From a virus: a stretch of 40,695 nucleotides of DNA. Position 1 is the first letter of the stretch. Each line of letters begins with the position of its first letter. This document shows positions 1-40,695 of the stretch, piece by piece. Position numbers and translations under genes: made by a program. The stretch is from positions 1 through 40,695 of IMG/VR virus record IMGVR_UViG_3300046642_000376. One strand, written 5' to 3'. Below the pieces are notes generated by a model. That model saw nothing but the letters and a program-made list of their open reading frames with translations. It was not told where the DNA came from and did no database searches.

Positions 1-27
1 CCAGGGCGCCGGCTGAATCCTCACTGC

Positions 28-302
28 TTGACAACCGCTACACGCTCGTGCTTGCTCGCGCTGCCGGCGCTCCTTCTCCCTGGCTGTCATGCTTGACAAA
101 CGCGGCGCGCCTGTGTTCGCGGCGCTCGTCTCCCAGGCGCTCGTGCTCGGCGGCGTTCGTCTCCCAGGCTAGGCGCCCAGCTCCACATCCTGCCAACACT
201 TGACACGCGCGGCACGTTTGTGCTGCTGGTTTCTGCTATGGCTCGAGGTTCGCGTTTTTCCTAATGTTTTGGCCTGTATTTGACACTGCGCCAGGCGTTG
301 TG
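28..302 (+). promoter_or_regulatory. Array of TTGACA elements in the left non-coding strip
   Basis: The first 335 bases hold no convincing gene. They contain TTGACA boxes at 28-33, 93-98, 200-205 and 280-285. In all four, GTG lies at positions 15-17 after the box (48-50, 113-115, 220-222, 300-302). The first two are embedded in TGCTTGACAA. The boxes look like sigma70 -35 elements pointing toward the early genes, but good -10 hexamers at 17-bp spacing are not obvious, so they may instead be protein-binding sites. A 12-bp sequence, GCTGTCATGCTT, occurs at 83-94 and again at 338-349, as if the strip grew by duplication of promoter units. The same TTGACA-N14-GTG pattern recurs at the right end of the window. 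Confidence 0.55.
126..169. repeat. Two 13-bp direct repeats, 31 bp apart
   Basis: TCGTCTCCCAGGC is present at 126-138 and 157-169, between the second and third TTGACA boxes. The copies are identical. The function is unknown; they may be duplication debris of the promoter strip or sites for a DNA-binding protein. Confidence 0.5.
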
Positions 303-319
303 CCCCTCACAGTGAATGC

Positions 320-353
320 TTGACAACCTGTCCCCGTGCTGTCATGCTTAGCA
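320..353 (+). promoter_or_regulatory. Early promoter with overlapping palindromic operator
   Basis: TTGACA at 320-325, a 17-bp spacer, then CATGCT at 343-348 as a weak -10. The -10 overlaps the perfect palindrome TGCTTAGCA (345-353, central T). The same arrangement, TTGACA-N17-CATGCTTAGCAA, occurs at 2784-2818, so it is not chance. A transcript starting about 7 bases after the -10 would begin at the AATG at 354-357, that is, with no leader. The palindrome over the -10 suggests control by a dimeric repressor, which I cannot identify in the window. Confidence 0.6.
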
Positions 354-551
354 AATGAGAGACCACGCACCTACGTCATCGGCCGGCGCTCGCACCGCTC
401 CATCTCGTCGCTCAACGCTGCCTGGCGCGCCTACGCGGGCGCCTTCACCGTCTACCAGGTCGAGACCCCCGACCGACGCGCGGCCCGCAAGGTCGTGCGC
501 CTGGCGCGGGCGCTCGGCTACGACGACGTCCGCTTCTGGGTGAAGCACTGA
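336..551 (+). CDS. Small hypothetical early protein, start uncertain
   Basis: A 71-codon frame with strong GC at third positions, ending in FWVKH. The protein is basic, with an arginine-rich middle and no recognised domain. The start is a puzzle. The only standard start in this frame is GTG 336, which lies inside the promoter spacer and has no ribosome site. The promoter would give a leaderless mRNA beginning at ATG 355, but that ATG is in another frame whose product is Arg/Pro/Ser-rich and looks spurious. A one-base deletion around 358-371, or a -1 frameshift there, would join ATG 355 to the good frame. I treat the body from about 357 as real and the start as unresolved. Confidence 0.5.
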   Translation: MLSCLANERPRTYVIGRRSHRSISSLNAAWRAYAGAFTVYQVETPDRRAARKVVRLARALGYDDVRFWVKH

Positions 552-586
552 CTCACAACTCAGCAACCAACAACGAGGACAGACAC

Positions 587-811
587 ATGACACCAACGAT
601 TCGATACAGCCCGAAGCAGCTACGGACCCGCGTCGAGCAGCTCGCGCTGCGCGGCCTCGACATCTCGATCGGCTGGGCCTACGGCCAGCCGCGCATCACG
701 AACCGCGCCGGCTCGCGCGACCTGTCGCCCAGGCTCTCGACCGGCGAGATGAAGACCTGGCTCGATGGTTTCGAGACCGCACTGAACATCAACGCAGCCA
801 CCCAGGAGTAG
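587..811 (+). CDS. Hypothetical early protein, 74 aa
   Basis: ATG 587 is preceded by GAGGA at 574-578, a good ribosome site. The protein begins with a basic segment (KQLRTRVEQL) and has a conserved-looking middle (LDISIGWAYGQPRI). No known domain is recognised. It follows the first gene by 35 bases and precedes the next by 4, so it is part of the early operon. It could be a small DNA- or protein-binding accessory factor; nothing in the sequence decides this. Confidence 0.7.
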   Translation: MTPTIRYSPKQLRTRVEQLALRGLDISIGWAYGQPRITNRAGSRDLSPRLSTGEMKTWLDGFETALNINAATQE

Positions 812-815
812 ACAG

Positions 816-1280
816 ATGCCAACCAAGCTCAAGGTCAGCTCACCGCTCGGCACGTTCACGCGGACCACCGTCCGCACCTACACGCACCTGGTCGTGGTGC
901 GCGGCAAGAAGCACGAGACCCTGGAGGCGCAGCGCCTGCGGGGCATCGCCAGCTGGAAGAAGGAGGCGGCGAAGTACCGCGAGGTCATCGCGGCCGGGTT
1001 CGACCGCACCGATCGCAACAACGGCGGGTTCGATCAGAAGTTCACCGCAGAGAAGCTGGCCGATGGCAGCTACGCGAAGTGGGCGACTGAGTGCGAAACG
1101 AGCGCCAGGGAGCTGGAGGCGCGCGGCCCGATCACCGAAGACGGCGACAACGACGCGTGGGCGTTCATCGGCTGGTGCGGCCGGCTCGACCTGGCCCAGA
1201 AGCTCTACGCGCAGCAGGACGACTGGCGGCACGTCGCGATCGTCTCGGTCGCGGATGGCTCGGTCGTGTTCAGCCGGTAG
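816..1280 (+). CDS. Hypothetical early protein, 154 aa
   Basis: ATG 816 follows AGGAG at 805-809. Residues 1-35 look like a beta-rich N-terminus, and a helical charged region follows (WKKEAAKYREVIAAG). The C-terminal part (AFIGWCGRLDLAQKLY, then VAIVSVADGSVVFSR) looks like a compact alpha/beta fold. I do not recognise the family. The protein is soluble, without signal peptide or membrane segment. Its place in the tight early cluster suggests host take-over or accessory metabolism, but no specific function can be read. Confidence 0.7.
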   Translation: MPTKLKVSSPLGTFTRTTVRTYTHLVVVRGKKHETLEAQRLRGIASWKKEAAKYREVIAAGFDRTDRNNGGFDQKFTAEKLADGSYAKWATECETSARELEARGPITEDGDNDAWAFIGWCGRLDLAQKLYAQQDDWRHVAIVSVADGSVVFSR

Positions 1281-1339
1281 CTCGTCGCCTGCGTCTGTCC
1301 TCGACCACGGGGTCGAGGGCAGAGCGGAGGAGATGACCG

Positions 1340-1789
1340 ATGACTGAGACCATGACGAAACGACCGACGGCAGAACAACTCGACGCGCTGCAGCAGTACG
1401 CCAGGGTGCATGGGCGCACCTGGAAAGCGCAGCTGCTGGACGACTGGCGCGCGGCGCGCGTGCCAGGCCCGCTGCACCAGCTCCGCAACACGTTTGGCCC
1501 GAGCTGGCTGCTGGATTTCACGCTGCCGGCGACGATGGGCAAGACGCGCACCTTCGCGACGACGGAGCAGGCGGTGCGCGCGTTCGTGCGGCACGGCAAG
1601 CAGCTCGGCTACGTGGTCGTGCTCGGCGGCGGCTGGTGGGAAGTGCCGAGCGTCGCGTTCCCGCGTCGCGCGCAGGGGTTCTCCGACCTGGAGAAGCTGC
1701 TGCTGCGGCGCGGCGTGCTGCGCGTGCTCACCAACGGCGGCGCGACGTTCACGGATCCCGTGCCGGCGGCGGCGCAGGTGCAGTCGTGA
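1340..1789 (+). CDS. Conserved phage protein with WK...LRNTFGPSWL motif, 149 aa
   Basis: ATG 1340 has GGAGGAG at 1326-1332, seven bases upstream. The N-terminal 60 residues carry the pattern R-x-WK followed by LHQLRNTFGPSWL. I recognise this motif from many small uncharacterised proteins of environmental phages, where it is often a stand-alone short protein. Residues 75-149 form a second region (YVVVLGGGWWEVP; LEKLLLRRGVLRVL) without a known match. The function is unknown. Its stop overlaps the next gene's GTG start (GTGA), so translation is coupled. Confidence 0.75.
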   Translation: MTETMTKRPTAEQLDALQQYARVHGRTWKAQLLDDWRAARVPGPLHQLRNTFGPSWLLDFTLPATMGKTRTFATTEQAVRAFVRHGKQLGYVVVLGGGWWEVPSVAFPRRAQGFSDLEKLLLRRGVLRVLTNGGATFTDPVPAAAQVQS

Positions 1790-2094
1790 CGCGCCCGCTC
1801 TTCGGTGTCAGTGTGGCGCAGGCCGCGCGCGAGGCGGCGCTCGCGGCGGTGCCGCGTATGCCGGTCATCGCGCGTCTGACCGGGCGCTGTGCCGACGGCG
1901 CGCAGCGCGACGGCGGGCGGCGCCTGCACGTCGTCCTGCGGCCACACGGCGCGCTGTCGGTGCCCTGCTTCGACACGGCGCTCTGCGGCGCCAAGCCAGG
2001 CCGGCTATCGAACGGCTGGACGGAGTCCGACGGCGCCGAGGTGCCGACGTGCCCGCGCTGCCGGCGCATCGCGGAGAAGGGCGGTGCCGCGTGA
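1786..2094 (+). CDS. Small zinc-finger-like protein, 102 aa
   Basis: GTG 1786 overlaps the stop of the preceding gene in GTGA, which decides the start over longer in-frame extensions. The C-terminal half has a cysteine pattern, CGAKPGRLSNGW followed about 20 residues later by CPRCRR, resembling a small zinc ribbon found in other phage proteins. It may bind DNA, RNA or protein. The stop again overlaps the next start, making this the middle of a translationally coupled trio. Confidence 0.7.
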   Translation: MTRPLFGVSVAQAAREAALAAVPRMPVIARLTGRCADGAQRDGGRRLHVVLRPHGALSVPCFDTALCGAKPGRLSNGWTESDGAEVPTCPRCRRIAEKGGAA

Positions 2095-2282
2095 CGAAGA
2101 AGCGCAGCCCTCGACTGACCGACAAGGAGCTGGACGCGCTACTGGAAGCAGTCGGGCACCGGCTCGCTGGAGAGATGGACGAGGACGACGACGACGCGGG
2201 CGCTCTTGAACGCGCCCAGGCCAAGCTGTGGCAGATGAAAGCAGCACGCGACGAGAAACCAACGACCACCAGGAGGAGCTGA
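2091..2282 (+). CDS. Small acidic/charged hypothetical protein, 63 aa
   Basis: GTG 2091 overlaps the upstream stop (GTGA). The protein has a basic N-terminus (KKRSPRL), then a predicted helix (DKELDALLEAVGHRL), an acidic stretch MDEDDDD around residue 30, and a basic tail ending TTTRRS. There is no known domain. The mixed charge and helical content suggest a small binding protein. The next gene starts 3 bases after the stop, with its ribosome site inside this gene's end. Confidence 0.65.
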   Translation: MTKKRSPRLTDKELDALLEAVGHRLAGEMDEDDDDAGALERAQAKLWQMKAARDEKPTTTRRS

Positions 2283-2285
2283 CAG

Positions 2286-2558
2286 ATGACCAGGAAGTCA
2301 CAACGACACCGGCTCGCGGCCGACATCGCGACCGCGAGCACGCTCGACACGCGGCCGGCGCGGTTCGTGAAGCCGACCGAGTCGAACATGCTGATCGACA
2401 TCGCGAAACGATTGCAGCGCCTGCAGACGCGCGGCGCCAAGCTGCGAAAGGAACTGAAGCGGAACGACACCGACATCCGCCACGTCAAGCGCGAGCTGCG
2501 GGCGCTGTCGCAGCAGCTCACCAGGGGCGACGACCTGGAAGGGGGCACGCACGCGTGA
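2286..2558 (+). CDS. Coiled-coil hypothetical protein, 90 aa
   Basis: ATG 2286 is preceded by AGGAGGAG at about 2271-2278. Residues about 38-80 form a strongly charged, leucine-repeated helix (KRLQRLQTR, then LRKELKR, then VKRELRALSQQL), typical of a short coiled coil that would dimerise. No enzymatic motif is present. It is the last gene of the first plus-strand run; a minus-strand gene converges on it 20 bases downstream. Confidence 0.65.
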   Translation: MTRKSQRHRLAADIATASTLDTRPARFVKPTESNMLIDIAKRLQRLQTRGAKLRKELKRNDTDIRHVKRELRALSQQLTRGDDLEGGTHA

Positions 2559-2578
2559 GGATGCCCCAGGAGGCGGCG

Positions 2579-2764
2579 CTAGGCGCCGGCCCGCCTCCTG
2601 GCTCTCTTCCGCTTGGCCGGCGGCTGGTGGTCAGCCCAGCGCGCCAGCGCACCCTCCCGCGCAATCTCCCGCCGCCGCGTCGCCGACAACGCCTCTGCCC
2701 TGGCCTTCCCCCCGTTCCTGCCCGCATCCGCCCGCTTCGCGCTCAGCTCCTTCGCCTTGTCCAT
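2579..2764 (-). CDS. Small GGKARA...ARW-motif protein, 61 aa, antisense orientation
   Basis: Read on the minus strand from ATG 2764. The body matches a pattern I know from small phage and bacterial proteins: GG-K-ARA, then LS-x-x-RR-x-EIAR, then A-x-ARW (here GGKARAEALSATRRR then EIAREGALARWA). The tail is very basic (KRKRARRR), which suggests nucleic-acid binding. A consensus -10 (TACAAT) ends seven bases upstream of the ATG and there is no ribosome site, so the message is probably leaderless. It is a lone minus-strand gene in the plus-strand early region and may be a regulator. Longer in-frame extensions upstream run through the opposing promoter and are unlikely. Confidence 0.6.
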   Translation of the reverse strand: MDKAKELSAKRADAGRNGGKARAEALSATRRREIAREGALARWADHQPPAKRKRARRRAGA

Positions 2765-2770
2765 CCTGGC

Positions 2771-2776
2771 ATTGTA
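2771..2776 (-). promoter_or_regulatory. -10 element for the minus-strand regulator-like gene
   Basis: On the minus strand TACAAT is preceded directly by GTG and followed by six bases and then ATG 2764, so transcription would start at or beside the start codon. I find no good -35 at 16-18 bp. The site faces the plus-strand promoter at 2784-2812, so the two divergent promoters nearly abut and could be co-regulated or occlude each other. Confidence 0.45.
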
Positions 2777-2783
2777 CACCTGC

Positions 2784-2819
2784 TTGACAAACCAGGGGTG
2801 TGCCCTCATGCTTAGCAAC
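2784..2819 (+). promoter_or_regulatory. Second early promoter with TGCTTAGCA operator
   Basis: TTGACA 2784-2789, 17-bp spacer, CATGCT 2807-2812, palindrome TGCTTAGCA 2809-2817, then ATG at 2820. The -35 is in TGCTTGACAA, as at 320. The gap from the -10 to the ATG is seven bases, so the mRNA is expected to be leaderless. The close match to the promoter at 320-353 marks the two as copies under the same regulator. Confidence 0.65.
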
Positions 2820-3005
2820 ATGACTACCTCGACTCCGTTCGTCGTTGGCGACCGCGTCACCGTGGTGTGGGCCATTCTGCGCGACATGCCGATCGGCACG
2901 GGCACGATCGAGCGCATCACCTATCAGTCCAGCGACGGCACGCCGCTGTACTGGGTCAGCGGGTTCTCGTGCGCGCGGACGGCCGACGTGCTGCGGAAGG
3001 CCTGA
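2820..3005 (+). CDS. Small beta-rich hypothetical protein, 61 aa
   Basis: ATG 2820 sits where the upstream promoter would start transcription, so it is probably translated from a leaderless mRNA. An upstream in-frame ATG at 2808 lies in the -10 box. The sequence (FVVGDRVTVVW, then GTGTIERI, then PLYWVSGF) alternates in the manner of a small SH3/KOW-like beta barrel, with a short helix at the end (TADVLRKA). The function is unknown; such folds often bind nucleic acid or protein. Confidence 0.65.
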   Translation: MTTSTPFVVGDRVTVVWAILRDMPIGTGTIERITYQSSDGTPLYWVSGFSCARTADVLRKA

Positions 3006-3058
3006 CCGTCATTGTTCTGCTTGCCAAGTTAACACTCGGTACTGGAGGATTCGACACC

Positions 3059-3337
3059 ATGGGAGTACATATCGCTCACGACCGGCACAACGACGTCGCC
3101 ATCATGTATTGCTCGACCACCGACTGGGCCTTCGGCCCCGTCTTCGTAGACGACGACGGGCACGACGCCGACGAACGCGTCGAGGCCTTCCTGCGCTGGC
3201 TCAAGACGACCACGGGCGTGCCGGACCCGCGCAGTCTGACGGAGGAGGAGCTGCAGAAGGCGTACTTGGACTGGCGAGCGCAGGAGACCGCGCAATGGGC
3301 ACGCGAGGAAGCTGCCCGTCTTCAGGAGACTGACTAA
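3059..3337 (+). CDS. Hypothetical early protein, 92 aa
   Basis: ATG 3059 has GGAGG at 3044-3048. A TGCTTGCCAA sequence at 3018-3027 resembles the -35 motif of the early promoters but lacks a clear -10. The protein starts with a possible metal- or nucleotide-binding stretch rich in His and Asp (HIAHDRHND), followed by an acidic DDDGHDADERVEAFLRWL helix and a charged C-terminal helix. The family is not recognised. The stop overlaps the next ATG by one base. Confidence 0.65.
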   Translation: MGVHIAHDRHNDVAIMYCSTTDWAFGPVFVDDDGHDADERVEAFLRWLKTTTGVPDPRSLTEEELQKAYLDWRAQETAQWAREEAARLQETD

Positions 3338-3600
3338 TGGCGAAGGCCATCCGCTACACGATCAGCGTCACCGCCCTCTACGTGCTCGATGACGACGCGC
3401 AGGACTGCACGGCCGAGGAGGCCAGGCTGACGGCGCGCGAGAACCACCGCATCGCGCTGGCGATGAACGAGGCGCTCGCCAAGACGACGGGCTGGCAGTG
3501 CGACTCGGAAATTCTGGAGACCGACGTCATCGACGTGACGCTGTCGCCGCGAGACCAGAAGGTGGACTGGAGCAAGCTCCCCGCTGACCCGGTGCTCTGA
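3337..3600 (+). CDS. Hypothetical early protein, 87 aa
   Basis: ATG 3337 shares a base with the upstream TAA, with CAGGAG just before it. It has a beta strand at the N-terminus (IRYTISVTALYVLDDD), a central helix (AEEARLTARENHRIALAMNEAL), and a C-terminal strand (DVIDVTLSPRD). The compact alpha/beta layout suggests a small folded protein without enzymatic signature. The next gene begins immediately after the stop. Confidence 0.65.
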   Translation: MAKAIRYTISVTALYVLDDDAQDCTAEEARLTARENHRIALAMNEALAKTTGWQCDSEILETDVIDVTLSPRDQKVDWSKLPADPVL

Positions 3601-3804
3601 ATGAAGGACGACGACCGCAGCCACTGCGAGGAGTGCGACGGGTTCACCGAGCGCAGCTGCAAGCGATGCGGGCAGCGCATCTGCCGGCACTGTGCCGGCG
3701 ACCATCGCATCGGCGACTACGGTAACTACCTAGGCGACATCTCCTCGCGCGGACCACGCTGCACCCCGCAGCTCCACAAGGAAAGGACAAGGATAGCCCG
3801 ATGA
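3601..3804 (+). CDS. Small multi-cysteine zinc-binding protein, 67 aa
   Basis: ATG 3601 follows the preceding TGA with no gap, so coupled translation is likely. It has Cys9-x2-Cys12, Cys20-x2-Cys23 and CRHC at 28-31 with further His, a layout like a B-box or double zinc ribbon. It may mediate protein or nucleic-acid contacts. Its last codons overlap the start of the next gene. Confidence 0.65.
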   Translation: MKDDDRSHCEECDGFTERSCKRCGQRICRHCAGDHRIGDYGNYLGDISSRGPRCTPQLHKERTRIAR

Positions 3805-4301
3805 ATCTTTCGACTCGCGTGCTCGGCGCCTCCATCGTCAAGCAGCTCACCGAGCGGACAGCGCAGCCCATTTTGAAAATCGGGAAGGACGCGTTCACGC
3901 GCGGCGACTTAGCGAGCATTGAGTGTTTCAATTTCACGGCGGCGGCGAACCTGTCAAAGCTGCTCAGCGACCTGGGCGTTAGCTCCACCAAGGATCTGTA
4001 CGACCGCGTCGCGCCGCTCTCGCTCGCAATCCCGCACCTGGGCGCCATCTCCCTGGCCGTACTCGGCGCCTGCTTTGAGCGCAAGGGTCTCGGCGGTCGC
4101 GCGCCGCTCGAAAGCTGGGCCGAGGAGCACCGCGAGAAAACCGAGAAAGACATCGTGAGTTTTTCGACACTGAAGCATCGCCAGGCTGACCGAGAGGACG
4201 CCGACCGGAAGGGTCGGAAGCACGCGCGCCGGAACCAGGCGCACCGGATCCGCGTGTCGCGATTCACCAAGCGCCAAACAAGGCAAGCAGCCAATGGCTA
4301 G
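3801..4301 (+). CDS. Hypothetical protein with basic C-terminus, 166 aa
   Basis: ATG 3801 overlaps the upstream stop and has AAGGAAAGGA about 15 bases upstream. Residues 1-115 are mostly helical, with two hydrophobic stretches (VAPLSLAIPHLGAISLAVLGACF around 68-90) that could be a buried helix pair or a weak membrane segment. Residues 125-166 are strikingly basic (RKGRKHARRNQAHRIRVSR), fit for DNA or RNA binding. There is no known family. The stop overlaps the next start by 8 bases. Confidence 0.65.
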   Translation: MNLSTRVLGASIVKQLTERTAQPILKIGKDAFTRGDLASIECFNFTAAANLSKLLSDLGVSSTKDLYDRVAPLSLAIPHLGAISLAVLGACFERKGLGGRAPLESWAEEHREKTEKDIVSFSTLKHRQADREDADRKGRKHARRNQAHRIRVSRFTKRQTRQAANG

Positions 4302-4743
4302 TCATCCGAAACACGCAATGAACGGGAACGGCAACGGGACCGGCGGCGGGTCACTGACGCAGAAGAAGATCGAACAGCTCCTGCAGCATCACGAGCGCAT
4401 CGTCGTGGCACTGCAGACCACGCTCAGCTTGCTGACGGGCGTCAGCGAGACGACCAAGAAGCAGAAGGGCGCCGCGCTGCTCATGTCAGCGATTCGCCTC
4501 GACGCTCAGCGCCGCGTCTCCAAGAAAAAGCCGGCGCCCACGTCGGAGGAAATTCGCGCGCAGCGCCTCCGCACGGCGGAATTTCTCGCGAGCTTCGACA
4601 ACGTCAAACCGACGCGCGGCGGGAAGGGGTTTGAGAATCTCCAAACGCACGGGCTGGGCACGATGATCCGCTACGGCTACCTACGACGGAAGGGCGGGGG
4701 CTACGTTCGCACGGCGAAGACCTACGTCCCAGAGACGCGGTGA
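4294..4743 (+). CDS. Putative winged-helix DNA-binding protein, 149 aa
   Basis: ATG 4294 overlaps the previous stop. After a Gly/Asn-rich linker (residues 9-20) come helical segments (KIEQLLQHHERIVVALQTTL). The C-terminal third reads RTAEFLASFD, then LGTMIRYGYLRRKGGGYVRTAKTY, the shape of a winged-helix recognition region seen in small phage regulators. I infer a transcription or replication regulator, unproven. Translation is probably coupled to both neighbours. Confidence 0.65.
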   Translation: MASHPKHAMNGNGNGTGGGSLTQKKIEQLLQHHERIVVALQTTLSLLTGVSETTKKQKGAALLMSAIRLDAQRRVSKKKPAPTSEEIRAQRLRTAEFLASFDNVKPTRGGKGFENLQTHGLGTMIRYGYLRRKGGGYVRTAKTYVPETR

Positions 4744-4943
4744 TGCCCATTCACTGGCTCACCGACGGCACCGGGCGAGAACGCGCACCAGGGGTGCCCC
4801 TGGACGCGTACAGAGGCCGCAGGAACGACGAGCTGCGCCGCCTGCAGGCACCTGAGACTCCCCGGCAGCTATCGCTCATGTGGGCGCTCGTGGCGGGGGT
4901 CGCGGGCGCCCTGCTCCTGGCGGCGGCGGCGCTCGCCGGCTGA
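4743..4943 (+). CDS. Small single-pass membrane protein, 66 aa
   Basis: ATG 4743 overlaps the upstream TGA; GTG 4740 is an alternative one codon earlier. The first 45 residues are polar and charged. The last 20 or so (LMWALVAGVAGALLLAAAAL) form a clear transmembrane helix ending at the C-terminus, so this is a tail-anchored protein facing the cytoplasm if inserted that way. The role is unknown; an envelope-acting early protein such as a superinfection-exclusion factor is conceivable. Its last 75 bases overlap a convergent minus-strand gene. Confidence 0.55.
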   Translation: MPIHWLTDGTGRERAPGVPLDAYRGRRNDELRRLQAPETPRQLSLMWALVAGVAGALLLAAAALAG

Positions 4944-5093
4944 ACTGGAGTCGGGCCGCTCGGCGTTGCGCTGCAGGCGCGCGTCGAGCGGTTCAGCCAG
5001 CCGGCCGGCACGCGCACGCAGGCGCGCCGGCACGCGGCCAGCCGCCAAGGCCGTCAACTCATCCGTAGTCAGTCGAACCCAACAGTCCCGCAT
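4869..5093 (-). CDS. Small basic minus-strand protein, 74 aa
   Basis: Read from ATG 5093 on the minus strand. The core (VRLTTDELTALAAGRVP, then LRARAGRLAEPLDARLQ) resembles a short helical motif found in small phage proteins. It is followed by a highly charged tail. A CATAAT (minus strand, 5121-5116) may be its -10. It converges with the membrane-protein gene over 75 bases and diverges from the gene at 5119. The long overlap in GC-rich DNA is a warning, but the core reads as real protein. It is the second antisense small gene in the early region. Confidence 0.45.
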   Translation of the reverse strand: MRDCWVRLTTDELTALAAGRVPARLRARAGRLAEPLDARLQRNAERPDSSSAGERRRRQEQGARDPRHERPHER

Positions 5094-5118
5094 GGGCGGT
5101 ATGCTGACCTTTTCAATT

Positions 5119-5505
5119 ATGGCACCGAGCAGAACGCGAGCCGCCGAGATGACCGCCGACGAACACGCCCGCGCCGCCTTCGTGATGGTTCGACACGTCA
5201 CGGTGGGCGACGAGGAGCAGACGCGGATCGATGACCCGAGCTACCTCGCGGAACTGCCGTCGAGGCTCGCCGTCGCGTGCCAGTACATGATCGAGCAGAG
5301 CGACTATAACGGCGCCTGCTACCTCTACATCCGCTGGCACCTGCTCTGCCTGCCTCGCTGGGAATGGAACGCGCGCCAGGCGTTGCTGTTAGATGCCGCG
5401 ACCGCCGTCTTCACCGACTTTCAAGACGACGCCTCAGAGCCTGACGATCCGGTGACCATCACCGAATGGCTGGAGGCCGCAGAAGCGATCCTGGCGCCGG
5501 CATGA
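5119..5505 (+). CDS. Hypothetical early protein, 128 aa
   Basis: ATG 5119 is chosen because a possible -10 (TATGCT, 5100-5105) ends 13 bases upstream. ATG 5092, 5101 and 5149 are alternatives and no start has a strong ribosome site. The protein is mostly helical (DEHARAAFVMVRHV; SRLAVACQYMIEQSDYNGACYLYIRWHLL) and ends with an acidic region and a helix. No domain is recognised. The 175 bases upstream (4944-5118) contain mainly the antisense gene. The stop overlaps the next ATG (ATGA). Confidence 0.6.
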   Translation: MAPSRTRAAEMTADEHARAAFVMVRHVTVGDEEQTRIDDPSYLAELPSRLAVACQYMIEQSDYNGACYLYIRWHLLCLPRWEWNARQALLLDAATAVFTDFQDDASEPDDPVTITEWLEAAEAILAPA

Positions 5506-5711
5506 GCAACGAGCGGTACTATCGACGTCGCGCGGCAGGCCTCTGCGGCGGGTGTGGGCAACCAGGGCGAGGGTTCGCCTACTGCGTGGCCTGTCGAGCG
5601 CGAGCGCGAGCACGAGCGCGGACGGTACGCGAGCACGACCGGCCGGGGTTCAATCAGTACCAGCGCATCTGGAAAGCCACACGAGGATGGAGCGCGTGCA
5701 GTTCTACGTAG
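5502..5711 (+). CDS. Four-cysteine zinc-ribbon protein, 69 aa
   Basis: ATG 5502 overlaps the upstream stop. Residues 14-32 contain C-x2-C (CGGC) and C-x2-C (CVAC), separated by about 10 residues, followed by an Arg/Ala run (RARARARAR) that is likely a basic nucleic-acid-binding helix. The end of the gene overlaps the start of the transglycosylase gene by about 15-25 bases in another frame. It may be an accessory factor, but nothing proves a link to DNA modification. Confidence 0.6.
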   Translation: MSNERYYRRRAAGLCGGCGQPGRGFAYCVACRARARARARTVREHDRPGFNQYQRIWKATRGWSACSST

Positions 5712-6454
5712 GTCTTCACCAAACGTCAGACGCCAAGCACTTCGATCGGGCCTTCATCTCCGTCACGCGCCTGCGTCGCCTGAAGTCACCGTTCTTCGTC
5801 GTCAAGGACTGGATCATGGACTCTGGAGCCTTCAGCACGCTGCGAACCCATGGCGGCTACCCCCAGCCGGTGGAGGAGTACGCCGATGAAATCGCGCGCT
5901 GGGTGCGGGTCGGGCAGCTCCGCGCCGTCGTCACGCAGGACTACATGTGCGAGCCGTTCATGCTGGCGCTGACAGGCCTGACGGTGCCCGAGCACCAGGC
6001 ACTCACCATCGAGCGGTACGATCGCTTGCGCGCGTTGGTCTCGCCGTCGGTCTACGTCATGCCGGTGTTGCAGGGGTACGCCCCGAGCGACTACGTCTCA
6101 CACATCGCGCAGTACGGCCACCGCCTCGCCCCGCGTGCCTGGGTCGGCGTCGGCTCCATCTGCAAGCGCAACGGGACACCGGCCGAAGTCGTCGCGCTGC
6201 TGCGAGCGATCAAGCAGACGCGGCCGGACCTTCGCCTGCACGGGTTCGGCCTCAAGATCACGGCGTTGGAATCGAGCACGGTCTGTCAGTACCTCGACAC
6301 GGCTGACTCGATGGCCTGGAGCTTCCGCGCGCGGAAACACGGCTGGAACCAAAACGACTGGCGCGAGGCCGAGTACTTCGTCCGAGAGATTGAGCTGTTA
6401 CTGAAGCGCAGCGACACCGACTCGCTTCTGCCTTTCGAGAAGGAGCAACAGTGA
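5687..6454 (+). CDS. dpdA: DpdA-like 7-deazaguanine DNA transglycosylase (TGT superfamily)
   Basis: This is a TIM-barrel protein related to tRNA-guanine transglycosylase, in the short phage DpdA-like group. In phages such enzymes exchange guanine in DNA for a 7-deazaguanine such as preQ0. Counting from GTG 5696, motifs in order are DSGAF (Asp42), QDYMCEP (Asp82), LQG (Gln126-Gly127), GVGSIC (151-156), GFGLK (183-187) and ADSMAW (Asp204). They line up with the substrate-binding and nucleophile motifs of TGT. The C-terminal zinc site of tRNA enzymes is absent. GTG 5696 has AGGA spaced well and gives the family's usual start (FYVG at residue 3); ATG 5687 is the outer start. I see no folE, queD, queE or queC homologue, so the base would have to come from the host. 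Confidence 0.75.
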   Translation: MERVQFYVGLHQTSDAKHFDRAFISVTRLRRLKSPFFVVKDWIMDSGAFSTLRTHGGYPQPVEEYADEIARWVRVGQLRAVVTQDYMCEPFMLALTGLTVPEHQALTIERYDRLRALVSPSVYVMPVLQGYAPSDYVSHIAQYGHRLAPRAWVGVGSICKRNGTPAEVVALLRAIKQTRPDLRLHGFGLKITALESSTVCQYLDTADSMAWSFRARKHGWNQNDWREAEYFVREIELLLKRSDTDSLLPFEKEQQ

Positions 6455-6726
6455 AGAAGCACGGCTACGTCTCAACGCACCGCACGATCGATCGGACGTG
6501 CCCCGCCTGCGGGCGCAGCCTGAACGCGGCGACCGGTGTGTCGGTGGACGCCGCTGACCAGAACCCCCAGATGAGCGACGGCGACATCACGACGTGCGCC
6601 TACTGCGGCGCGGTGTCCGTCGTCACGGGCGACGCGCTGCGCCTGGCGACCGACGACGACCTGGCGCGACTGCCCGACGAGCTGCGGCACCTCGCGCTGA
6701 CGTTCATCCGAGCGAGGAGCGAATAA
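6451..6726 (+). CDS. Zinc-ribbon protein, 91 aa
   Basis: GTG 6451 overlaps the stop of the transglycosylase gene (GTGA). CPACGRSLNAATGV (Cys17, Cys20) and CAYCGAVSVVTGDALR (about 48-51) form a classic four-cysteine zinc ribbon. The pattern with TGDALR and a following acidic helix (TDDDLARLPDELRHL) is familiar from phage zinc-ribbon proteins of unknown function. Coupling to dpdA may mean a shared role, but the same protein type occurs in phages without dpdA. Confidence 0.7.
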   Translation: MKKHGYVSTHRTIDRTCPACGRSLNAATGVSVDAADQNPQMSDGDITTCAYCGAVSVVTGDALRLATDDDLARLPDELRHLALTFIRARSE

Positions 6727-7124
6727 TGGCGATGGTTCGCCTGACGGCAGATCAAGCGCGCCGCGCCGGCCTGGGCCTCATCGCCCAGCCGCGCGAGCAC
6801 AAGTACCACGCGGAACCCCAGGTCGTGGACGGCGCCCGATTCGACAGCAAGAGGGAGTCAACGCGCTGGGGCTGGCTGCAGCTGCGCGTGAAGGTCGGCG
6901 AGATTCGCGATCTGCAGCGCCAGGTGGAGTACCCGATCAACGTGACCAACATGGAGACGGGCGAGATTATCTACTGCGGCGCGTACGTCGCCGACTTCGT
7001 CTACGTCGAGGTCGCGTCCGGCGCGAAGGTCGTAGAAGACAGCAAGGGCGTACGCACTGCCGTCTTCATCCTGAAGAAAAAACTCGTGGAGGCGCTCTAT
7101 GGCATCCACATCACCGAGCAGTGA
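6726..7124 (+). CDS. DUF1064-family PD-(D/E)XK nuclease-like protein, 132 aa
   Basis: ATG 6726 shares a base with the upstream TAA and has GAGGAG at 6714-6719. The sequence follows the DUF1064 layout: KYHAEPQVVDGARFDSKRE (Glu44), then VADF (Asp90), then VVEDSKG (Asp105 and Lys107), then LKKKLVEALYGIHI. These are the expected acidic and lysine residues of a PD-(D/E)XK nuclease core. Members are usually phage or prophage proteins, sometimes annotated as Holliday-junction or endonuclease-like. It could process replication intermediates or degrade host DNA; if DNA is modified by the neighbouring DpdA, self-protection is a possible link, which is inference. Confidence 0.8.
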   Translation: MAMVRLTADQARRAGLGLIAQPREHKYHAEPQVVDGARFDSKRESTRWGWLQLRVKVGEIRDLQRQVEYPINVTNMETGEIIYCGAYVADFVYVEVASGAKVVEDSKGVRTAVFILKKKLVEALYGIHITEQ

Positions 7125-7132
7125 GGTAGCCG

Positions 7133-7597
7133 ATGTCTGACGCCCGCACCCCTGACCCACGCTGCGAGCACGGTGTGCCGATGCACGAGCACTGCTCGGC
7201 CTGTCCTACGGGTATTACTTTTGATTCGGCGTATGAGGCTGACGCCCGCCCCCCTGACGACACCCCGCGCTGCTACAACTGCGGGAAGCCTGCGACTCAT
7301 CCGACGCGCTATCCAGATCGGCGCTGGTGTGATACGTGTGTGCTCCGCTGGACGTTCGATTCTAATGGACACATGGTGTGGATTGGACAGGAGACTCAAA
7401 TGGACAGCGACCCGCGAACAGGAGAAGGTCGCGCCGCGCCCGTCGCCCCTGACGACACCCTCACACGCCTTGCACTGAAGGGCGTGAATCACAGCGATGA
7501 CCAATACCACCTGAAACAGTTACGCGCCGAAGTCTCCCGTCTCCAGCAGGAGAACGCCCTACTCCGTCGCAGCCTGGAGATGTTGGGCCGGCTATAA
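7133..7597 (+). CDS. Double zinc-ribbon protein with C-terminal leucine zipper, 154 aa
   Basis: ATG 7133, with TGAGG just upstream. It has two cysteine clusters: CEHG...HCSAC (residues 11-24) and CYNCGKPA...WCDTC (about 47-69). After a flexible middle, residues 124-152 form an amphipathic coiled coil (HLKQLRAEVSRLQQENALL). The architecture suggests a dimeric DNA- or RNA-binding regulator. The two cysteine pairs and the zipper may be separate modules fused together. No specific family is recognised. Confidence 0.65.
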   Translation: MSDARTPDPRCEHGVPMHEHCSACPTGITFDSAYEADARPPDDTPRCYNCGKPATHPTRYPDRRWCDTCVLRWTFDSNGHMVWIGQETQMDSDPRTGEGRAAPVAPDDTLTRLALKGVNHSDDQYHLKQLRAEVSRLQQENALLRRSLEMLGRL

Positions 7598-7612
7598 CAA
7601 AGGAGGTGTGAG

Positions 7613-7777
7613 ATGAGCTACGACGAACGCTGCGACGAACTGGCGCGTGTGTTCTTGGAGAGCGAACCCGCCGACGTCAACACCGAAGAGAACGTCGCGC
7701 GCATCGCGCAGGCGATTCAAGACACGATCGAGGGGGAACTGGCCGACCTGCAGGACAAGGACGAACAGGAGGCGTGA
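7613..7777 (+). CDS. Small acidic hypothetical protein, 54 aa
   Basis: ATG 7613 follows AAGGAGGTG at 7600-7608, the strongest Shine-Dalgarno in the early region. The protein starts MSYDERCDELARVFLES and ends DKDEQEA. It is acidic, all-helical, with no domain recognised; a small anti-host or DNA-mimic protein is possible on charge alone. AGGAGG at its end serves the next gene, whose ATG comes one base after the stop. Confidence 0.7.
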   Translation: MSYDERCDELARVFLESEPADVNTEENVARIAQAIQDTIEGELADLQDKDEQEA

Positions 7778-7778
7778 G

Positions 7779-8003
7779 ATGAGCGCGGTCAGTCGAACAA
7801 CGCTCTACAACCGACGCCAAAGTGTCGCGACCTTGCAAGACCTAGCGATGCCTGGGTTCGCGGTGACGTACGACCCTGATCTGCGATTCGTCGTGATGAG
7901 CATGAAGGACGGCAAGACCTACAAGTTCGGCCGCTACGAGGTCGTCCATGCCTGGCTGGACGGGTACAGCCGAGGCGTGCTCAGCGAGGACGACGAGACC
8001 TAG
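7779..8003 (+). CDS. Hypothetical protein, 74 aa, last early gene
   Basis: ATG 7779 is served by AGGAGG inside the previous gene. The sequence has two beta stretches (FAVTYDPDLRFVVMSMKDGKTYKFGRY) and a C-terminal helix (EVVHAWLDGYSRGVL), then an acidic tail. It is soluble and of unknown family. After it, 8004-8118 is a GC-rich convergent gap where early plus-strand and late minus-strand transcription meet. I see no clean hairpin-plus-T-run terminator there. Confidence 0.7.
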   Translation: MSAVSRTTLYNRRQSVATLQDLAMPGFAVTYDPDLRFVVMSMKDGKTYKFGRYEVVHAWLDGYSRGVLSEDDET

Positions 8004-8118
8004 CTCGCACGGGTCCGCGCACGGCGGCGGCATCGGCGCCGGCTGTGGGACGTTGACGTGACAGTGACAGCAGGCGATCCGCGTGATGTGGAGCGCGAGC
8101 ACACCGACCGCGAGCAGC

Positions 8119-8331
8119 CTAGCGCCCACCGAGCCTGGGCACCATCGGGCCTGACCCCAGAATCCCAAACGCCGACAGCACCAAGATCACGATCACCAGC
8201 ACGACGACGACCCAGATGATGGCGTCGATCAGCGGCGGGTGGTTCGGCGTGAGTCGCGCGAGCACCCAGACCGCCAGGCCACCGAGCAGCGCGGTGATGA
8301 CGATGTAGAGCAGCAGCATCAAGACAGTCAT
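8119..8331 (-). CDS. Holin-like small membrane protein, 70 aa
   Basis: Read from ATG 8331. Two transmembrane helices (LMLLLYIVITALLGGLAVWVL, residues 4-24, and IIWVVVVLVIVILVLSAFGIL, 38-58) are separated by a short polar loop (TPNHPPLID). Size and topology fit a two-helix holin or a similar phage membrane protein. It is the last gene of the late minus-strand block, next to the glycosidase-like gene and a tiny membrane protein. I call it holin-like by topology and position only. Confidence 0.6.
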   Translation of the reverse strand: MTVLMLLLYIVITALLGGLAVWVLARLTPNHPPLIDAIIWVVVVLVIVILVLSAFGILGSGPMVPRLGGR

Positions 8332-8343
8332 GGTGTTCTCCTG

Positions 8344-9180
8344 TTACCGCGTTGACCAGTCGGTGAGCACCTCGATGATGCGCTCGCGGAACGTGCCGTC
8401 GTATTTGCGAACGCCGAAGCGCGAGCCGGCGTCCCCGACTGCCGATGGCAGACCGTCGGTCCATTGATACATGGTCGCGAGCTGCACGTTCATCTGCTGA
8501 AACCAGGTGAGGTCGGCCGCGAGGTACGCGGCGCCGCGTGCTTCGCTCAGCTGCGTCGTGCGCCGCAGCTCGCCCCAGCCCTTCGTCTGCAGCTCGTAGT
8601 GAAAGCCAAACTCGGTGATCGCGATCGGCCGGTTCGCGAGCAGCGCGACGATGTGCGCCTGCTCGCGCCAGCGCGGCTCTACCTCCTGGCCGGGTGTCGG
8701 GTCTTGCGTCCACGGGTCAGCCGGGTAGCGGTGCAGCGCGCACCCGAGGTCGCTCGGCCAGTCGAGCACCCCGGCGGCTTCCAGATAATCGAGACCGTTG
8801 TTGCGCCGGCAGTCGGAGACGCCGCCGCTCCAGATTTCCCCGATGAAGTTTAGCCCCTCGCGCAGCTTCGTGTACGAGTCCATGACGAACGTGCCGAAGT
8901 CGGCCGGCGAGACGCCCCACAGGTTCAGCTCGTTGCCCAGCTCGATGCCGCAGTCGGTGCGCCCAGCCAGGAGCACGCCGAGGTCGTGAACGAGACCGGG
9001 GTCTACGCTCTGCACCAGGAAGAGCGCCTCGACCCGACGCGGCGTCGCGTGATCGCAGACGTCGAGAATTTCAGCGGCGCGCTCCACCGTCTCCACGCCC
9101 GCGCGTGTGGTCATCGGCCCCCAGGAGCTGATGACATCGAGGTCAACCTGCGTGCTGCCGCCGTTCAGGCCTATTCGCAT
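8344..9180 (-). CDS. GH-A-clan-like glycoside hydrolase, 278 aa
   Basis: A TIM-barrel glycosidase-like protein. GNELN (Glu84) fits the acid/base Asn-Glu of clan GH-A, LHRYP (His150) fits the conserved His-x-Tyr, and AITEFGF (Glu190) fits the nucleophile strand. All three landmarks occur in the right order and spacing. Close residues give no clear single family (GH5- or GH39-like). ATG 9180 is chosen over TTG 9192 because it starts two bases after the stop of the tiny upstream gene. It could be a virion depolymerase that trims host surface glycans, or the lysis enzyme, since no classical endolysin is recognisable and a holin-like gene follows. Confidence 0.65.
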   Translation of the reverse strand: MRIGLNGGSTQVDLDVISSWGPMTTRAGVETVERAAEILDVCDHATPRRVEALFLVQSVDPGLVHDLGVLLAGRTDCGIELGNELNLWGVSPADFGTFVMDSYTKLREGLNFIGEIWSGGVSDCRRNNGLDYLEAAGVLDWPSDLGCALHRYPADPWTQDPTPGQEVEPRWREQAHIVALLANRPIAITEFGFHYELQTKGWGELRRTTQLSEARGAAYLAADLTWFQQMNVQLATMYQWTDGLPSAVGDAGSRFGVRKYDGTFRERIIEVLTDWSTR

Positions 9181-9181
9181 C

Positions 9182-9277
9182 TCAGAATCCAATCCACCAG
9201 GCCCAGGCCCAGAGCGCCACGACAGCGCCGGTCCCGAGGACCGCGTACGAGAGCCACGTCAGCCGACGCGGGCACAT
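9182..9277 (-). CDS. Tiny single-pass membrane protein, 31 aa
   Basis: Read from ATG 9277, three bases after the stop of the upstream glycosidase-like gene; its TGA lies one base before the next ATG. A short basic start (MCPRRL) is followed by a single hydrophobic helix (WLSYAVLGTGAVVALWAWAW). The Trp-rich membrane segment with positive N-terminus predicts the C-terminus outside. Its fit between two genes with no spare bases supports it. It might aid lysis with the holin-like protein; there is no sequence family to confirm that. Confidence 0.5.
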   Translation of the reverse strand: MCPRRLTWLSYAVLGTGAVVALWAWAWWIGF

Positions 9278-9280
9278 GCG

Positions 9281-10639
9281 TCACGTTTCCAGCAGCGCGT
9301 CTTGCGACACCACCAGCGGCGGGTAGACGACGGTGCGCGAACTGCGACCAGGGACGCGCACGCCGTTGAGAATGAACCCGAGCATCCCATCGTCGGGTCC
9401 GTTGATAACGAACGACTCGCCCGACGACAGCGTGACGTCGAGCTTCTGCTCGGTCTCAGGGTCGATCCCGGTGATGTGGTAGCGCCCGCCGTCGGGCACC
9501 ACCTGCGTGAACGTGCGCCGGCCCTTGATGCCGCACAGCGTCTGCGTGAAGCGCCCGTCGGCGAACGCGCAGTACGTGCGGTTGACGCCCTCGCCGCCGT
9601 CGGGCCAGCCGGTGATGTCGGACACGAGCGCCTGCGGCGCGATGTTCGGGTTGCCGGCGCTCTTGCGCCAGTTCTCGACATCCGGCGGCATCCACGCGTC
9701 CACCTGGCGCACGGCCTTGAGAATCGCCGGCAGGTTGTCAATCTCCCAGAGGTTCGCGTGCCTCCCGTGCGCGGGGTCTTCGATGCCCATGACCATGTCG
9801 CCGACGTGCAGCACCCACAGCGCGCCGCCGCTCTGCACCGTGACCGCGCGCAGCATCGCGAGCTGCAGCGGACTCTCCAGCGTGTTGAGCGAGCTGTTCA
9901 CGCCAGGGGGTTCGTTGCCCGAGTAGACGTAGCGCGTGTCCTTCGCGTTGAACCCTTGCCGCACCATGCGCCAGCCGCCGTCACCGTCGCCGCGATCGGA
10001 ATGGTCGGTGCCGAGCGAGGCGCCGGCCGCGCCGGTCGCGTCGGACATTTCCTGATCGAGAATGCTCGATGAGAGCGCGACGAGCGGCACGCCAGACTCC
10101 ACCAGAAGGACGCGCGCACACTCGCGCAGCTGCTCGATCGTGCCGCCGTTCTGCGCCCATTCGTTCCACACTTCGACGTCGATCACGCCCGACGGTTTCG
10201 GTGCGATGAGCTGCGCCAGCCGCAGCGACAGGGCGGTCGGGTTCGGGTACGGCGAGCCGAAGACCGTCGTCTCGACGCGCATCCCGCGCGCGTGCGCGGA
10301 GCCGGTCGAGCCGAGAAACACCGCGTCGTAGTCGGGCCAGGTCGGATCGATCGCGTTGCCGAGCCAGTCCACCTGGCAGAGCATTCGCAAATAATCCGGC
10401 GGCAAAATCTCGAGCCTCAGACACGTTTCGATCAGCCAGTCCAAGTTCGCGAGGAGGCGCGGGCGATCGTTGCGCCAGCCCTGCATCAGCCAGAAGAACG
10501 TCATCCCGAGCGCGTGGAAGTCGCCGCTGTCGTCGTAGATCGCTTTGCCGCGCCAGCGTACGGTGCCGCGTCGGCCAGGGACGAGAACCGGCCCGCCGGC
10601 CACGACGGCGTTGAGCATCGCGAGCGTGCTCGCGTTCAT
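9281..10639 (-). CDS. Glycosidase-like virion/tail protein, 452 aa
   Basis: The N-terminal two thirds look like a TIM barrel: FHALGMTFFWLMQGW, VFLGSTGSAHARGMRVE, then VIDVEVWNEW with Glu160 as a GH-A-type acid/base, and YVYSGNEPPG (Glu243) as a possible second carboxylate. LWVLHVGDMVMG and HANLWEIDNLPAIL match regions seen in phage glycosidase-like tail proteins. The last 130 residues are beta-rich and could be a carbohydrate-binding or oligomerisation domain. A capsule- or exopolysaccharide-degrading depolymerase is the best guess. The start ATG overlaps the upstream stop (ATGA). Confidence 0.55.
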   Translation of the reverse strand: MNASTLAMLNAVVAGGPVLVPGRRGTVRWRGKAIYDDSGDFHALGMTFFWLMQGWRNDRPRLLANLDWLIETCLRLEILPPDYLRMLCQVDWLGNAIDPTWPDYDAVFLGSTGSAHARGMRVETTVFGSPYPNPTALSLRLAQLIAPKPSGVIDVEVWNEWAQNGGTIEQLRECARVLLVESGVPLVALSSSILDQEMSDATGAAGASLGTDHSDRGDGDGGWRMVRQGFNAKDTRYVYSGNEPPGVNSSLNTLESPLQLAMLRAVTVQSGGALWVLHVGDMVMGIEDPAHGRHANLWEIDNLPAILKAVRQVDAWMPPDVENWRKSAGNPNIAPQALVSDITGWPDGGEGVNRTYCAFADGRFTQTLCGIKGRRTFTQVVPDGGRYHITGIDPETEQKLDVTLSSGESFVINGPDDGMLGFILNGVRVPGRSSRTVVYPPLVVSQDALLET

Positions 10640-11043
10640 GGGCGCAGCACGGGCACGTTCAACGCGCCCAAGAATTTGTAGCAGGTGCCGCGCTCGGCGA
10701 CCGGGATGCCTGGCGACTGCGGGTACGCCTGCCCAGGCCAGAACGTGACGTTGCCGGCAGCGTCGCGCGCGACGACTTCAAAGTCGGCCCAGGCGTTCTC
10801 GGGCCGCACCTCCAGCGTGCCGTTCGGCTGACACGAGAGCGTACACTTCGCGCCCGTGAACCGTGGCGTGTGTCCGTCGGCTTCGTACGGCCCGAGCGTT
10901 TTCTGGTTGGTCGGGTCGGGGTTCGCCGTTTGCAGAATCGTCATGTCGCGCCCGTCGCCGAGCTTCACGGTCGCGGTCGTATACCGGATCGACAGCTCGG
11001 GTGGGTTCGCGTCGCCGACGTGCGTGCGTGCCATCACATCCAT
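10636..11043 (-). CDS. Hypothetical late protein, 135 aa
   Basis: ATG 11043 with AGGAG about nine bases upstream. It is a beta-rich soluble protein (LSIRYTTATVKLGDGRDMTIL; CTLSCQPNGTLEVRPE; DFEVVARDAAGNVTFW), perhaps an Ig-like or carbohydrate-binding fold. It lies between internal-virion-like genes and the first glycosidase-like gene and overlaps the latter by four bases, so a structural or tail-accessory role is likely. No known family. Confidence 0.65.
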   Translation of the reverse strand: MDVMARTHVGDANPPELSIRYTTATVKLGDGRDMTILQTANPDPTNQKTLGPYEADGHTPRFTGAKCTLSCQPNGTLEVRPENAWADFEVVARDAAGNVTFWPGQAYPQSPGIPVAERGTCYKFLGALNVPVLRP

Positions 11044-11052
11044 TCGGGTCTC

Positions 11053-11667
11053 CTACCTTTGCAGCCGCTCCAGCAGTGCCTCGTAGAGCGCGTTGATCAA
11101 CGGCGGCTTCGCGCCTGGCACGTTCACCGAGGGCGCCAGGCCGAGAAAGCCGATGTCCTTGCGGTTCGGTTCCGCCATCTGCGCGAGGTCGTTGACGCCC
11201 TGCGCGCCGCCGATCGTGCTCAGCCCCTGCGCGTAGGGCGCGGCAGCGTCGAGCGCCGAGGCGACCGGCTTCGCGGCCCATTGCGCGAGCTTCCCGGTGT
11301 GCCAGCCGGTCTTACTGCCGGCCCAGGCGCCCTTCGCGGACCCGGCGAGACCCGCGATAAATCCGATCGGGCCTCCTTCGTACGCACCGACGAGCGGCGG
11401 CGACACGGCGCCGGCCACGCGCCCGATCGTGGCGGCGGTCTTCGGGACCGTCGGACTGGTCGCGAAGTTCAGGACGCTGCTGGCGGCGGCGGGCAGCGCG
11501 GCGCCGGCTGTGGCCGACGTCAGCCCGCTCAACGTGCCTGGTCGTTTCGGCGGCTCGGTCAGCGCGACCATGCGCTCCAGCTCGGATGGCGTGAGCTGCG
11601 ACAGATCCGCCTTCGGGTTCTTGAACACCGCGAGGAGGTCGGCGTCGGTCAGATCGTCTTCACCCAT
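11053..11667 (-). CDS. Putative internal virion/ejection protein, 204 aa
   Basis: ATG 11667 with GGAG in the preceding stop region. An acidic helical start (EDDLTDADLLAVF) is followed by long Ala/Gly-rich, GxxxG-like segments (ATAGAALPAAASSVLNF; GPIGFIAGLAGSAKGAWAG) able to insert in membranes, then a helical tail. In podophages, such proteins lie after the nozzle and fibres and are ejected to form a channel. Assignment rests on composition and position. Confidence 0.5.
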   Translation of the reverse strand: MGEDDLTDADLLAVFKNPKADLSQLTPSELERMVALTEPPKRPGTLSGLTSATAGAALPAAASSVLNFATSPTVPKTAATIGRVAGAVSPPLVGAYEGGPIGFIAGLAGSAKGAWAGSKTGWHTGKLAQWAAKPVASALDAAAPYAQGLSTIGGAQGVNDLAQMAEPNRKDIGFLGLAPSVNVPGAKPPLINALYEALLERLQR

Positions 11668-11671
11668 GCCG

Positions 11672-13129
11672 TTACTCCAGCCCGAGCGCCTTGCGGCGCG
11701 ACTTCATCGTGTTGAGATTGCGCGTCGCGCCTGGCGGTGGTGTGGCCGGCGGCGGCGTCTGCGGCGGCGGCGCGGCCGGCGCTTGCCCGTTGCCGATCAT
11801 CTGCTCGGTCACATGCGTGATCGCCGCCCCGTAGCCCATGAGCGTGAGATCCATTTCGCGCTGCATCAGCGAGAGGACGTCGTTCAACGTCTGCGGATTC
11901 ATCGACGCGTCCACGAGACGCTTCGCGGCCTTCATCGACGCGTCCGACGCGCCGGACACCGACCCCGTCGAGCCTTCGATGATCTTGCCGTATTCCGACG
12001 CGTACGTCTGGATCGCGTTCGCCAGCTGCTGCGAGTCGGAGTCGCCGAGCAGGTTGATCTTCCCCGACTGAATCGCGGCGTTGATGAACGGGTACTGCGT
12101 GCGCGGCACCTTCGACGCGACATCTCGGATGATCGCGATCTGCCCCAAGGCCTTCGTCTCTGACGCTTCTGCTGTCGAGGACAGGTTCTGCAGGGTGTCG
12201 AGCGCGTGGGCGTCGGCGTGCGTCGCGAACTGCTTCTGAACCGAAGCGGCAGGCGACAGCCCGAGGATCTTGTCCTGCTCGGCGACTTTGTTGAGGAGCG
12301 CGAAGCGTTCGGGTTGTTTGCCCATCCCGAGCGGCGGCATCTTGCCGGTGATGCGATACGCGACCGCCGCCCGCTCCAGGCTGTCCGGCGTGAACTGGCC
12401 GGGGCCGGGAGGGCCAGCAGCCGCGCCACCCGCACCAGACGCGCTGGGAGGCGGCGCCATGTCGGGAATGATTTGCATGCCACCAGACTCAGGATCGAAG
12501 GCCGCGATGGCCGGCTTGCCTTTGTAGGTCACCGGCACATGCTGCAACGCGCGCGGCACCGGCTCCTTGCTCGCGGTCTGCTTCGGCGCGATGCCGGTGA
12601 AGTTGATCGTGCTCGGCGCGTTGAGCGAGCTGGTCGGATCCGCCGTCGTGTTCAGACTACCAGGCGGGGTCACGGGTGTCGCCTTCATCGCCAACGTCCC
12701 CGGCGCCGTCCCCGGTATCAGGCCCGAGGGCGCCGACTGCGGCAGCGCGCCGTAGCCCTGCATCTGCTTGACCTGCGCGCCTGGCACCTCTGGGAAGAAC
12801 GGCTCCAGGCCGGGGTTGCCTTTGAGCATGAAGGCTTTTGTGCCGGCGCTCACCGGGCCAGGGTTCAGGAGCGGGAGCAAGTCGCGCGCCTGCGTCGCCG
12901 CGTGATCGGCGGCAGTGCTGGCGGCGATGTCGCGCCGCTGCTTGTCGAGGATGTCGAGCTGGTCGCGCATCCGCGCGTCGGTCATCTGCGCGATCTGCAT
13001 CCGCTGATCGACTTCCTGTTGCGCGACGCTGTTGCGGACCTTGGAGTCTTCGTCTGCACGCAGCCGCGCGAGGAGCGCCTCCAGGCCCACGCCCGCGCCC
13101 GCGCCGGCCCCGAGCCAGTTGAAGGCCAT
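11672..13129 (-). CDS. Putative internal virion protein, 485 aa
   Basis: ATG 13129 shares a base with the upstream TAA and follows GGAGG. A hydrophobic Ala/Gly start (FNWLGAGAGAGVGLEALLARL) leads into a long coiled-coil-like region (RMQIAQMTDARMRDQLDILDKQRRDI). Pro-rich linkers follow. A helical domain at about residues 270-460 contains VAYRITGKMPPLG and SKVPRTQYPFINAAIQSGK, which recur in internal or ejection proteins of environmental podophages. The tail is proline-rich (PAAPPPQTPPPATPPPG). The likely role is DNA ejection. Longer upstream frames overlap the previous gene and are rejected. Confidence 0.6.
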   Translation of the reverse strand: MAFNWLGAGAGAGVGLEALLARLRADEDSKVRNSVAQQEVDQRMQIAQMTDARMRDQLDILDKQRRDIAASTAADHAATQARDLLPLLNPGPVSAGTKAFMLKGNPGLEPFFPEVPGAQVKQMQGYGALPQSAPSGLIPGTAPGTLAMKATPVTPPGSLNTTADPTSSLNAPSTINFTGIAPKQTASKEPVPRALQHVPVTYKGKPAIAAFDPESGGMQIIPDMAPPPSASGAGGAAAGPPGPGQFTPDSLERAAVAYRITGKMPPLGMGKQPERFALLNKVAEQDKILGLSPAASVQKQFATHADAHALDTLQNLSSTAEASETKALGQIAIIRDVASKVPRTQYPFINAAIQSGKINLLGDSDSQQLANAIQTYASEYGKIIEGSTGSVSGASDASMKAAKRLVDASMNPQTLNDVLSLMQREMDLTLMGYGAAITHVTEQMIGNGQAPAAPPPQTPPPATPPPGATRNLNTMKSRRKALGLE

Positions 13130-14394
13130 TAGTAGCCTCCCGTGTAATCGCCGGCATCCGGCGTATAGGCCGACAGGTCGATCTGGCCTGTCTGCCCAAG
13201 GCCGCTCCAATCAGTCATGCCGGTGCCAGCGAGGGCTTCACCAGGGATCGGGGTGACCGACGGGTCGTAGTTCGGATCGTAGAGACCCGTGTCGGGGTTG
13301 ATGCCCACGTAGTCGGCCGGGTTGTAGTTCCCGGTGACGGTGCTCCCGGCGCCTGGCACGGTCCCGAGCGTGCCGAGCGCGCCGAGCACGCCGGTTCCGA
13401 GCGCCGCGCCGCCGAGGATGTTGCCGAGCGTGCTGCCCTCGCCGACGTCTGGGATGCCGTGGTCCGGCGACATCTGCTCCTGCAGCTGCTGCGCGATGAT
13501 CGCCTGCGCGAGCTGCCGCGTGTCCGGCGAGATGTCGGCCGGACTGAGCGAGTTGGTGAAATGGATCATGTTGCTGCCGGCGGGCGCGTGCGCGAACGGC
13601 GACGGACCCGTCGTGATCTGGACCGGCTTCGCGTTCGCCGCGATCGACGCGCGGACGGACGTGCTGAGCCGTTGGCCTGGCGCCGCGAGCGCGAGCCGCT
13701 CCCGATCGAGCCTGAGCTGATCGTTCGACACCTGGCTCTGGTTCGCGCCGGCAGCGGCGCCGCTCAGGACCGGCGACAGCGCCGTCGAGGCGCCCGTGAT
13801 TTTGTCGTAGACGCTCTGCCCCGTCTTCACGCCCGAGTAAATCTTTCCGGCCGTGCCGAGGATGGTGCCCGCCGTGCCGGCCGTGCCCGCCGTGCCCGCC
13901 GCAATCCCCGCAGGCGCGGCGGCGCCGGCCGACGTGGCGGCGATACTCCCGGCTGTGGTGGGTCCGAGCGCGCCGGCTGCTGATCCACCGCCAGCCGCCG
14001 CGCCTGTGCCAGCCGCCGCGCCCGCTCCAGACAGCGCGCCCGCGACGCCGATGCCGCCCATCGCCGCGAGACCGGCGATGATGATCCACTTCGCGTACGG
14101 GTCCATGCCCTGCTCGTAGACGTGTGCCCCGCCGCCGGTCTTGGCGTTGTCGGCCCCCACGCCATACCCCGCGTCGGTGATGGCTTTGTAGTTCGCCTGC
14201 GACTCCGGCGGGAGCGCCCTCGCGAGCGGCGCCAGCTCATTCGTGAACTGATTGTAGATTTGACTCCCTGGTCGAAATTCGCCCTCGTGTCCAGGGATGT
14301 GCGTGTACTTCCACCGGAGCTGCGCGACCGCGCTGGCGTACTGCTGCAACGCGGGGTCGCTGGCGAGAAGCTGGTCGGCTTGTGATTGATCCAT
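13129..14394 (-). CDS. Ala/Gly-rich internal virion or ejection protein, 421 aa
   Basis: ATG 14394 lies two bases after the upstream stop. The first 100 residues are soluble and helical. Residues about 104-195 are an Ala/Gly/Thr-rich stretch (WIIIAGLAAMGGIGVAGALSG; repeated GTA triplets) with membrane potential. The second half has glutamine-rich helices (LAQAIIAQQLQEQM), another GALGTGVLGALGTLG segment, and a Tyr/Asp-rich C-terminus. The GTA repeats come from a near-tandem DNA repeat around 13868-13900. With its two neighbours it forms the expected trio of internal proteins. Confidence 0.55.
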   Translation of the reverse strand: MDQSQADQLLASDPALQQYASAVAQLRWKYTHIPGHEGEFRPGSQIYNQFTNELAPLARALPPESQANYKAITDAGYGVGADNAKTGGGAHVYEQGMDPYAKWIIIAGLAAMGGIGVAGALSGAGAAAGTGAAAGGGSAAGALGPTTAGSIAATSAGAAAPAGIAAGTAGTAGTAGTILGTAGKIYSGVKTGQSVYDKITGASTALSPVLSGAAAGANQSQVSNDQLRLDRERLALAAPGQRLSTSVRASIAANAKPVQITTGPSPFAHAPAGSNMIHFTNSLSPADISPDTRQLAQAIIAQQLQEQMSPDHGIPDVGEGSTLGNILGGAALGTGVLGALGTLGTVPGAGSTVTGNYNPADYVGINPDTGLYDPNYDPSVTPIPGEALAGTGMTDWSGLGQTGQIDLSAYTPDAGDYTGGY

Positions 14395-14398
14395 ATGT

Positions 14399-14740
14399 CT
14401 ACACCACGAACTGTTCGCCCATCACGGTGATCGTGAGCGCGACGCTGGCGCTCGCCAGCCCCGAGAGAAAATCGGTCGAGAGCATCTTCAGCCCCGGCTG
14501 AAAGAATTTGTCCCAGTCGCCGTTCGCCGCGATCGTGTAGTTCTTCTCCAGCTCAGTGCCGCCCACCGAGCCGCCGCTCGCGCCCACGTAGAGCGAGAAG
14601 GTCACCGGGCCGGCAGTCACGTTCGCGATATGGATCTGCCGGACCATCGTGTAGATCAGGGCGCTCGGCGGCGTGTAGATGTCGGCGGCGGCGTTCGACA
14701 TATACGCCGGTCCTGCCAGGCGTTTCGGTGTACCAGCCAT
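14399..14740 (-). CDS. Small beta-sandwich virion protein, 113 aa
   Basis: ATG 14740 after GGAGG in the end of the upstream gene. The layout TPKRLAGPAYMSNAAADIYTP, then IHIANVTAGPVTFSLYVGA, then a C-terminal strand is a common small phage structural fold, with a pattern seen in many tail-fibre-region accessory proteins. It probably decorates the tail or forms a fibre cap. The exact role is unknown. Confidence 0.6.
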   Translation of the reverse strand: MAGTPKRLAGPAYMSNAAADIYTPPSALIYTMVRQIHIANVTAGPVTFSLYVGASGGSVGGTELEKNYTIAANGDWDKFFQPGLKMLSTDFLSGLASASVALTITVMGEQFVV

Positions 14741-14742
14741 CC

Positions 14743-15846
14743 TTAGCCTCCGAAGAACGGTGCCGCGTAGGGGGTCGGCGTCGCCGTCACGCTCACCACG
14801 AGTCGGCCGACGAGCGTCCCCGCGATATACGTGAGCGTCGAACTACCCACCTGTCGAATATTCGTAACCGTGACGGTCTGCCCCGGCGCGTTGATGACGA
14901 CGCTGCTGTTGGTGTCCCACTGCTGGTTCAGGGTGCCCGCTTTGTTGATGTTGAAGATCGTCGTGCCGCCCACCGTCGCGCCGCCCACCGACATCGTGAG
15001 GTTCGCGCAGTTCACCTGGAAGCCGTTCACGGTCGTGTTGAAGTTCTGCGCGAGCGACACCGTGCCCGTGGCGTTGATGACCGACCCGAGCGTCAGCGTG
15101 CCGCCATCGACAAAGATGCTGTTGTAGGTGGGACCGGTGCCCGTGAGCGAATAGTTGCCCTGTTGAAACCACAGCGTATTGCCGGTCGTGACGACGGTCC
15201 CCGCCAGCCAGATCAGCGAGCCGCCAGCGCCAAACTTGACCCCCGAGGTGGAGAACGTAATCGTGCCCGCCGTGTTGATCGTGACGGGGCATTGAAAGAT
15301 ACCCAACGTGACCGTGCCGGTGCCGATCAGATTGATGCCGGCGAACGTGCCGCCGACGTTCTGGTTATTACCGAGGAGCGACTCCGCTGCATTGATGACG
15401 CGACCCGCACCGTTGATCGTTGAGCTGAAGTTCGCGGCGAGTGTCAACGTCTTCGTGATGTTCAGATCGTCCGCGAGCGTGGTGGTGCCGCCGTCGATCG
15501 CGAGCGGCACGGTGACGGTCACCCCGTTCGTGGTCAACGTCGCCGTCACGGTACTGAGAAAAAAGCGGCTGGCCCCGGCGAAGTGCATCCCCGAGCCGAA
15601 GGTGAGACTGCCGCTGCTTTGGAGCTGCGCGTTCATCGTCAGGGTGTTCGTATAGGCGCTCGCGACGAAGCTGCCGCAGACCGAGGAGACATCGACCGTG
15701 CAGTTCGGCGAACTGGCGTCGAGCGTGACCGCGTCGGCGCTCGTCGGCACGCCCGCGCCGCCCGCCCCGCCAGAGGTCGCCGACCAATTTCCTGACGTGC
15801 CGTAGTTGTTGTTCACGCCGCCGTTGACGAAGAAGCGCGCGGCCAT
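14743..15846 (-). CDS. Beta-helix-like tail fibre/spike protein, 367 aa
   Basis: ATG 15846 overlaps the upstream stop. It is nearly all Thr/Gly/Ser/Asn-rich beta structure with repeating short strands (LTLAANFSSTINGAGRVINA; LTLGSVINATGTVSLAQNF; VNCANLTMSVGGATVGGTTI), the look of a right-handed beta-helix or similar repetitive fibre. The start AARFFVNGGVNNNYGTSGNW resembles phage surface or tail proteins. It likely takes part in host-surface contact. Confidence 0.6.
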   Translation of the reverse strand: MAARFFVNGGVNNNYGTSGNWSATSGGAGGAGVPTSADAVTLDASSPNCTVDVSSVCGSFVASAYTNTLTMNAQLQSSGSLTFGSGMHFAGASRFFLSTVTATLTTNGVTVTVPLAIDGGTTTLADDLNITKTLTLAANFSSTINGAGRVINAAESLLGNNQNVGGTFAGINLIGTGTVTLGIFQCPVTINTAGTITFSTSGVKFGAGGSLIWLAGTVVTTGNTLWFQQGNYSLTGTGPTYNSIFVDGGTLTLGSVINATGTVSLAQNFNTTVNGFQVNCANLTMSVGGATVGGTTIFNINKAGTLNQQWDTNSSVVINAPGQTVTVTNIRQVGSSTLTYIAGTLVGRLVVSVTATPTPYAAPFFGG

Positions 15847-16397
15847 TAGAACGTCACCGTGAGCTGGAGCTGCACGCGCAGCGCGGCCGAGGCGCTATCG
15901 ACGTTGAACGCAAGCACGTCGCCCGCCGCGATGGCGGTCGTCCACCCGGTCAGTGTCGTGTCCTGCGACTTGATCGCGCCCGCGAGCGTCGGCGGCGCGC
16001 TCGCGGTGATCTTGTCGGCGACGGTGGGCGGATAGCTGGCATACGCGCGCTTCCAGACGTTGACGACGATGGTCGAGGAGAGAATCGTCGGGTCGGTCGA
16101 GAGCAGCGTCGCGGCGGTGATCGTGCAGGCACGCGGGCAGTAGAGGAACCCCTTGACGCCGGTTGAAATTGTGGAGCCGGCCCCGTCGATCACGATGCCC
16201 AGCGAGCCGGTGCCGGCTGGTCCCGCCGGCCCGGTCGCACCACGCAGCGACGCGACGACGCCGGCTGAGTTTTTATAGGCCGGCGCGGGCGACGGCGTCG
16301 CCGTGCTATCGACAAAGATCGTGTCCTTGCCGGTCGGCGGCGTGGGAATATCCGTCGGCGCCGTTTCTTTGAGCGTGATGCCGCTGCCGACTGCCAT
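15846..16397 (-). CDS. Tail-fibre protein with collagen-like segment, 183 aa
   Basis: ATG 16397 directly after the upstream TAG. Residues about 20-45 form a proline-rich linker, followed by a short collagen-like GATGPAGPAG. A beta-rich C-terminal domain (residues 65-183) ends in LRVQLQLTVTF. It is probably a trimeric fibre piece. Similar short collagen-like linkers occur in the larger fibre next door, so the two may assemble together. Confidence 0.6.
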   Translation of the reverse strand: MAVGSGITLKETAPTDIPTPPTGKDTIFVDSTATPSPAPAYKNSAGVVASLRGATGPAGPAGTGSLGIVIDGAGSTISTGVKGFLYCPRACTITAATLLSTDPTILSSTIVVNVWKRAYASYPPTVADKITASAPPTLAGAIKSQDTTLTGWTTAIAAGDVLAFNVDSASAALRVQLQLTVTF

Positions 16398-18176
16398 CTA
16401 AGTCTCCGTCACCGAGAAGATCGTTCCGAAGAAATCCTGCGCTGGCGTGTTCGCCGTGTTGCCGTAGATGCCCCACTGATCCGCCGCCGTCGTGAAGCGT
16501 GTCGTTTTCGCCAGCGTGAGCACGGGCGGCGTGAAGTTGACCCCATCGGCCGACAGCGAAAACAGGTAGTTGGCTCCAACGATCGCGATCCGCATGTACA
16601 TCTCGGGGCTGGAATGCGTCGGCCAAGCGTTCAGGTCGTTGGAGACCGGAGTTGTTGGGTTTGACCAGCCGTTGACATAGAGCCGCTGACTATTCGTGAG
16701 ACTGAAGTTGACGAGCTTCGTGGTGCCGCTCTCGTAGAGCACCACACCGAAGGCGCACCCATCGACCGCTGAGACGGTCGCGGACATGAGGAAGCCGACC
16801 GTCAGCGTCCCCGTCGTGGGATTCGCGATGTTCTTCACGCGCAGGCGTGCGCTATTGCCAGTGCTCCCCTGCACCGTGAACCGGACGCCCCCGTTGACGC
16901 TGGACACACTAGACGTGCCCTGATTGACCCACGACCACGATAGAAGGTTCGGGTCGGTGCAGAGGAACCCATTCCGAAAATAGTTCCACGCGGAGCCAGC
17001 GTAGCGGGCGAAGTTATAGACGGAATCCGTGAACAGGTACAGGTCGCCTGCGGCTGGCGACGCCGGGAGGCTGGCATACGTCCCCTGGCTAATTGTCGGA
17101 GCGGCCCCGCTGCCGCCGATGGCTTTCGCGTAGCCGTAGACGCGAATTGTTCCGCTCGTGATGTTCCCTGTCGAGAAGAGGAACTGGACGCCCGTGACCG
17201 CCGTGGTCCCGTTGTAGTACGCCGCTGATGCGGAGTTGGCGAAATTGCCGGCACTGTCCAGTGACGCGAGATGCGTGACCAGCCGTTTCGTCACGACCGC
17301 GCTGGCGGGATTAAATATTTCGACCGTGCCGCTGGCCCCTTCGGTCGCGCCCGCGTTGAGCGAATGACCGAGCTTCATAAACGCCGACGCCGCCGCCCCG
17401 AGCTGCGCTTGATTCGGGATCTGACTCGTCTGCGAGAACGCCCAGGTGTAGTCGCTCGCGCCACTTTTCCACGTCGGCCCTGCGCCGGTGCCCACGCGCG
17501 CCCACAAGTCGGCCGTGCTCGTCGCGGGACGCACATCCTCTAACACGAAGAGGTAGGCCTCGTACGCACTGGAGATAAACGCGGTGAAATCCAGCGAGGC
17601 CGAGGCAGACGCAATATGCTCCTCTAGGAGCACCAACGATGAGGCGCCGGCTGGGCCTGCCGCGCCCGCTGGGCCTGTCGGCCCTGGTGGACCGACGCCT
17701 CCACCGCCGCTGCCAGTGTCATCGACTTGAATCAAAAACCCGTCGATGTCAAGGATCCCTTCGTTGTCGATCGTCATCGCGAACAACGCCTGCTTGTTGA
17801 TCGGGACCGAGAAGGTCTCGCCGCTCGCGATGAAGTACGGCACAAACGACGTGCTGGTGCTGGGCGTGCTGGTTCCCGCCACCGACAGCCCCGGAATACC
17901 CGCCTCGCCGTCCTCGCCAGGGTCGCCAGGAATGATCGCGGTGTTGAGCAGCGCGAGCGGCGACGTAAATTCGCCGTTGCCATTCAGGAAGAGGCCGGGG
18001 TCTTCCGGCAGCGTCGGACTCAGGCCAGGCGAGTTGGCGGTCGCGACGTACCCGTCTGGGCGCGCGTTGAACAAGAGCTGCAGCGACGTGACGATGTTGT
18101 CCAGCTCGGCCTTCACGGCCGGGTCTTGGATCCGGTCGCTGTGCTGCAACGAGAGACGGACCTGCATGCCAGACAT
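16398..18176 (-). CDS. Tail fibre / receptor-binding protein with collagen-like region, 592 aa
   Basis: ATG 18176. The N-terminal 60 residues contain a helix (VKAELDNIVTSLQLLFNA) typical of fibre attachment domains. Residues about 84-95 (PGDPGEDGEAGIPG) and 161-177 (GPPGPTGPAGAAGPAGA) are collagen-like. The domain after that (LDFTAFISSAYEAYLFVLED, then DLWARVGTG) is one I know from phage fibres. The C-terminal 200 residues look like a lectin-like jelly roll (VRFTVQGSTGN; LVNFSLTNSQRLYVNG). This is the main candidate for host recognition. Confidence 0.7.
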   Translation of the reverse strand: MSGMQVRLSLQHSDRIQDPAVKAELDNIVTSLQLLFNARPDGYVATANSPGLSPTLPEDPGLFLNGNGEFTSPLALLNTAIIPGDPGEDGEAGIPGLSVAGTSTPSTSTSFVPYFIASGETFSVPINKQALFAMTIDNEGILDIDGFLIQVDDTGSGGGGVGPPGPTGPAGAAGPAGASSLVLLEEHIASASASLDFTAFISSAYEAYLFVLEDVRPATSTADLWARVGTGAGPTWKSGASDYTWAFSQTSQIPNQAQLGAAASAFMKLGHSLNAGATEGASGTVEIFNPASAVVTKRLVTHLASLDSAGNFANSASAAYYNGTTAVTGVQFLFSTGNITSGTIRVYGYAKAIGGSGAAPTISQGTYASLPASPAAGDLYLFTDSVYNFARYAGSAWNYFRNGFLCTDPNLLSWSWVNQGTSSVSSVNGGVRFTVQGSTGNSARLRVKNIANPTTGTLTVGFLMSATVSAVDGCAFGVVLYESGTTKLVNFSLTNSQRLYVNGWSNPTTPVSNDLNAWPTHSSPEMYMRIAIVGANYLFSLSADGVNFTPPVLTLAKTTRFTTAADQWGIYGNTANTPAQDFFGTIFSVTET

Positions 18177-18178
18177 AG

Positions 18179-19438
18179 TTAGGGCTGCATCTTGTCAACG
18201 AGCTGCGCGTTGAGGATCGCTTCCTGCTCGGCGGCGGTCAGCCCGAGCTGGTCGTAGAACTGCGCGTTCTGGTTGACCAGTCCTTGATTGCGAAGCGTCG
18301 CGTCGATCGCCGCGATTTCCGACTGGAGCTGCCGCGTCTGCTCGGCGGTCAACTGCCCGCCATACAACGAGAGAATGTTCTGGAGCGCGCTGCGCCGCTG
18401 CGTCTGCTCTTGGAACATCTGGTTCGCTTGGAAGTTCCCGGTATTGAGCGCCGCCGCCTCGTAGCCAGCTTGCGTGCCCGCGTCGCGCGTGCCGGTGGGC
18501 GTGCCCTTGTAGGCGTTCGCCTCCGCGAGCTTCGCCTGGCCCTGCTCGGCGCCGCGCGTCTGCTGCGCGCGGAACGCGTCGGTCTGCGCTTTGATGATCG
18601 GATCGTCCGGTGTGACTGGGCGCCCGTACTGGTCGATATAGCCCTGGAGCTGATCGAAGAACTGTCCCTGCCGGTTGGTGTCCTGGCCGGCGAGCATTTG
18701 CGCGAGCAGTCCCTGGAGGTCGGCGCCGCCCGTGCCGGCGCCTGGCGTGCCGGCGCCGCCAGTTCCCCCAGCTCCACCAGCTCCACCGCCGCCGCCGCCG
18801 TCCCCTGGCCCGCCCCAGGCGCTCCAGTTCCCATCGTCAGGGACAAACTCCCAATTTCCGCTGGAGTCGAAGATCCGCGTGAACTGCCCGTTGATGTACA
18901 TGCTGTCGATGCGGCCGTACATATCCGCCGGCCCGAGCTGCGCGGTGTAGCCCAGCTGCTGCAGGTTCTGCTGGAGCTTCGTCACCTGCGTGTGGTCGTA
19001 GAGGTCGGGCGTCCCGAGGCCGGCGAAGGCTTTGGTCTTGTCGATCTTGCTGACATCCATCGGGCCGAAGTCGATCGTCCCAGAGGTGGAGCCGTCAGGA
19101 TTTTTCGTGCCCGTGATCGGGTCGTTGCTTGGGGTGTACCCAGGCGGCGCAGGCATCGGCGGCGTGTTCGGCCCGAGCCGCCCTGGCGGGCTGTAGTTCC
19201 ACCCTGACTGCGGCGCGGTCGGCGCGGTCGGCGCGGTCGGCGCGGGCGGATACCCTCCGTCCTGCTGCTGCTGAACGTGCTGCTGCACCGACGGCGGCGC
19301 GCTCCCCGGCCGTACGCCTGGGGTGTAGCTGGGGTTCGCCCCAGAGGGATCGTAGAGGTTCATCGGCTCGTTCAGCGGATCCTGGTTCGGGTCCGTGTAG
19401 CTGCTCGGATCCATCGGGTCGTTGCTGCGTGTCGCCAT
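18179..19438 (-). CDS. Structural protein with Pro- and Gly-rich linkers, 419 aa
   Basis: ATG 19438. The N-terminal 100 residues are Pro/Asn/Gln-rich and include APTAPTAPTAP, encoded by a four-unit 9-bp tandem repeat near 19212-19250. A compact middle (LYDHTQVTKLQQNLQQLGY; MYINGQFTRIFDSSGNWEF) is followed by a glycine run (about 215-240) and a glutamine-rich helical C-terminal domain (TAEQTRQLQSEIAAIDATL). Position after the nozzle suggests a tail or internal protein. No family is recognised. Confidence 0.6.
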   Translation of the reverse strand: MATRSNDPMDPSSYTDPNQDPLNEPMNLYDPSGANPSYTPGVRPGSAPPSVQQHVQQQQDGGYPPAPTAPTAPTAPQSGWNYSPPGRLGPNTPPMPAPPGYTPSNDPITGTKNPDGSTSGTIDFGPMDVSKIDKTKAFAGLGTPDLYDHTQVTKLQQNLQQLGYTAQLGPADMYGRIDSMYINGQFTRIFDSSGNWEFVPDDGNWSAWGGPGDGGGGGGAGGAGGTGGAGTPGAGTGGADLQGLLAQMLAGQDTNRQGQFFDQLQGYIDQYGRPVTPDDPIIKAQTDAFRAQQTRGAEQGQAKLAEANAYKGTPTGTRDAGTQAGYEAAALNTGNFQANQMFQEQTQRRSALQNILSLYGGQLTAEQTRQLQSEIAAIDATLRNQGLVNQNAQFYDQLGLTAAEQEAILNAQLVDKMQP

Positions 19439-19441
19439 CGC

Positions 19442-20026
19442 TTACTTCCTTCCGAAGAGGCGGCGCGTCATCGCTGGCGGCTGGTCTTGTTGCTGCAGAG
19501 CGTTCTTGAGCGCGTTCTGCATCTCCACGTCTGACCCCTGCGGGCCGGTCGGCGCCCCTGGCCCGCGTCGAGGCGGCATCACCGGCCCAGGCTGCGGCGT
19601 GTTGATCGGACCACGCGGCGGCAACGGCTGCGGACGTGGCCCCGGCATCGGTCCAGGCGCCGGCCCAGGCATCGGCTGCGGGAGCGGCTTAGGCCCAGGC
19701 ATCGGTCCAGGGAACATCGGCCCAGGCCCACCTGGCGGCTGCGGGAGCGGTCGTGGGGGCATCGGCATCGGACCAGGCGTCGGCATCGGCCCAGGCGCCG
19801 GTCCAGGGAAAATCGGCCCTGGCCCGCCGGGAGAAGGCCAGTCAGGGATCTGCCCGCCGGGAGGCCAGCCGGGAAATCCGCCGCCGGGAGGCCAGTCAAT
19901 GATCGGCGGGTCGTGGAAGTCGCCGTTGCCGCCAGACGGCGGGCCGAGCGGCGGGTACTTGCCAGAATCGTCGGTGGGGTTGGGCATCGGCCGACGACTA
20001 GGGTCAGGGCGGTTGCCAAAGGCCAT
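19442..20026 (-). CDS. Proline/glycine/methionine-rich low-complexity protein, 194 aa
   Basis: ATG 20026 with GGAG upstream. Residues about 24-165 are almost entirely Pro, Gly, Met and a few aromatic residues in loose PGPMPGP-type repeats; only the last 30 residues (VEMQNALKNALQQQ, RRLFGRK) look folded. The minus frame fits the operon; the opposite strand gives a Gly-rich frame that is a mirror artefact. It is likely an extended polyproline-type linker, perhaps attaching tail parts. The DNA repeats make length variation likely. Confidence 0.6.
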   Translation of the reverse strand: MAFGNRPDPSRRPMPNPTDDSGKYPPLGPPSGGNGDFHDPPIIDWPPGGGFPGWPPGGQIPDWPSPGGPGPIFPGPAPGPMPTPGPMPMPPRPLPQPPGGPGPMFPGPMPGPKPLPQPMPGPAPGPMPGPRPQPLPPRGPINTPQPGPVMPPRRGPGAPTGPQGSDVEMQNALKNALQQQDQPPAMTRRLFGRK

Positions 20027-20029
20027 AAG

Positions 20030-22069
20030 CTATTTCGCTCCGTGATCCACAAGCGGGATCGTCATCTGATCAATCGTCCAGTCGTTGAGCGAGGGCACCG
20101 CGTCGCCGATCGTGATCTGCACGGTGTCGAAGGCCGCGTCTTCTAGGCCTTCGACTTTGCGAATGACGCGCGTCTCGCCGTGACCCGAGGGCGTGAGGTC
20201 GATGCTCGCCTGCCGCGTCGCGTAGCCGAAGTTCGTCACGCTCGCGACCTTGAGTCGCGCGCCAGGTTGCGCCGTCGTCACGATGATCGGTGAGTCCATG
20301 CCAAACTGCCGCCCGCCGCGATTCGTCGGCATCAGCGGCCGGCTCGTGATGTACGCCTGATACGCCGTGCCGTCATCATCGAAGACCGTCGGGCCGGCAT
20401 CGCACTTGAGGATCCGCGCCGTCGCGCCCGAGCGCCCCACGTAGGGCTTCAAGTCGCGGCTCATCGAGGCCGCGACGGTGTTCGCGAAGAGCGCGGCGCA
20501 GCGGCACTGGCACGAGAGACCGTTCTGCTGCGACCACCCGAGACGCACCTCGCCGGCCGAGGCGGTGCGCCCCTTCCGCACGTCGAACACGACCTTGATG
20601 GTGGGTTCGTTGTCGGCGTTGCAGGCGATCCACCACCACACCTGCATCGAGCTGGGATAGAACAGCCCGTGCCCGACCTTCACGGTCGCCGACAGGTTGA
20701 CCGTGCTGACGATGTCGCGGATGTCCCAGTAGATGCGCTCCAGGCCACCGACCCCGAGACGATACGGCCCGGTCTCGGCCCAGAAGTACACCGCCGCGTT
20801 GCCGGCGTCATCGAATGCCTCGATGATCATGGACGCGTCGATGTTGCCGATCCCGCCCGAGCCGTTCGGCCCGCCGCCGGTCAGTTTGCGAAACAGGTAC
20901 GGCACCACCGGGTCGCCGGTCGGCGTCGCCAGGTGAATCTCGCGGTACTTAAAGATGTAGATCCGGCTCCCCGAGACCGGCCCGCCGATCCCGGTGATGC
21001 CGCCGCCGTTGCGCTCGCCGACGTCGTCGTAGTTCCGCAGACCAGCAGTCGTCGGCGACGCCGCCGTGATCGGGATGCGCTCGTCGTCGGCGGTGCCGGA
21101 CCCGAGCACGGGCGACCACCAGATCCGCGACGTGTCGCCGGCCGGCATGTAGGCGCCCGCGCCGAGCAGGCGGTTGCCGTCGCTGCGGAGGTAGCGCACG
21201 GCGGTCCAGAGCGTGTACGTGCCCAGGAGGTCCGAGAGCGGCATCGAGGAGTACGTCGAAGGCAGCGCCGCGTCGTCGTAGGTCGTCGTCGCGATGACCG
21301 TGCCGGAAATCGCGAGCAGCGTCGCGTTCAACTCGTAGAACAACACGTTGTCGGTGCTGCCCTCTAGGATCCAGTGCGAGACCGACTCGCCGGTCGGGAC
21401 GGTCGGCCGCGTCACGCGCGCGGACGTGCCCGACCCCGAGGGTGTGAAGGCGACGCTCGGCGTCGGCTCGGACAGGCTGACGCGCACGGGCGTGCCGAAG
21501 ATCGTATTGACCAACGCGAACCGCACGCGATAGAAGCGCGGCGTCGCGGCATACGTGCCGATGCCCGTATTCGCGACCGTCGGCGCCGCCGTGCCGGGGT
21601 CGATGCCGACGCGGCGGATGGTCGGCGTGACCATGTTCGGATCGTAAACGTGCAGGCGATCGACTGCCGACTTGTACGCGATGTAGAGCTTGCCGTTCAG
21701 CGTCGCCGTCTGGATGTGCTGCGCCTCGCCCGCGATCGGATCCGTGATCGGCACGTTGGCCCAGGCGGTGCCGCCGGCCAGGCGCTTGACGAGCGGCGGC
21801 GCCGCGCTATCGACCGACCACAGCTCGGCCGCGCCCTCATCGACCCCAGGCTGATAGCGGGCCAGGTAGTTGAAGGGGCCGACGGGCGCCGTGCCGCCCG
21901 TGAGCGCGAGCGCCAGGGCGCCGTGCCGGCGATTGCCGATCTGGCCCACCAGCCAGTCCACGTTCACGGCCTCGACGCACTGATTCGCCGGCACGACGAG
22001 CGGCGAGTCGCCGCCGTTGCGACCGCCCGTCATATCGAGCACCAGCGAGGCCGAGTCAGCACGCGCCAT
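20030..22069 (-). CDS. Podovirus-type tail nozzle protein (beta-propeller-like), 679 aa
   Basis: ATG 22069, two bases after the upstream stop. The start (GGRNGGDSPLVVPANQCVEAVNVDWLVGQIGNRR region) is a hallmark of tail tubular protein B/gp10-like nozzle proteins that read 'defined positions, then repeated blades'. The rest has many beta repeats (LYIAYKSAVDRLHVYD; GNRLLGAGAYMPAGDTSRIWWS; IYIFKYREIHLATPTGDPVV). It forms the distal tail tube under the adaptor. Family assignment comes from these patterns and gene order. Confidence 0.65.
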   Translation of the reverse strand: MARADSASLVLDMTGGRNGGDSPLVVPANQCVEAVNVDWLVGQIGNRRHGALALALTGGTAPVGPFNYLARYQPGVDEGAAELWSVDSAAPPLVKRLAGGTAWANVPITDPIAGEAQHIQTATLNGKLYIAYKSAVDRLHVYDPNMVTPTIRRVGIDPGTAAPTVANTGIGTYAATPRFYRVRFALVNTIFGTPVRVSLSEPTPSVAFTPSGSGTSARVTRPTVPTGESVSHWILEGSTDNVLFYELNATLLAISGTVIATTTYDDAALPSTYSSMPLSDLLGTYTLWTAVRYLRSDGNRLLGAGAYMPAGDTSRIWWSPVLGSGTADDERIPITAASPTTAGLRNYDDVGERNGGGITGIGGPVSGSRIYIFKYREIHLATPTGDPVVPYLFRKLTGGGPNGSGGIGNIDASMIIEAFDDAGNAAVYFWAETGPYRLGVGGLERIYWDIRDIVSTVNLSATVKVGHGLFYPSSMQVWWWIACNADNEPTIKVVFDVRKGRTASAGEVRLGWSQQNGLSCQCRCAALFANTVAASMSRDLKPYVGRSGATARILKCDAGPTVFDDDGTAYQAYITSRPLMPTNRGGRQFGMDSPIIVTTAQPGARLKVASVTNFGYATRQASIDLTPSGHGETRVIRKVEGLEDAAFDTVQITIGDAVPSLNDWTIDQMTIPLVDHGAK

Positions 22070-23050
22070 CTAGGAACCTGGCGGGTAGTAGACGCCGGCC
22101 TGCTGCAACGTGGTGAAGCGCGTCGGCCGGCGCTCGTTCGACGTCGCGCCGCTCGTCTGTCGCACGAAGGAGCGCATGTCGGCGACGCCTTTCGCAAACG
22201 TCTGCCGCTCATCCATCCAGAGCGCCTGCTTCTCGCGTTTTTTGTATTCGCGAATGAGCGCGCCACTTTCGAGCAGCCAGTGAAAATCCTCAGGGAGCAG
22301 CGGTTCGTCGCTCGCGACCGCCATGTCATTGAGGTGCAGCTCGACATCGACGTGGTAGGTGACGATACCGGTCGGGACCGGATGCAGCTCCACGCGCGTG
22401 TAGCGGGCGCTGAGATTCTGCGGCGCGATCGAGGCGAGCGGAATCGTCTGGAGCGCGTCGCCGAAGAGACTGACCGTGCCGACCGGCGCCGCCGTCAGGT
22501 AAAACTTTGTGAGCGCGACCCAGGTCGTGATCGTGGCGTCCACCTGGACGGCGGTGAGGCCGCTCAGCGCGACCTTCCCGCGCCGGAAGACGCCATCCGA
22601 GGTCACGCCCTCCACGTACGCGAACGTGCCGCCGCCATCGGTCGCCGACGACGACGTCGCCCAGACGCCGGACGCCGACGGCGGATCCTGCCTGACGGGG
22701 GCGGCGTAACTGTCGATGACGTACTCGTAGGGGTAGGCCGTGATCGCGCTCAGACCAGGGTCGGAGTACCGCACGTCCTGCTGGCTCACCTCGCGGAGCA
22801 GCAGCTTGCGCGTGCGGTCGGCGATCGTGTGAATCTTCACCGCCGCCTGCGGCAGCGCCATGTAGGGCACGTTCGCGATCGAGTTGGCGGTGAGCAGCTT
22901 CCGGCGCAGCCGATCGAACCCGCGCATCCCGAGAATTTGCCGGTGCGTCTCGTTGATCGCGCGGCGGATGCGGTTGACCACGAGCTGGTCGGGGTTCTCG
23001 GAATAATTCAGCCGCTCGTAGACGGTGGTCTCTAGATCCACGAGTCTCAT
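22070..23050 (-). CDS. Putative head-to-tail adaptor protein, 326 aa
   Basis: ATG 23050 overlaps the upstream stop (ATGA). The start (LVVNRIRRAINETHRQIL, then a Gly-x-Asp-Arg segment) is the helical signature of podophage adaptors, followed by a beta-rich insert and a helical C-terminal part (FHWLLESGALIREYKKREKQ, MRSFVRQTSGA). It would bind the portal ring and the nozzle. Placement directly before the nozzle gene supports this. Confidence 0.6.
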   Translation of the reverse strand: MRLVDLETTVYERLNYSENPDQLVVNRIRRAINETHRQILGMRGFDRLRRKLLTANSIANVPYMALPQAAVKIHTIADRTRKLLLREVSQQDVRYSDPGLSAITAYPYEYVIDSYAAPVRQDPPSASGVWATSSSATDGGGTFAYVEGVTSDGVFRRGKVALSGLTAVQVDATITTWVALTKFYLTAAPVGTVSLFGDALQTIPLASIAPQNLSARYTRVELHPVPTGIVTYHVDVELHLNDMAVASDEPLLPEDFHWLLESGALIREYKKREKQALWMDERQTFAKGVADMRSFVRQTSGATSNERRPTRFTTLQQAGVYYPPGS

Positions 23051-23337
23051 CGGTTCACCACTTGCACGCGGAACGTGCGGTCGTCCACGCGGTTCTCTAG
23101 GGTCGTAATTTCGCAGGTGATGTCGTAGGTCTGCCCGTCGGTGCCGCCCGTGAGCCAGATGGTCGCGTCGGTGGTCGAGAAGGCGTTAGAGGCCATCGTG
23201 ATGCCGACCGGGACGGTCCAGGTCACCGACACGATGCGGTCCTGCGGCGGCAACCAGTCGTGCCAGCTGATCGTGTAATCGAGCTGGGCGCTCGGGTCTT
23301 TCTCGATCGGGATCAGCGGGTTCGCGAGGGTCGTCAT
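23047..23337 (-). CDS. Fibre-tail adaptor-like protein, 96 aa
   Basis: ATG 23337 overlaps the upstream stop. IEKDPSAQLDYTISWHDWLP, then VTWTVPVGIT, then TIWLTGGTDGQTYDITCEIT, then DDRTFRVQVVNR reproduce a common phage beta-sandwich pattern known as the fiber-tail adaptor. It likely forms an Ig-like domain linking fibres to the tail. Confidence 0.7.
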   Translation of the reverse strand: MTTLANPLIPIEKDPSAQLDYTISWHDWLPPQDRIVSVTWTVPVGITMASNAFSTTDATIWLTGGTDGQTYDITCEITTLENRVDDRTFRVQVVNR

Positions 23338-25085
23338 GGTTTTCTCGGGACGCGCATGGTGCGGGTTTCTGGGACGACCTTCGCGATGTAGCGATAGCCG
23401 GCCCTGGCCGGTACGATCGTCGTGCTGTCGGGCACGGTCGCATCGGTGTTGGGCTGCGCGAGATTGACCTGCGGACTCGCCGCGCTAGCGGCCACGTTGA
23501 CCGTGACCGTGATTGGCGGATACGAGGCGCCGACCGCGAGCGCGTCTGACCGCGTACACACGTTGCCGACGCACGTCCAGCCGGCGCCGGCCATCGAGAC
23601 CAGCGTGAGACCAGCCGGCACTGTGTCCGTCACCGTCTGCACGCCCACGGTGGGCGAGTCGCCCGTGTTGGTGACGACGATGGTGTAGGTCGCGTTGAGC
23701 TGGCCTTGGAAAAACGGATCCGTGTGGCTCTTCGTGAGCGTGAGCGCGGGCAGGCCCGCGACCACCAGCCACGTCCAGTTCATGTGGACGAACGTGGCAC
23801 CATCCGACGCGACGGACTGAAGATCCCAGCGATCGGCGGGCGACGTATACGCGGGGGTGGACCCCGATCCGGTGAAGACGAAACCCGCCCCGGTGACGAC
23901 GCAGATGGAGGGCGTGTCCGCGAGCGCCCGTCGCGTCATAAAGGTGAGACTGCCGCTGACCACTATATCGACGTTCACGTAGAGGCTCGTCACCCGAAAC
24001 GGATCGATCGCGGGACCAGGGAAACTGATGTCCACCTCCTGCATCGGCCACCGGTTCGGGCCGACGCCAGGCGTGGGCGCGTTCGCGGTAGACCACGCCC
24101 AGCCATACTCCCAATTCGCCGCGTAATCGGTGAGGACTGAGCCGACAGCGGTGCCTGGGCCTGGGATGGTTCCGGCAATCGCAAATTGCCCATCGGTCGT
24201 CGCGCGGAAGCGGACAGATCCTTGAACCAGCGCATTCGCGGGCGCGACGGATTCGACCAGCTCGGCGACCGCGAGCCGGTCGGTGACATGGACCGGGCAG
24301 TCAAACTCGATGAACGCCTTCGTGTTCGTCCCGCTGATGGTCGCCAGCGTGTTGACGGTGCCGCCGGTCCCATCTTGAAAGACGTTGTTGAGAGAGAGCA
24401 CGAAGCGACGCGCCGCGCCCACGCCTGGGGCAATGTCGCATGCCACGTCGATCCGTGTCGCCGACCCCTCCAGCGGCACGATGTTATGAGCGTAGGTGTT
24501 GATGATGGCGTCGTTATCAATCCCGAAACCGTTCACGCTGCCGAAGAACGGGGCGTACAAGCGATTCAGTGCGGCGCTCGCGCCACCGCCAGAGCTGGGC
24601 AACCCATAGCCGCTCTCCCGAGGGTTGTCGCTCTCAAACACGAGGGACCATTGCGTCGTCAGTCCCTGAAAGTTCGGCCCGAAGGTCATCGAGCAGGTGT
24701 CCATCGCCAAGCAGACTCGATCGCCTGGGTTGATGTGGACGCTGTGACTCAGATCCATCGCCGTCGAGGTGAAACCCGTGCCAGGCGTCCCCGCCGCGTG
24801 CGCGGGAATCGTGACGGTCAGCGCGGTCGGGGCATCGTTGATGTAGAGCGTGATCGGAATCGCCGACCAGCCGCCGCCCGAGTTGACGTCATTGATAAAC
24901 CGCTGCTCCATGAAGAGCGACTTGAACGTCCCCGCGACGGACCACGTATGGCTGTAGCGGAAGAGGCGATTAGGGGCGAGGCTGAACACAGCCGCCCAAT
25001 AGCCTCCGCGCAGCGGCGTATAGACGGGGAAATCTCCCAACACCCCGTTAGAGACGCTCGCCTTGCCGAGAATGAGCTGCTTCAC
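23334..25085 (-). CDS. Large beta-rich virion protein with C-terminal DUF11 repeat, 583 aa
   Basis: GTG 25085 overlaps the stop of the small gene upstream. Residues 1-450 are beta-rich and uncharacterised. Residues about 455-550 match the DUF11 repeat (ALTLTKSHTDPFFQGQLNA, TYTIVVTNTGDSPTVGV, VTDTVPAGLTLVSM, then GWTCVGNVC). In bacteria this Ig-like repeat is a surface-adhesion module. Here it may help virions bind hosts or extracellular matrix. It sits between capsid and tail genes, so it may decorate the capsid or collar. Confidence 0.6.
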   Translation of the reverse strand: MKQLILGKASVSNGVLGDFPVYTPLRGGYWAAVFSLAPNRLFRYSHTWSVAGTFKSLFMEQRFINDVNSGGGWSAIPITLYINDAPTALTVTIPAHAAGTPGTGFTSTAMDLSHSVHINPGDRVCLAMDTCSMTFGPNFQGLTTQWSLVFESDNPRESGYGLPSSGGGASAALNRLYAPFFGSVNGFGIDNDAIINTYAHNIVPLEGSATRIDVACDIAPGVGAARRFVLSLNNVFQDGTGGTVNTLATISGTNTKAFIEFDCPVHVTDRLAVAELVESVAPANALVQGSVRFRATTDGQFAIAGTIPGPGTAVGSVLTDYAANWEYGWAWSTANAPTPGVGPNRWPMQEVDISFPGPAIDPFRVTSLYVNVDIVVSGSLTFMTRRALADTPSICVVTGAGFVFTGSGSTPAYTSPADRWDLQSVASDGATFVHMNWTWLVVAGLPALTLTKSHTDPFFQGQLNATYTIVVTNTGDSPTVGVQTVTDTVPAGLTLVSMAGAGWTCVGNVCTRSDALAVGASYPPITVTVNVAASAASPQVNLAQPNTDATVPDSTTIVPARAGYRYIAKVVPETRTMRVPRKP

Positions 25086-25249
25086 GATGCGGCCGAGGCT
25101 GCGATGAGCGCGAGGTATCGCTTCGTCGCGTCGTTGAGCGTGGTCCGCGTCTTCGCGTCCTGCAGCGTCAGCCAGGTGACGTCGGACTTTGTCGAGGGCA
25201 GGTTGATCTGCGTGTAGATGACGATCTTCGTGTTGACATCACGCGGCAT
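25082..25249 (-). CDS. Small late protein, 55 aa
   Basis: ATG 25249 lies within the end of the YkgJ-like gene (11-base overlap), with a GGGGG run just before it; the TGA overlaps the next GTG. It reads MPRDVNTKIVIYTQINLPST, then a helical C-terminus ending in ASAAS. GC-rich third positions and exact coupling at both ends support it. The function is unknown, probably structural. Confidence 0.6.
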   Translation of the reverse strand: MPRDVNTKIVIYTQINLPSTKSDVTWLTLQDAKTRTTLNDATKRYLALIAASAAS

Positions 25250-25727
25250 GTGGCCCCCAGCCGTGCGCGCGTGCCCACGGTTGCGCTTTCTCCTGAATCA
25301 CGCGCAGGAGACGGCGCGCGATCCGCGATCGGCGCAGCCGGTCGTCGCGATTCACGCACGCGCCCGACAGCGGGTCGGACAACCACGGCTCGCGATCAGG
25401 ATGCGGACGCAGGCACGCGAAGCGCCGGCAGTTGTACGGGCGAATGTCGTAGACGGTGCAGGCCTTGGTCTCGGCGTCGTAGAGCGGACACGGGTGCGCC
25501 TGGAGCGCGACGAAGTGCTCCTGCGTTTTTCGGAAATGCAGCGGCACGGCGCCGACGTCCTTCGATCGGCGCTCTAGAATCAGCGCGGCCTCGTGCGTCG
25601 TCATCACGACGTCGTGCGGCTCCAGGCAGCACGCGCCGTCGCGTTGACACTTCCAATTCGGATCGATCGTGAGCGCCGCGCCGCCGCGCACGAGGCGCAG
25701 CGGGACGGCGCGGCTCGAGATTTCCAT
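25239..25727 (-). CDS. YkgJ-family cysteine-cluster protein, 162 aa
   Basis: The pattern Cys27-x5-Cys33-Cys34, then HPCPLYD (Cys80), Cys90 and TVYDIRPYNCRRFAC (Cys100, Cys105) fits the YkgJ/CxxCxxCC family thought to bind zinc or an iron-sulfur cluster. Typical members are cellular and uncharacterised; finding one inside a capsid gene cluster is odd. It could help process or oxidise a virion protein, or be a passenger. The start is ATG 25727; no strong ribosome site is seen. Confidence 0.75.
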   Translation of the reverse strand: MEISSRAVPLRLVRGGAALTIDPNWKCQRDGACCLEPHDVVMTTHEAALILERRSKDVGAVPLHFRKTQEHFVALQAHPCPLYDAETKACTVYDIRPYNCRRFACLRPHPDREPWLSDPLSGACVNRDDRLRRSRIARRLLRVIQEKAQPWARAHGWGPHAA

Positions 25728-25733
25728 GACGCG

Positions 25734-26369
25734 CTACGCCGTGACGGACAGCTCGTGCGAGTCGATCAGCGCCTGCTCTTCGTCCATCGAGAGCACCGCC
25801 GCCGCCTGCTCGCGGATCGGTTTCGGGTGCTGCTTCAACATCTGACGCAAACGATCCACGAGACCCGGCGCGGTCTTGTAGTTGTCGTTGTTGAACGCGG
25901 TCTCGTTGGTGATGTTCAGATCCGAGAGCTTGCCGTTGAGGTCCGTCTTCGCGGTGACGCGCTCGACGTAGGCCGAGCCATCGGGCCGGCGCACGCGATA
26001 CTCGCCCTGCTCCAAGAGGTTGAGCAGCTGCACCTCCTCGCGGGTCTCGGTGTCGCCAGAGACCGGCCAGGGCACGGCCATGCGGCACTTCAGGTCCGGC
26101 GTCAGCGCGCGTCCACGCGGGTGGAAGACCGAGCGGTTCGGTGACACTTCGTTGGAGGGCCGAAACGCGCGCTTGCTTTCGAGGACCGTCTTCTCTGCGG
26201 CCTCCGTCGTGGCCGACGCGATGCGCTCCATGGCGCCGGTCAGCTTCGCCATCATGTCGGGGTCTTGCGACTCGGCGGGCCGCTGCGCCAGGAGCGTGAG
26301 CGCCTGCTGGATGCCGGCCAGGACCGCCCACGGGTCGGGCGGTTGTGCTTTCTGTGGTTCGTTCGCCAT
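25734..26369 (-). CDS. Hypothetical structural-region protein, 211 aa
   Basis: ATG 26369 after GAGGGAA. It is helical at the N-terminus (WAVLAGIQQALTLLAQRP; AKLTGAMERIASATTEAA), with a central beta region (EEVQLLNLLEQGEYRVRRPDG; AYVERVTAKTDLNG) and a helical end (LVDRLRQMLKQHPKPIREQ). No known family. Its position after capsid genes suggests a minor capsid or head-completion factor. Confidence 0.6.
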   Translation of the reverse strand: MANEPQKAQPPDPWAVLAGIQQALTLLAQRPAESQDPDMMAKLTGAMERIASATTEAAEKTVLESKRAFRPSNEVSPNRSVFHPRGRALTPDLKCRMAVPWPVSGDTETREEVQLLNLLEQGEYRVRRPDGSAYVERVTAKTDLNGKLSDLNITNETAFNNDNYKTAPGLVDRLRQMLKQHPKPIREQAAAVLSMDEEQALIDSHELSVTA

Positions 26370-26381
26370 GGTTCCCTCTCG

Positions 26382-26684
26382 TTAGCCGTTGAAGCGATAG
26401 AGCCAGGTGCCGTCGGCGTCTTCGCCGTGGTGTTCGTAGCGGCGCCCGCCGTGATAGAAGTCGTACGGCCGCACGCCGGCCGGCAGCTGCGTGGGAATCT
26501 CGATGTACGCGATGTCGGGCGGGTCGCCGATGCCCACGCGGAGCGGCGGCAGCGCGTTGTCAGGTTTCGGCGGCGCGTGCGTCGGCGGCGGTGCCGGCAG
26601 CTCCTGGTCAGGCCGCATCGTGCGGTACAGCTCGTTGGTCTCGGGCTGCTCCTTCTCGGTGTCGTCGTCGTGCTTGCGGGTCAT
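26382..26684 (-). CDS. Proline-rich small late protein, 100 aa
   Basis: ATG 26684 with AAGGAG about nine bases upstream, preferred over an in-frame ATG at 26771 that would run through the intergenic hairpin. Acidic N-terminus (KHDDDTEKEQPETNE), proline-rich middle (ELPAPPPTHAPPKPD), and a folded C-terminus (YDFYHGGRRYEHHG, TWLYRFNG). The function is unknown; such proteins occur near capsid genes of related phages. Confidence 0.6.
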   Translation of the reverse strand: MTRKHDDDTEKEQPETNELYRTMRPDQELPAPPPTHAPPKPDNALPPLRVGIGDPPDIAYIEIPTQLPAGVRPYDFYHGGRRYEHHGEDADGTWLYRFNG

Positions 26685-26718
26685 CGTCGGTCTCCTTTGT
26701 TTCGTCGGAACGGGACGC

Positions 26719-26747
26719 GGACGAGTCGCCTTCGTGTTGACTCGCCC
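26719..26747 (-). terminator. Hairpin after the capsid-associated gene
   Basis: On the minus strand a 9-bp stem (one G-U) pairs 26739-26747 with 26719-26727 around an 11-base loop. It lies in the 83-base gap after the gene ending at 26768. No T-run follows, so it may attenuate, stabilise or mark processing rather than fully terminate. Confidence 0.4.
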
Positions 26748-26767
26748 GTGTCTCGTGGTGAGCTTCT

Positions 26768-27685
26768 TCAATCGAGCAGCAGGTAAACCGCGTTGTTCTT
26801 GCCGGACACGCCCACCTGCATCGCGCGAGCGATGATGCGGACGTTGATTTCGGCCGCGACCGCCGCGACGTCGAGACCGCCGGCTGTCGTCGCCGACGTG
26901 ACGAGACCCGTGCCGACCGCAGGCGTGCCGTTGATGAGGCCCGCGAAGGGGCCGCGCGTCTGGAGCCAGCCGAAGTTCTCGGCCACGCTGTTGCCCGTGA
27001 TGATCGTGACGACACCGCCGCAGTCCATCGCCGTCACGGTCGCGGGCGACTGCAGCACGGTCTTGTACGGGTTGTGGTGCAGCCCGTAGCGCGACGCGGT
27101 CGAGAGCGCGATCTGGATGCGCTCGTCGGGGTCGAGAAACAGGTTGAACGGGACCGAGGCGGTGATCGCGCCGTGTCCGCTGATGCGGTACGAGTACCCG
27201 TTGCCAGGCGCCGTATCGACCATCAGCGTGCCTTCAGCGTAGAGGTTCGCCGCGCCCGCTGTCGCGCCAGGCGTGACGACGATCGGAAACGGCGTCACGC
27301 CGTCGCCGATGTTCTGCACCGCCGAGACCAGGCCCAGGTGGAGCGGAACCGGCACCGCCGATTGCACGATGTTGCCGACGACCAGGTCGGCCGCGCCCGC
27401 CGACCCGTAGCGAAACACGCGCCCGTCTTTCGAGGACGCGACGGTGCCGAGGGGATGCCGCTGCACGGTCGTGACGACGTTCGTGTTCCAAGTGTCCTGG
27501 CCGGCGGCGCCTTCGCTGGACAGGAGGTTGAGGTTCGCGTGCCGCTTCAGTTCCCCCATGCCGGGGATCCACCGCCCCACGCTGTCAGGGACCGTGCCGT
27601 GCGGGAAGTCGTGACGATCGAGGGGTCGCGTGTAGCCGTTGAGCATCCCGAGCGCGGCGAGCGGATTGAGCGGGTAGAGCTTCAT
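26768..27685 (-). CDS. Capsid-associated structural protein, 305 aa
   Basis: ATG 27685 with AGGAG eight bases upstream. It is a beta-rich protein (LYAEGTLMVDTAPGNGYSYR; VPFNLFLDPDERIQIALSTA) with a helical N-terminus (LNPLAALGMLNGYTRPLDRH). In podophage genomes the gene right after the major capsid gene often encodes a decoration or accessory capsid protein; I infer that role. It is flanked on both sides by gaps with hairpins, which suggests its dosage is set independently. Confidence 0.55.
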   Translation of the reverse strand: MKLYPLNPLAALGMLNGYTRPLDRHDFPHGTVPDSVGRWIPGMGELKRHANLNLLSSEGAAGQDTWNTNVVTTVQRHPLGTVASSKDGRVFRYGSAGAADLVVGNIVQSAVPVPLHLGLVSAVQNIGDGVTPFPIVVTPGATAGAANLYAEGTLMVDTAPGNGYSYRISGHGAITASVPFNLFLDPDERIQIALSTASRYGLHHNPYKTVLQSPATVTAMDCGGVVTIITGNSVAENFGWLQTRGPFAGLINGTPAVGTGLVTSATTAGGLDVAAVAAEINVRIIARAMQVGVSGKNNAVYLLLD

Positions 27686-27741
27686 GTGTGTCTCCTGCGG
27701 TTGATGCGACTCGATCGCGCGCGGCGCTCATCGGCCGCAAT

Positions 27742-27771
27742 GGAACGGGACGCGAAATTGCGCCCCGTTCC
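27742..27771 (-). terminator. Perfect 12-bp hairpin just after the major capsid gene
   Basis: The 12-base arms at 27742-27753 and 27760-27771 pair fully (one G-U) around a 6-base loop. The hairpin starts about 10 bases after the capsid stop on the minus strand. No T-run follows. In many phages a hairpin here lets capsid mRNA accumulate by attenuation or by blocking 3' decay. The left arm includes a 13-bp sequence repeated at 26707-26719. Confidence 0.6.
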
Positions 27772-27780
27772 TGGTTGCGA

Positions 27781-28755
27781 TTAGGTGTTGCACGCCGTGA
27801 GCACGCCGAGGCGGCGCGGGTTGTCGGAGCAGAGGTTGTAGACGGACAGGATCTTGATCACGTCCGCGAACTGGTTGGCTGGATTCACGGCCGGCGAGGC
27901 CTTCATCCAAAACATCCAGCGAATAAACAAGTTCCTGCGATTGAGTACGTAGATGTTGCCGACGGGCGCCGCGAAGTCGAACGCGATCGGGATGTCCTTG
28001 AACATGATGTGATCGCCCGCGAAGCCCGAGATGAGCTTGTCGGTCGCCGACGATCGGTTCAGGCGCTCGATCGTCACCGACAGCGACTCGTAGCCCTCAA
28101 ACGTCGCGCGGTCGGTCACCGCGAAGTCAGGCGTCTGCATCGCAACCCCTGACGAACAGAGGTTGTATATCGAGCGGAGGCCGCTCTTCACGTTGTCGTA
28201 CAGCGTCGCGGACTTCGCACCGGACGCCTGCTGGTTGCGCCAGAACGAATACGTGACGCGGTTGATCGCGCCCACGGTGCCGACGGTCGGCGTCGAGGAG
28301 ACGATGTACTGGAGACCGCCGGCCTGCTTGCCCGCGTTGCCCGTGCCGTCGGAGAACAGGTCGGTGTTGATCTGCGACTGCATGGAGTTTTTGAGCGACT
28401 CCATCTTTGCGGCTTCCAGATCGAATTTCCCGGCGGCGCCGGCTGTCTGGCCGCGCTCGAAATCGGACATCACGATGAGACCGCCCATCAGCTTCCAGGC
28501 GTACTCGTAACGGTCGAACACATCGACGCGGACGACGTCGAGGGTTTCCAATTCCGACATGCTCTTGACGGTGGTGTTCAGCGCGTACTCGATCGTGCCG
28601 GTGATCGGATCGCCTGCGCCTTTCTTGAAGCTATCGCCGACGCGGAGGTTTTCGAGGAGCCAGAAGTATTGATAAATTTGGTCCGCTGGGTCTTGGGCGA
28701 CGTAGTCTTCCCACGCCGACGCAACGACCTGGCCCTTGTTGACGGGTCCAGCCAT
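27781..28755 (-). CDS. Major capsid protein, 324 aa
   Basis: ATG 28755 with GGGAG about eight bases upstream. The sequence has an extended N-terminal arm, then HK97-like alternation (YALNTTVKSMSELETLDVVR, YEYAWKLMGGLIVMSDFERG), a spine-helix region (DLEAAKMESLKNSMQSQIN) and a core (DHIMFKDIPIAFDFAAPVG, IYVLNRRNLFIRWMFWMKAS). Size and location right after a scaffold gene are what a major capsid gene should have. The hairpin just downstream fits a highly expressed gene. I am confident of the role but not of the exact family. Confidence 0.8.
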   Translation of the reverse strand: MAGPVNKGQVVASAWEDYVAQDPADQIYQYFWLLENLRVGDSFKKGAGDPITGTIEYALNTTVKSMSELETLDVVRVDVFDRYEYAWKLMGGLIVMSDFERGQTAGAAGKFDLEAAKMESLKNSMQSQINTDLFSDGTGNAGKQAGGLQYIVSSTPTVGTVGAINRVTYSFWRNQQASGAKSATLYDNVKSGLRSIYNLCSSGVAMQTPDFAVTDRATFEGYESLSVTIERLNRSSATDKLISGFAGDHIMFKDIPIAFDFAAPVGNIYVLNRRNLFIRWMFWMKASPAVNPANQFADVIKILSVYNLCSDNPRRLGVLTACNT

Positions 28756-28794
28756 GGATCAACTCCCTACGTGCGGGAGCGATCGGAGCGGGAT

Positions 28795-29832
28795 CTAGCC
28801 GAGCGACGCGGCGATGTGTTCCATGTGTTCCGCCAGCTCCCGTACGTTCTTCGGAGCCTGCCGGACGGCACTGGAACCGGACGCCGCTGCACTTGCCGAT
28901 CCGCGTTCCGCATTCGCTTTGCGTTGCAGATCAGCGAGGACTGCCGATTGAGAATTTCGGTCGAGCGTCGGAAGCACCTTTTGCGCGAAGAGACGGTTGT
29001 AGATCATCATCATCGTCCCGACCGCGCCCTGGCGCGTGATGACGTCGGGACGACTCTGGCCGATGCGCTTCAGCTCCGTCGCGATTTCCGGTTGCAGTTC
29101 CTTCCAGCTCGGAAGTGCCTGCGCTTCCGTCAACGCGTCTTTCGCGATCCCGCCGTAGTGTTGATCGCGCACGTACTGACTGCGTTCGGTTTGAACCTGT
29201 TGCACCGTCTCCAGCACGGGGGCGTACCGCTTGTCCATCTCTTCGGTCATGTACGACGCGAAGTTCTGGAAGGCCTGCTGGACGGCGCCTTCGGAGTAGG
29301 CTTTTTTGCCGTCTTCCGACACGAGGTCGGCCGCTGGGAAGATCGACTCGATCGTCCGAGGCGGAACAGGTTGCGCGTACTGTTGCTGCGGCTGCTGCGG
29401 CTGCTGCACACCCAGCTCGCGCCCGAGCTGCTGGTAGAACCCGTTGGCGTCGCCGTTGAGACGACTGGCGAGGCCAATCGCCGCTTCGACGTCCTGCTGG
29501 CTATACCCGCGCGCCCAGGCGTACTGCTTGATGGCGTCTGCCGCCGCTTGCTCCCGTGCGTTGCGTATGGCTTGCTCGTGCCGATCAAACGGAATCGGTC
29601 CTCGCGTGTCCACAGGCGACGCCGCCCCTGTCGCGGGCGTGGTCGGATCGACGTGTGTCGATGCAGGCGCTTGTGGGGGTGCGGCTGACGAGGCCGCTGC
29701 TTCCGCTTTCGCGAGCGCGGCAGCGGCCGACGTGGGCGCCGCCGGCCGCGAGGGGGCCGCTGGCGCAGACGACGACGGGGCTACCGGAGCAGACGATGGA
29801 GCGGGGGCATTCTCGGTCGTACCAGTGTCCAA
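28795..29832 (-). CDS. Putative capsid scaffold protein, 345 aa
   Basis: The start is TTG 29832 with no ribosome site; no better start exists before a stop. Residues 1-80 are Ala/Pro/Ser-rich and disordered. Helical stretches follow (IRNAREQAAADAIKQYAWA; VQQAFQNFASYMTEEMDKRY; YNRLFAQKVLPTLDRN) with glutamine-rich linkers (QQPQQPQQQ). The C-terminus (VRELAEHMEHIAASLG) resembles a capsid-binding helix. It lies 39 bases before the capsid gene in the same orientation, the classic scaffold position. Confidence 0.7.
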   Translation of the reverse strand: MDTGTTENAPAPSSAPVAPSSSAPAAPSRPAAPTSAAAALAKAEAAASSAAPPQAPASTHVDPTTPATGAASPVDTRGPIPFDRHEQAIRNAREQAAADAIKQYAWARGYSQQDVEAAIGLASRLNGDANGFYQQLGRELGVQQPQQPQQQYAQPVPPRTIESIFPAADLVSEDGKKAYSEGAVQQAFQNFASYMTEEMDKRYAPVLETVQQVQTERSQYVRDQHYGGIAKDALTEAQALPSWKELQPEIATELKRIGQSRPDVITRQGAVGTMMMIYNRLFAQKVLPTLDRNSQSAVLADLQRKANAERGSASAAASGSSAVRQAPKNVRELAEHMEHIAASLG

Positions 29833-29989
29833 GGGTACCAGCTTGCTCTGACCTGTCTCGCCCGGTCAGCCTCGTGTGAAGTGCCGCGATCCTACGCTCG
29901 TTTTCTCGCCGTGACAAAGCCTGTCCGCGTGAGTCAATCCCTGTGGGTACATACGGTTACGGCTATGGTCGAGAGGACAGGTCGCGTGC

Positions 29990-29995
29990 TATACT
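29990..29995 (+). promoter_or_regulatory. Extended -10 for the inverted gene
   Basis: TATACT at 29990-29995 is preceded by TGC, giving an extended -10 (TGCTATACT). No strong -35 is visible at 17-18 bp, which extended -10 promoters can lack. The expected transcription start is near 30002, about four bases before ATG 30006, so again close to leaderless. Confidence 0.6.
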
Positions 29996-30005
29996 CAAGC
30001 CTGTT

Positions 30006-30215
30006 ATGGGCTTAAACCTGAAGCGCGCCAGCTGTCCCCGGTGCGGCCACGTCGTGAGCGCCACGACCTGGCCGGCGAACTACGCGGCCCAGCGCGAGCA
30101 CACGCTCATTGCTCACCCTGAGGTTGCGGCGTGGCTCCATCCGCAGCTCCCGCCTCTCCCGACTGATCCGACTGCTCCTGGCCCGCCGCCATCGTCGCCA
30201 GAAGACCCGCGATAG
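30006..30215 (+). CDS. Plus-strand C-x2-C/H zinc-finger protein inside the late block, 69 aa
   Basis: ATG 30006. Residues 9-37 hold CPRCGHVVSATTW and a His pair (QREHTLIAHPEV), a C2H2-like finger. The C-terminus is proline-rich (LPPLPTDPTAPGPPPSS). It has its own extended -10 and faces against the surrounding late genes; its last 110 bases overlap the end of a 571-aa minus gene. This is the pattern of a 'moron' gene or of a regulator expressed independently of late transcription. A longer in-frame start at 29943 lies upstream of the promoter. Confidence 0.55.
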   Translation: MGLNLKRASCPRCGHVVSATTWPANYAAQREHTLIAHPEVAAWLHPQLPPLPTDPTAPGPPPSSPEDPR

Positions 30216-31821
30216 CGCCAGGCTTCCAGCCGGCCTGCGCGAGCGCGGCCCGCAGCTTGTCGGGGTCGAGCATCGCGCCGTACTGCAGCAGCCCCTTCTC
30301 CCGCAGAATGTCCAGCGGGCCACCCTGATACTTCAGGCCTTTGAATTTCCGCACGCCTTCCCAGAACGTCGCGAATTTCGGGTTCTGCGTGCGCGACGGA
30401 TCGATCGAGGCGAGCGCGTCCGCGATCAGTTTTTCGTACGTGCCGTAGATGTCGTTGATGTCGAAGCTGCCGCGCAGCGGCACGCCCTCGCGCGCCGCCA
30501 TCAGTGCGCGCAGCCCCTTCACCTGGCTCTGGAAGACTTTGCTGTTGGCACCGAGACCGAAGAGCGCGTGGACGTCGATCGGGATCCGTTCGTTGCCGAC
30601 CATAAACTCGGCCATCGCGTTCGCCTTCGGACTCCCGAGCGGCAAGTCTTGATAGACGCGGTTGATGTTCGGCACCTTGGAGGGCGCCATCGTGATCGGG
30701 TTCGGGGTGAGGTTCTGCGCGATTTCCTCTGTCATCACCGGGTTCGGGCCATGCTCCAGCATGTAGAGCAGCGCCGCGACCGACTCGCGCGTGTTGTTCG
30801 GCACGCCGGTCTTCGGTGACGTCGCGCCCCAGAGCCGCGACCAGGCCATCGCCATGTCCTTGTTGCCGCCAAACGAATGGATCAGTTCTTGGCTCGGCCC
30901 TTCCCAGTTCGCGTTGTTCGACATCTTGTCGCCGTGCTCTAAGAACCACTTGATGCGATCGATCACTTCCGGTTTCAGCTCGTAGGGCGCGCCCTGCGGA
31001 CCAGGCAGCACGCCCTCCGCGAGCGACCCCAGCGCGTCCGGCGGCTGCGGGATGTACAGCGCGGGCGCCACCGTCTTCTTCCTCGACATTCTCGGTTTAC
31101 GGCTCGGCCCCATGCCGGCCATGTCATCAAACGCGCCTGGCTCGATGACCGATCCCTCTGGCAGACCTGGCCGATCAGCCATCGACCGCCCGAGGGTCTC
31201 GTTGAGCAGACTATCGCTCCCGAGGTGCGAGAAGGGCCGCTTCACCCGCGCCGCTTGCTTCAGGATCGACTGCTCTTCTGGCGTCGCGAGGATCACGCTC
31301 GGCGCCGCCGCCGCCTCGCCCTCCGCGAGCGCGGAGAGCGGTCCCCGCAGCAGGGGATCGGCCGCTTTCGTCATCGCCGCGTCTTCGGCGAGCGCCCCGA
31401 TCTTGCCGAGGCCACCGCCAGGCATGAGGCCGACGCCCATCGTGGACTGCTGCTGGACGGATGGTGGTTGATCGTCGCCGCCGATCACCCGCCGGACCAC
31501 ATCCGCAACGGAGTCTCCTCCAGTCGCCAGGTTCAGCGGTTCGTTGTACCGCTCCCCGAGCCGAGACGGCCCGATCGTCGCCTCGTGTGGGGGTCCGATC
31601 GTCTGCGCCTTTTGCAGAATCGAGACGAGCGGATCCGTCGTCTGCGGCGGCTGGTTCGGTCCCTGATTCTGCTGCGGGGTGGTCGGGTGCGAGGGCATCG
31701 GCGTGATCTGCCGCCGCAACGGGTTCACGGGAACGTGCCCCGGCATCATGGGCGGCTCGCCCTGGCCGGCGAGCTGCGCCAGGATCTGCTGGAGGATGGG
31801 ATCATCGTACGGCTCGGGCAT
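30106..31821 (-). CDS. Uncharacterised 571-aa late protein with conserved central domain
   Basis: ATG 31821, with an acidic/Pro-rich first 110 residues. The conserved-looking part spans about residues 285-540: ELKPEVIDRIKWFLEHGDK, NANWEGPSQELIHSFGGNKD, AMAWSRLWGATSPKTGVPNN, ESVAALLYMLEHG, and ERIPIDVHALFGLGANSKVF. The GATSP-x-T...N pattern recalls helix-hairpin-helix proteins of DNA glycosylase type seen in phages, but I cannot confirm catalytic residues. Its position between the portal group and the scaffold suggests a virion protein or maturation enzyme. It ends overlapping the inverted plus-strand gene. Confidence 0.55.
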   Translation of the reverse strand: MPEPYDDPILQQILAQLAGQGEPPMMPGHVPVNPLRRQITPMPSHPTTPQQNQGPNQPPQTTDPLVSILQKAQTIGPPHEATIGPSRLGERYNEPLNLATGGDSVADVVRRVIGGDDQPPSVQQQSTMGVGLMPGGGLGKIGALAEDAAMTKAADPLLRGPLSALAEGEAAAAPSVILATPEEQSILKQAARVKRPFSHLGSDSLLNETLGRSMADRPGLPEGSVIEPGAFDDMAGMGPSRKPRMSRKKTVAPALYIPQPPDALGSLAEGVLPGPQGAPYELKPEVIDRIKWFLEHGDKMSNNANWEGPSQELIHSFGGNKDMAMAWSRLWGATSPKTGVPNNTRESVAALLYMLEHGPNPVMTEEIAQNLTPNPITMAPSKVPNINRVYQDLPLGSPKANAMAEFMVGNERIPIDVHALFGLGANSKVFQSQVKGLRALMAAREGVPLRGSFDINDIYGTYEKLIADALASIDPSRTQNPKFATFWEGVRKFKGLKYQGGPLDILREKGLLQYGAMLDPDKLRAALAQAGWKPGAIAGLLATMAAGQEQSDQSGEAGAADGATPQPQGEQ

Positions 31822-31824
31822 GAT

Positions 31825-32022
31825 CTACGGCCGGTCCTGTCTCGGCGTCACAAACAGCGCGGGACGCCCACACGTTGAGCAGACGAGGTGACCCGAGGGC
31901 CGCGAGACAAACTCGACCGACCCGCACAGGCACGGGGCCAGCTCAGGACCGTCCTGGGCGCCCCATATCGGCCTGGAGGACGCGGCATTTGCACTTGACG
32001 GCCCAGAGCCTTCCGTTCCCAT
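31825..32022 (-). CDS. Zinc-ribbon protein, 65 aa
   Basis: ATG 32022 with AGGAG eight bases upstream. The first 30 residues are low-complexity; CLCGSVEF (around Cys31-33) and CSTCGRPALF form a four-cysteine ribbon. It overlaps the end of the upstream gene by 80 bases in another frame, so either the true start is later or this is a nested arrangement. It ends three bases before the 571-aa gene begins. Confidence 0.5.
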   Translation of the reverse strand: MGTEGSGPSSANAASSRPIWGAQDGPELAPCLCGSVEFVSRPSGHLVCSTCGRPALFVTPRQDRP

Positions 32023-32200
32023 CGTTGTCTCCTAGAAACGAGTTGTCGCAGGCCTTGCAGACGAGCACGATCCCGTGCCGCTGCGCGATTTCGTGAAAAC
32101 TCGCGAGCTGCATCATCTCGGCGGCACTGATCGTCGTGACTTCCTGGCGCTGCGGGATGATGCCGCCGCCGGGAAGGTGCAAGAGCGGGTGATCAGCCAA
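31943..32200 (-). CDS. Cysteine-motif late protein, 85 aa
   Basis: TTG 32200 overlaps the end of the upstream gene by eight bases; an ATG at 32284 would overlap by 92. ADHPLLHLPGGGIIPQRQEV begins the protein, then SAAEMMQLASFHEIAQRHGI (a helix) and C-x2-C (CKAC) with CKC at the end, a zinc ribbon. The function is unknown. Confidence 0.55.
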   Translation of the reverse strand: MADHPLLHLPGGGIIPQRQEVTTISAAEMMQLASFHEIAQRHGIVLVCKACDNSFLGDNDGNGRLWAVKCKCRVLQADMGRPGRS

Positions 32201-32699
32201 GGTCTTCTCGCAGTTTTCGGACTTCGGCGGGGCTGAGCACCTCATTGAACGTAGGGCCAAGCTCCAGTTTGATATTTCCGACATGATCAGGCTCCTCGTG
32301 GTGCGGAGCGGCCGATCGCGAGAGCAGAATGCGCGCGTTTTCGAGGGTGTACGGGTCCATGTAGCCCTTGGGGTTCGGAATGCCGGCCGGGTCGATGTCG
32401 GTGCCAGGCATCGGACAGAATTTTTCCTTCAGCTCCAGGCCCGCCGACGCCATGAGCTGCCGCCGCTCGGTGTGCGAGTAGACTTTCACCGGTCGCGGGC
32501 CGTAATTCTCCAACGTGATCCCGCCGGGGATGCTGTCGGTCTCGATAGAGTGCGACTGTGACTGCTCCACGCGTGTGGAGGTCGTGGGGAGCGCGCAATC
32601 GGGACAGAGCGTCGTGAAGTTCCCAGCTTTCACGAACTGATCACCCGACCAGCCACAGTCGCAGCGGCGACGCTCGATCGTTGCGACGCGCACTCTCAT
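32193..32699 (-). CDS. Conserved zinc-ribbon phage protein, 168 aa
   Basis: ATG 32699 overlaps the upstream stop (ATGA). N-terminal ribbon: CDCGWSG, then CPDCALPT. The middle reads ENYGPRPVKVYSHTERRQLM, then MPGTDIDPAGIPNPKGYMDP and TLENARILLSR, a pattern found in many uncultured phages in the portal-capsid interval. The C-terminus is helical (NEVLSPAEVRKLREDLG). Its role may be in capsid assembly or packaging; it is not characterised. Confidence 0.65.
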   Translation of the reverse strand: MRVRVATIERRRCDCGWSGDQFVKAGNFTTLCPDCALPTTSTRVEQSQSHSIETDSIPGGITLENYGPRPVKVYSHTERRQLMASAGLELKEKFCPMPGTDIDPAGIPNPKGYMDPYTLENARILLSRSAAPHHEEPDHVGNIKLELGPTFNEVLSPAEVRKLREDLG

Positions 32700-32896
32700 T
32701 GCGTGCTCAGCTCTCGATAAATGCGGAGCATGGTTTCGATCGCTCCATCGCGTACGAATACGCGCTTCCGCGTTCGCCTGAAACGCGCGAGGATTTTTGG
32801 CTCCAGCTCACGAAATCGCGGCAGCTCACGAGCGTTCTTCAGCGCCGCCGACGCGATGCCGCGATACCGTTCGTCCCGCGCCTTCTCGTCCGTCAT
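32696..32896 (-). CDS. Small basic helical protein, 66 aa
   Basis: ATG 32896 overlaps the upstream stop. It is all helical and charged (DEKARDERYRGIASAALKNA; ILARFRRTRKRVFVRDGAIE; MLRIYRELS). No domain. It may bind DNA or a capsid partner. Both ends are coupled by four-base overlaps. Confidence 0.6.
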   Translation of the reverse strand: MTDEKARDERYRGIASAALKNARELPRFRELEPKILARFRRTRKRVFVRDGAIETMLRIYRELSTQ

Positions 32897-33066
32897 GCGC
32901 TCTGCTCCAGAGGCTCGAGAATTTTCAACACCGCTTCGATTTCACGAAGGTCCGACGCGCAATCTTGGACACCGTGCCAGTCGGCGACATCCACCTTGCT
33001 CAGCAAGTCGGCGATGATAATTTCGCGTCGCTTCCGCAGGTGCGCGATCGTGACGGCGATGTTCAT
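32893..33066 (-). CDS. Small coiled-coil protein, 57 aa
   Basis: ATG 33066 overlaps the upstream stop, which rejects a longer extension. It is helical throughout (MNIAVTIAHLRKRREIIIAD, LREIEAVLKILEPL). Proteins of this size and shape often sit between portal and capsid genes. The role is unknown. Confidence 0.6.
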   Translation of the reverse strand: MNIAVTIAHLRKRREIIIADLLSKVDVADWHGVQDCASDLREIEAVLKILEPLEQSA

Positions 33067-33293
33067 GCGGTCTTCTTCTGGCGCGCGGGCACCTCGCGTA
33101 TCTGGCAAGCCTTCGCGTGTCGAATTTCGACGCCGACCCGCCGGTACCATTCACCGTTGCCGATCGCGCGGCGACAGCGCGAGCACTGCAGCTTGCGCGA
33201 CCCGTCGTGCTGGTCGTAGCCGGCGCCGTGCGCGGCGCAGAGACCGTCGGGTTCCGCCAGGGCGACGCAGCCCTTGCGAATGCACGACGTCAC
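33063..33293 (-). CDS. Zinc-finger-like protein, 76 aa
   Basis: GTG 33293 overlaps the portal stop (GTGA). Cysteines: CIRKGC, CAAHG, CSRC, and a late CQ; likely one or two zinc sites. Positive C-terminus (VPARQKKTA). Translation is coupled to the portal gene. Confidence 0.6.
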   Translation of the reverse strand: MTSCIRKGCVALAEPDGLCAAHGAGYDQHDGSRKLQCSRCRRAIGNGEWYRRVGVEIRHAKACQIREVPARQKKTA

Positions 33294-35692
33294 TGCAGCC
33301 TCCCCACGCCTGGCGCCGTCGGGCCAGGTGGGCCGCTTTCCGCTTCGCTCGGATGAATGCGCTGCGCCCGCGCCATCGCGCCTGGCGCGTTCGGCAAGCC
33401 GCCAGAATGCCCCGCTGAGTGCTGGTTGATCGGCGTGCCAGGCGTCATCGGCCCGCCGTGCTCGGGCTGCGGCGCCGGCCCTGGCGGCGGCGGCTCAGTG
33501 CTCGTCGCCATCTGGAGCAGCGACATGAGCATCGGCGCGAGCTGCGGGTTCAGGAAGTCGTCGCCCTTGAATGCGAAGCTGACACTCGGCTTCTCGGGCG
33601 GCGGCGGCGGCGGCGGCGGCGCGGGCGGGTTGATCGTTTTCGCCGGGTCGTGCCCGAAGGACCGCAGCACCGGCTTGAGCAGCTCCGAGCGATTGACGAG
33701 CGGATCCTTGCCGGCCAGGTTGTAGAGCGTGAGCTGCTGCTGGCGGTCGCGCGCCGCGTCTACGAACAGCTGCGAGTCGGGCTTGATGTCGTAGAGGTAC
33801 CGCCCGCTGATCTTCTGCGCGTTCCACACGGCCAACGTCCGCGCGCCGTCGTCGCCCGTGATGGCGATGTAGTCATCCTGCGTCGCGTAGCGCATCAGGA
33901 GCGCGTCGAGCTTGCGCGCGAGGCCGATGTACCAGTCGATGACGCGGCCCTGCTCTTTGCCGTTGCGCGCGGAGACGGCGGCGGCGACAGTCGCTGTCTC
34001 AGTCGCTGAGCGGACTGTTGATTCTGGTGTGCCCGCCTGGTTGCCGCCGATGCCGAGGGTCTCGTCCACTTCATGTTTGATGTTCGACTCGGTGCGGTAG
34101 TCGTCGGCCGTGCCTTGGATCTGCGCCGTCGTGTCCATGATGCGCTTCGACCCACCCGCGAGGCGCCCTTCTTGGACGAGGATGACCGTGCCCGGTTCGC
34201 CGTTTTTGATTTGGTCAATTTCGGTGTCTCCGAAGGCGCCCTCGTCCACCAGGAGCTTGCCGATCGCGCCGTCGCGGAGCTGAATCTTCTGCCGGCGAAA
34301 CGTCGATAGCTCTTTCTGGCTCGCGTCGGTGAACGCGGAGTCGGCCGGCGGATACGGCGAGTCAGCCAGGTCGCGGATCGTCAGCACATGGTACGGAAAT
34401 CCGATCATCGAGTCGTCGGTGAGCTGGCCGCGATCGTCAAAGCTCTGGTCGGGCGAGTCGCGATGCACGACCGGCCGGTCGCGGATCCCGTCGATGAACA
34501 CGAGCTGCCGCATCTTGAGCGGGTGCTTCTCGTTCGCGTCGAAGAGACTCGCCTTGTAGGTCACCTCGACGCCATGCACCAGCCCGCCCGTTTTCGAGCG
34601 CGTGTTGCTGTCGGCGTCGTACTTGAACAGGCGATCGTCTTCGGTGCCGCCGTTGCCGACGTCGTCGGGGTCGAGGTTGAACATCTCGCAGATTTGCTGC
34701 GGCGCCGCGAAAAAATCCATCCCCTGCCAGGCGGCGTCTTCGTCGTAGCGCGTCGAGTGCAGGTTCGCGTCGAACAAAAACTTTTTTGGCGAGAGCCGGC
34801 GCGCTTCGTACCATTCGTAGATCGGCACATGAATCTGCTGCGGCGGGCCGACCTGGCCCATCGCGACGGGCGACGTGCCCGGTTGCGTGAGCGGCTGCGT
34901 CACGACGCGGTAGCAGACTTTTGCGACCCCGATGCCGGCCCAGGCGAGCACGTCGAACAGCAGCTCGTCCGTCAGGCGCACCGCGTTGATGCCGTCGCGG
35001 CCGAGGTACCAGTTCAGCACCGCCTGCTTGAGCGACACCGTCGCCTCTGCCGGCGGCGTGGGCGGGCCTTGGGGTAACCCAGGCGGCATCCCCGGCGCGG
35101 CGCCTGGGGGCATCCCTGGCGGTCCTGGGGGCGGTCCTGGGGGCATCCCCGGCGGCATCCCTGGAGCCATACCGGGGGGTGGGACGGGCGCGCCGCTTGG
35201 AGGTCCGGCCATGCCGCTCGGGGGAGGGAGGCCAGGAACTGCCGGCGCGCCCGCACCAGGGGGACCGCCAGGGGGTGCTGGCGGGGGCGGGGGGAGCGGG
35301 AGCTGATTCGACGCGGGGCCACGCGGCGTCAGGATCATCTCGGGCGAGCGATAGAACAGCTGGCCGATCTTGGAATGCACGTTCCGAAAGTGCAGCATGA
35401 TCTTGAGCAGCACCGGGCCGGCTTTGACTTCCGGCAGGTACGACCGCAGCAGCACGTCCCAGGTCTGCTCGGTCTCCTTCCGACGCTGCGTCGCCTGCTC
35501 GATGCGCGTGTGCCACTGCGCGACGTCCTCCTCGTCCATCGGGATCTGGACGAGGTTCTGCCCTGGCCCGCCTTGCGGCATCAGCGCGCCGCTGCCGCTC
35601 TCGTTGTGCAGCTCCCCGTCGAGCTTCGCGATGCTGAGCGAGCCGGCGTCGCTGCCGGGGGAACTGCCTTGACCGGTGGGTGGTGGATACAT
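33290..35692 (-). CDS. Portal protein with internal proline-rich insertion, 800 aa
   Basis: ATG 35692 overlaps the upstream stop. The N-terminal helical part (DEEDVAQWHTRIEQATQRRK, VHSKIGQLFYRSPEMILTPR) and the core (LNWYLGRDGINAVRLTDELL, VPIYEWYEARRLSPKKFLFD, DEDAAWQGMDFF) are those of podovirus portals. Residues about 132-215 (35048-35299) are a Pro/Gly/Met run (PPPPPAP, GMPPGMPPGP) splitting the fold between 'stem' segments. A second proline run sits near residue 740. The portal forms the DNA gate and binds terminase and adaptor. Confidence 0.75.
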   Translation of the reverse strand: MYPPPTGQGSSPGSDAGSLSIAKLDGELHNESGSGALMPQGGPGQNLVQIPMDEEDVAQWHTRIEQATQRRKETEQTWDVLLRSYLPEVKAGPVLLKIMLHFRNVHSKIGQLFYRSPEMILTPRGPASNQLPLPPPPPAPPGGPPGAGAPAVPGLPPPSGMAGPPSGAPVPPPGMAPGMPPGMPPGPPPGPPGMPPGAAPGMPPGLPQGPPTPPAEATVSLKQAVLNWYLGRDGINAVRLTDELLFDVLAWAGIGVAKVCYRVVTQPLTQPGTSPVAMGQVGPPQQIHVPIYEWYEARRLSPKKFLFDANLHSTRYDEDAAWQGMDFFAAPQQICEMFNLDPDDVGNGGTEDDRLFKYDADSNTRSKTGGLVHGVEVTYKASLFDANEKHPLKMRQLVFIDGIRDRPVVHRDSPDQSFDDRGQLTDDSMIGFPYHVLTIRDLADSPYPPADSAFTDASQKELSTFRRQKIQLRDGAIGKLLVDEGAFGDTEIDQIKNGEPGTVILVQEGRLAGGSKRIMDTTAQIQGTADDYRTESNIKHEVDETLGIGGNQAGTPESTVRSATETATVAAAVSARNGKEQGRVIDWYIGLARKLDALLMRYATQDDYIAITGDDGARTLAVWNAQKISGRYLYDIKPDSQLFVDAARDRQQQLTLYNLAGKDPLVNRSELLKPVLRSFGHDPAKTINPPAPPPPPPPPEKPSVSFAFKGDDFLNPQLAPMLMSLLQMATSTEPPPPGPAPQPEHGGPMTPGTPINQHSAGHSGGLPNAPGAMARAQRIHPSEAESGPPGPTAPGVGRLQ

Positions 35693-36069
35693 CAGCGTCC
35701 ATTCAGCTGCTGGAGCAGCGCGCCCAGCACGTTCGTTTGATGCGAGGGCGCCATCGGCGGCTGCGCGAGGAGCGTGTCGTTCTCGCCGACCCACATCCCG
35801 CCGTCTCGTGGCCCGCGCGAGTATTGCGATTCTTGCGAGAAGGTCGGATGGCCGTGCTGCTTGAACGTGTCGGGGAAATGCCCAGGAGGGCCGACGGTGC
35901 CGCGCGACGTCATCAGCCCTGGCGCACGCGGCGCGCCGCCGGTCGCTTTCCAGAAGCCGCGATAGTCGTAGTGCGAGTCGGGATGATCGAGGTCGGTGAT
36001 GCCGTTGCGCTCGACCCAGGCGCGAAAGGCGGTCTCCTCTGCCGGCGTGAGCTGCGTGACTTCAGGCAT
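35692..36069 (-). CDS. Conserved small phage protein (HPDSHYDYRGFWK motif), 125 aa
   Basis: ATG 36069 overlaps the upstream gene by eight bases. NGITDLDHPDSHYDYRGFWK, then a GHFPDTFKQHGHPTFSQESQ segment, is a highly recognisable signature of small proteins in many phage head gene groups. The function is not known; a head-assembly role is likely. It ends overlapping the portal start by one base. Confidence 0.75.
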   Translation of the reverse strand: MPEVTQLTPAEETAFRAWVERNGITDLDHPDSHYDYRGFWKATGGAPRAPGLMTSRGTVGPPGHFPDTFKQHGHPTFSQESQYSRGPRDGGMWVGENDTLLAQPPMAPSHQTNVLGALLQQLNGR

Positions 36070-36331
36070 CACGCTCCTTCGCCTGCGCCGGCTCCGTCGC
36101 CGTCTGCTGCGCGAGTCGGATCTGCTCATACGTGCGGCCGACCGCGTGCTCCAGCCGTAGGATCGTGTCGTTCCAGACTTCGCCGCAATCGACGTACTCG
36201 ACCAGGAGGCGCACGAGGTCTTCCGCGTCGGACACGCGGATCGCGACCACCGGCTCATCGTCGGCCGTCCGCAGCGCGCTGTGACACGCGCGGCAGCGCA
36301 TCGTCGCGACGCCGTCGAGGTACGTGTCCAT
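36062..36331 (-). CDS. Small late protein with CxxC, 89 aa
   Basis: ATG 36331 overlaps the TerL stop by one base. CRACH at 13-17 suggests a metal site; the helical C-terminus (AEDLVRLLVEYVDCGEVWND; GRTYEQIRLAQQT) may be a coiled coil. It is coupled to TerL, so it may take part in packaging. The family is unknown. Confidence 0.6.
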   Translation of the reverse strand: MDTYLDGVATMRCRACHSALRTADDEPVVAIRVSDAEDLVRLLVEYVDCGEVWNDTILRLEHAVGRTYEQIRLAQQTATEPAQAKERDA

Positions 36332-37977
36332 CACATCACCTGGCCTGGGGCGCGCCGGCCGACCAGCCATTCGTTCATCATCGCGCGCGGCGAGTCTTTC
36401 GGAATCGGCGTCGGCGCCGGCTTGAGCACGCGCGGCGAGGGGCGCGCCATCAGGCCGCTGCGGATCGCGTGCGCGGCCTGGTCGTCCTGGCCGTCCGCGA
36501 TGTCTTCAGGGTTGTCCTCGTCCTCGACCAGCGAGGCCAGCGTGCGGACGGCGAAGGCGCAGCGCGGATGAATCAGCAGCCACGGTGATCCGTCCGGCGC
36601 CATCTGGAGCCAGTGCCGCACGCGGCCCCACCCCTGCACCGGGTCGGTGTTATCGCACCAGACCGGCAGGCCCGAGCGCGCGAACGTGTCGGCGTACGAC
36701 TCGCCGGCCAGGCCCGCGCCTTTCTCCATCTCGGTGTGCCCCACCGTGCGCCCGAGCACGCCGTGTGCGTCGTCGCGCGCGTACGCTGACTGCCGCTTGA
36801 TTTCCGCCGCGACGGAGGCTGCGACGCGTTTCGGCTCAAACAGAATTTCGTCGTAGAGGTAGACGCGCCCGTTCGGGAAGATGAACGCGAACACCGCGTA
36901 CGCTACGTCGCCCCAGCGGACCCAGCGTTCGATCTTGCAGCCGCGTGGCAAGTCGGTGATCGTCTGCACATGGCCGGCTTCGGAAAATTCGCCGAAGAAC
37001 TGACCGACGATCGCCGACCAGTCGCCGTCGAGCAGCTGCCGGCGGCGGTCCTCGTCGTACGCGTAGAGCCGCTTCTCGTAGTTCGTGTACGTGCCGTCCG
37101 CGTCCATGAGGTGCGGGTTGTCGTACAAGCTGGCTTTGATGAACGTGTAGTCGTTCGGGTCGTAGCGGGGGTTCTCTTCAGGCTGGACGTTTTTCTCGAT
37201 GAAGTGCGAGACGCAATACTGGTGCGCGGGACCGCCAGGGTTCGTCGTCAGAATCATGCGCGAGATGCGATGGTGCCGCTTCTCGTCGTTGCGGAGCCGG
37301 CCGGCGATACCGACGATCTGTTTTTTCAGCAGCCGCGTCGCTTCGTCCCCGCCGAAGAGGTCGTACTCTTCGCTCAGGTACCGCTCTTCGTCGCCGATCG
37401 AGTTGACGTGTCCGAAGATGATCTTCGATCCGGTCGTTTCGCAGACGAGCGCAGGCGGTTGCTTGCCGAGCGAGAGAATTTTGCGGCCCGCCGCCTGGTT
37501 GATGTTGATGACTTCGCGTTCCAGCTTGTCGAGATGCGTGCGGCGTAACTCCTCCAGCTCGCGGCGCACGATCAGCGTGCGGAAATCCTCGTACATCAGC
37601 GAACAACGCAACGCTTCCCAGCGGAGACCGAAACTTTTCGAGCCGCCGGCTGATCCGCCCCAGAGGATGTTCGGTGTCGTCGCCGCGTGCAGCGTGACGC
37701 CCTTCGGCGTCGGGTGATAGAGCCACTTCGCGTCGTTCGCGTCCGCGACGCCGGCCAGTTTTCCATCACGCGTGAACCCGAGGCCGTAGCGGTAGCGATC
37801 GGTGCGGAGATATTTCGTAATCTGCGCGGCGGTCCAGTGATGCCCGTGCAGCCAGCGTTTCCAGTGCAGATCCGTCCACGTCGAGACCGCCGGCCAGAGC
37901 AGCGTGCCCTTCGGCGGCGTGAATTTGACTTGCGGAGTGTGGGCGCGAAGATCGACCGAGGGGGACAGCGGGCGCAC
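36331..37977 (-). CDS. terL: Terminase large subunit (ATPase and nuclease)
   Basis: Packages DNA into proheads using ATP and cuts the concatemer. Walker A is GGSAGGSKS at 107-115, Walker B is YDLFGGDEA at 205-213 with catalytic Glu212, and coupling motif TTN is at 244-246. The nuclease shows GDVAYAVF (Asp357), a second strand with YLYDEILF (Asp376), and DGQDDQAAHAIRSGL (Asp498/499, His503). The start is GTG 37977, three bases after the upstream stop. About 100 residues precede Walker A, longer than usual; they include a helical WTAAQITKYL segment that could be an extra DNA- or portal-binding part. No separate small terminase is identified. Confidence 0.9.
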   Translation of the reverse strand: MRPLSPSVDLRAHTPQVKFTPPKGTLLWPAVSTWTDLHWKRWLHGHHWTAAQITKYLRTDRYRYGLGFTRDGKLAGVADANDAKWLYHPTPKGVTLHAATTPNILWGGSAGGSKSFGLRWEALRCSLMYEDFRTLIVRRELEELRRTHLDKLEREVININQAAGRKILSLGKQPPALVCETTGSKIIFGHVNSIGDEERYLSEEYDLFGGDEATRLLKKQIVGIAGRLRNDEKRHHRISRMILTTNPGGPAHQYCVSHFIEKNVQPEENPRYDPNDYTFIKASLYDNPHLMDADGTYTNYEKRLYAYDEDRRRQLLDGDWSAIVGQFFGEFSEAGHVQTITDLPRGCKIERWVRWGDVAYAVFAFIFPNGRVYLYDEILFEPKRVAASVAAEIKRQSAYARDDAHGVLGRTVGHTEMEKGAGLAGESYADTFARSGLPVWCDNTDPVQGWGRVRHWLQMAPDGSPWLLIHPRCAFAVRTLASLVEDEDNPEDIADGQDDQAAHAIRSGLMARPSPRVLKPAPTPIPKDSPRAMMNEWLVGRRAPGQVM

Positions 37978-37980
37978 GAG

Positions 37981-38217
37981 CTAAAACTCGCCGGAATCGT
38001 GGGTGCCGCGTGCGATGTCGTTGGGCTTCATGCGTCTGAGCAGCGCCAGGTGGATCGCGTGCTGCGGGTGGAGCGGCTTCGCGCGGGGGCCGGCGGCGAA
38101 GTCGTGGAGCTGCGTCTTCGACATCGAGAGCAGCCCGCGATTTGCCGGGTTTAGCTTCGACGGTAAGTGCTCCGCGATAGCCGCCGCGACTTGCTGGTTC
38201 CGCGACACGCTCGGCAT
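37981..38217 (-). CDS. Small SMSKxQL-motif protein before terL, 78 aa
   Basis: ATG 38217 with AGGAG seven bases upstream; a longer in-frame start at 38337 lies in the intergenic gap. The sequence SRNQQVAAAIAEHLPSKLNP, LLSMSKTQLHDFA, and LHPQHAIHLALLRRMKPNDI resembles small DUF3008-like phage proteins. It is too short for a usual small terminase (about 150 aa) but lies where that gene would be. The 153-base gap upstream (38218-38370) is the likely site of the late promoter; I see no consensus promoter in it. Confidence 0.65.
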   Translation of the reverse strand: MPSVSRNQQVAAAIAEHLPSKLNPANRGLLSMSKTQLHDFAAGPRAKPLHPQHAIHLALLRRMKPNDIARGTHDSGEF

Positions 38218-38370
38218 CCGGCTGCTCCTGGTGTGAAGCAGGAACACTAAACCCGCGAGGATGCCCGATGCAACGTCTAGACTCTTGGGGATATACCCAG
38301 GGAGCAGGGGGGCTGTGGAAATCTCAACCTGGGGCAAGCTAAGCAGTTCGGCGAGGCCTTCTGGTCGAGG

Positions 38371-38613
38371 TCAGTCGTCGCGATAGGGCATCCAGGCGCC
38401 CCGCGCCTTCGCGAGCGGCGTCATGCGCCGCGTCGTCGCGTGTTGGACGATGGGCGCCGGGAGGTCGGGCGGCGCCGGTCCCTCGCACTCCGCGCAGCGG
38501 TGCAGCGAGCGCACGCCGACGACGGTGATCACGAGCAGCGGCTCGCCGGCCGGAATTTCCCGGTCACAGCGCCCGCAGTAGGTCGGCACGTCCACGCGGG
38601 TCCAGGTTCTCAC
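38371..38613 (-). CDS. Zinc-ribbon protein, 80 aa
   Basis: GTG 38613 overlaps the upstream stop (GTGA). YCGRCDREIPAGEPLLVITV and then HRCAECEGPAPPDLP form a treble-clef-like or zinc-ribbon domain known from many phage proteins. The function is unknown, possibly a regulatory or packaging accessory. It ends before the 153-base gap upstream of terL's small partner gene. Confidence 0.7.
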   Translation of the reverse strand: MRTWTRVDVPTYCGRCDREIPAGEPLLVITVVGVRSLHRCAECEGPAPPDLPAPIVQHATTRRMTPLAKARGAWMPYRDD

Positions 38614-38828
38614 GGCTTGTCTTCCGCGTCGTCAACCCAAACCCATTTTTCCATGGCGAGAAAATGCAGGAGGGCCACGGTGCAGTCAACACACAGGTCC
38701 GCGTTGACGACGATGTGGTTACGGCGAGCGCACTCGTCGCTGACGATCGCGCCCTTCAGCTTCAACCAAAGACCGCCCGAGGCTTCAGGAATCGAGGCGT
38801 GACAGCGGGAACACGAGCGCGTGATCAT
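38610..38828 (-). CDS. Zinc-ribbon protein, 72 aa
   Basis: ATG 38828 overlaps the stop of the initiator gene (ATGA), so I prefer it over ATG 38840. RSCSRCHASIPEASGGLWLK and CVDCTVALLHFLAM carry paired cysteines. It is translationally coupled to the replication protein and to the next zinc-ribbon gene. The role is unknown; a replication accessory is plausible from context. Confidence 0.65.
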   Translation of the reverse strand: MITRSCSRCHASIPEASGGLWLKLKGAIVSDECARRNHIVVNADLCVDCTVALLHFLAMEKWVWVDDAEDKP

Positions 38829-39667
38829 AAGTTTTTCCACTTATCGGCGCTCGCCGCGCTGGGGAGTTTGAGCTTCCTGGTGGGGGGCTTCGCTTCGCGC
38901 TGGAGTTTGAGTCGAGCGATGTCGAGCTGCCTAAAGATGACTTCCGCGTGGTCGCCGACGTTGAGCCGCCGCTCCGCGCATAGGTCTTTGAGCTTCGCCA
39001 CGATGTCGGCCTCGCCGTCCCCGTTGGCAGACTTCAGGACTTCGTAGACGGTCTTCAAGACCAGCCGGTCGTTGTCGCCCCTCTGCCGGCGGTTGAGCGG
39101 TTGAACCGTGACGGCCTCGCGAGCTACCTCAGGCCTTCCCCCGGTGGAGTTTTCCACAGACTGAAAACCTCCAGGCGGTTCTTCCGCCTGTGTTCTTTCT
39201 TTCGTACGTACGTCTGTGTCTGTGTCTGATGGTGTTACAGGTGCGTTACCTGGCTCCAAAATTGTCGGTGTAACGGTAGGCGGCGTTACGCCTGCGTTAC
39301 CGAGTTTGAGCTTCTCACGATGCCTTCTGACCCGCTCTCGCGTCTGCTCTTGGATGATGGCACGCGACACTAACTCTTTGTATTTACCAGAATTTAGAAC
39401 AATCCACCCGCCAGGCACGCGCTCGATGCGCCGGCCGTCATGCTCTTTGTCGCTGGAGTCCTCATCAGGCGATTGCAGTTTGTCAATAGCAATCTTTGCT
39501 TCTTCAAGAGAGACGATCGCACGGCGTGCGACGTTGGCGGCTGACGCAAAAGTGCAGAACCCATCCTCGTCCATCACCGCGATGAACGTGAGCCAAACGA
39601 TTCTAGTCGGGTGATCCTCCAGCCAGATTGACGAGTCGAGAATCTTCGTAAACAGCTTGTTATACAA
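38825..39667 (-). CDS. Replication-initiator-like protein, 280 aa
   Basis: TTG 39667 is used; it has no ribosome site, but YNKLFTKILDSSIWLEDHPT is how this family begins. Residues 1-100 match an N-terminal winged-helix-like domain found in phage replication proteins (VWLTFIAVMDEDGFCTFASA; ARRAIVSLEEAKIAIDKLQS; RRIERVPGGWIVLNSGKYKE). A Pro/Thr/Glu-rich linker separates a helical C-terminal part (ADIVAKLKDLCAERRLNVGD). GCGTTAC sites lie inside the linker-coding region and just upstream. No helicase, primase or polymerase is in the window, so it probably recruits the host replisome, in the way lambda O does. Confidence 0.65.
   Translation of the reverse strand: MYNKLFTKILDSSIWLEDHPTRIVWLTFIAVMDEDGFCTFASAANVARRAIVSLEEAKIAIDKLQSPDEDSSDKEHDGRRIERVPGGWIVLNSGKYKELVSRAIIQEQTRERVRRHREKLKLGNAGVTPPTVTPTILEPGNAPVTPSDTDTDVRTKERTQAEEPPGGFQSVENSTGGRPEVAREAVTVQPLNRRQRGDNDRLVLKTVYEVLKSANGDGEADIVAKLKDLCAERRLNVGDHAEVIFRQLDIARLKLQREAKPPTRKLKLPSAASADKWKNL
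39232..39300. repeat. Iteron cluster inside the initiator gene
   Basis: Five GTTAC-core sites: GTGTTAC 39232-39238, GCGTTAC 39243-39249, inverted GTAAC 39270-39274, GCGTTAC 39283-39289 and GCGTTAC 39294-39300. Two pairs are spaced 11 bases apart. They encode the Val-Thr/Pro-rich linker. An origin within the initiator gene is known from lambda; here it is inferred from repeats alone. Confidence 0.55.
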
Positions 39668-39850
39668 GGCGTTACTACGCTTTCATGGGAGACATTTATT
39701 GGTCTCAGAAACGCTGGTGTAACGGATGGAACGGACGGTAACGCAAGTAACGCAGGTAACGCAAGGAGATTCTAGAAGTCAGGAAATGGCGCGCTGGAGG
39801 TGGTCTCGTGAGCTGAATCGAGGAGTTTTCGTATGGGATGCCCATAGGAT
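39668..39850. repeat. Putative origin: iterons and inverted repeat upstream of the initiator gene
   Basis: This 183-base gap has GCGTTAC at 39669-39675, GTGTAAC near 39718-39723, and three exact GTAACGC copies at 39738-39744, 39747-39753 and 39756-39762 (period 9). GAGAC-N8-GTCTC at 39689-39706 forms a short perfect inverted repeat around an AT-rich loop. GC content is lower than in flanking genes. Together with the sites at 39232-39300 this makes about ten copies on both sides of the initiator start, the arrangement expected for an origin and for autoregulation. Confidence 0.55.
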
Positions 39851-40048
39851 TTACTCCTGAGCTTCTGCGGCTGGTCGGCGGCGAGCTTGGCGCCGCTCCC
39901 AGCGTTTGATGGCACTCGCGACCTGGCGCGGCTTACTCCAGTACGGCGAATGACAATCGCGATTCGGGCAAACCTTCGGCGGGTAGACCGTGCGCGGGTT
40001 CCAGGTGTAGCCACAGCGGAGACACGTCAGGACCGGGAGTGTGAGCAT
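39851..40048 (-). CDS. Zinc-ribbon regulator-like protein, 65 aa, copy 2
   Basis: ATG 40048 follows a promoter by only about five bases of leader. C-x2-C (LTCLRCGYTWNPRTV) and C-x4-C (VCPNRDCHSPYW) form a zinc ribbon; a basic helix (AIKRWERRQARRRP) follows. It is a paralogue of the gene at 40117-40278 (LRCG-x-TW-x-PRT, K-x-C-x-N, YW/FW-x-x-PR shared). Such small ribbon proteins are common in phages and may regulate replication or transcription. Confidence 0.65.
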   Translation of the reverse strand: MLTLPVLTCLRCGYTWNPRTVYPPKVCPNRDCHSPYWSKPRQVASAIKRWERRQARRRPAAEAQE

Positions 40049-40088
40049 TTAGAGACGAGTATATACGCGCCTCTAAAAACCCCGTCAA
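40048..40088 (-). promoter_or_regulatory. Minus-strand promoter with inverted repeat
   Basis: On the minus strand TTGACG (40088-40083), a 17-bp spacer and TATATA (40065-40060) form a good sigma70 promoter. TTTAGAG (40048-40054) and CTCTAAA (40071-40077) are perfect inverted arms around the -10, an operator-like site; the inner arms also partly pair. Transcription would start near 40053, five bases before ATG 40048. Confidence 0.65.
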
Positions 40089-40116
40089 CCAGAATCGAAA
40101 GAAACAAAAACGGAGG

Positions 40117-40278
40117 CTACGCGGCCACGATTCTGCGCGGTCGAGGTCGGTTCCAGAACGTCGATTGACAGCTCGGGTTCGCACAGGTCTTCGGCAGCTT
40201 GGTCGTGCGTGGGTGCCAGGTGTGACCGCACCGGAGGCACTTCAGCAGCGGCAGCGCGAACAGCGGAATCCTCACCAT
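40117..40278 (-). CDS. Zinc-ribbon regulator-like protein, 53 aa, copy 1
   Basis: ATG 40278 has GGGGGGAGGA nine bases upstream, so I choose it over ATG 40422. LKCLRCGHTWHPRTTKLPKT, then CANPSCQSTFWNRPRP, carries the same four-cysteine layout as its neighbour, marking a tandem duplication. The C-terminus is basic. It is the first minus-strand gene from the right and could autoregulate the region. About 145 bases of leader, 40279-40423, show no gene. Confidence 0.65.
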   Translation of the reverse strand: MVRIPLFALPLLKCLRCGHTWHPRTTKLPKTCANPSCQSTFWNRPRPRRIVAA

Positions 40279-40423
40279 AGCGAACGATCCTCCCCCCTGC
40301 TTCGATGTAGCAGACGACGGGGTCGGATTTCCGTCAGGAACCGTACACAGCAAGGCACCGCCGCGTCGCCGCTTTGTTTTTGGCACTCCCCCGCCCCCCG
40401 AAAGAGAGCCTAGGTCAGCCATT

Positions 40424-40456
40424 CACAGTAGGTCAACAGCTGTCAACAACTGTCAC
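40424..40456 (-). promoter_or_regulatory. Minus-strand TTGACA element with tandem TGACA repeats
   Basis: On the minus strand GTGACAGTTG, TTGACAGCTG and TTGACC follow in near 10-bp steps. TTGACA (40446-40441) plus 17 bases ends in GTG (40426-40424), the same TTGACA-N14-GTG pattern as the plus-strand boxes. It lies upstream of the zinc-ribbon genes and would drive them leftward. No clear -10 is seen. Confidence 0.45.
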
Positions 40457-40480
40457 CAAGGTAACAAAGCAAAAAATATA

Positions 40481-40678
40481 TTGACAGGCAAGAACAACGT
40501 GTGAATGAGAACGCGAACTGCACAAACCGCGAGAAAGACGCGCGAGTTGTCAAGAGAAATAAATCGGCGAGCCAAACAAAAAAGATGTTGACAAGGCGCC
40601 GAGAAATGAGGGTGAAACGGCGGGGAGAGAGGGGCCGGCGAGAAAGGGCTTGACAGGGTGTGTTAAACTATTCATCCT
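40481..40678 (+). promoter_or_regulatory. Right-end TTGACA array reading outward to the plus strand
   Basis: TTGACA at 40481-40486 (after an AT-rich stretch, with GTG at 40501-40503), at 40588-40593, and at 40650-40655 with CATCCT 17 bases on (40673-40678), close to the CATGCT -10 of the left promoters. No genes occur from 40423 to the right end. If the molecule is circular these boxes join the array at 28-348, making one divergent control region of about 0.6 kb. Confidence 0.5.
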
Positions 40679-40695
40679 CTAATCCAATCTCGCGT

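Follow-up and report, generated by a model that had tools for sequence, protein, structure and literature searches.

A singleton phage DpdA without a precursor pathway and the candidate supply genes beside its relatives

Do phages that carry a singleton DpdA modify their DNA, and if so, with whose precursor? The question arises from the survey of Hutinet et al. (2019; PMC6884629), and a dpdA gene in a stretch of 40,695 bases (the window), which is the whole of a linear viral record, bears on it. The record may be incomplete, although a related record is of nearly equal length (40,589 bases). From the sequence alone, the initial annotation had described the product as a DpdA-like DNA transglycosylase with all TGT-type active-site motifs, had found no homologs of folE, queD, queE, or queC, and had proposed that modification of the phage DNA would depend on host preQ0 or a salvaged base. 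On the evidence given below, we consider it likely that the singleton DpdA installs a host-derived 7-deazaguanine in the phage DNA as a shield against restriction, with the precursor coming from the host.

Family, fold, and active site

The gene (positions 5687–6454, plus strand) encodes 255 aa and was assigned as a singleton DpdA-type (TGT-superfamily) DNA guanine transglycosylase from its open reading frame (ORF), its Pfam and PHROG matches, an AlphaFold2 (AF2) model, and Foldseek. The stop codon is TGA at 6452–6454. The start is ambiguous: no well-spaced Shine-Dalgarno sequence precedes the ATG at 5687, and a GTG at 5696 is an alternative. The ORF is a real gene, with matches far beyond chance: the protein matches the Pfam family PF23859 (DpdA) at 1.1e-41 (143 bits against a curated cut-off of 27) and PHROG 1279 ("queuine tRNA-ribosyltransferase") at 6.6e-67, and its relatives in IMG/VR are 49%–61% identical over the alignment.

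We used an alignment of 23 sequences (A2) to assess motif conservation. The TGT-type active-site motifs to which the initial annotation referred are all present and are invariant among the relatives in this alignment, as is a VGVGS loop. On the plus strand, they are DSGAF (D45 to F49; 5819–5833), with an invariant D45; QDYMCEPF (Q84 to F91; 5936–5959), a proposed base-recognition segment in which D85 and C88 are invariant; QG (Q129 and G130, within LQG; 6071–6076), two invariant residues that are also proposed to recognize the base; HGFG (H185 to G188; 6239–6250), with an invariant H185; and ADSMAW (A206 to W211; 6302–6319), with an invariant D207. A profile alignment with the DpdA of phage 9g (7.5e-7) places D45, H185, and D207 on D72 of the 9g DSGAF motif, H196, and D215 of the 9g CDSSSW motif, respectively, so that the DSGAF, HGFG, and DS-W motifs of the two proteins correspond.

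The DSG motif of TGT carries the general acid/base Asp. By analogy, D45 would be the general acid/base of DpdA, and D207 is its predicted nucleophile; the QDYMCEPF segment may correspond to the D156/C158 region of TGT, and Q129 may be the counterpart of TGT Q203. DpdA2 proteins lack a histidine equivalent to 9g H196 (Hutinet et al., 2019; PMC6884629), and because H185 aligns with that residue, the window protein is a DpdA and not a DpdA2.

A fold search was needed because a sequence search for solved relatives of the protein found none. The best PDB match of the AF2 model (pLDDT 89.8, pTM 0.87) in Foldseek is 7ui4, a DNA preQ0 insertase DpdA (9e-7; TM 0.62 by query length), and TGT structures follow it; the top match thus lies inside, and not outside, the TGT superfamily. 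Although 7ui4 is the best structural match, this bacterial DpdA is 14% identical to the window protein and over 400 residues long. Bacterial DpdA works within a multi-gene dpd island. A score above the family cut-off, a DpdA-like fold, and conserved catalytic Asp residues together place the window protein in PF23859, and its first description as a DpdA-like DNA transglycosylase stands on the PF23859 and PHROG 1279 matches, the fold, and the motifs.

Precursor source and hosts

Six-frame HMM searches of the 40.7-kb record for FolE, QueD, QueE (radical SAM), QueC, and YhhQ (PF02592) found none of them, which bears out the reported lack of folE, queD, queE, and queC homologs; no gene directly beside dpdA in the window matches PF02592. 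QueC was likewise found in 0/29 dpdA records examined. A phage genome with a DpdA but without FolE, QueD, QueE, and QueC falls in group 3 as defined by Hutinet et al. (2019), and the window, as a linear and possibly incomplete record, has the gene content of that group. The combination that the annotation had singled out is therefore not novel: group 3 already comprised 76 phages with a DpdA and no pathway, and host preQ0 or uptake had been proposed as the source (PMC6884629). The window phage is an ordinary member of this known class, and the family of its DpdA shows a useful salvage signature.

For 9g DpdA, insertion of deazaguanine into DNA is established, with the phage's own pathway (folE, queD, queE, and gat-queC; PMC6884629), whereas the window phage lacks these genes. 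The proteins also differ in length and family (317 aa and PHROG 887 in 9g; 255 aa and PHROG 1279 in the window). The group 3 (singleton-DpdA) phages Orion and Salmonella phage 7-11 have, like the window phage, a DpdA and no genes for preQ0 or G+ synthesis. Orion contains no 7-deazaguanine, as expected because the pathway is missing from its host, Mycobacterium smegmatis; 7-11 carries a trace modification of about 0.02% of G (PMC6884629). The DpdA of Mycobacterium phage Ashraf, which we took, on the basis of genome size and map, as a member of Orion's B1 cluster and used as a stand-in for Orion in the motif comparison, keeps all of the active-site motifs, and Orion's negative result may thus be attributable to lack of substrate. 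Mycobacterium phage members such as Ashraf fall in PHROG 1279, like the window DpdA, at about 40% identity. Compared with the singleton-DpdA phages, the window phage is a different phage with very divergent structural genes, and its DpdA branch, unlike the known singletons, is common to prophages of Burkholderiales, Rhizobiales, Sphingomonas, Verrucomicrobiota, Acidobacteriota, and cyanobacteria.

DpdA relatives were found by tblastn in 399 phage records, nearly all of them from Mycobacterium phages at about 40% identity; the nearer ones (53%–55%) are in Sinorhizobium phage phiLM21, Rhizobium phage RHph_TM3_3_3, and Microcystis phages. IMG/VR yielded 25 loci, and GTDB yielded 42, from Paraburkholderia, Rhizobiales, Sphingomonas, Caulobacteraceae, Verrucomicrobiota, Acidobacteriota, cyanobacteria, and others. 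TGT is encoded in 38/39 bacterial genomes that hold a relative, and a near-full-length QueC (at least 100 bits) is encoded in 28/39; several of the genomes without QueC encode YhhQ themselves. A Streptomyces genome with a distant DpdA relative has no TGT. In one Rhizobium genome (G042), matches to QueC, a YhhQ-like protein, and a TGT-like protein lie within about 4 kb of each other (contig C35, about 25,000–29,300), possibly as a bacterial deazaguanine DNA-modification cluster.

We infer that the window DpdA would act on DNA by TGT-like base exchange, with D207 as the nucleophile and D45 as the general acid/base. Guanine would be removed at selected sites in the phage DNA and replaced by a 7-deazaguanine, most likely preQ0 and possibly preQ1, and DNA modified in this way would be shielded from host restriction enzymes. 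The precursor would be taken from the queuosine pathway of a preQ0-making host, or from the host's salvaged pool, rather than made by the phage. Some relatives would supplement it with one supply gene beside dpdA, for either a preQ0 transporter of the YhhQ type or a protein resembling QueD; the window phage has neither. The fold, the motifs, and the recurrence of the preQ0 transporter gene among the relatives support the dependence on host preQ0 or a salvaged base that was proposed at the outset.

Supply genes beside dpdA

We searched 71 dpdA loci (0.85 Mb in total) for YhhQ and QueD-like genes. A gene for YhhQ (PF02592), a preQ0 transporter, lies directly beside dpdA at 5/71 loci (L016, L027, which is phiLM21, L051, L071, and L073), and a PTPS/QueD-like gene lies just upstream of dpdA at 5/71 (L004, L009, L025, L026, and L044, of which L025 and L026 are near-duplicates). 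No copy of either gene was found away from dpdA in the 0.85 Mb of dpdA loci, and the probability that ten of ten supply genes would adjoin dpdA by chance is, as a rough estimate, 5e-9. Most of the 71 loci have neither gene, and both are absent from the window. L016, L027, and L071 score above the curated PF02592 cut-off and L051 just below it, and the YhhQ of L073 was found with a profile built from the other four. PF01242 scores exceed the cut-off in L009, L025, and L026, and L004 and L044 were linked by BLAST or profile only.

In phiLM21, whose DpdA (gp25) is 53% identical to that of the window, the gene directly downstream of dpdA (gp26; L027 6768–7295) is annotated as a hypothetical protein and matches PF02592 as a YhhQ/VUT-family transporter. 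QueC, QueD, FolE, and a radical SAM gene were not found in phiLM21, as in the window phage; the two differ in that the window has no counterpart of gp26. The pairing recurs in L016; in L051 and L071, yhhQ is upstream of dpdA. The five yhhQ-linked rows are scattered over the DpdA tree and have close kin without yhhQ. Host genomes lacking QueC accounted for 2/3 of the yhhQ-linked dpdA cases versus 7/36 without the link (Fisher p 0.13), which is only suggestive that yhhQ beside dpdA is commoner in such hosts. The QueD-like genes beside dpdA are short, and in the L009/L025 pair the cysteine of the E. coli QueD segment CGRLHGH is missing, so their enzymatic activity is uncertain. In the viral records checked, these QueD-like genes adjoin a singleton dpdA and no QueC is present.

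Other genes were seen in these neighborhoods. A nucleoside 2-deoxyribosyltransferase-like gene adjoins dpdA or yhhQ (L015 6798–7187 and one neighbor in alignment A3) and might offer an alternative way to exchange or recycle bases. A PAPS-reductase/PP-loop ATP pyrophosphatase gene, from the broad superfamily of QueC, lies near dpdA in L060 (4793–5923) and in L028 (7297–8106).

We also examined the association from the side of yhhQ. With the phiLM21 YhhQ as the query, 80 IMG/VR loci (L092–L171) were retrieved; near-duplicates were set aside, and one suitably sized neighbor was taken per locus, which gave 56 loci. The yhhQ neighbor matched PHROG 887, the family of 9g DpdA (2e-98), at 39/56 loci and PHROG 1279 at 3/56, so that 42/56 were of the DpdA type in a sample biased by a query that was itself taken from a dpdA neighbor. 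Many of these DpdA-type neighbors are about 226 aa long and carry a DNGAFS motif. QueC was found in 0/44 yhhQ-phage records, some of which are fragments. Most of the yhhQ neighbors come from another DpdA family, so descent from a single shared cassette does not readily account for the association. An earlier remark was that YhhQ in phages does not correlate with any specific phage group (Hutinet et al., 2019; PMC6884629), and the association of yhhQ with dpdA appears to be at odds with that remark. This family-level salvage signature, and not the group 3 class itself, is what is new here.

The balance tips slightly toward the proposition that pathway-less phage and prophage DpdAs form a supply-dependent class of DNA modifiers that draws on host or environmental preQ0 and in which a single plug-in gene, either yhhQ or a small gene like queD, has repeatedly been gained next to dpdA, with the window phage as its minimal, transporter-less form. 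If this proposition is true, the two-gene dpdA–yhhQ pair would be a cassette for salvage-based DNA modification and anti-restriction. As phiLM21 is a prophage of a culturable Sinorhizobium and carries the pair, the salvage idea is directly testable.

A working DpdA could also sit idle, or nearly so, in a host with no preQ0 or too little of it, and be kept as mobile cargo for other hosts. Such a state would agree with the unmodified DNA of Orion in M. smegmatis (PMC6884629) beside the intact motifs of its presumed cluster-mate Ashraf, with the absence of dpdA from a related phage of equal size, and with the Streptomyces genome that lacks TGT. It is made improbable, however, by the presence of TGT in all but one of the 39 bacterial genomes and of QueC in most of them, by the strong conservation of the active site, and by the scatter of the transporter-linked rows over the tree, and we favor the installation of a host-derived base.

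Substrate and neighboring genes

The fold that the window protein has in common with TGT, and the GenBank annotation of its relatives as queuine tRNA-ribosyltransferase, would suit a small phage TGT that exchanges guanine in tRNA or other RNA and not in DNA. The Pfam search gave no match to PF01702 (TGT), however, and a profile comparison with E. coli TGT gave no signal (hhalign probability 0.1). With only three cysteines, the protein has no C-x-C-x2-C zinc motif of the TGT type, and it shows neither the family match nor the zinc-binding Cys/His motif of a tRNA-guanine transglycosylase. It is also much shorter than TGT, and the similarity is seen in the fold, and presumably in the layout of the active site, but not in sequence profiles. 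The best matches are to the DpdA family and a DpdA crystal structure, several relatives have DNA methyltransferase genes next to dpdA, and a full TGT is already present in nearly all hosts. An RNA substrate is thus very unlikely, and we retain DNA as the probable substrate.

A small zinc-ribbon-like ORF with a CxxC...CxxC pattern (5502–5711, plus strand; PHROG 28444, E 0.002) overlaps the start of dpdA by 25 nt, and a 91-aa zinc-ribbon-like ORF (6451–6726, plus strand; PHROG 24566, 2.2e-08) overlaps its stop codon by 4 nt. A nuclease-like gene of the DUF1064/PHROG 190 type ("Holliday junction resolvase"; 6726–7124, plus strand; PF06356, 7.4e-15; PHROG 190, 1.3e-24) follows, in agreement with the nuclease gene originally placed after dpdA. 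The "tight coupling" of dpdA to the zinc-ribbon genes is correct as a description of the overlaps, but the arrangement is not conserved: homologs of either zinc-ribbon ORF were found beside dpdA in 0/25 relatives, and the neighbors of dpdA vary across loci. The related phage of 40,589 bases, whose terminase is 83% identical, has no dpdA and keeps the DUF1064 gene at 62% identity. These observations mark dpdA as accessory cargo and its neighbors as ordinary phage genes, with the DUF1064 gene as part of the phage backbone. It is highly improbable that dpdA acts as a unit with the two ribbons and the nuclease, the ribbons giving the DNA-binding or zinc part missing from the short DpdA, because, despite the overlapping gene ends and a DUF1064 gene two genes downstream of dpdA in RHph_TM3_3_3 too, neither the zinc ribbons nor DUF1064 travels with dpdA, and we rejected them as conserved partners.

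Beyond this region, the structural and other large genes (9281–36,000, minus strand) have almost no Pfam or PHROG matches except the terminase, which marks a very divergent phage group; among the large genes scanned, only a terminase, a single DUF11 domain, and unnamed PHROGs were recognized. A megablast search of the window against phages gave no match. A tRNA-Asp (anticodon atc) called by ARAGORN at 9358–9434 (minus strand) was rejected as a false positive, as it matches nothing in Rfam, falls within an ORF, and is absent from related records. The early module (positions 1–8000) appears to be inverted with respect to the structural genes when compared with an equally long related phage (G069; L087 and L088), and this end of the genome may have been rearranged.
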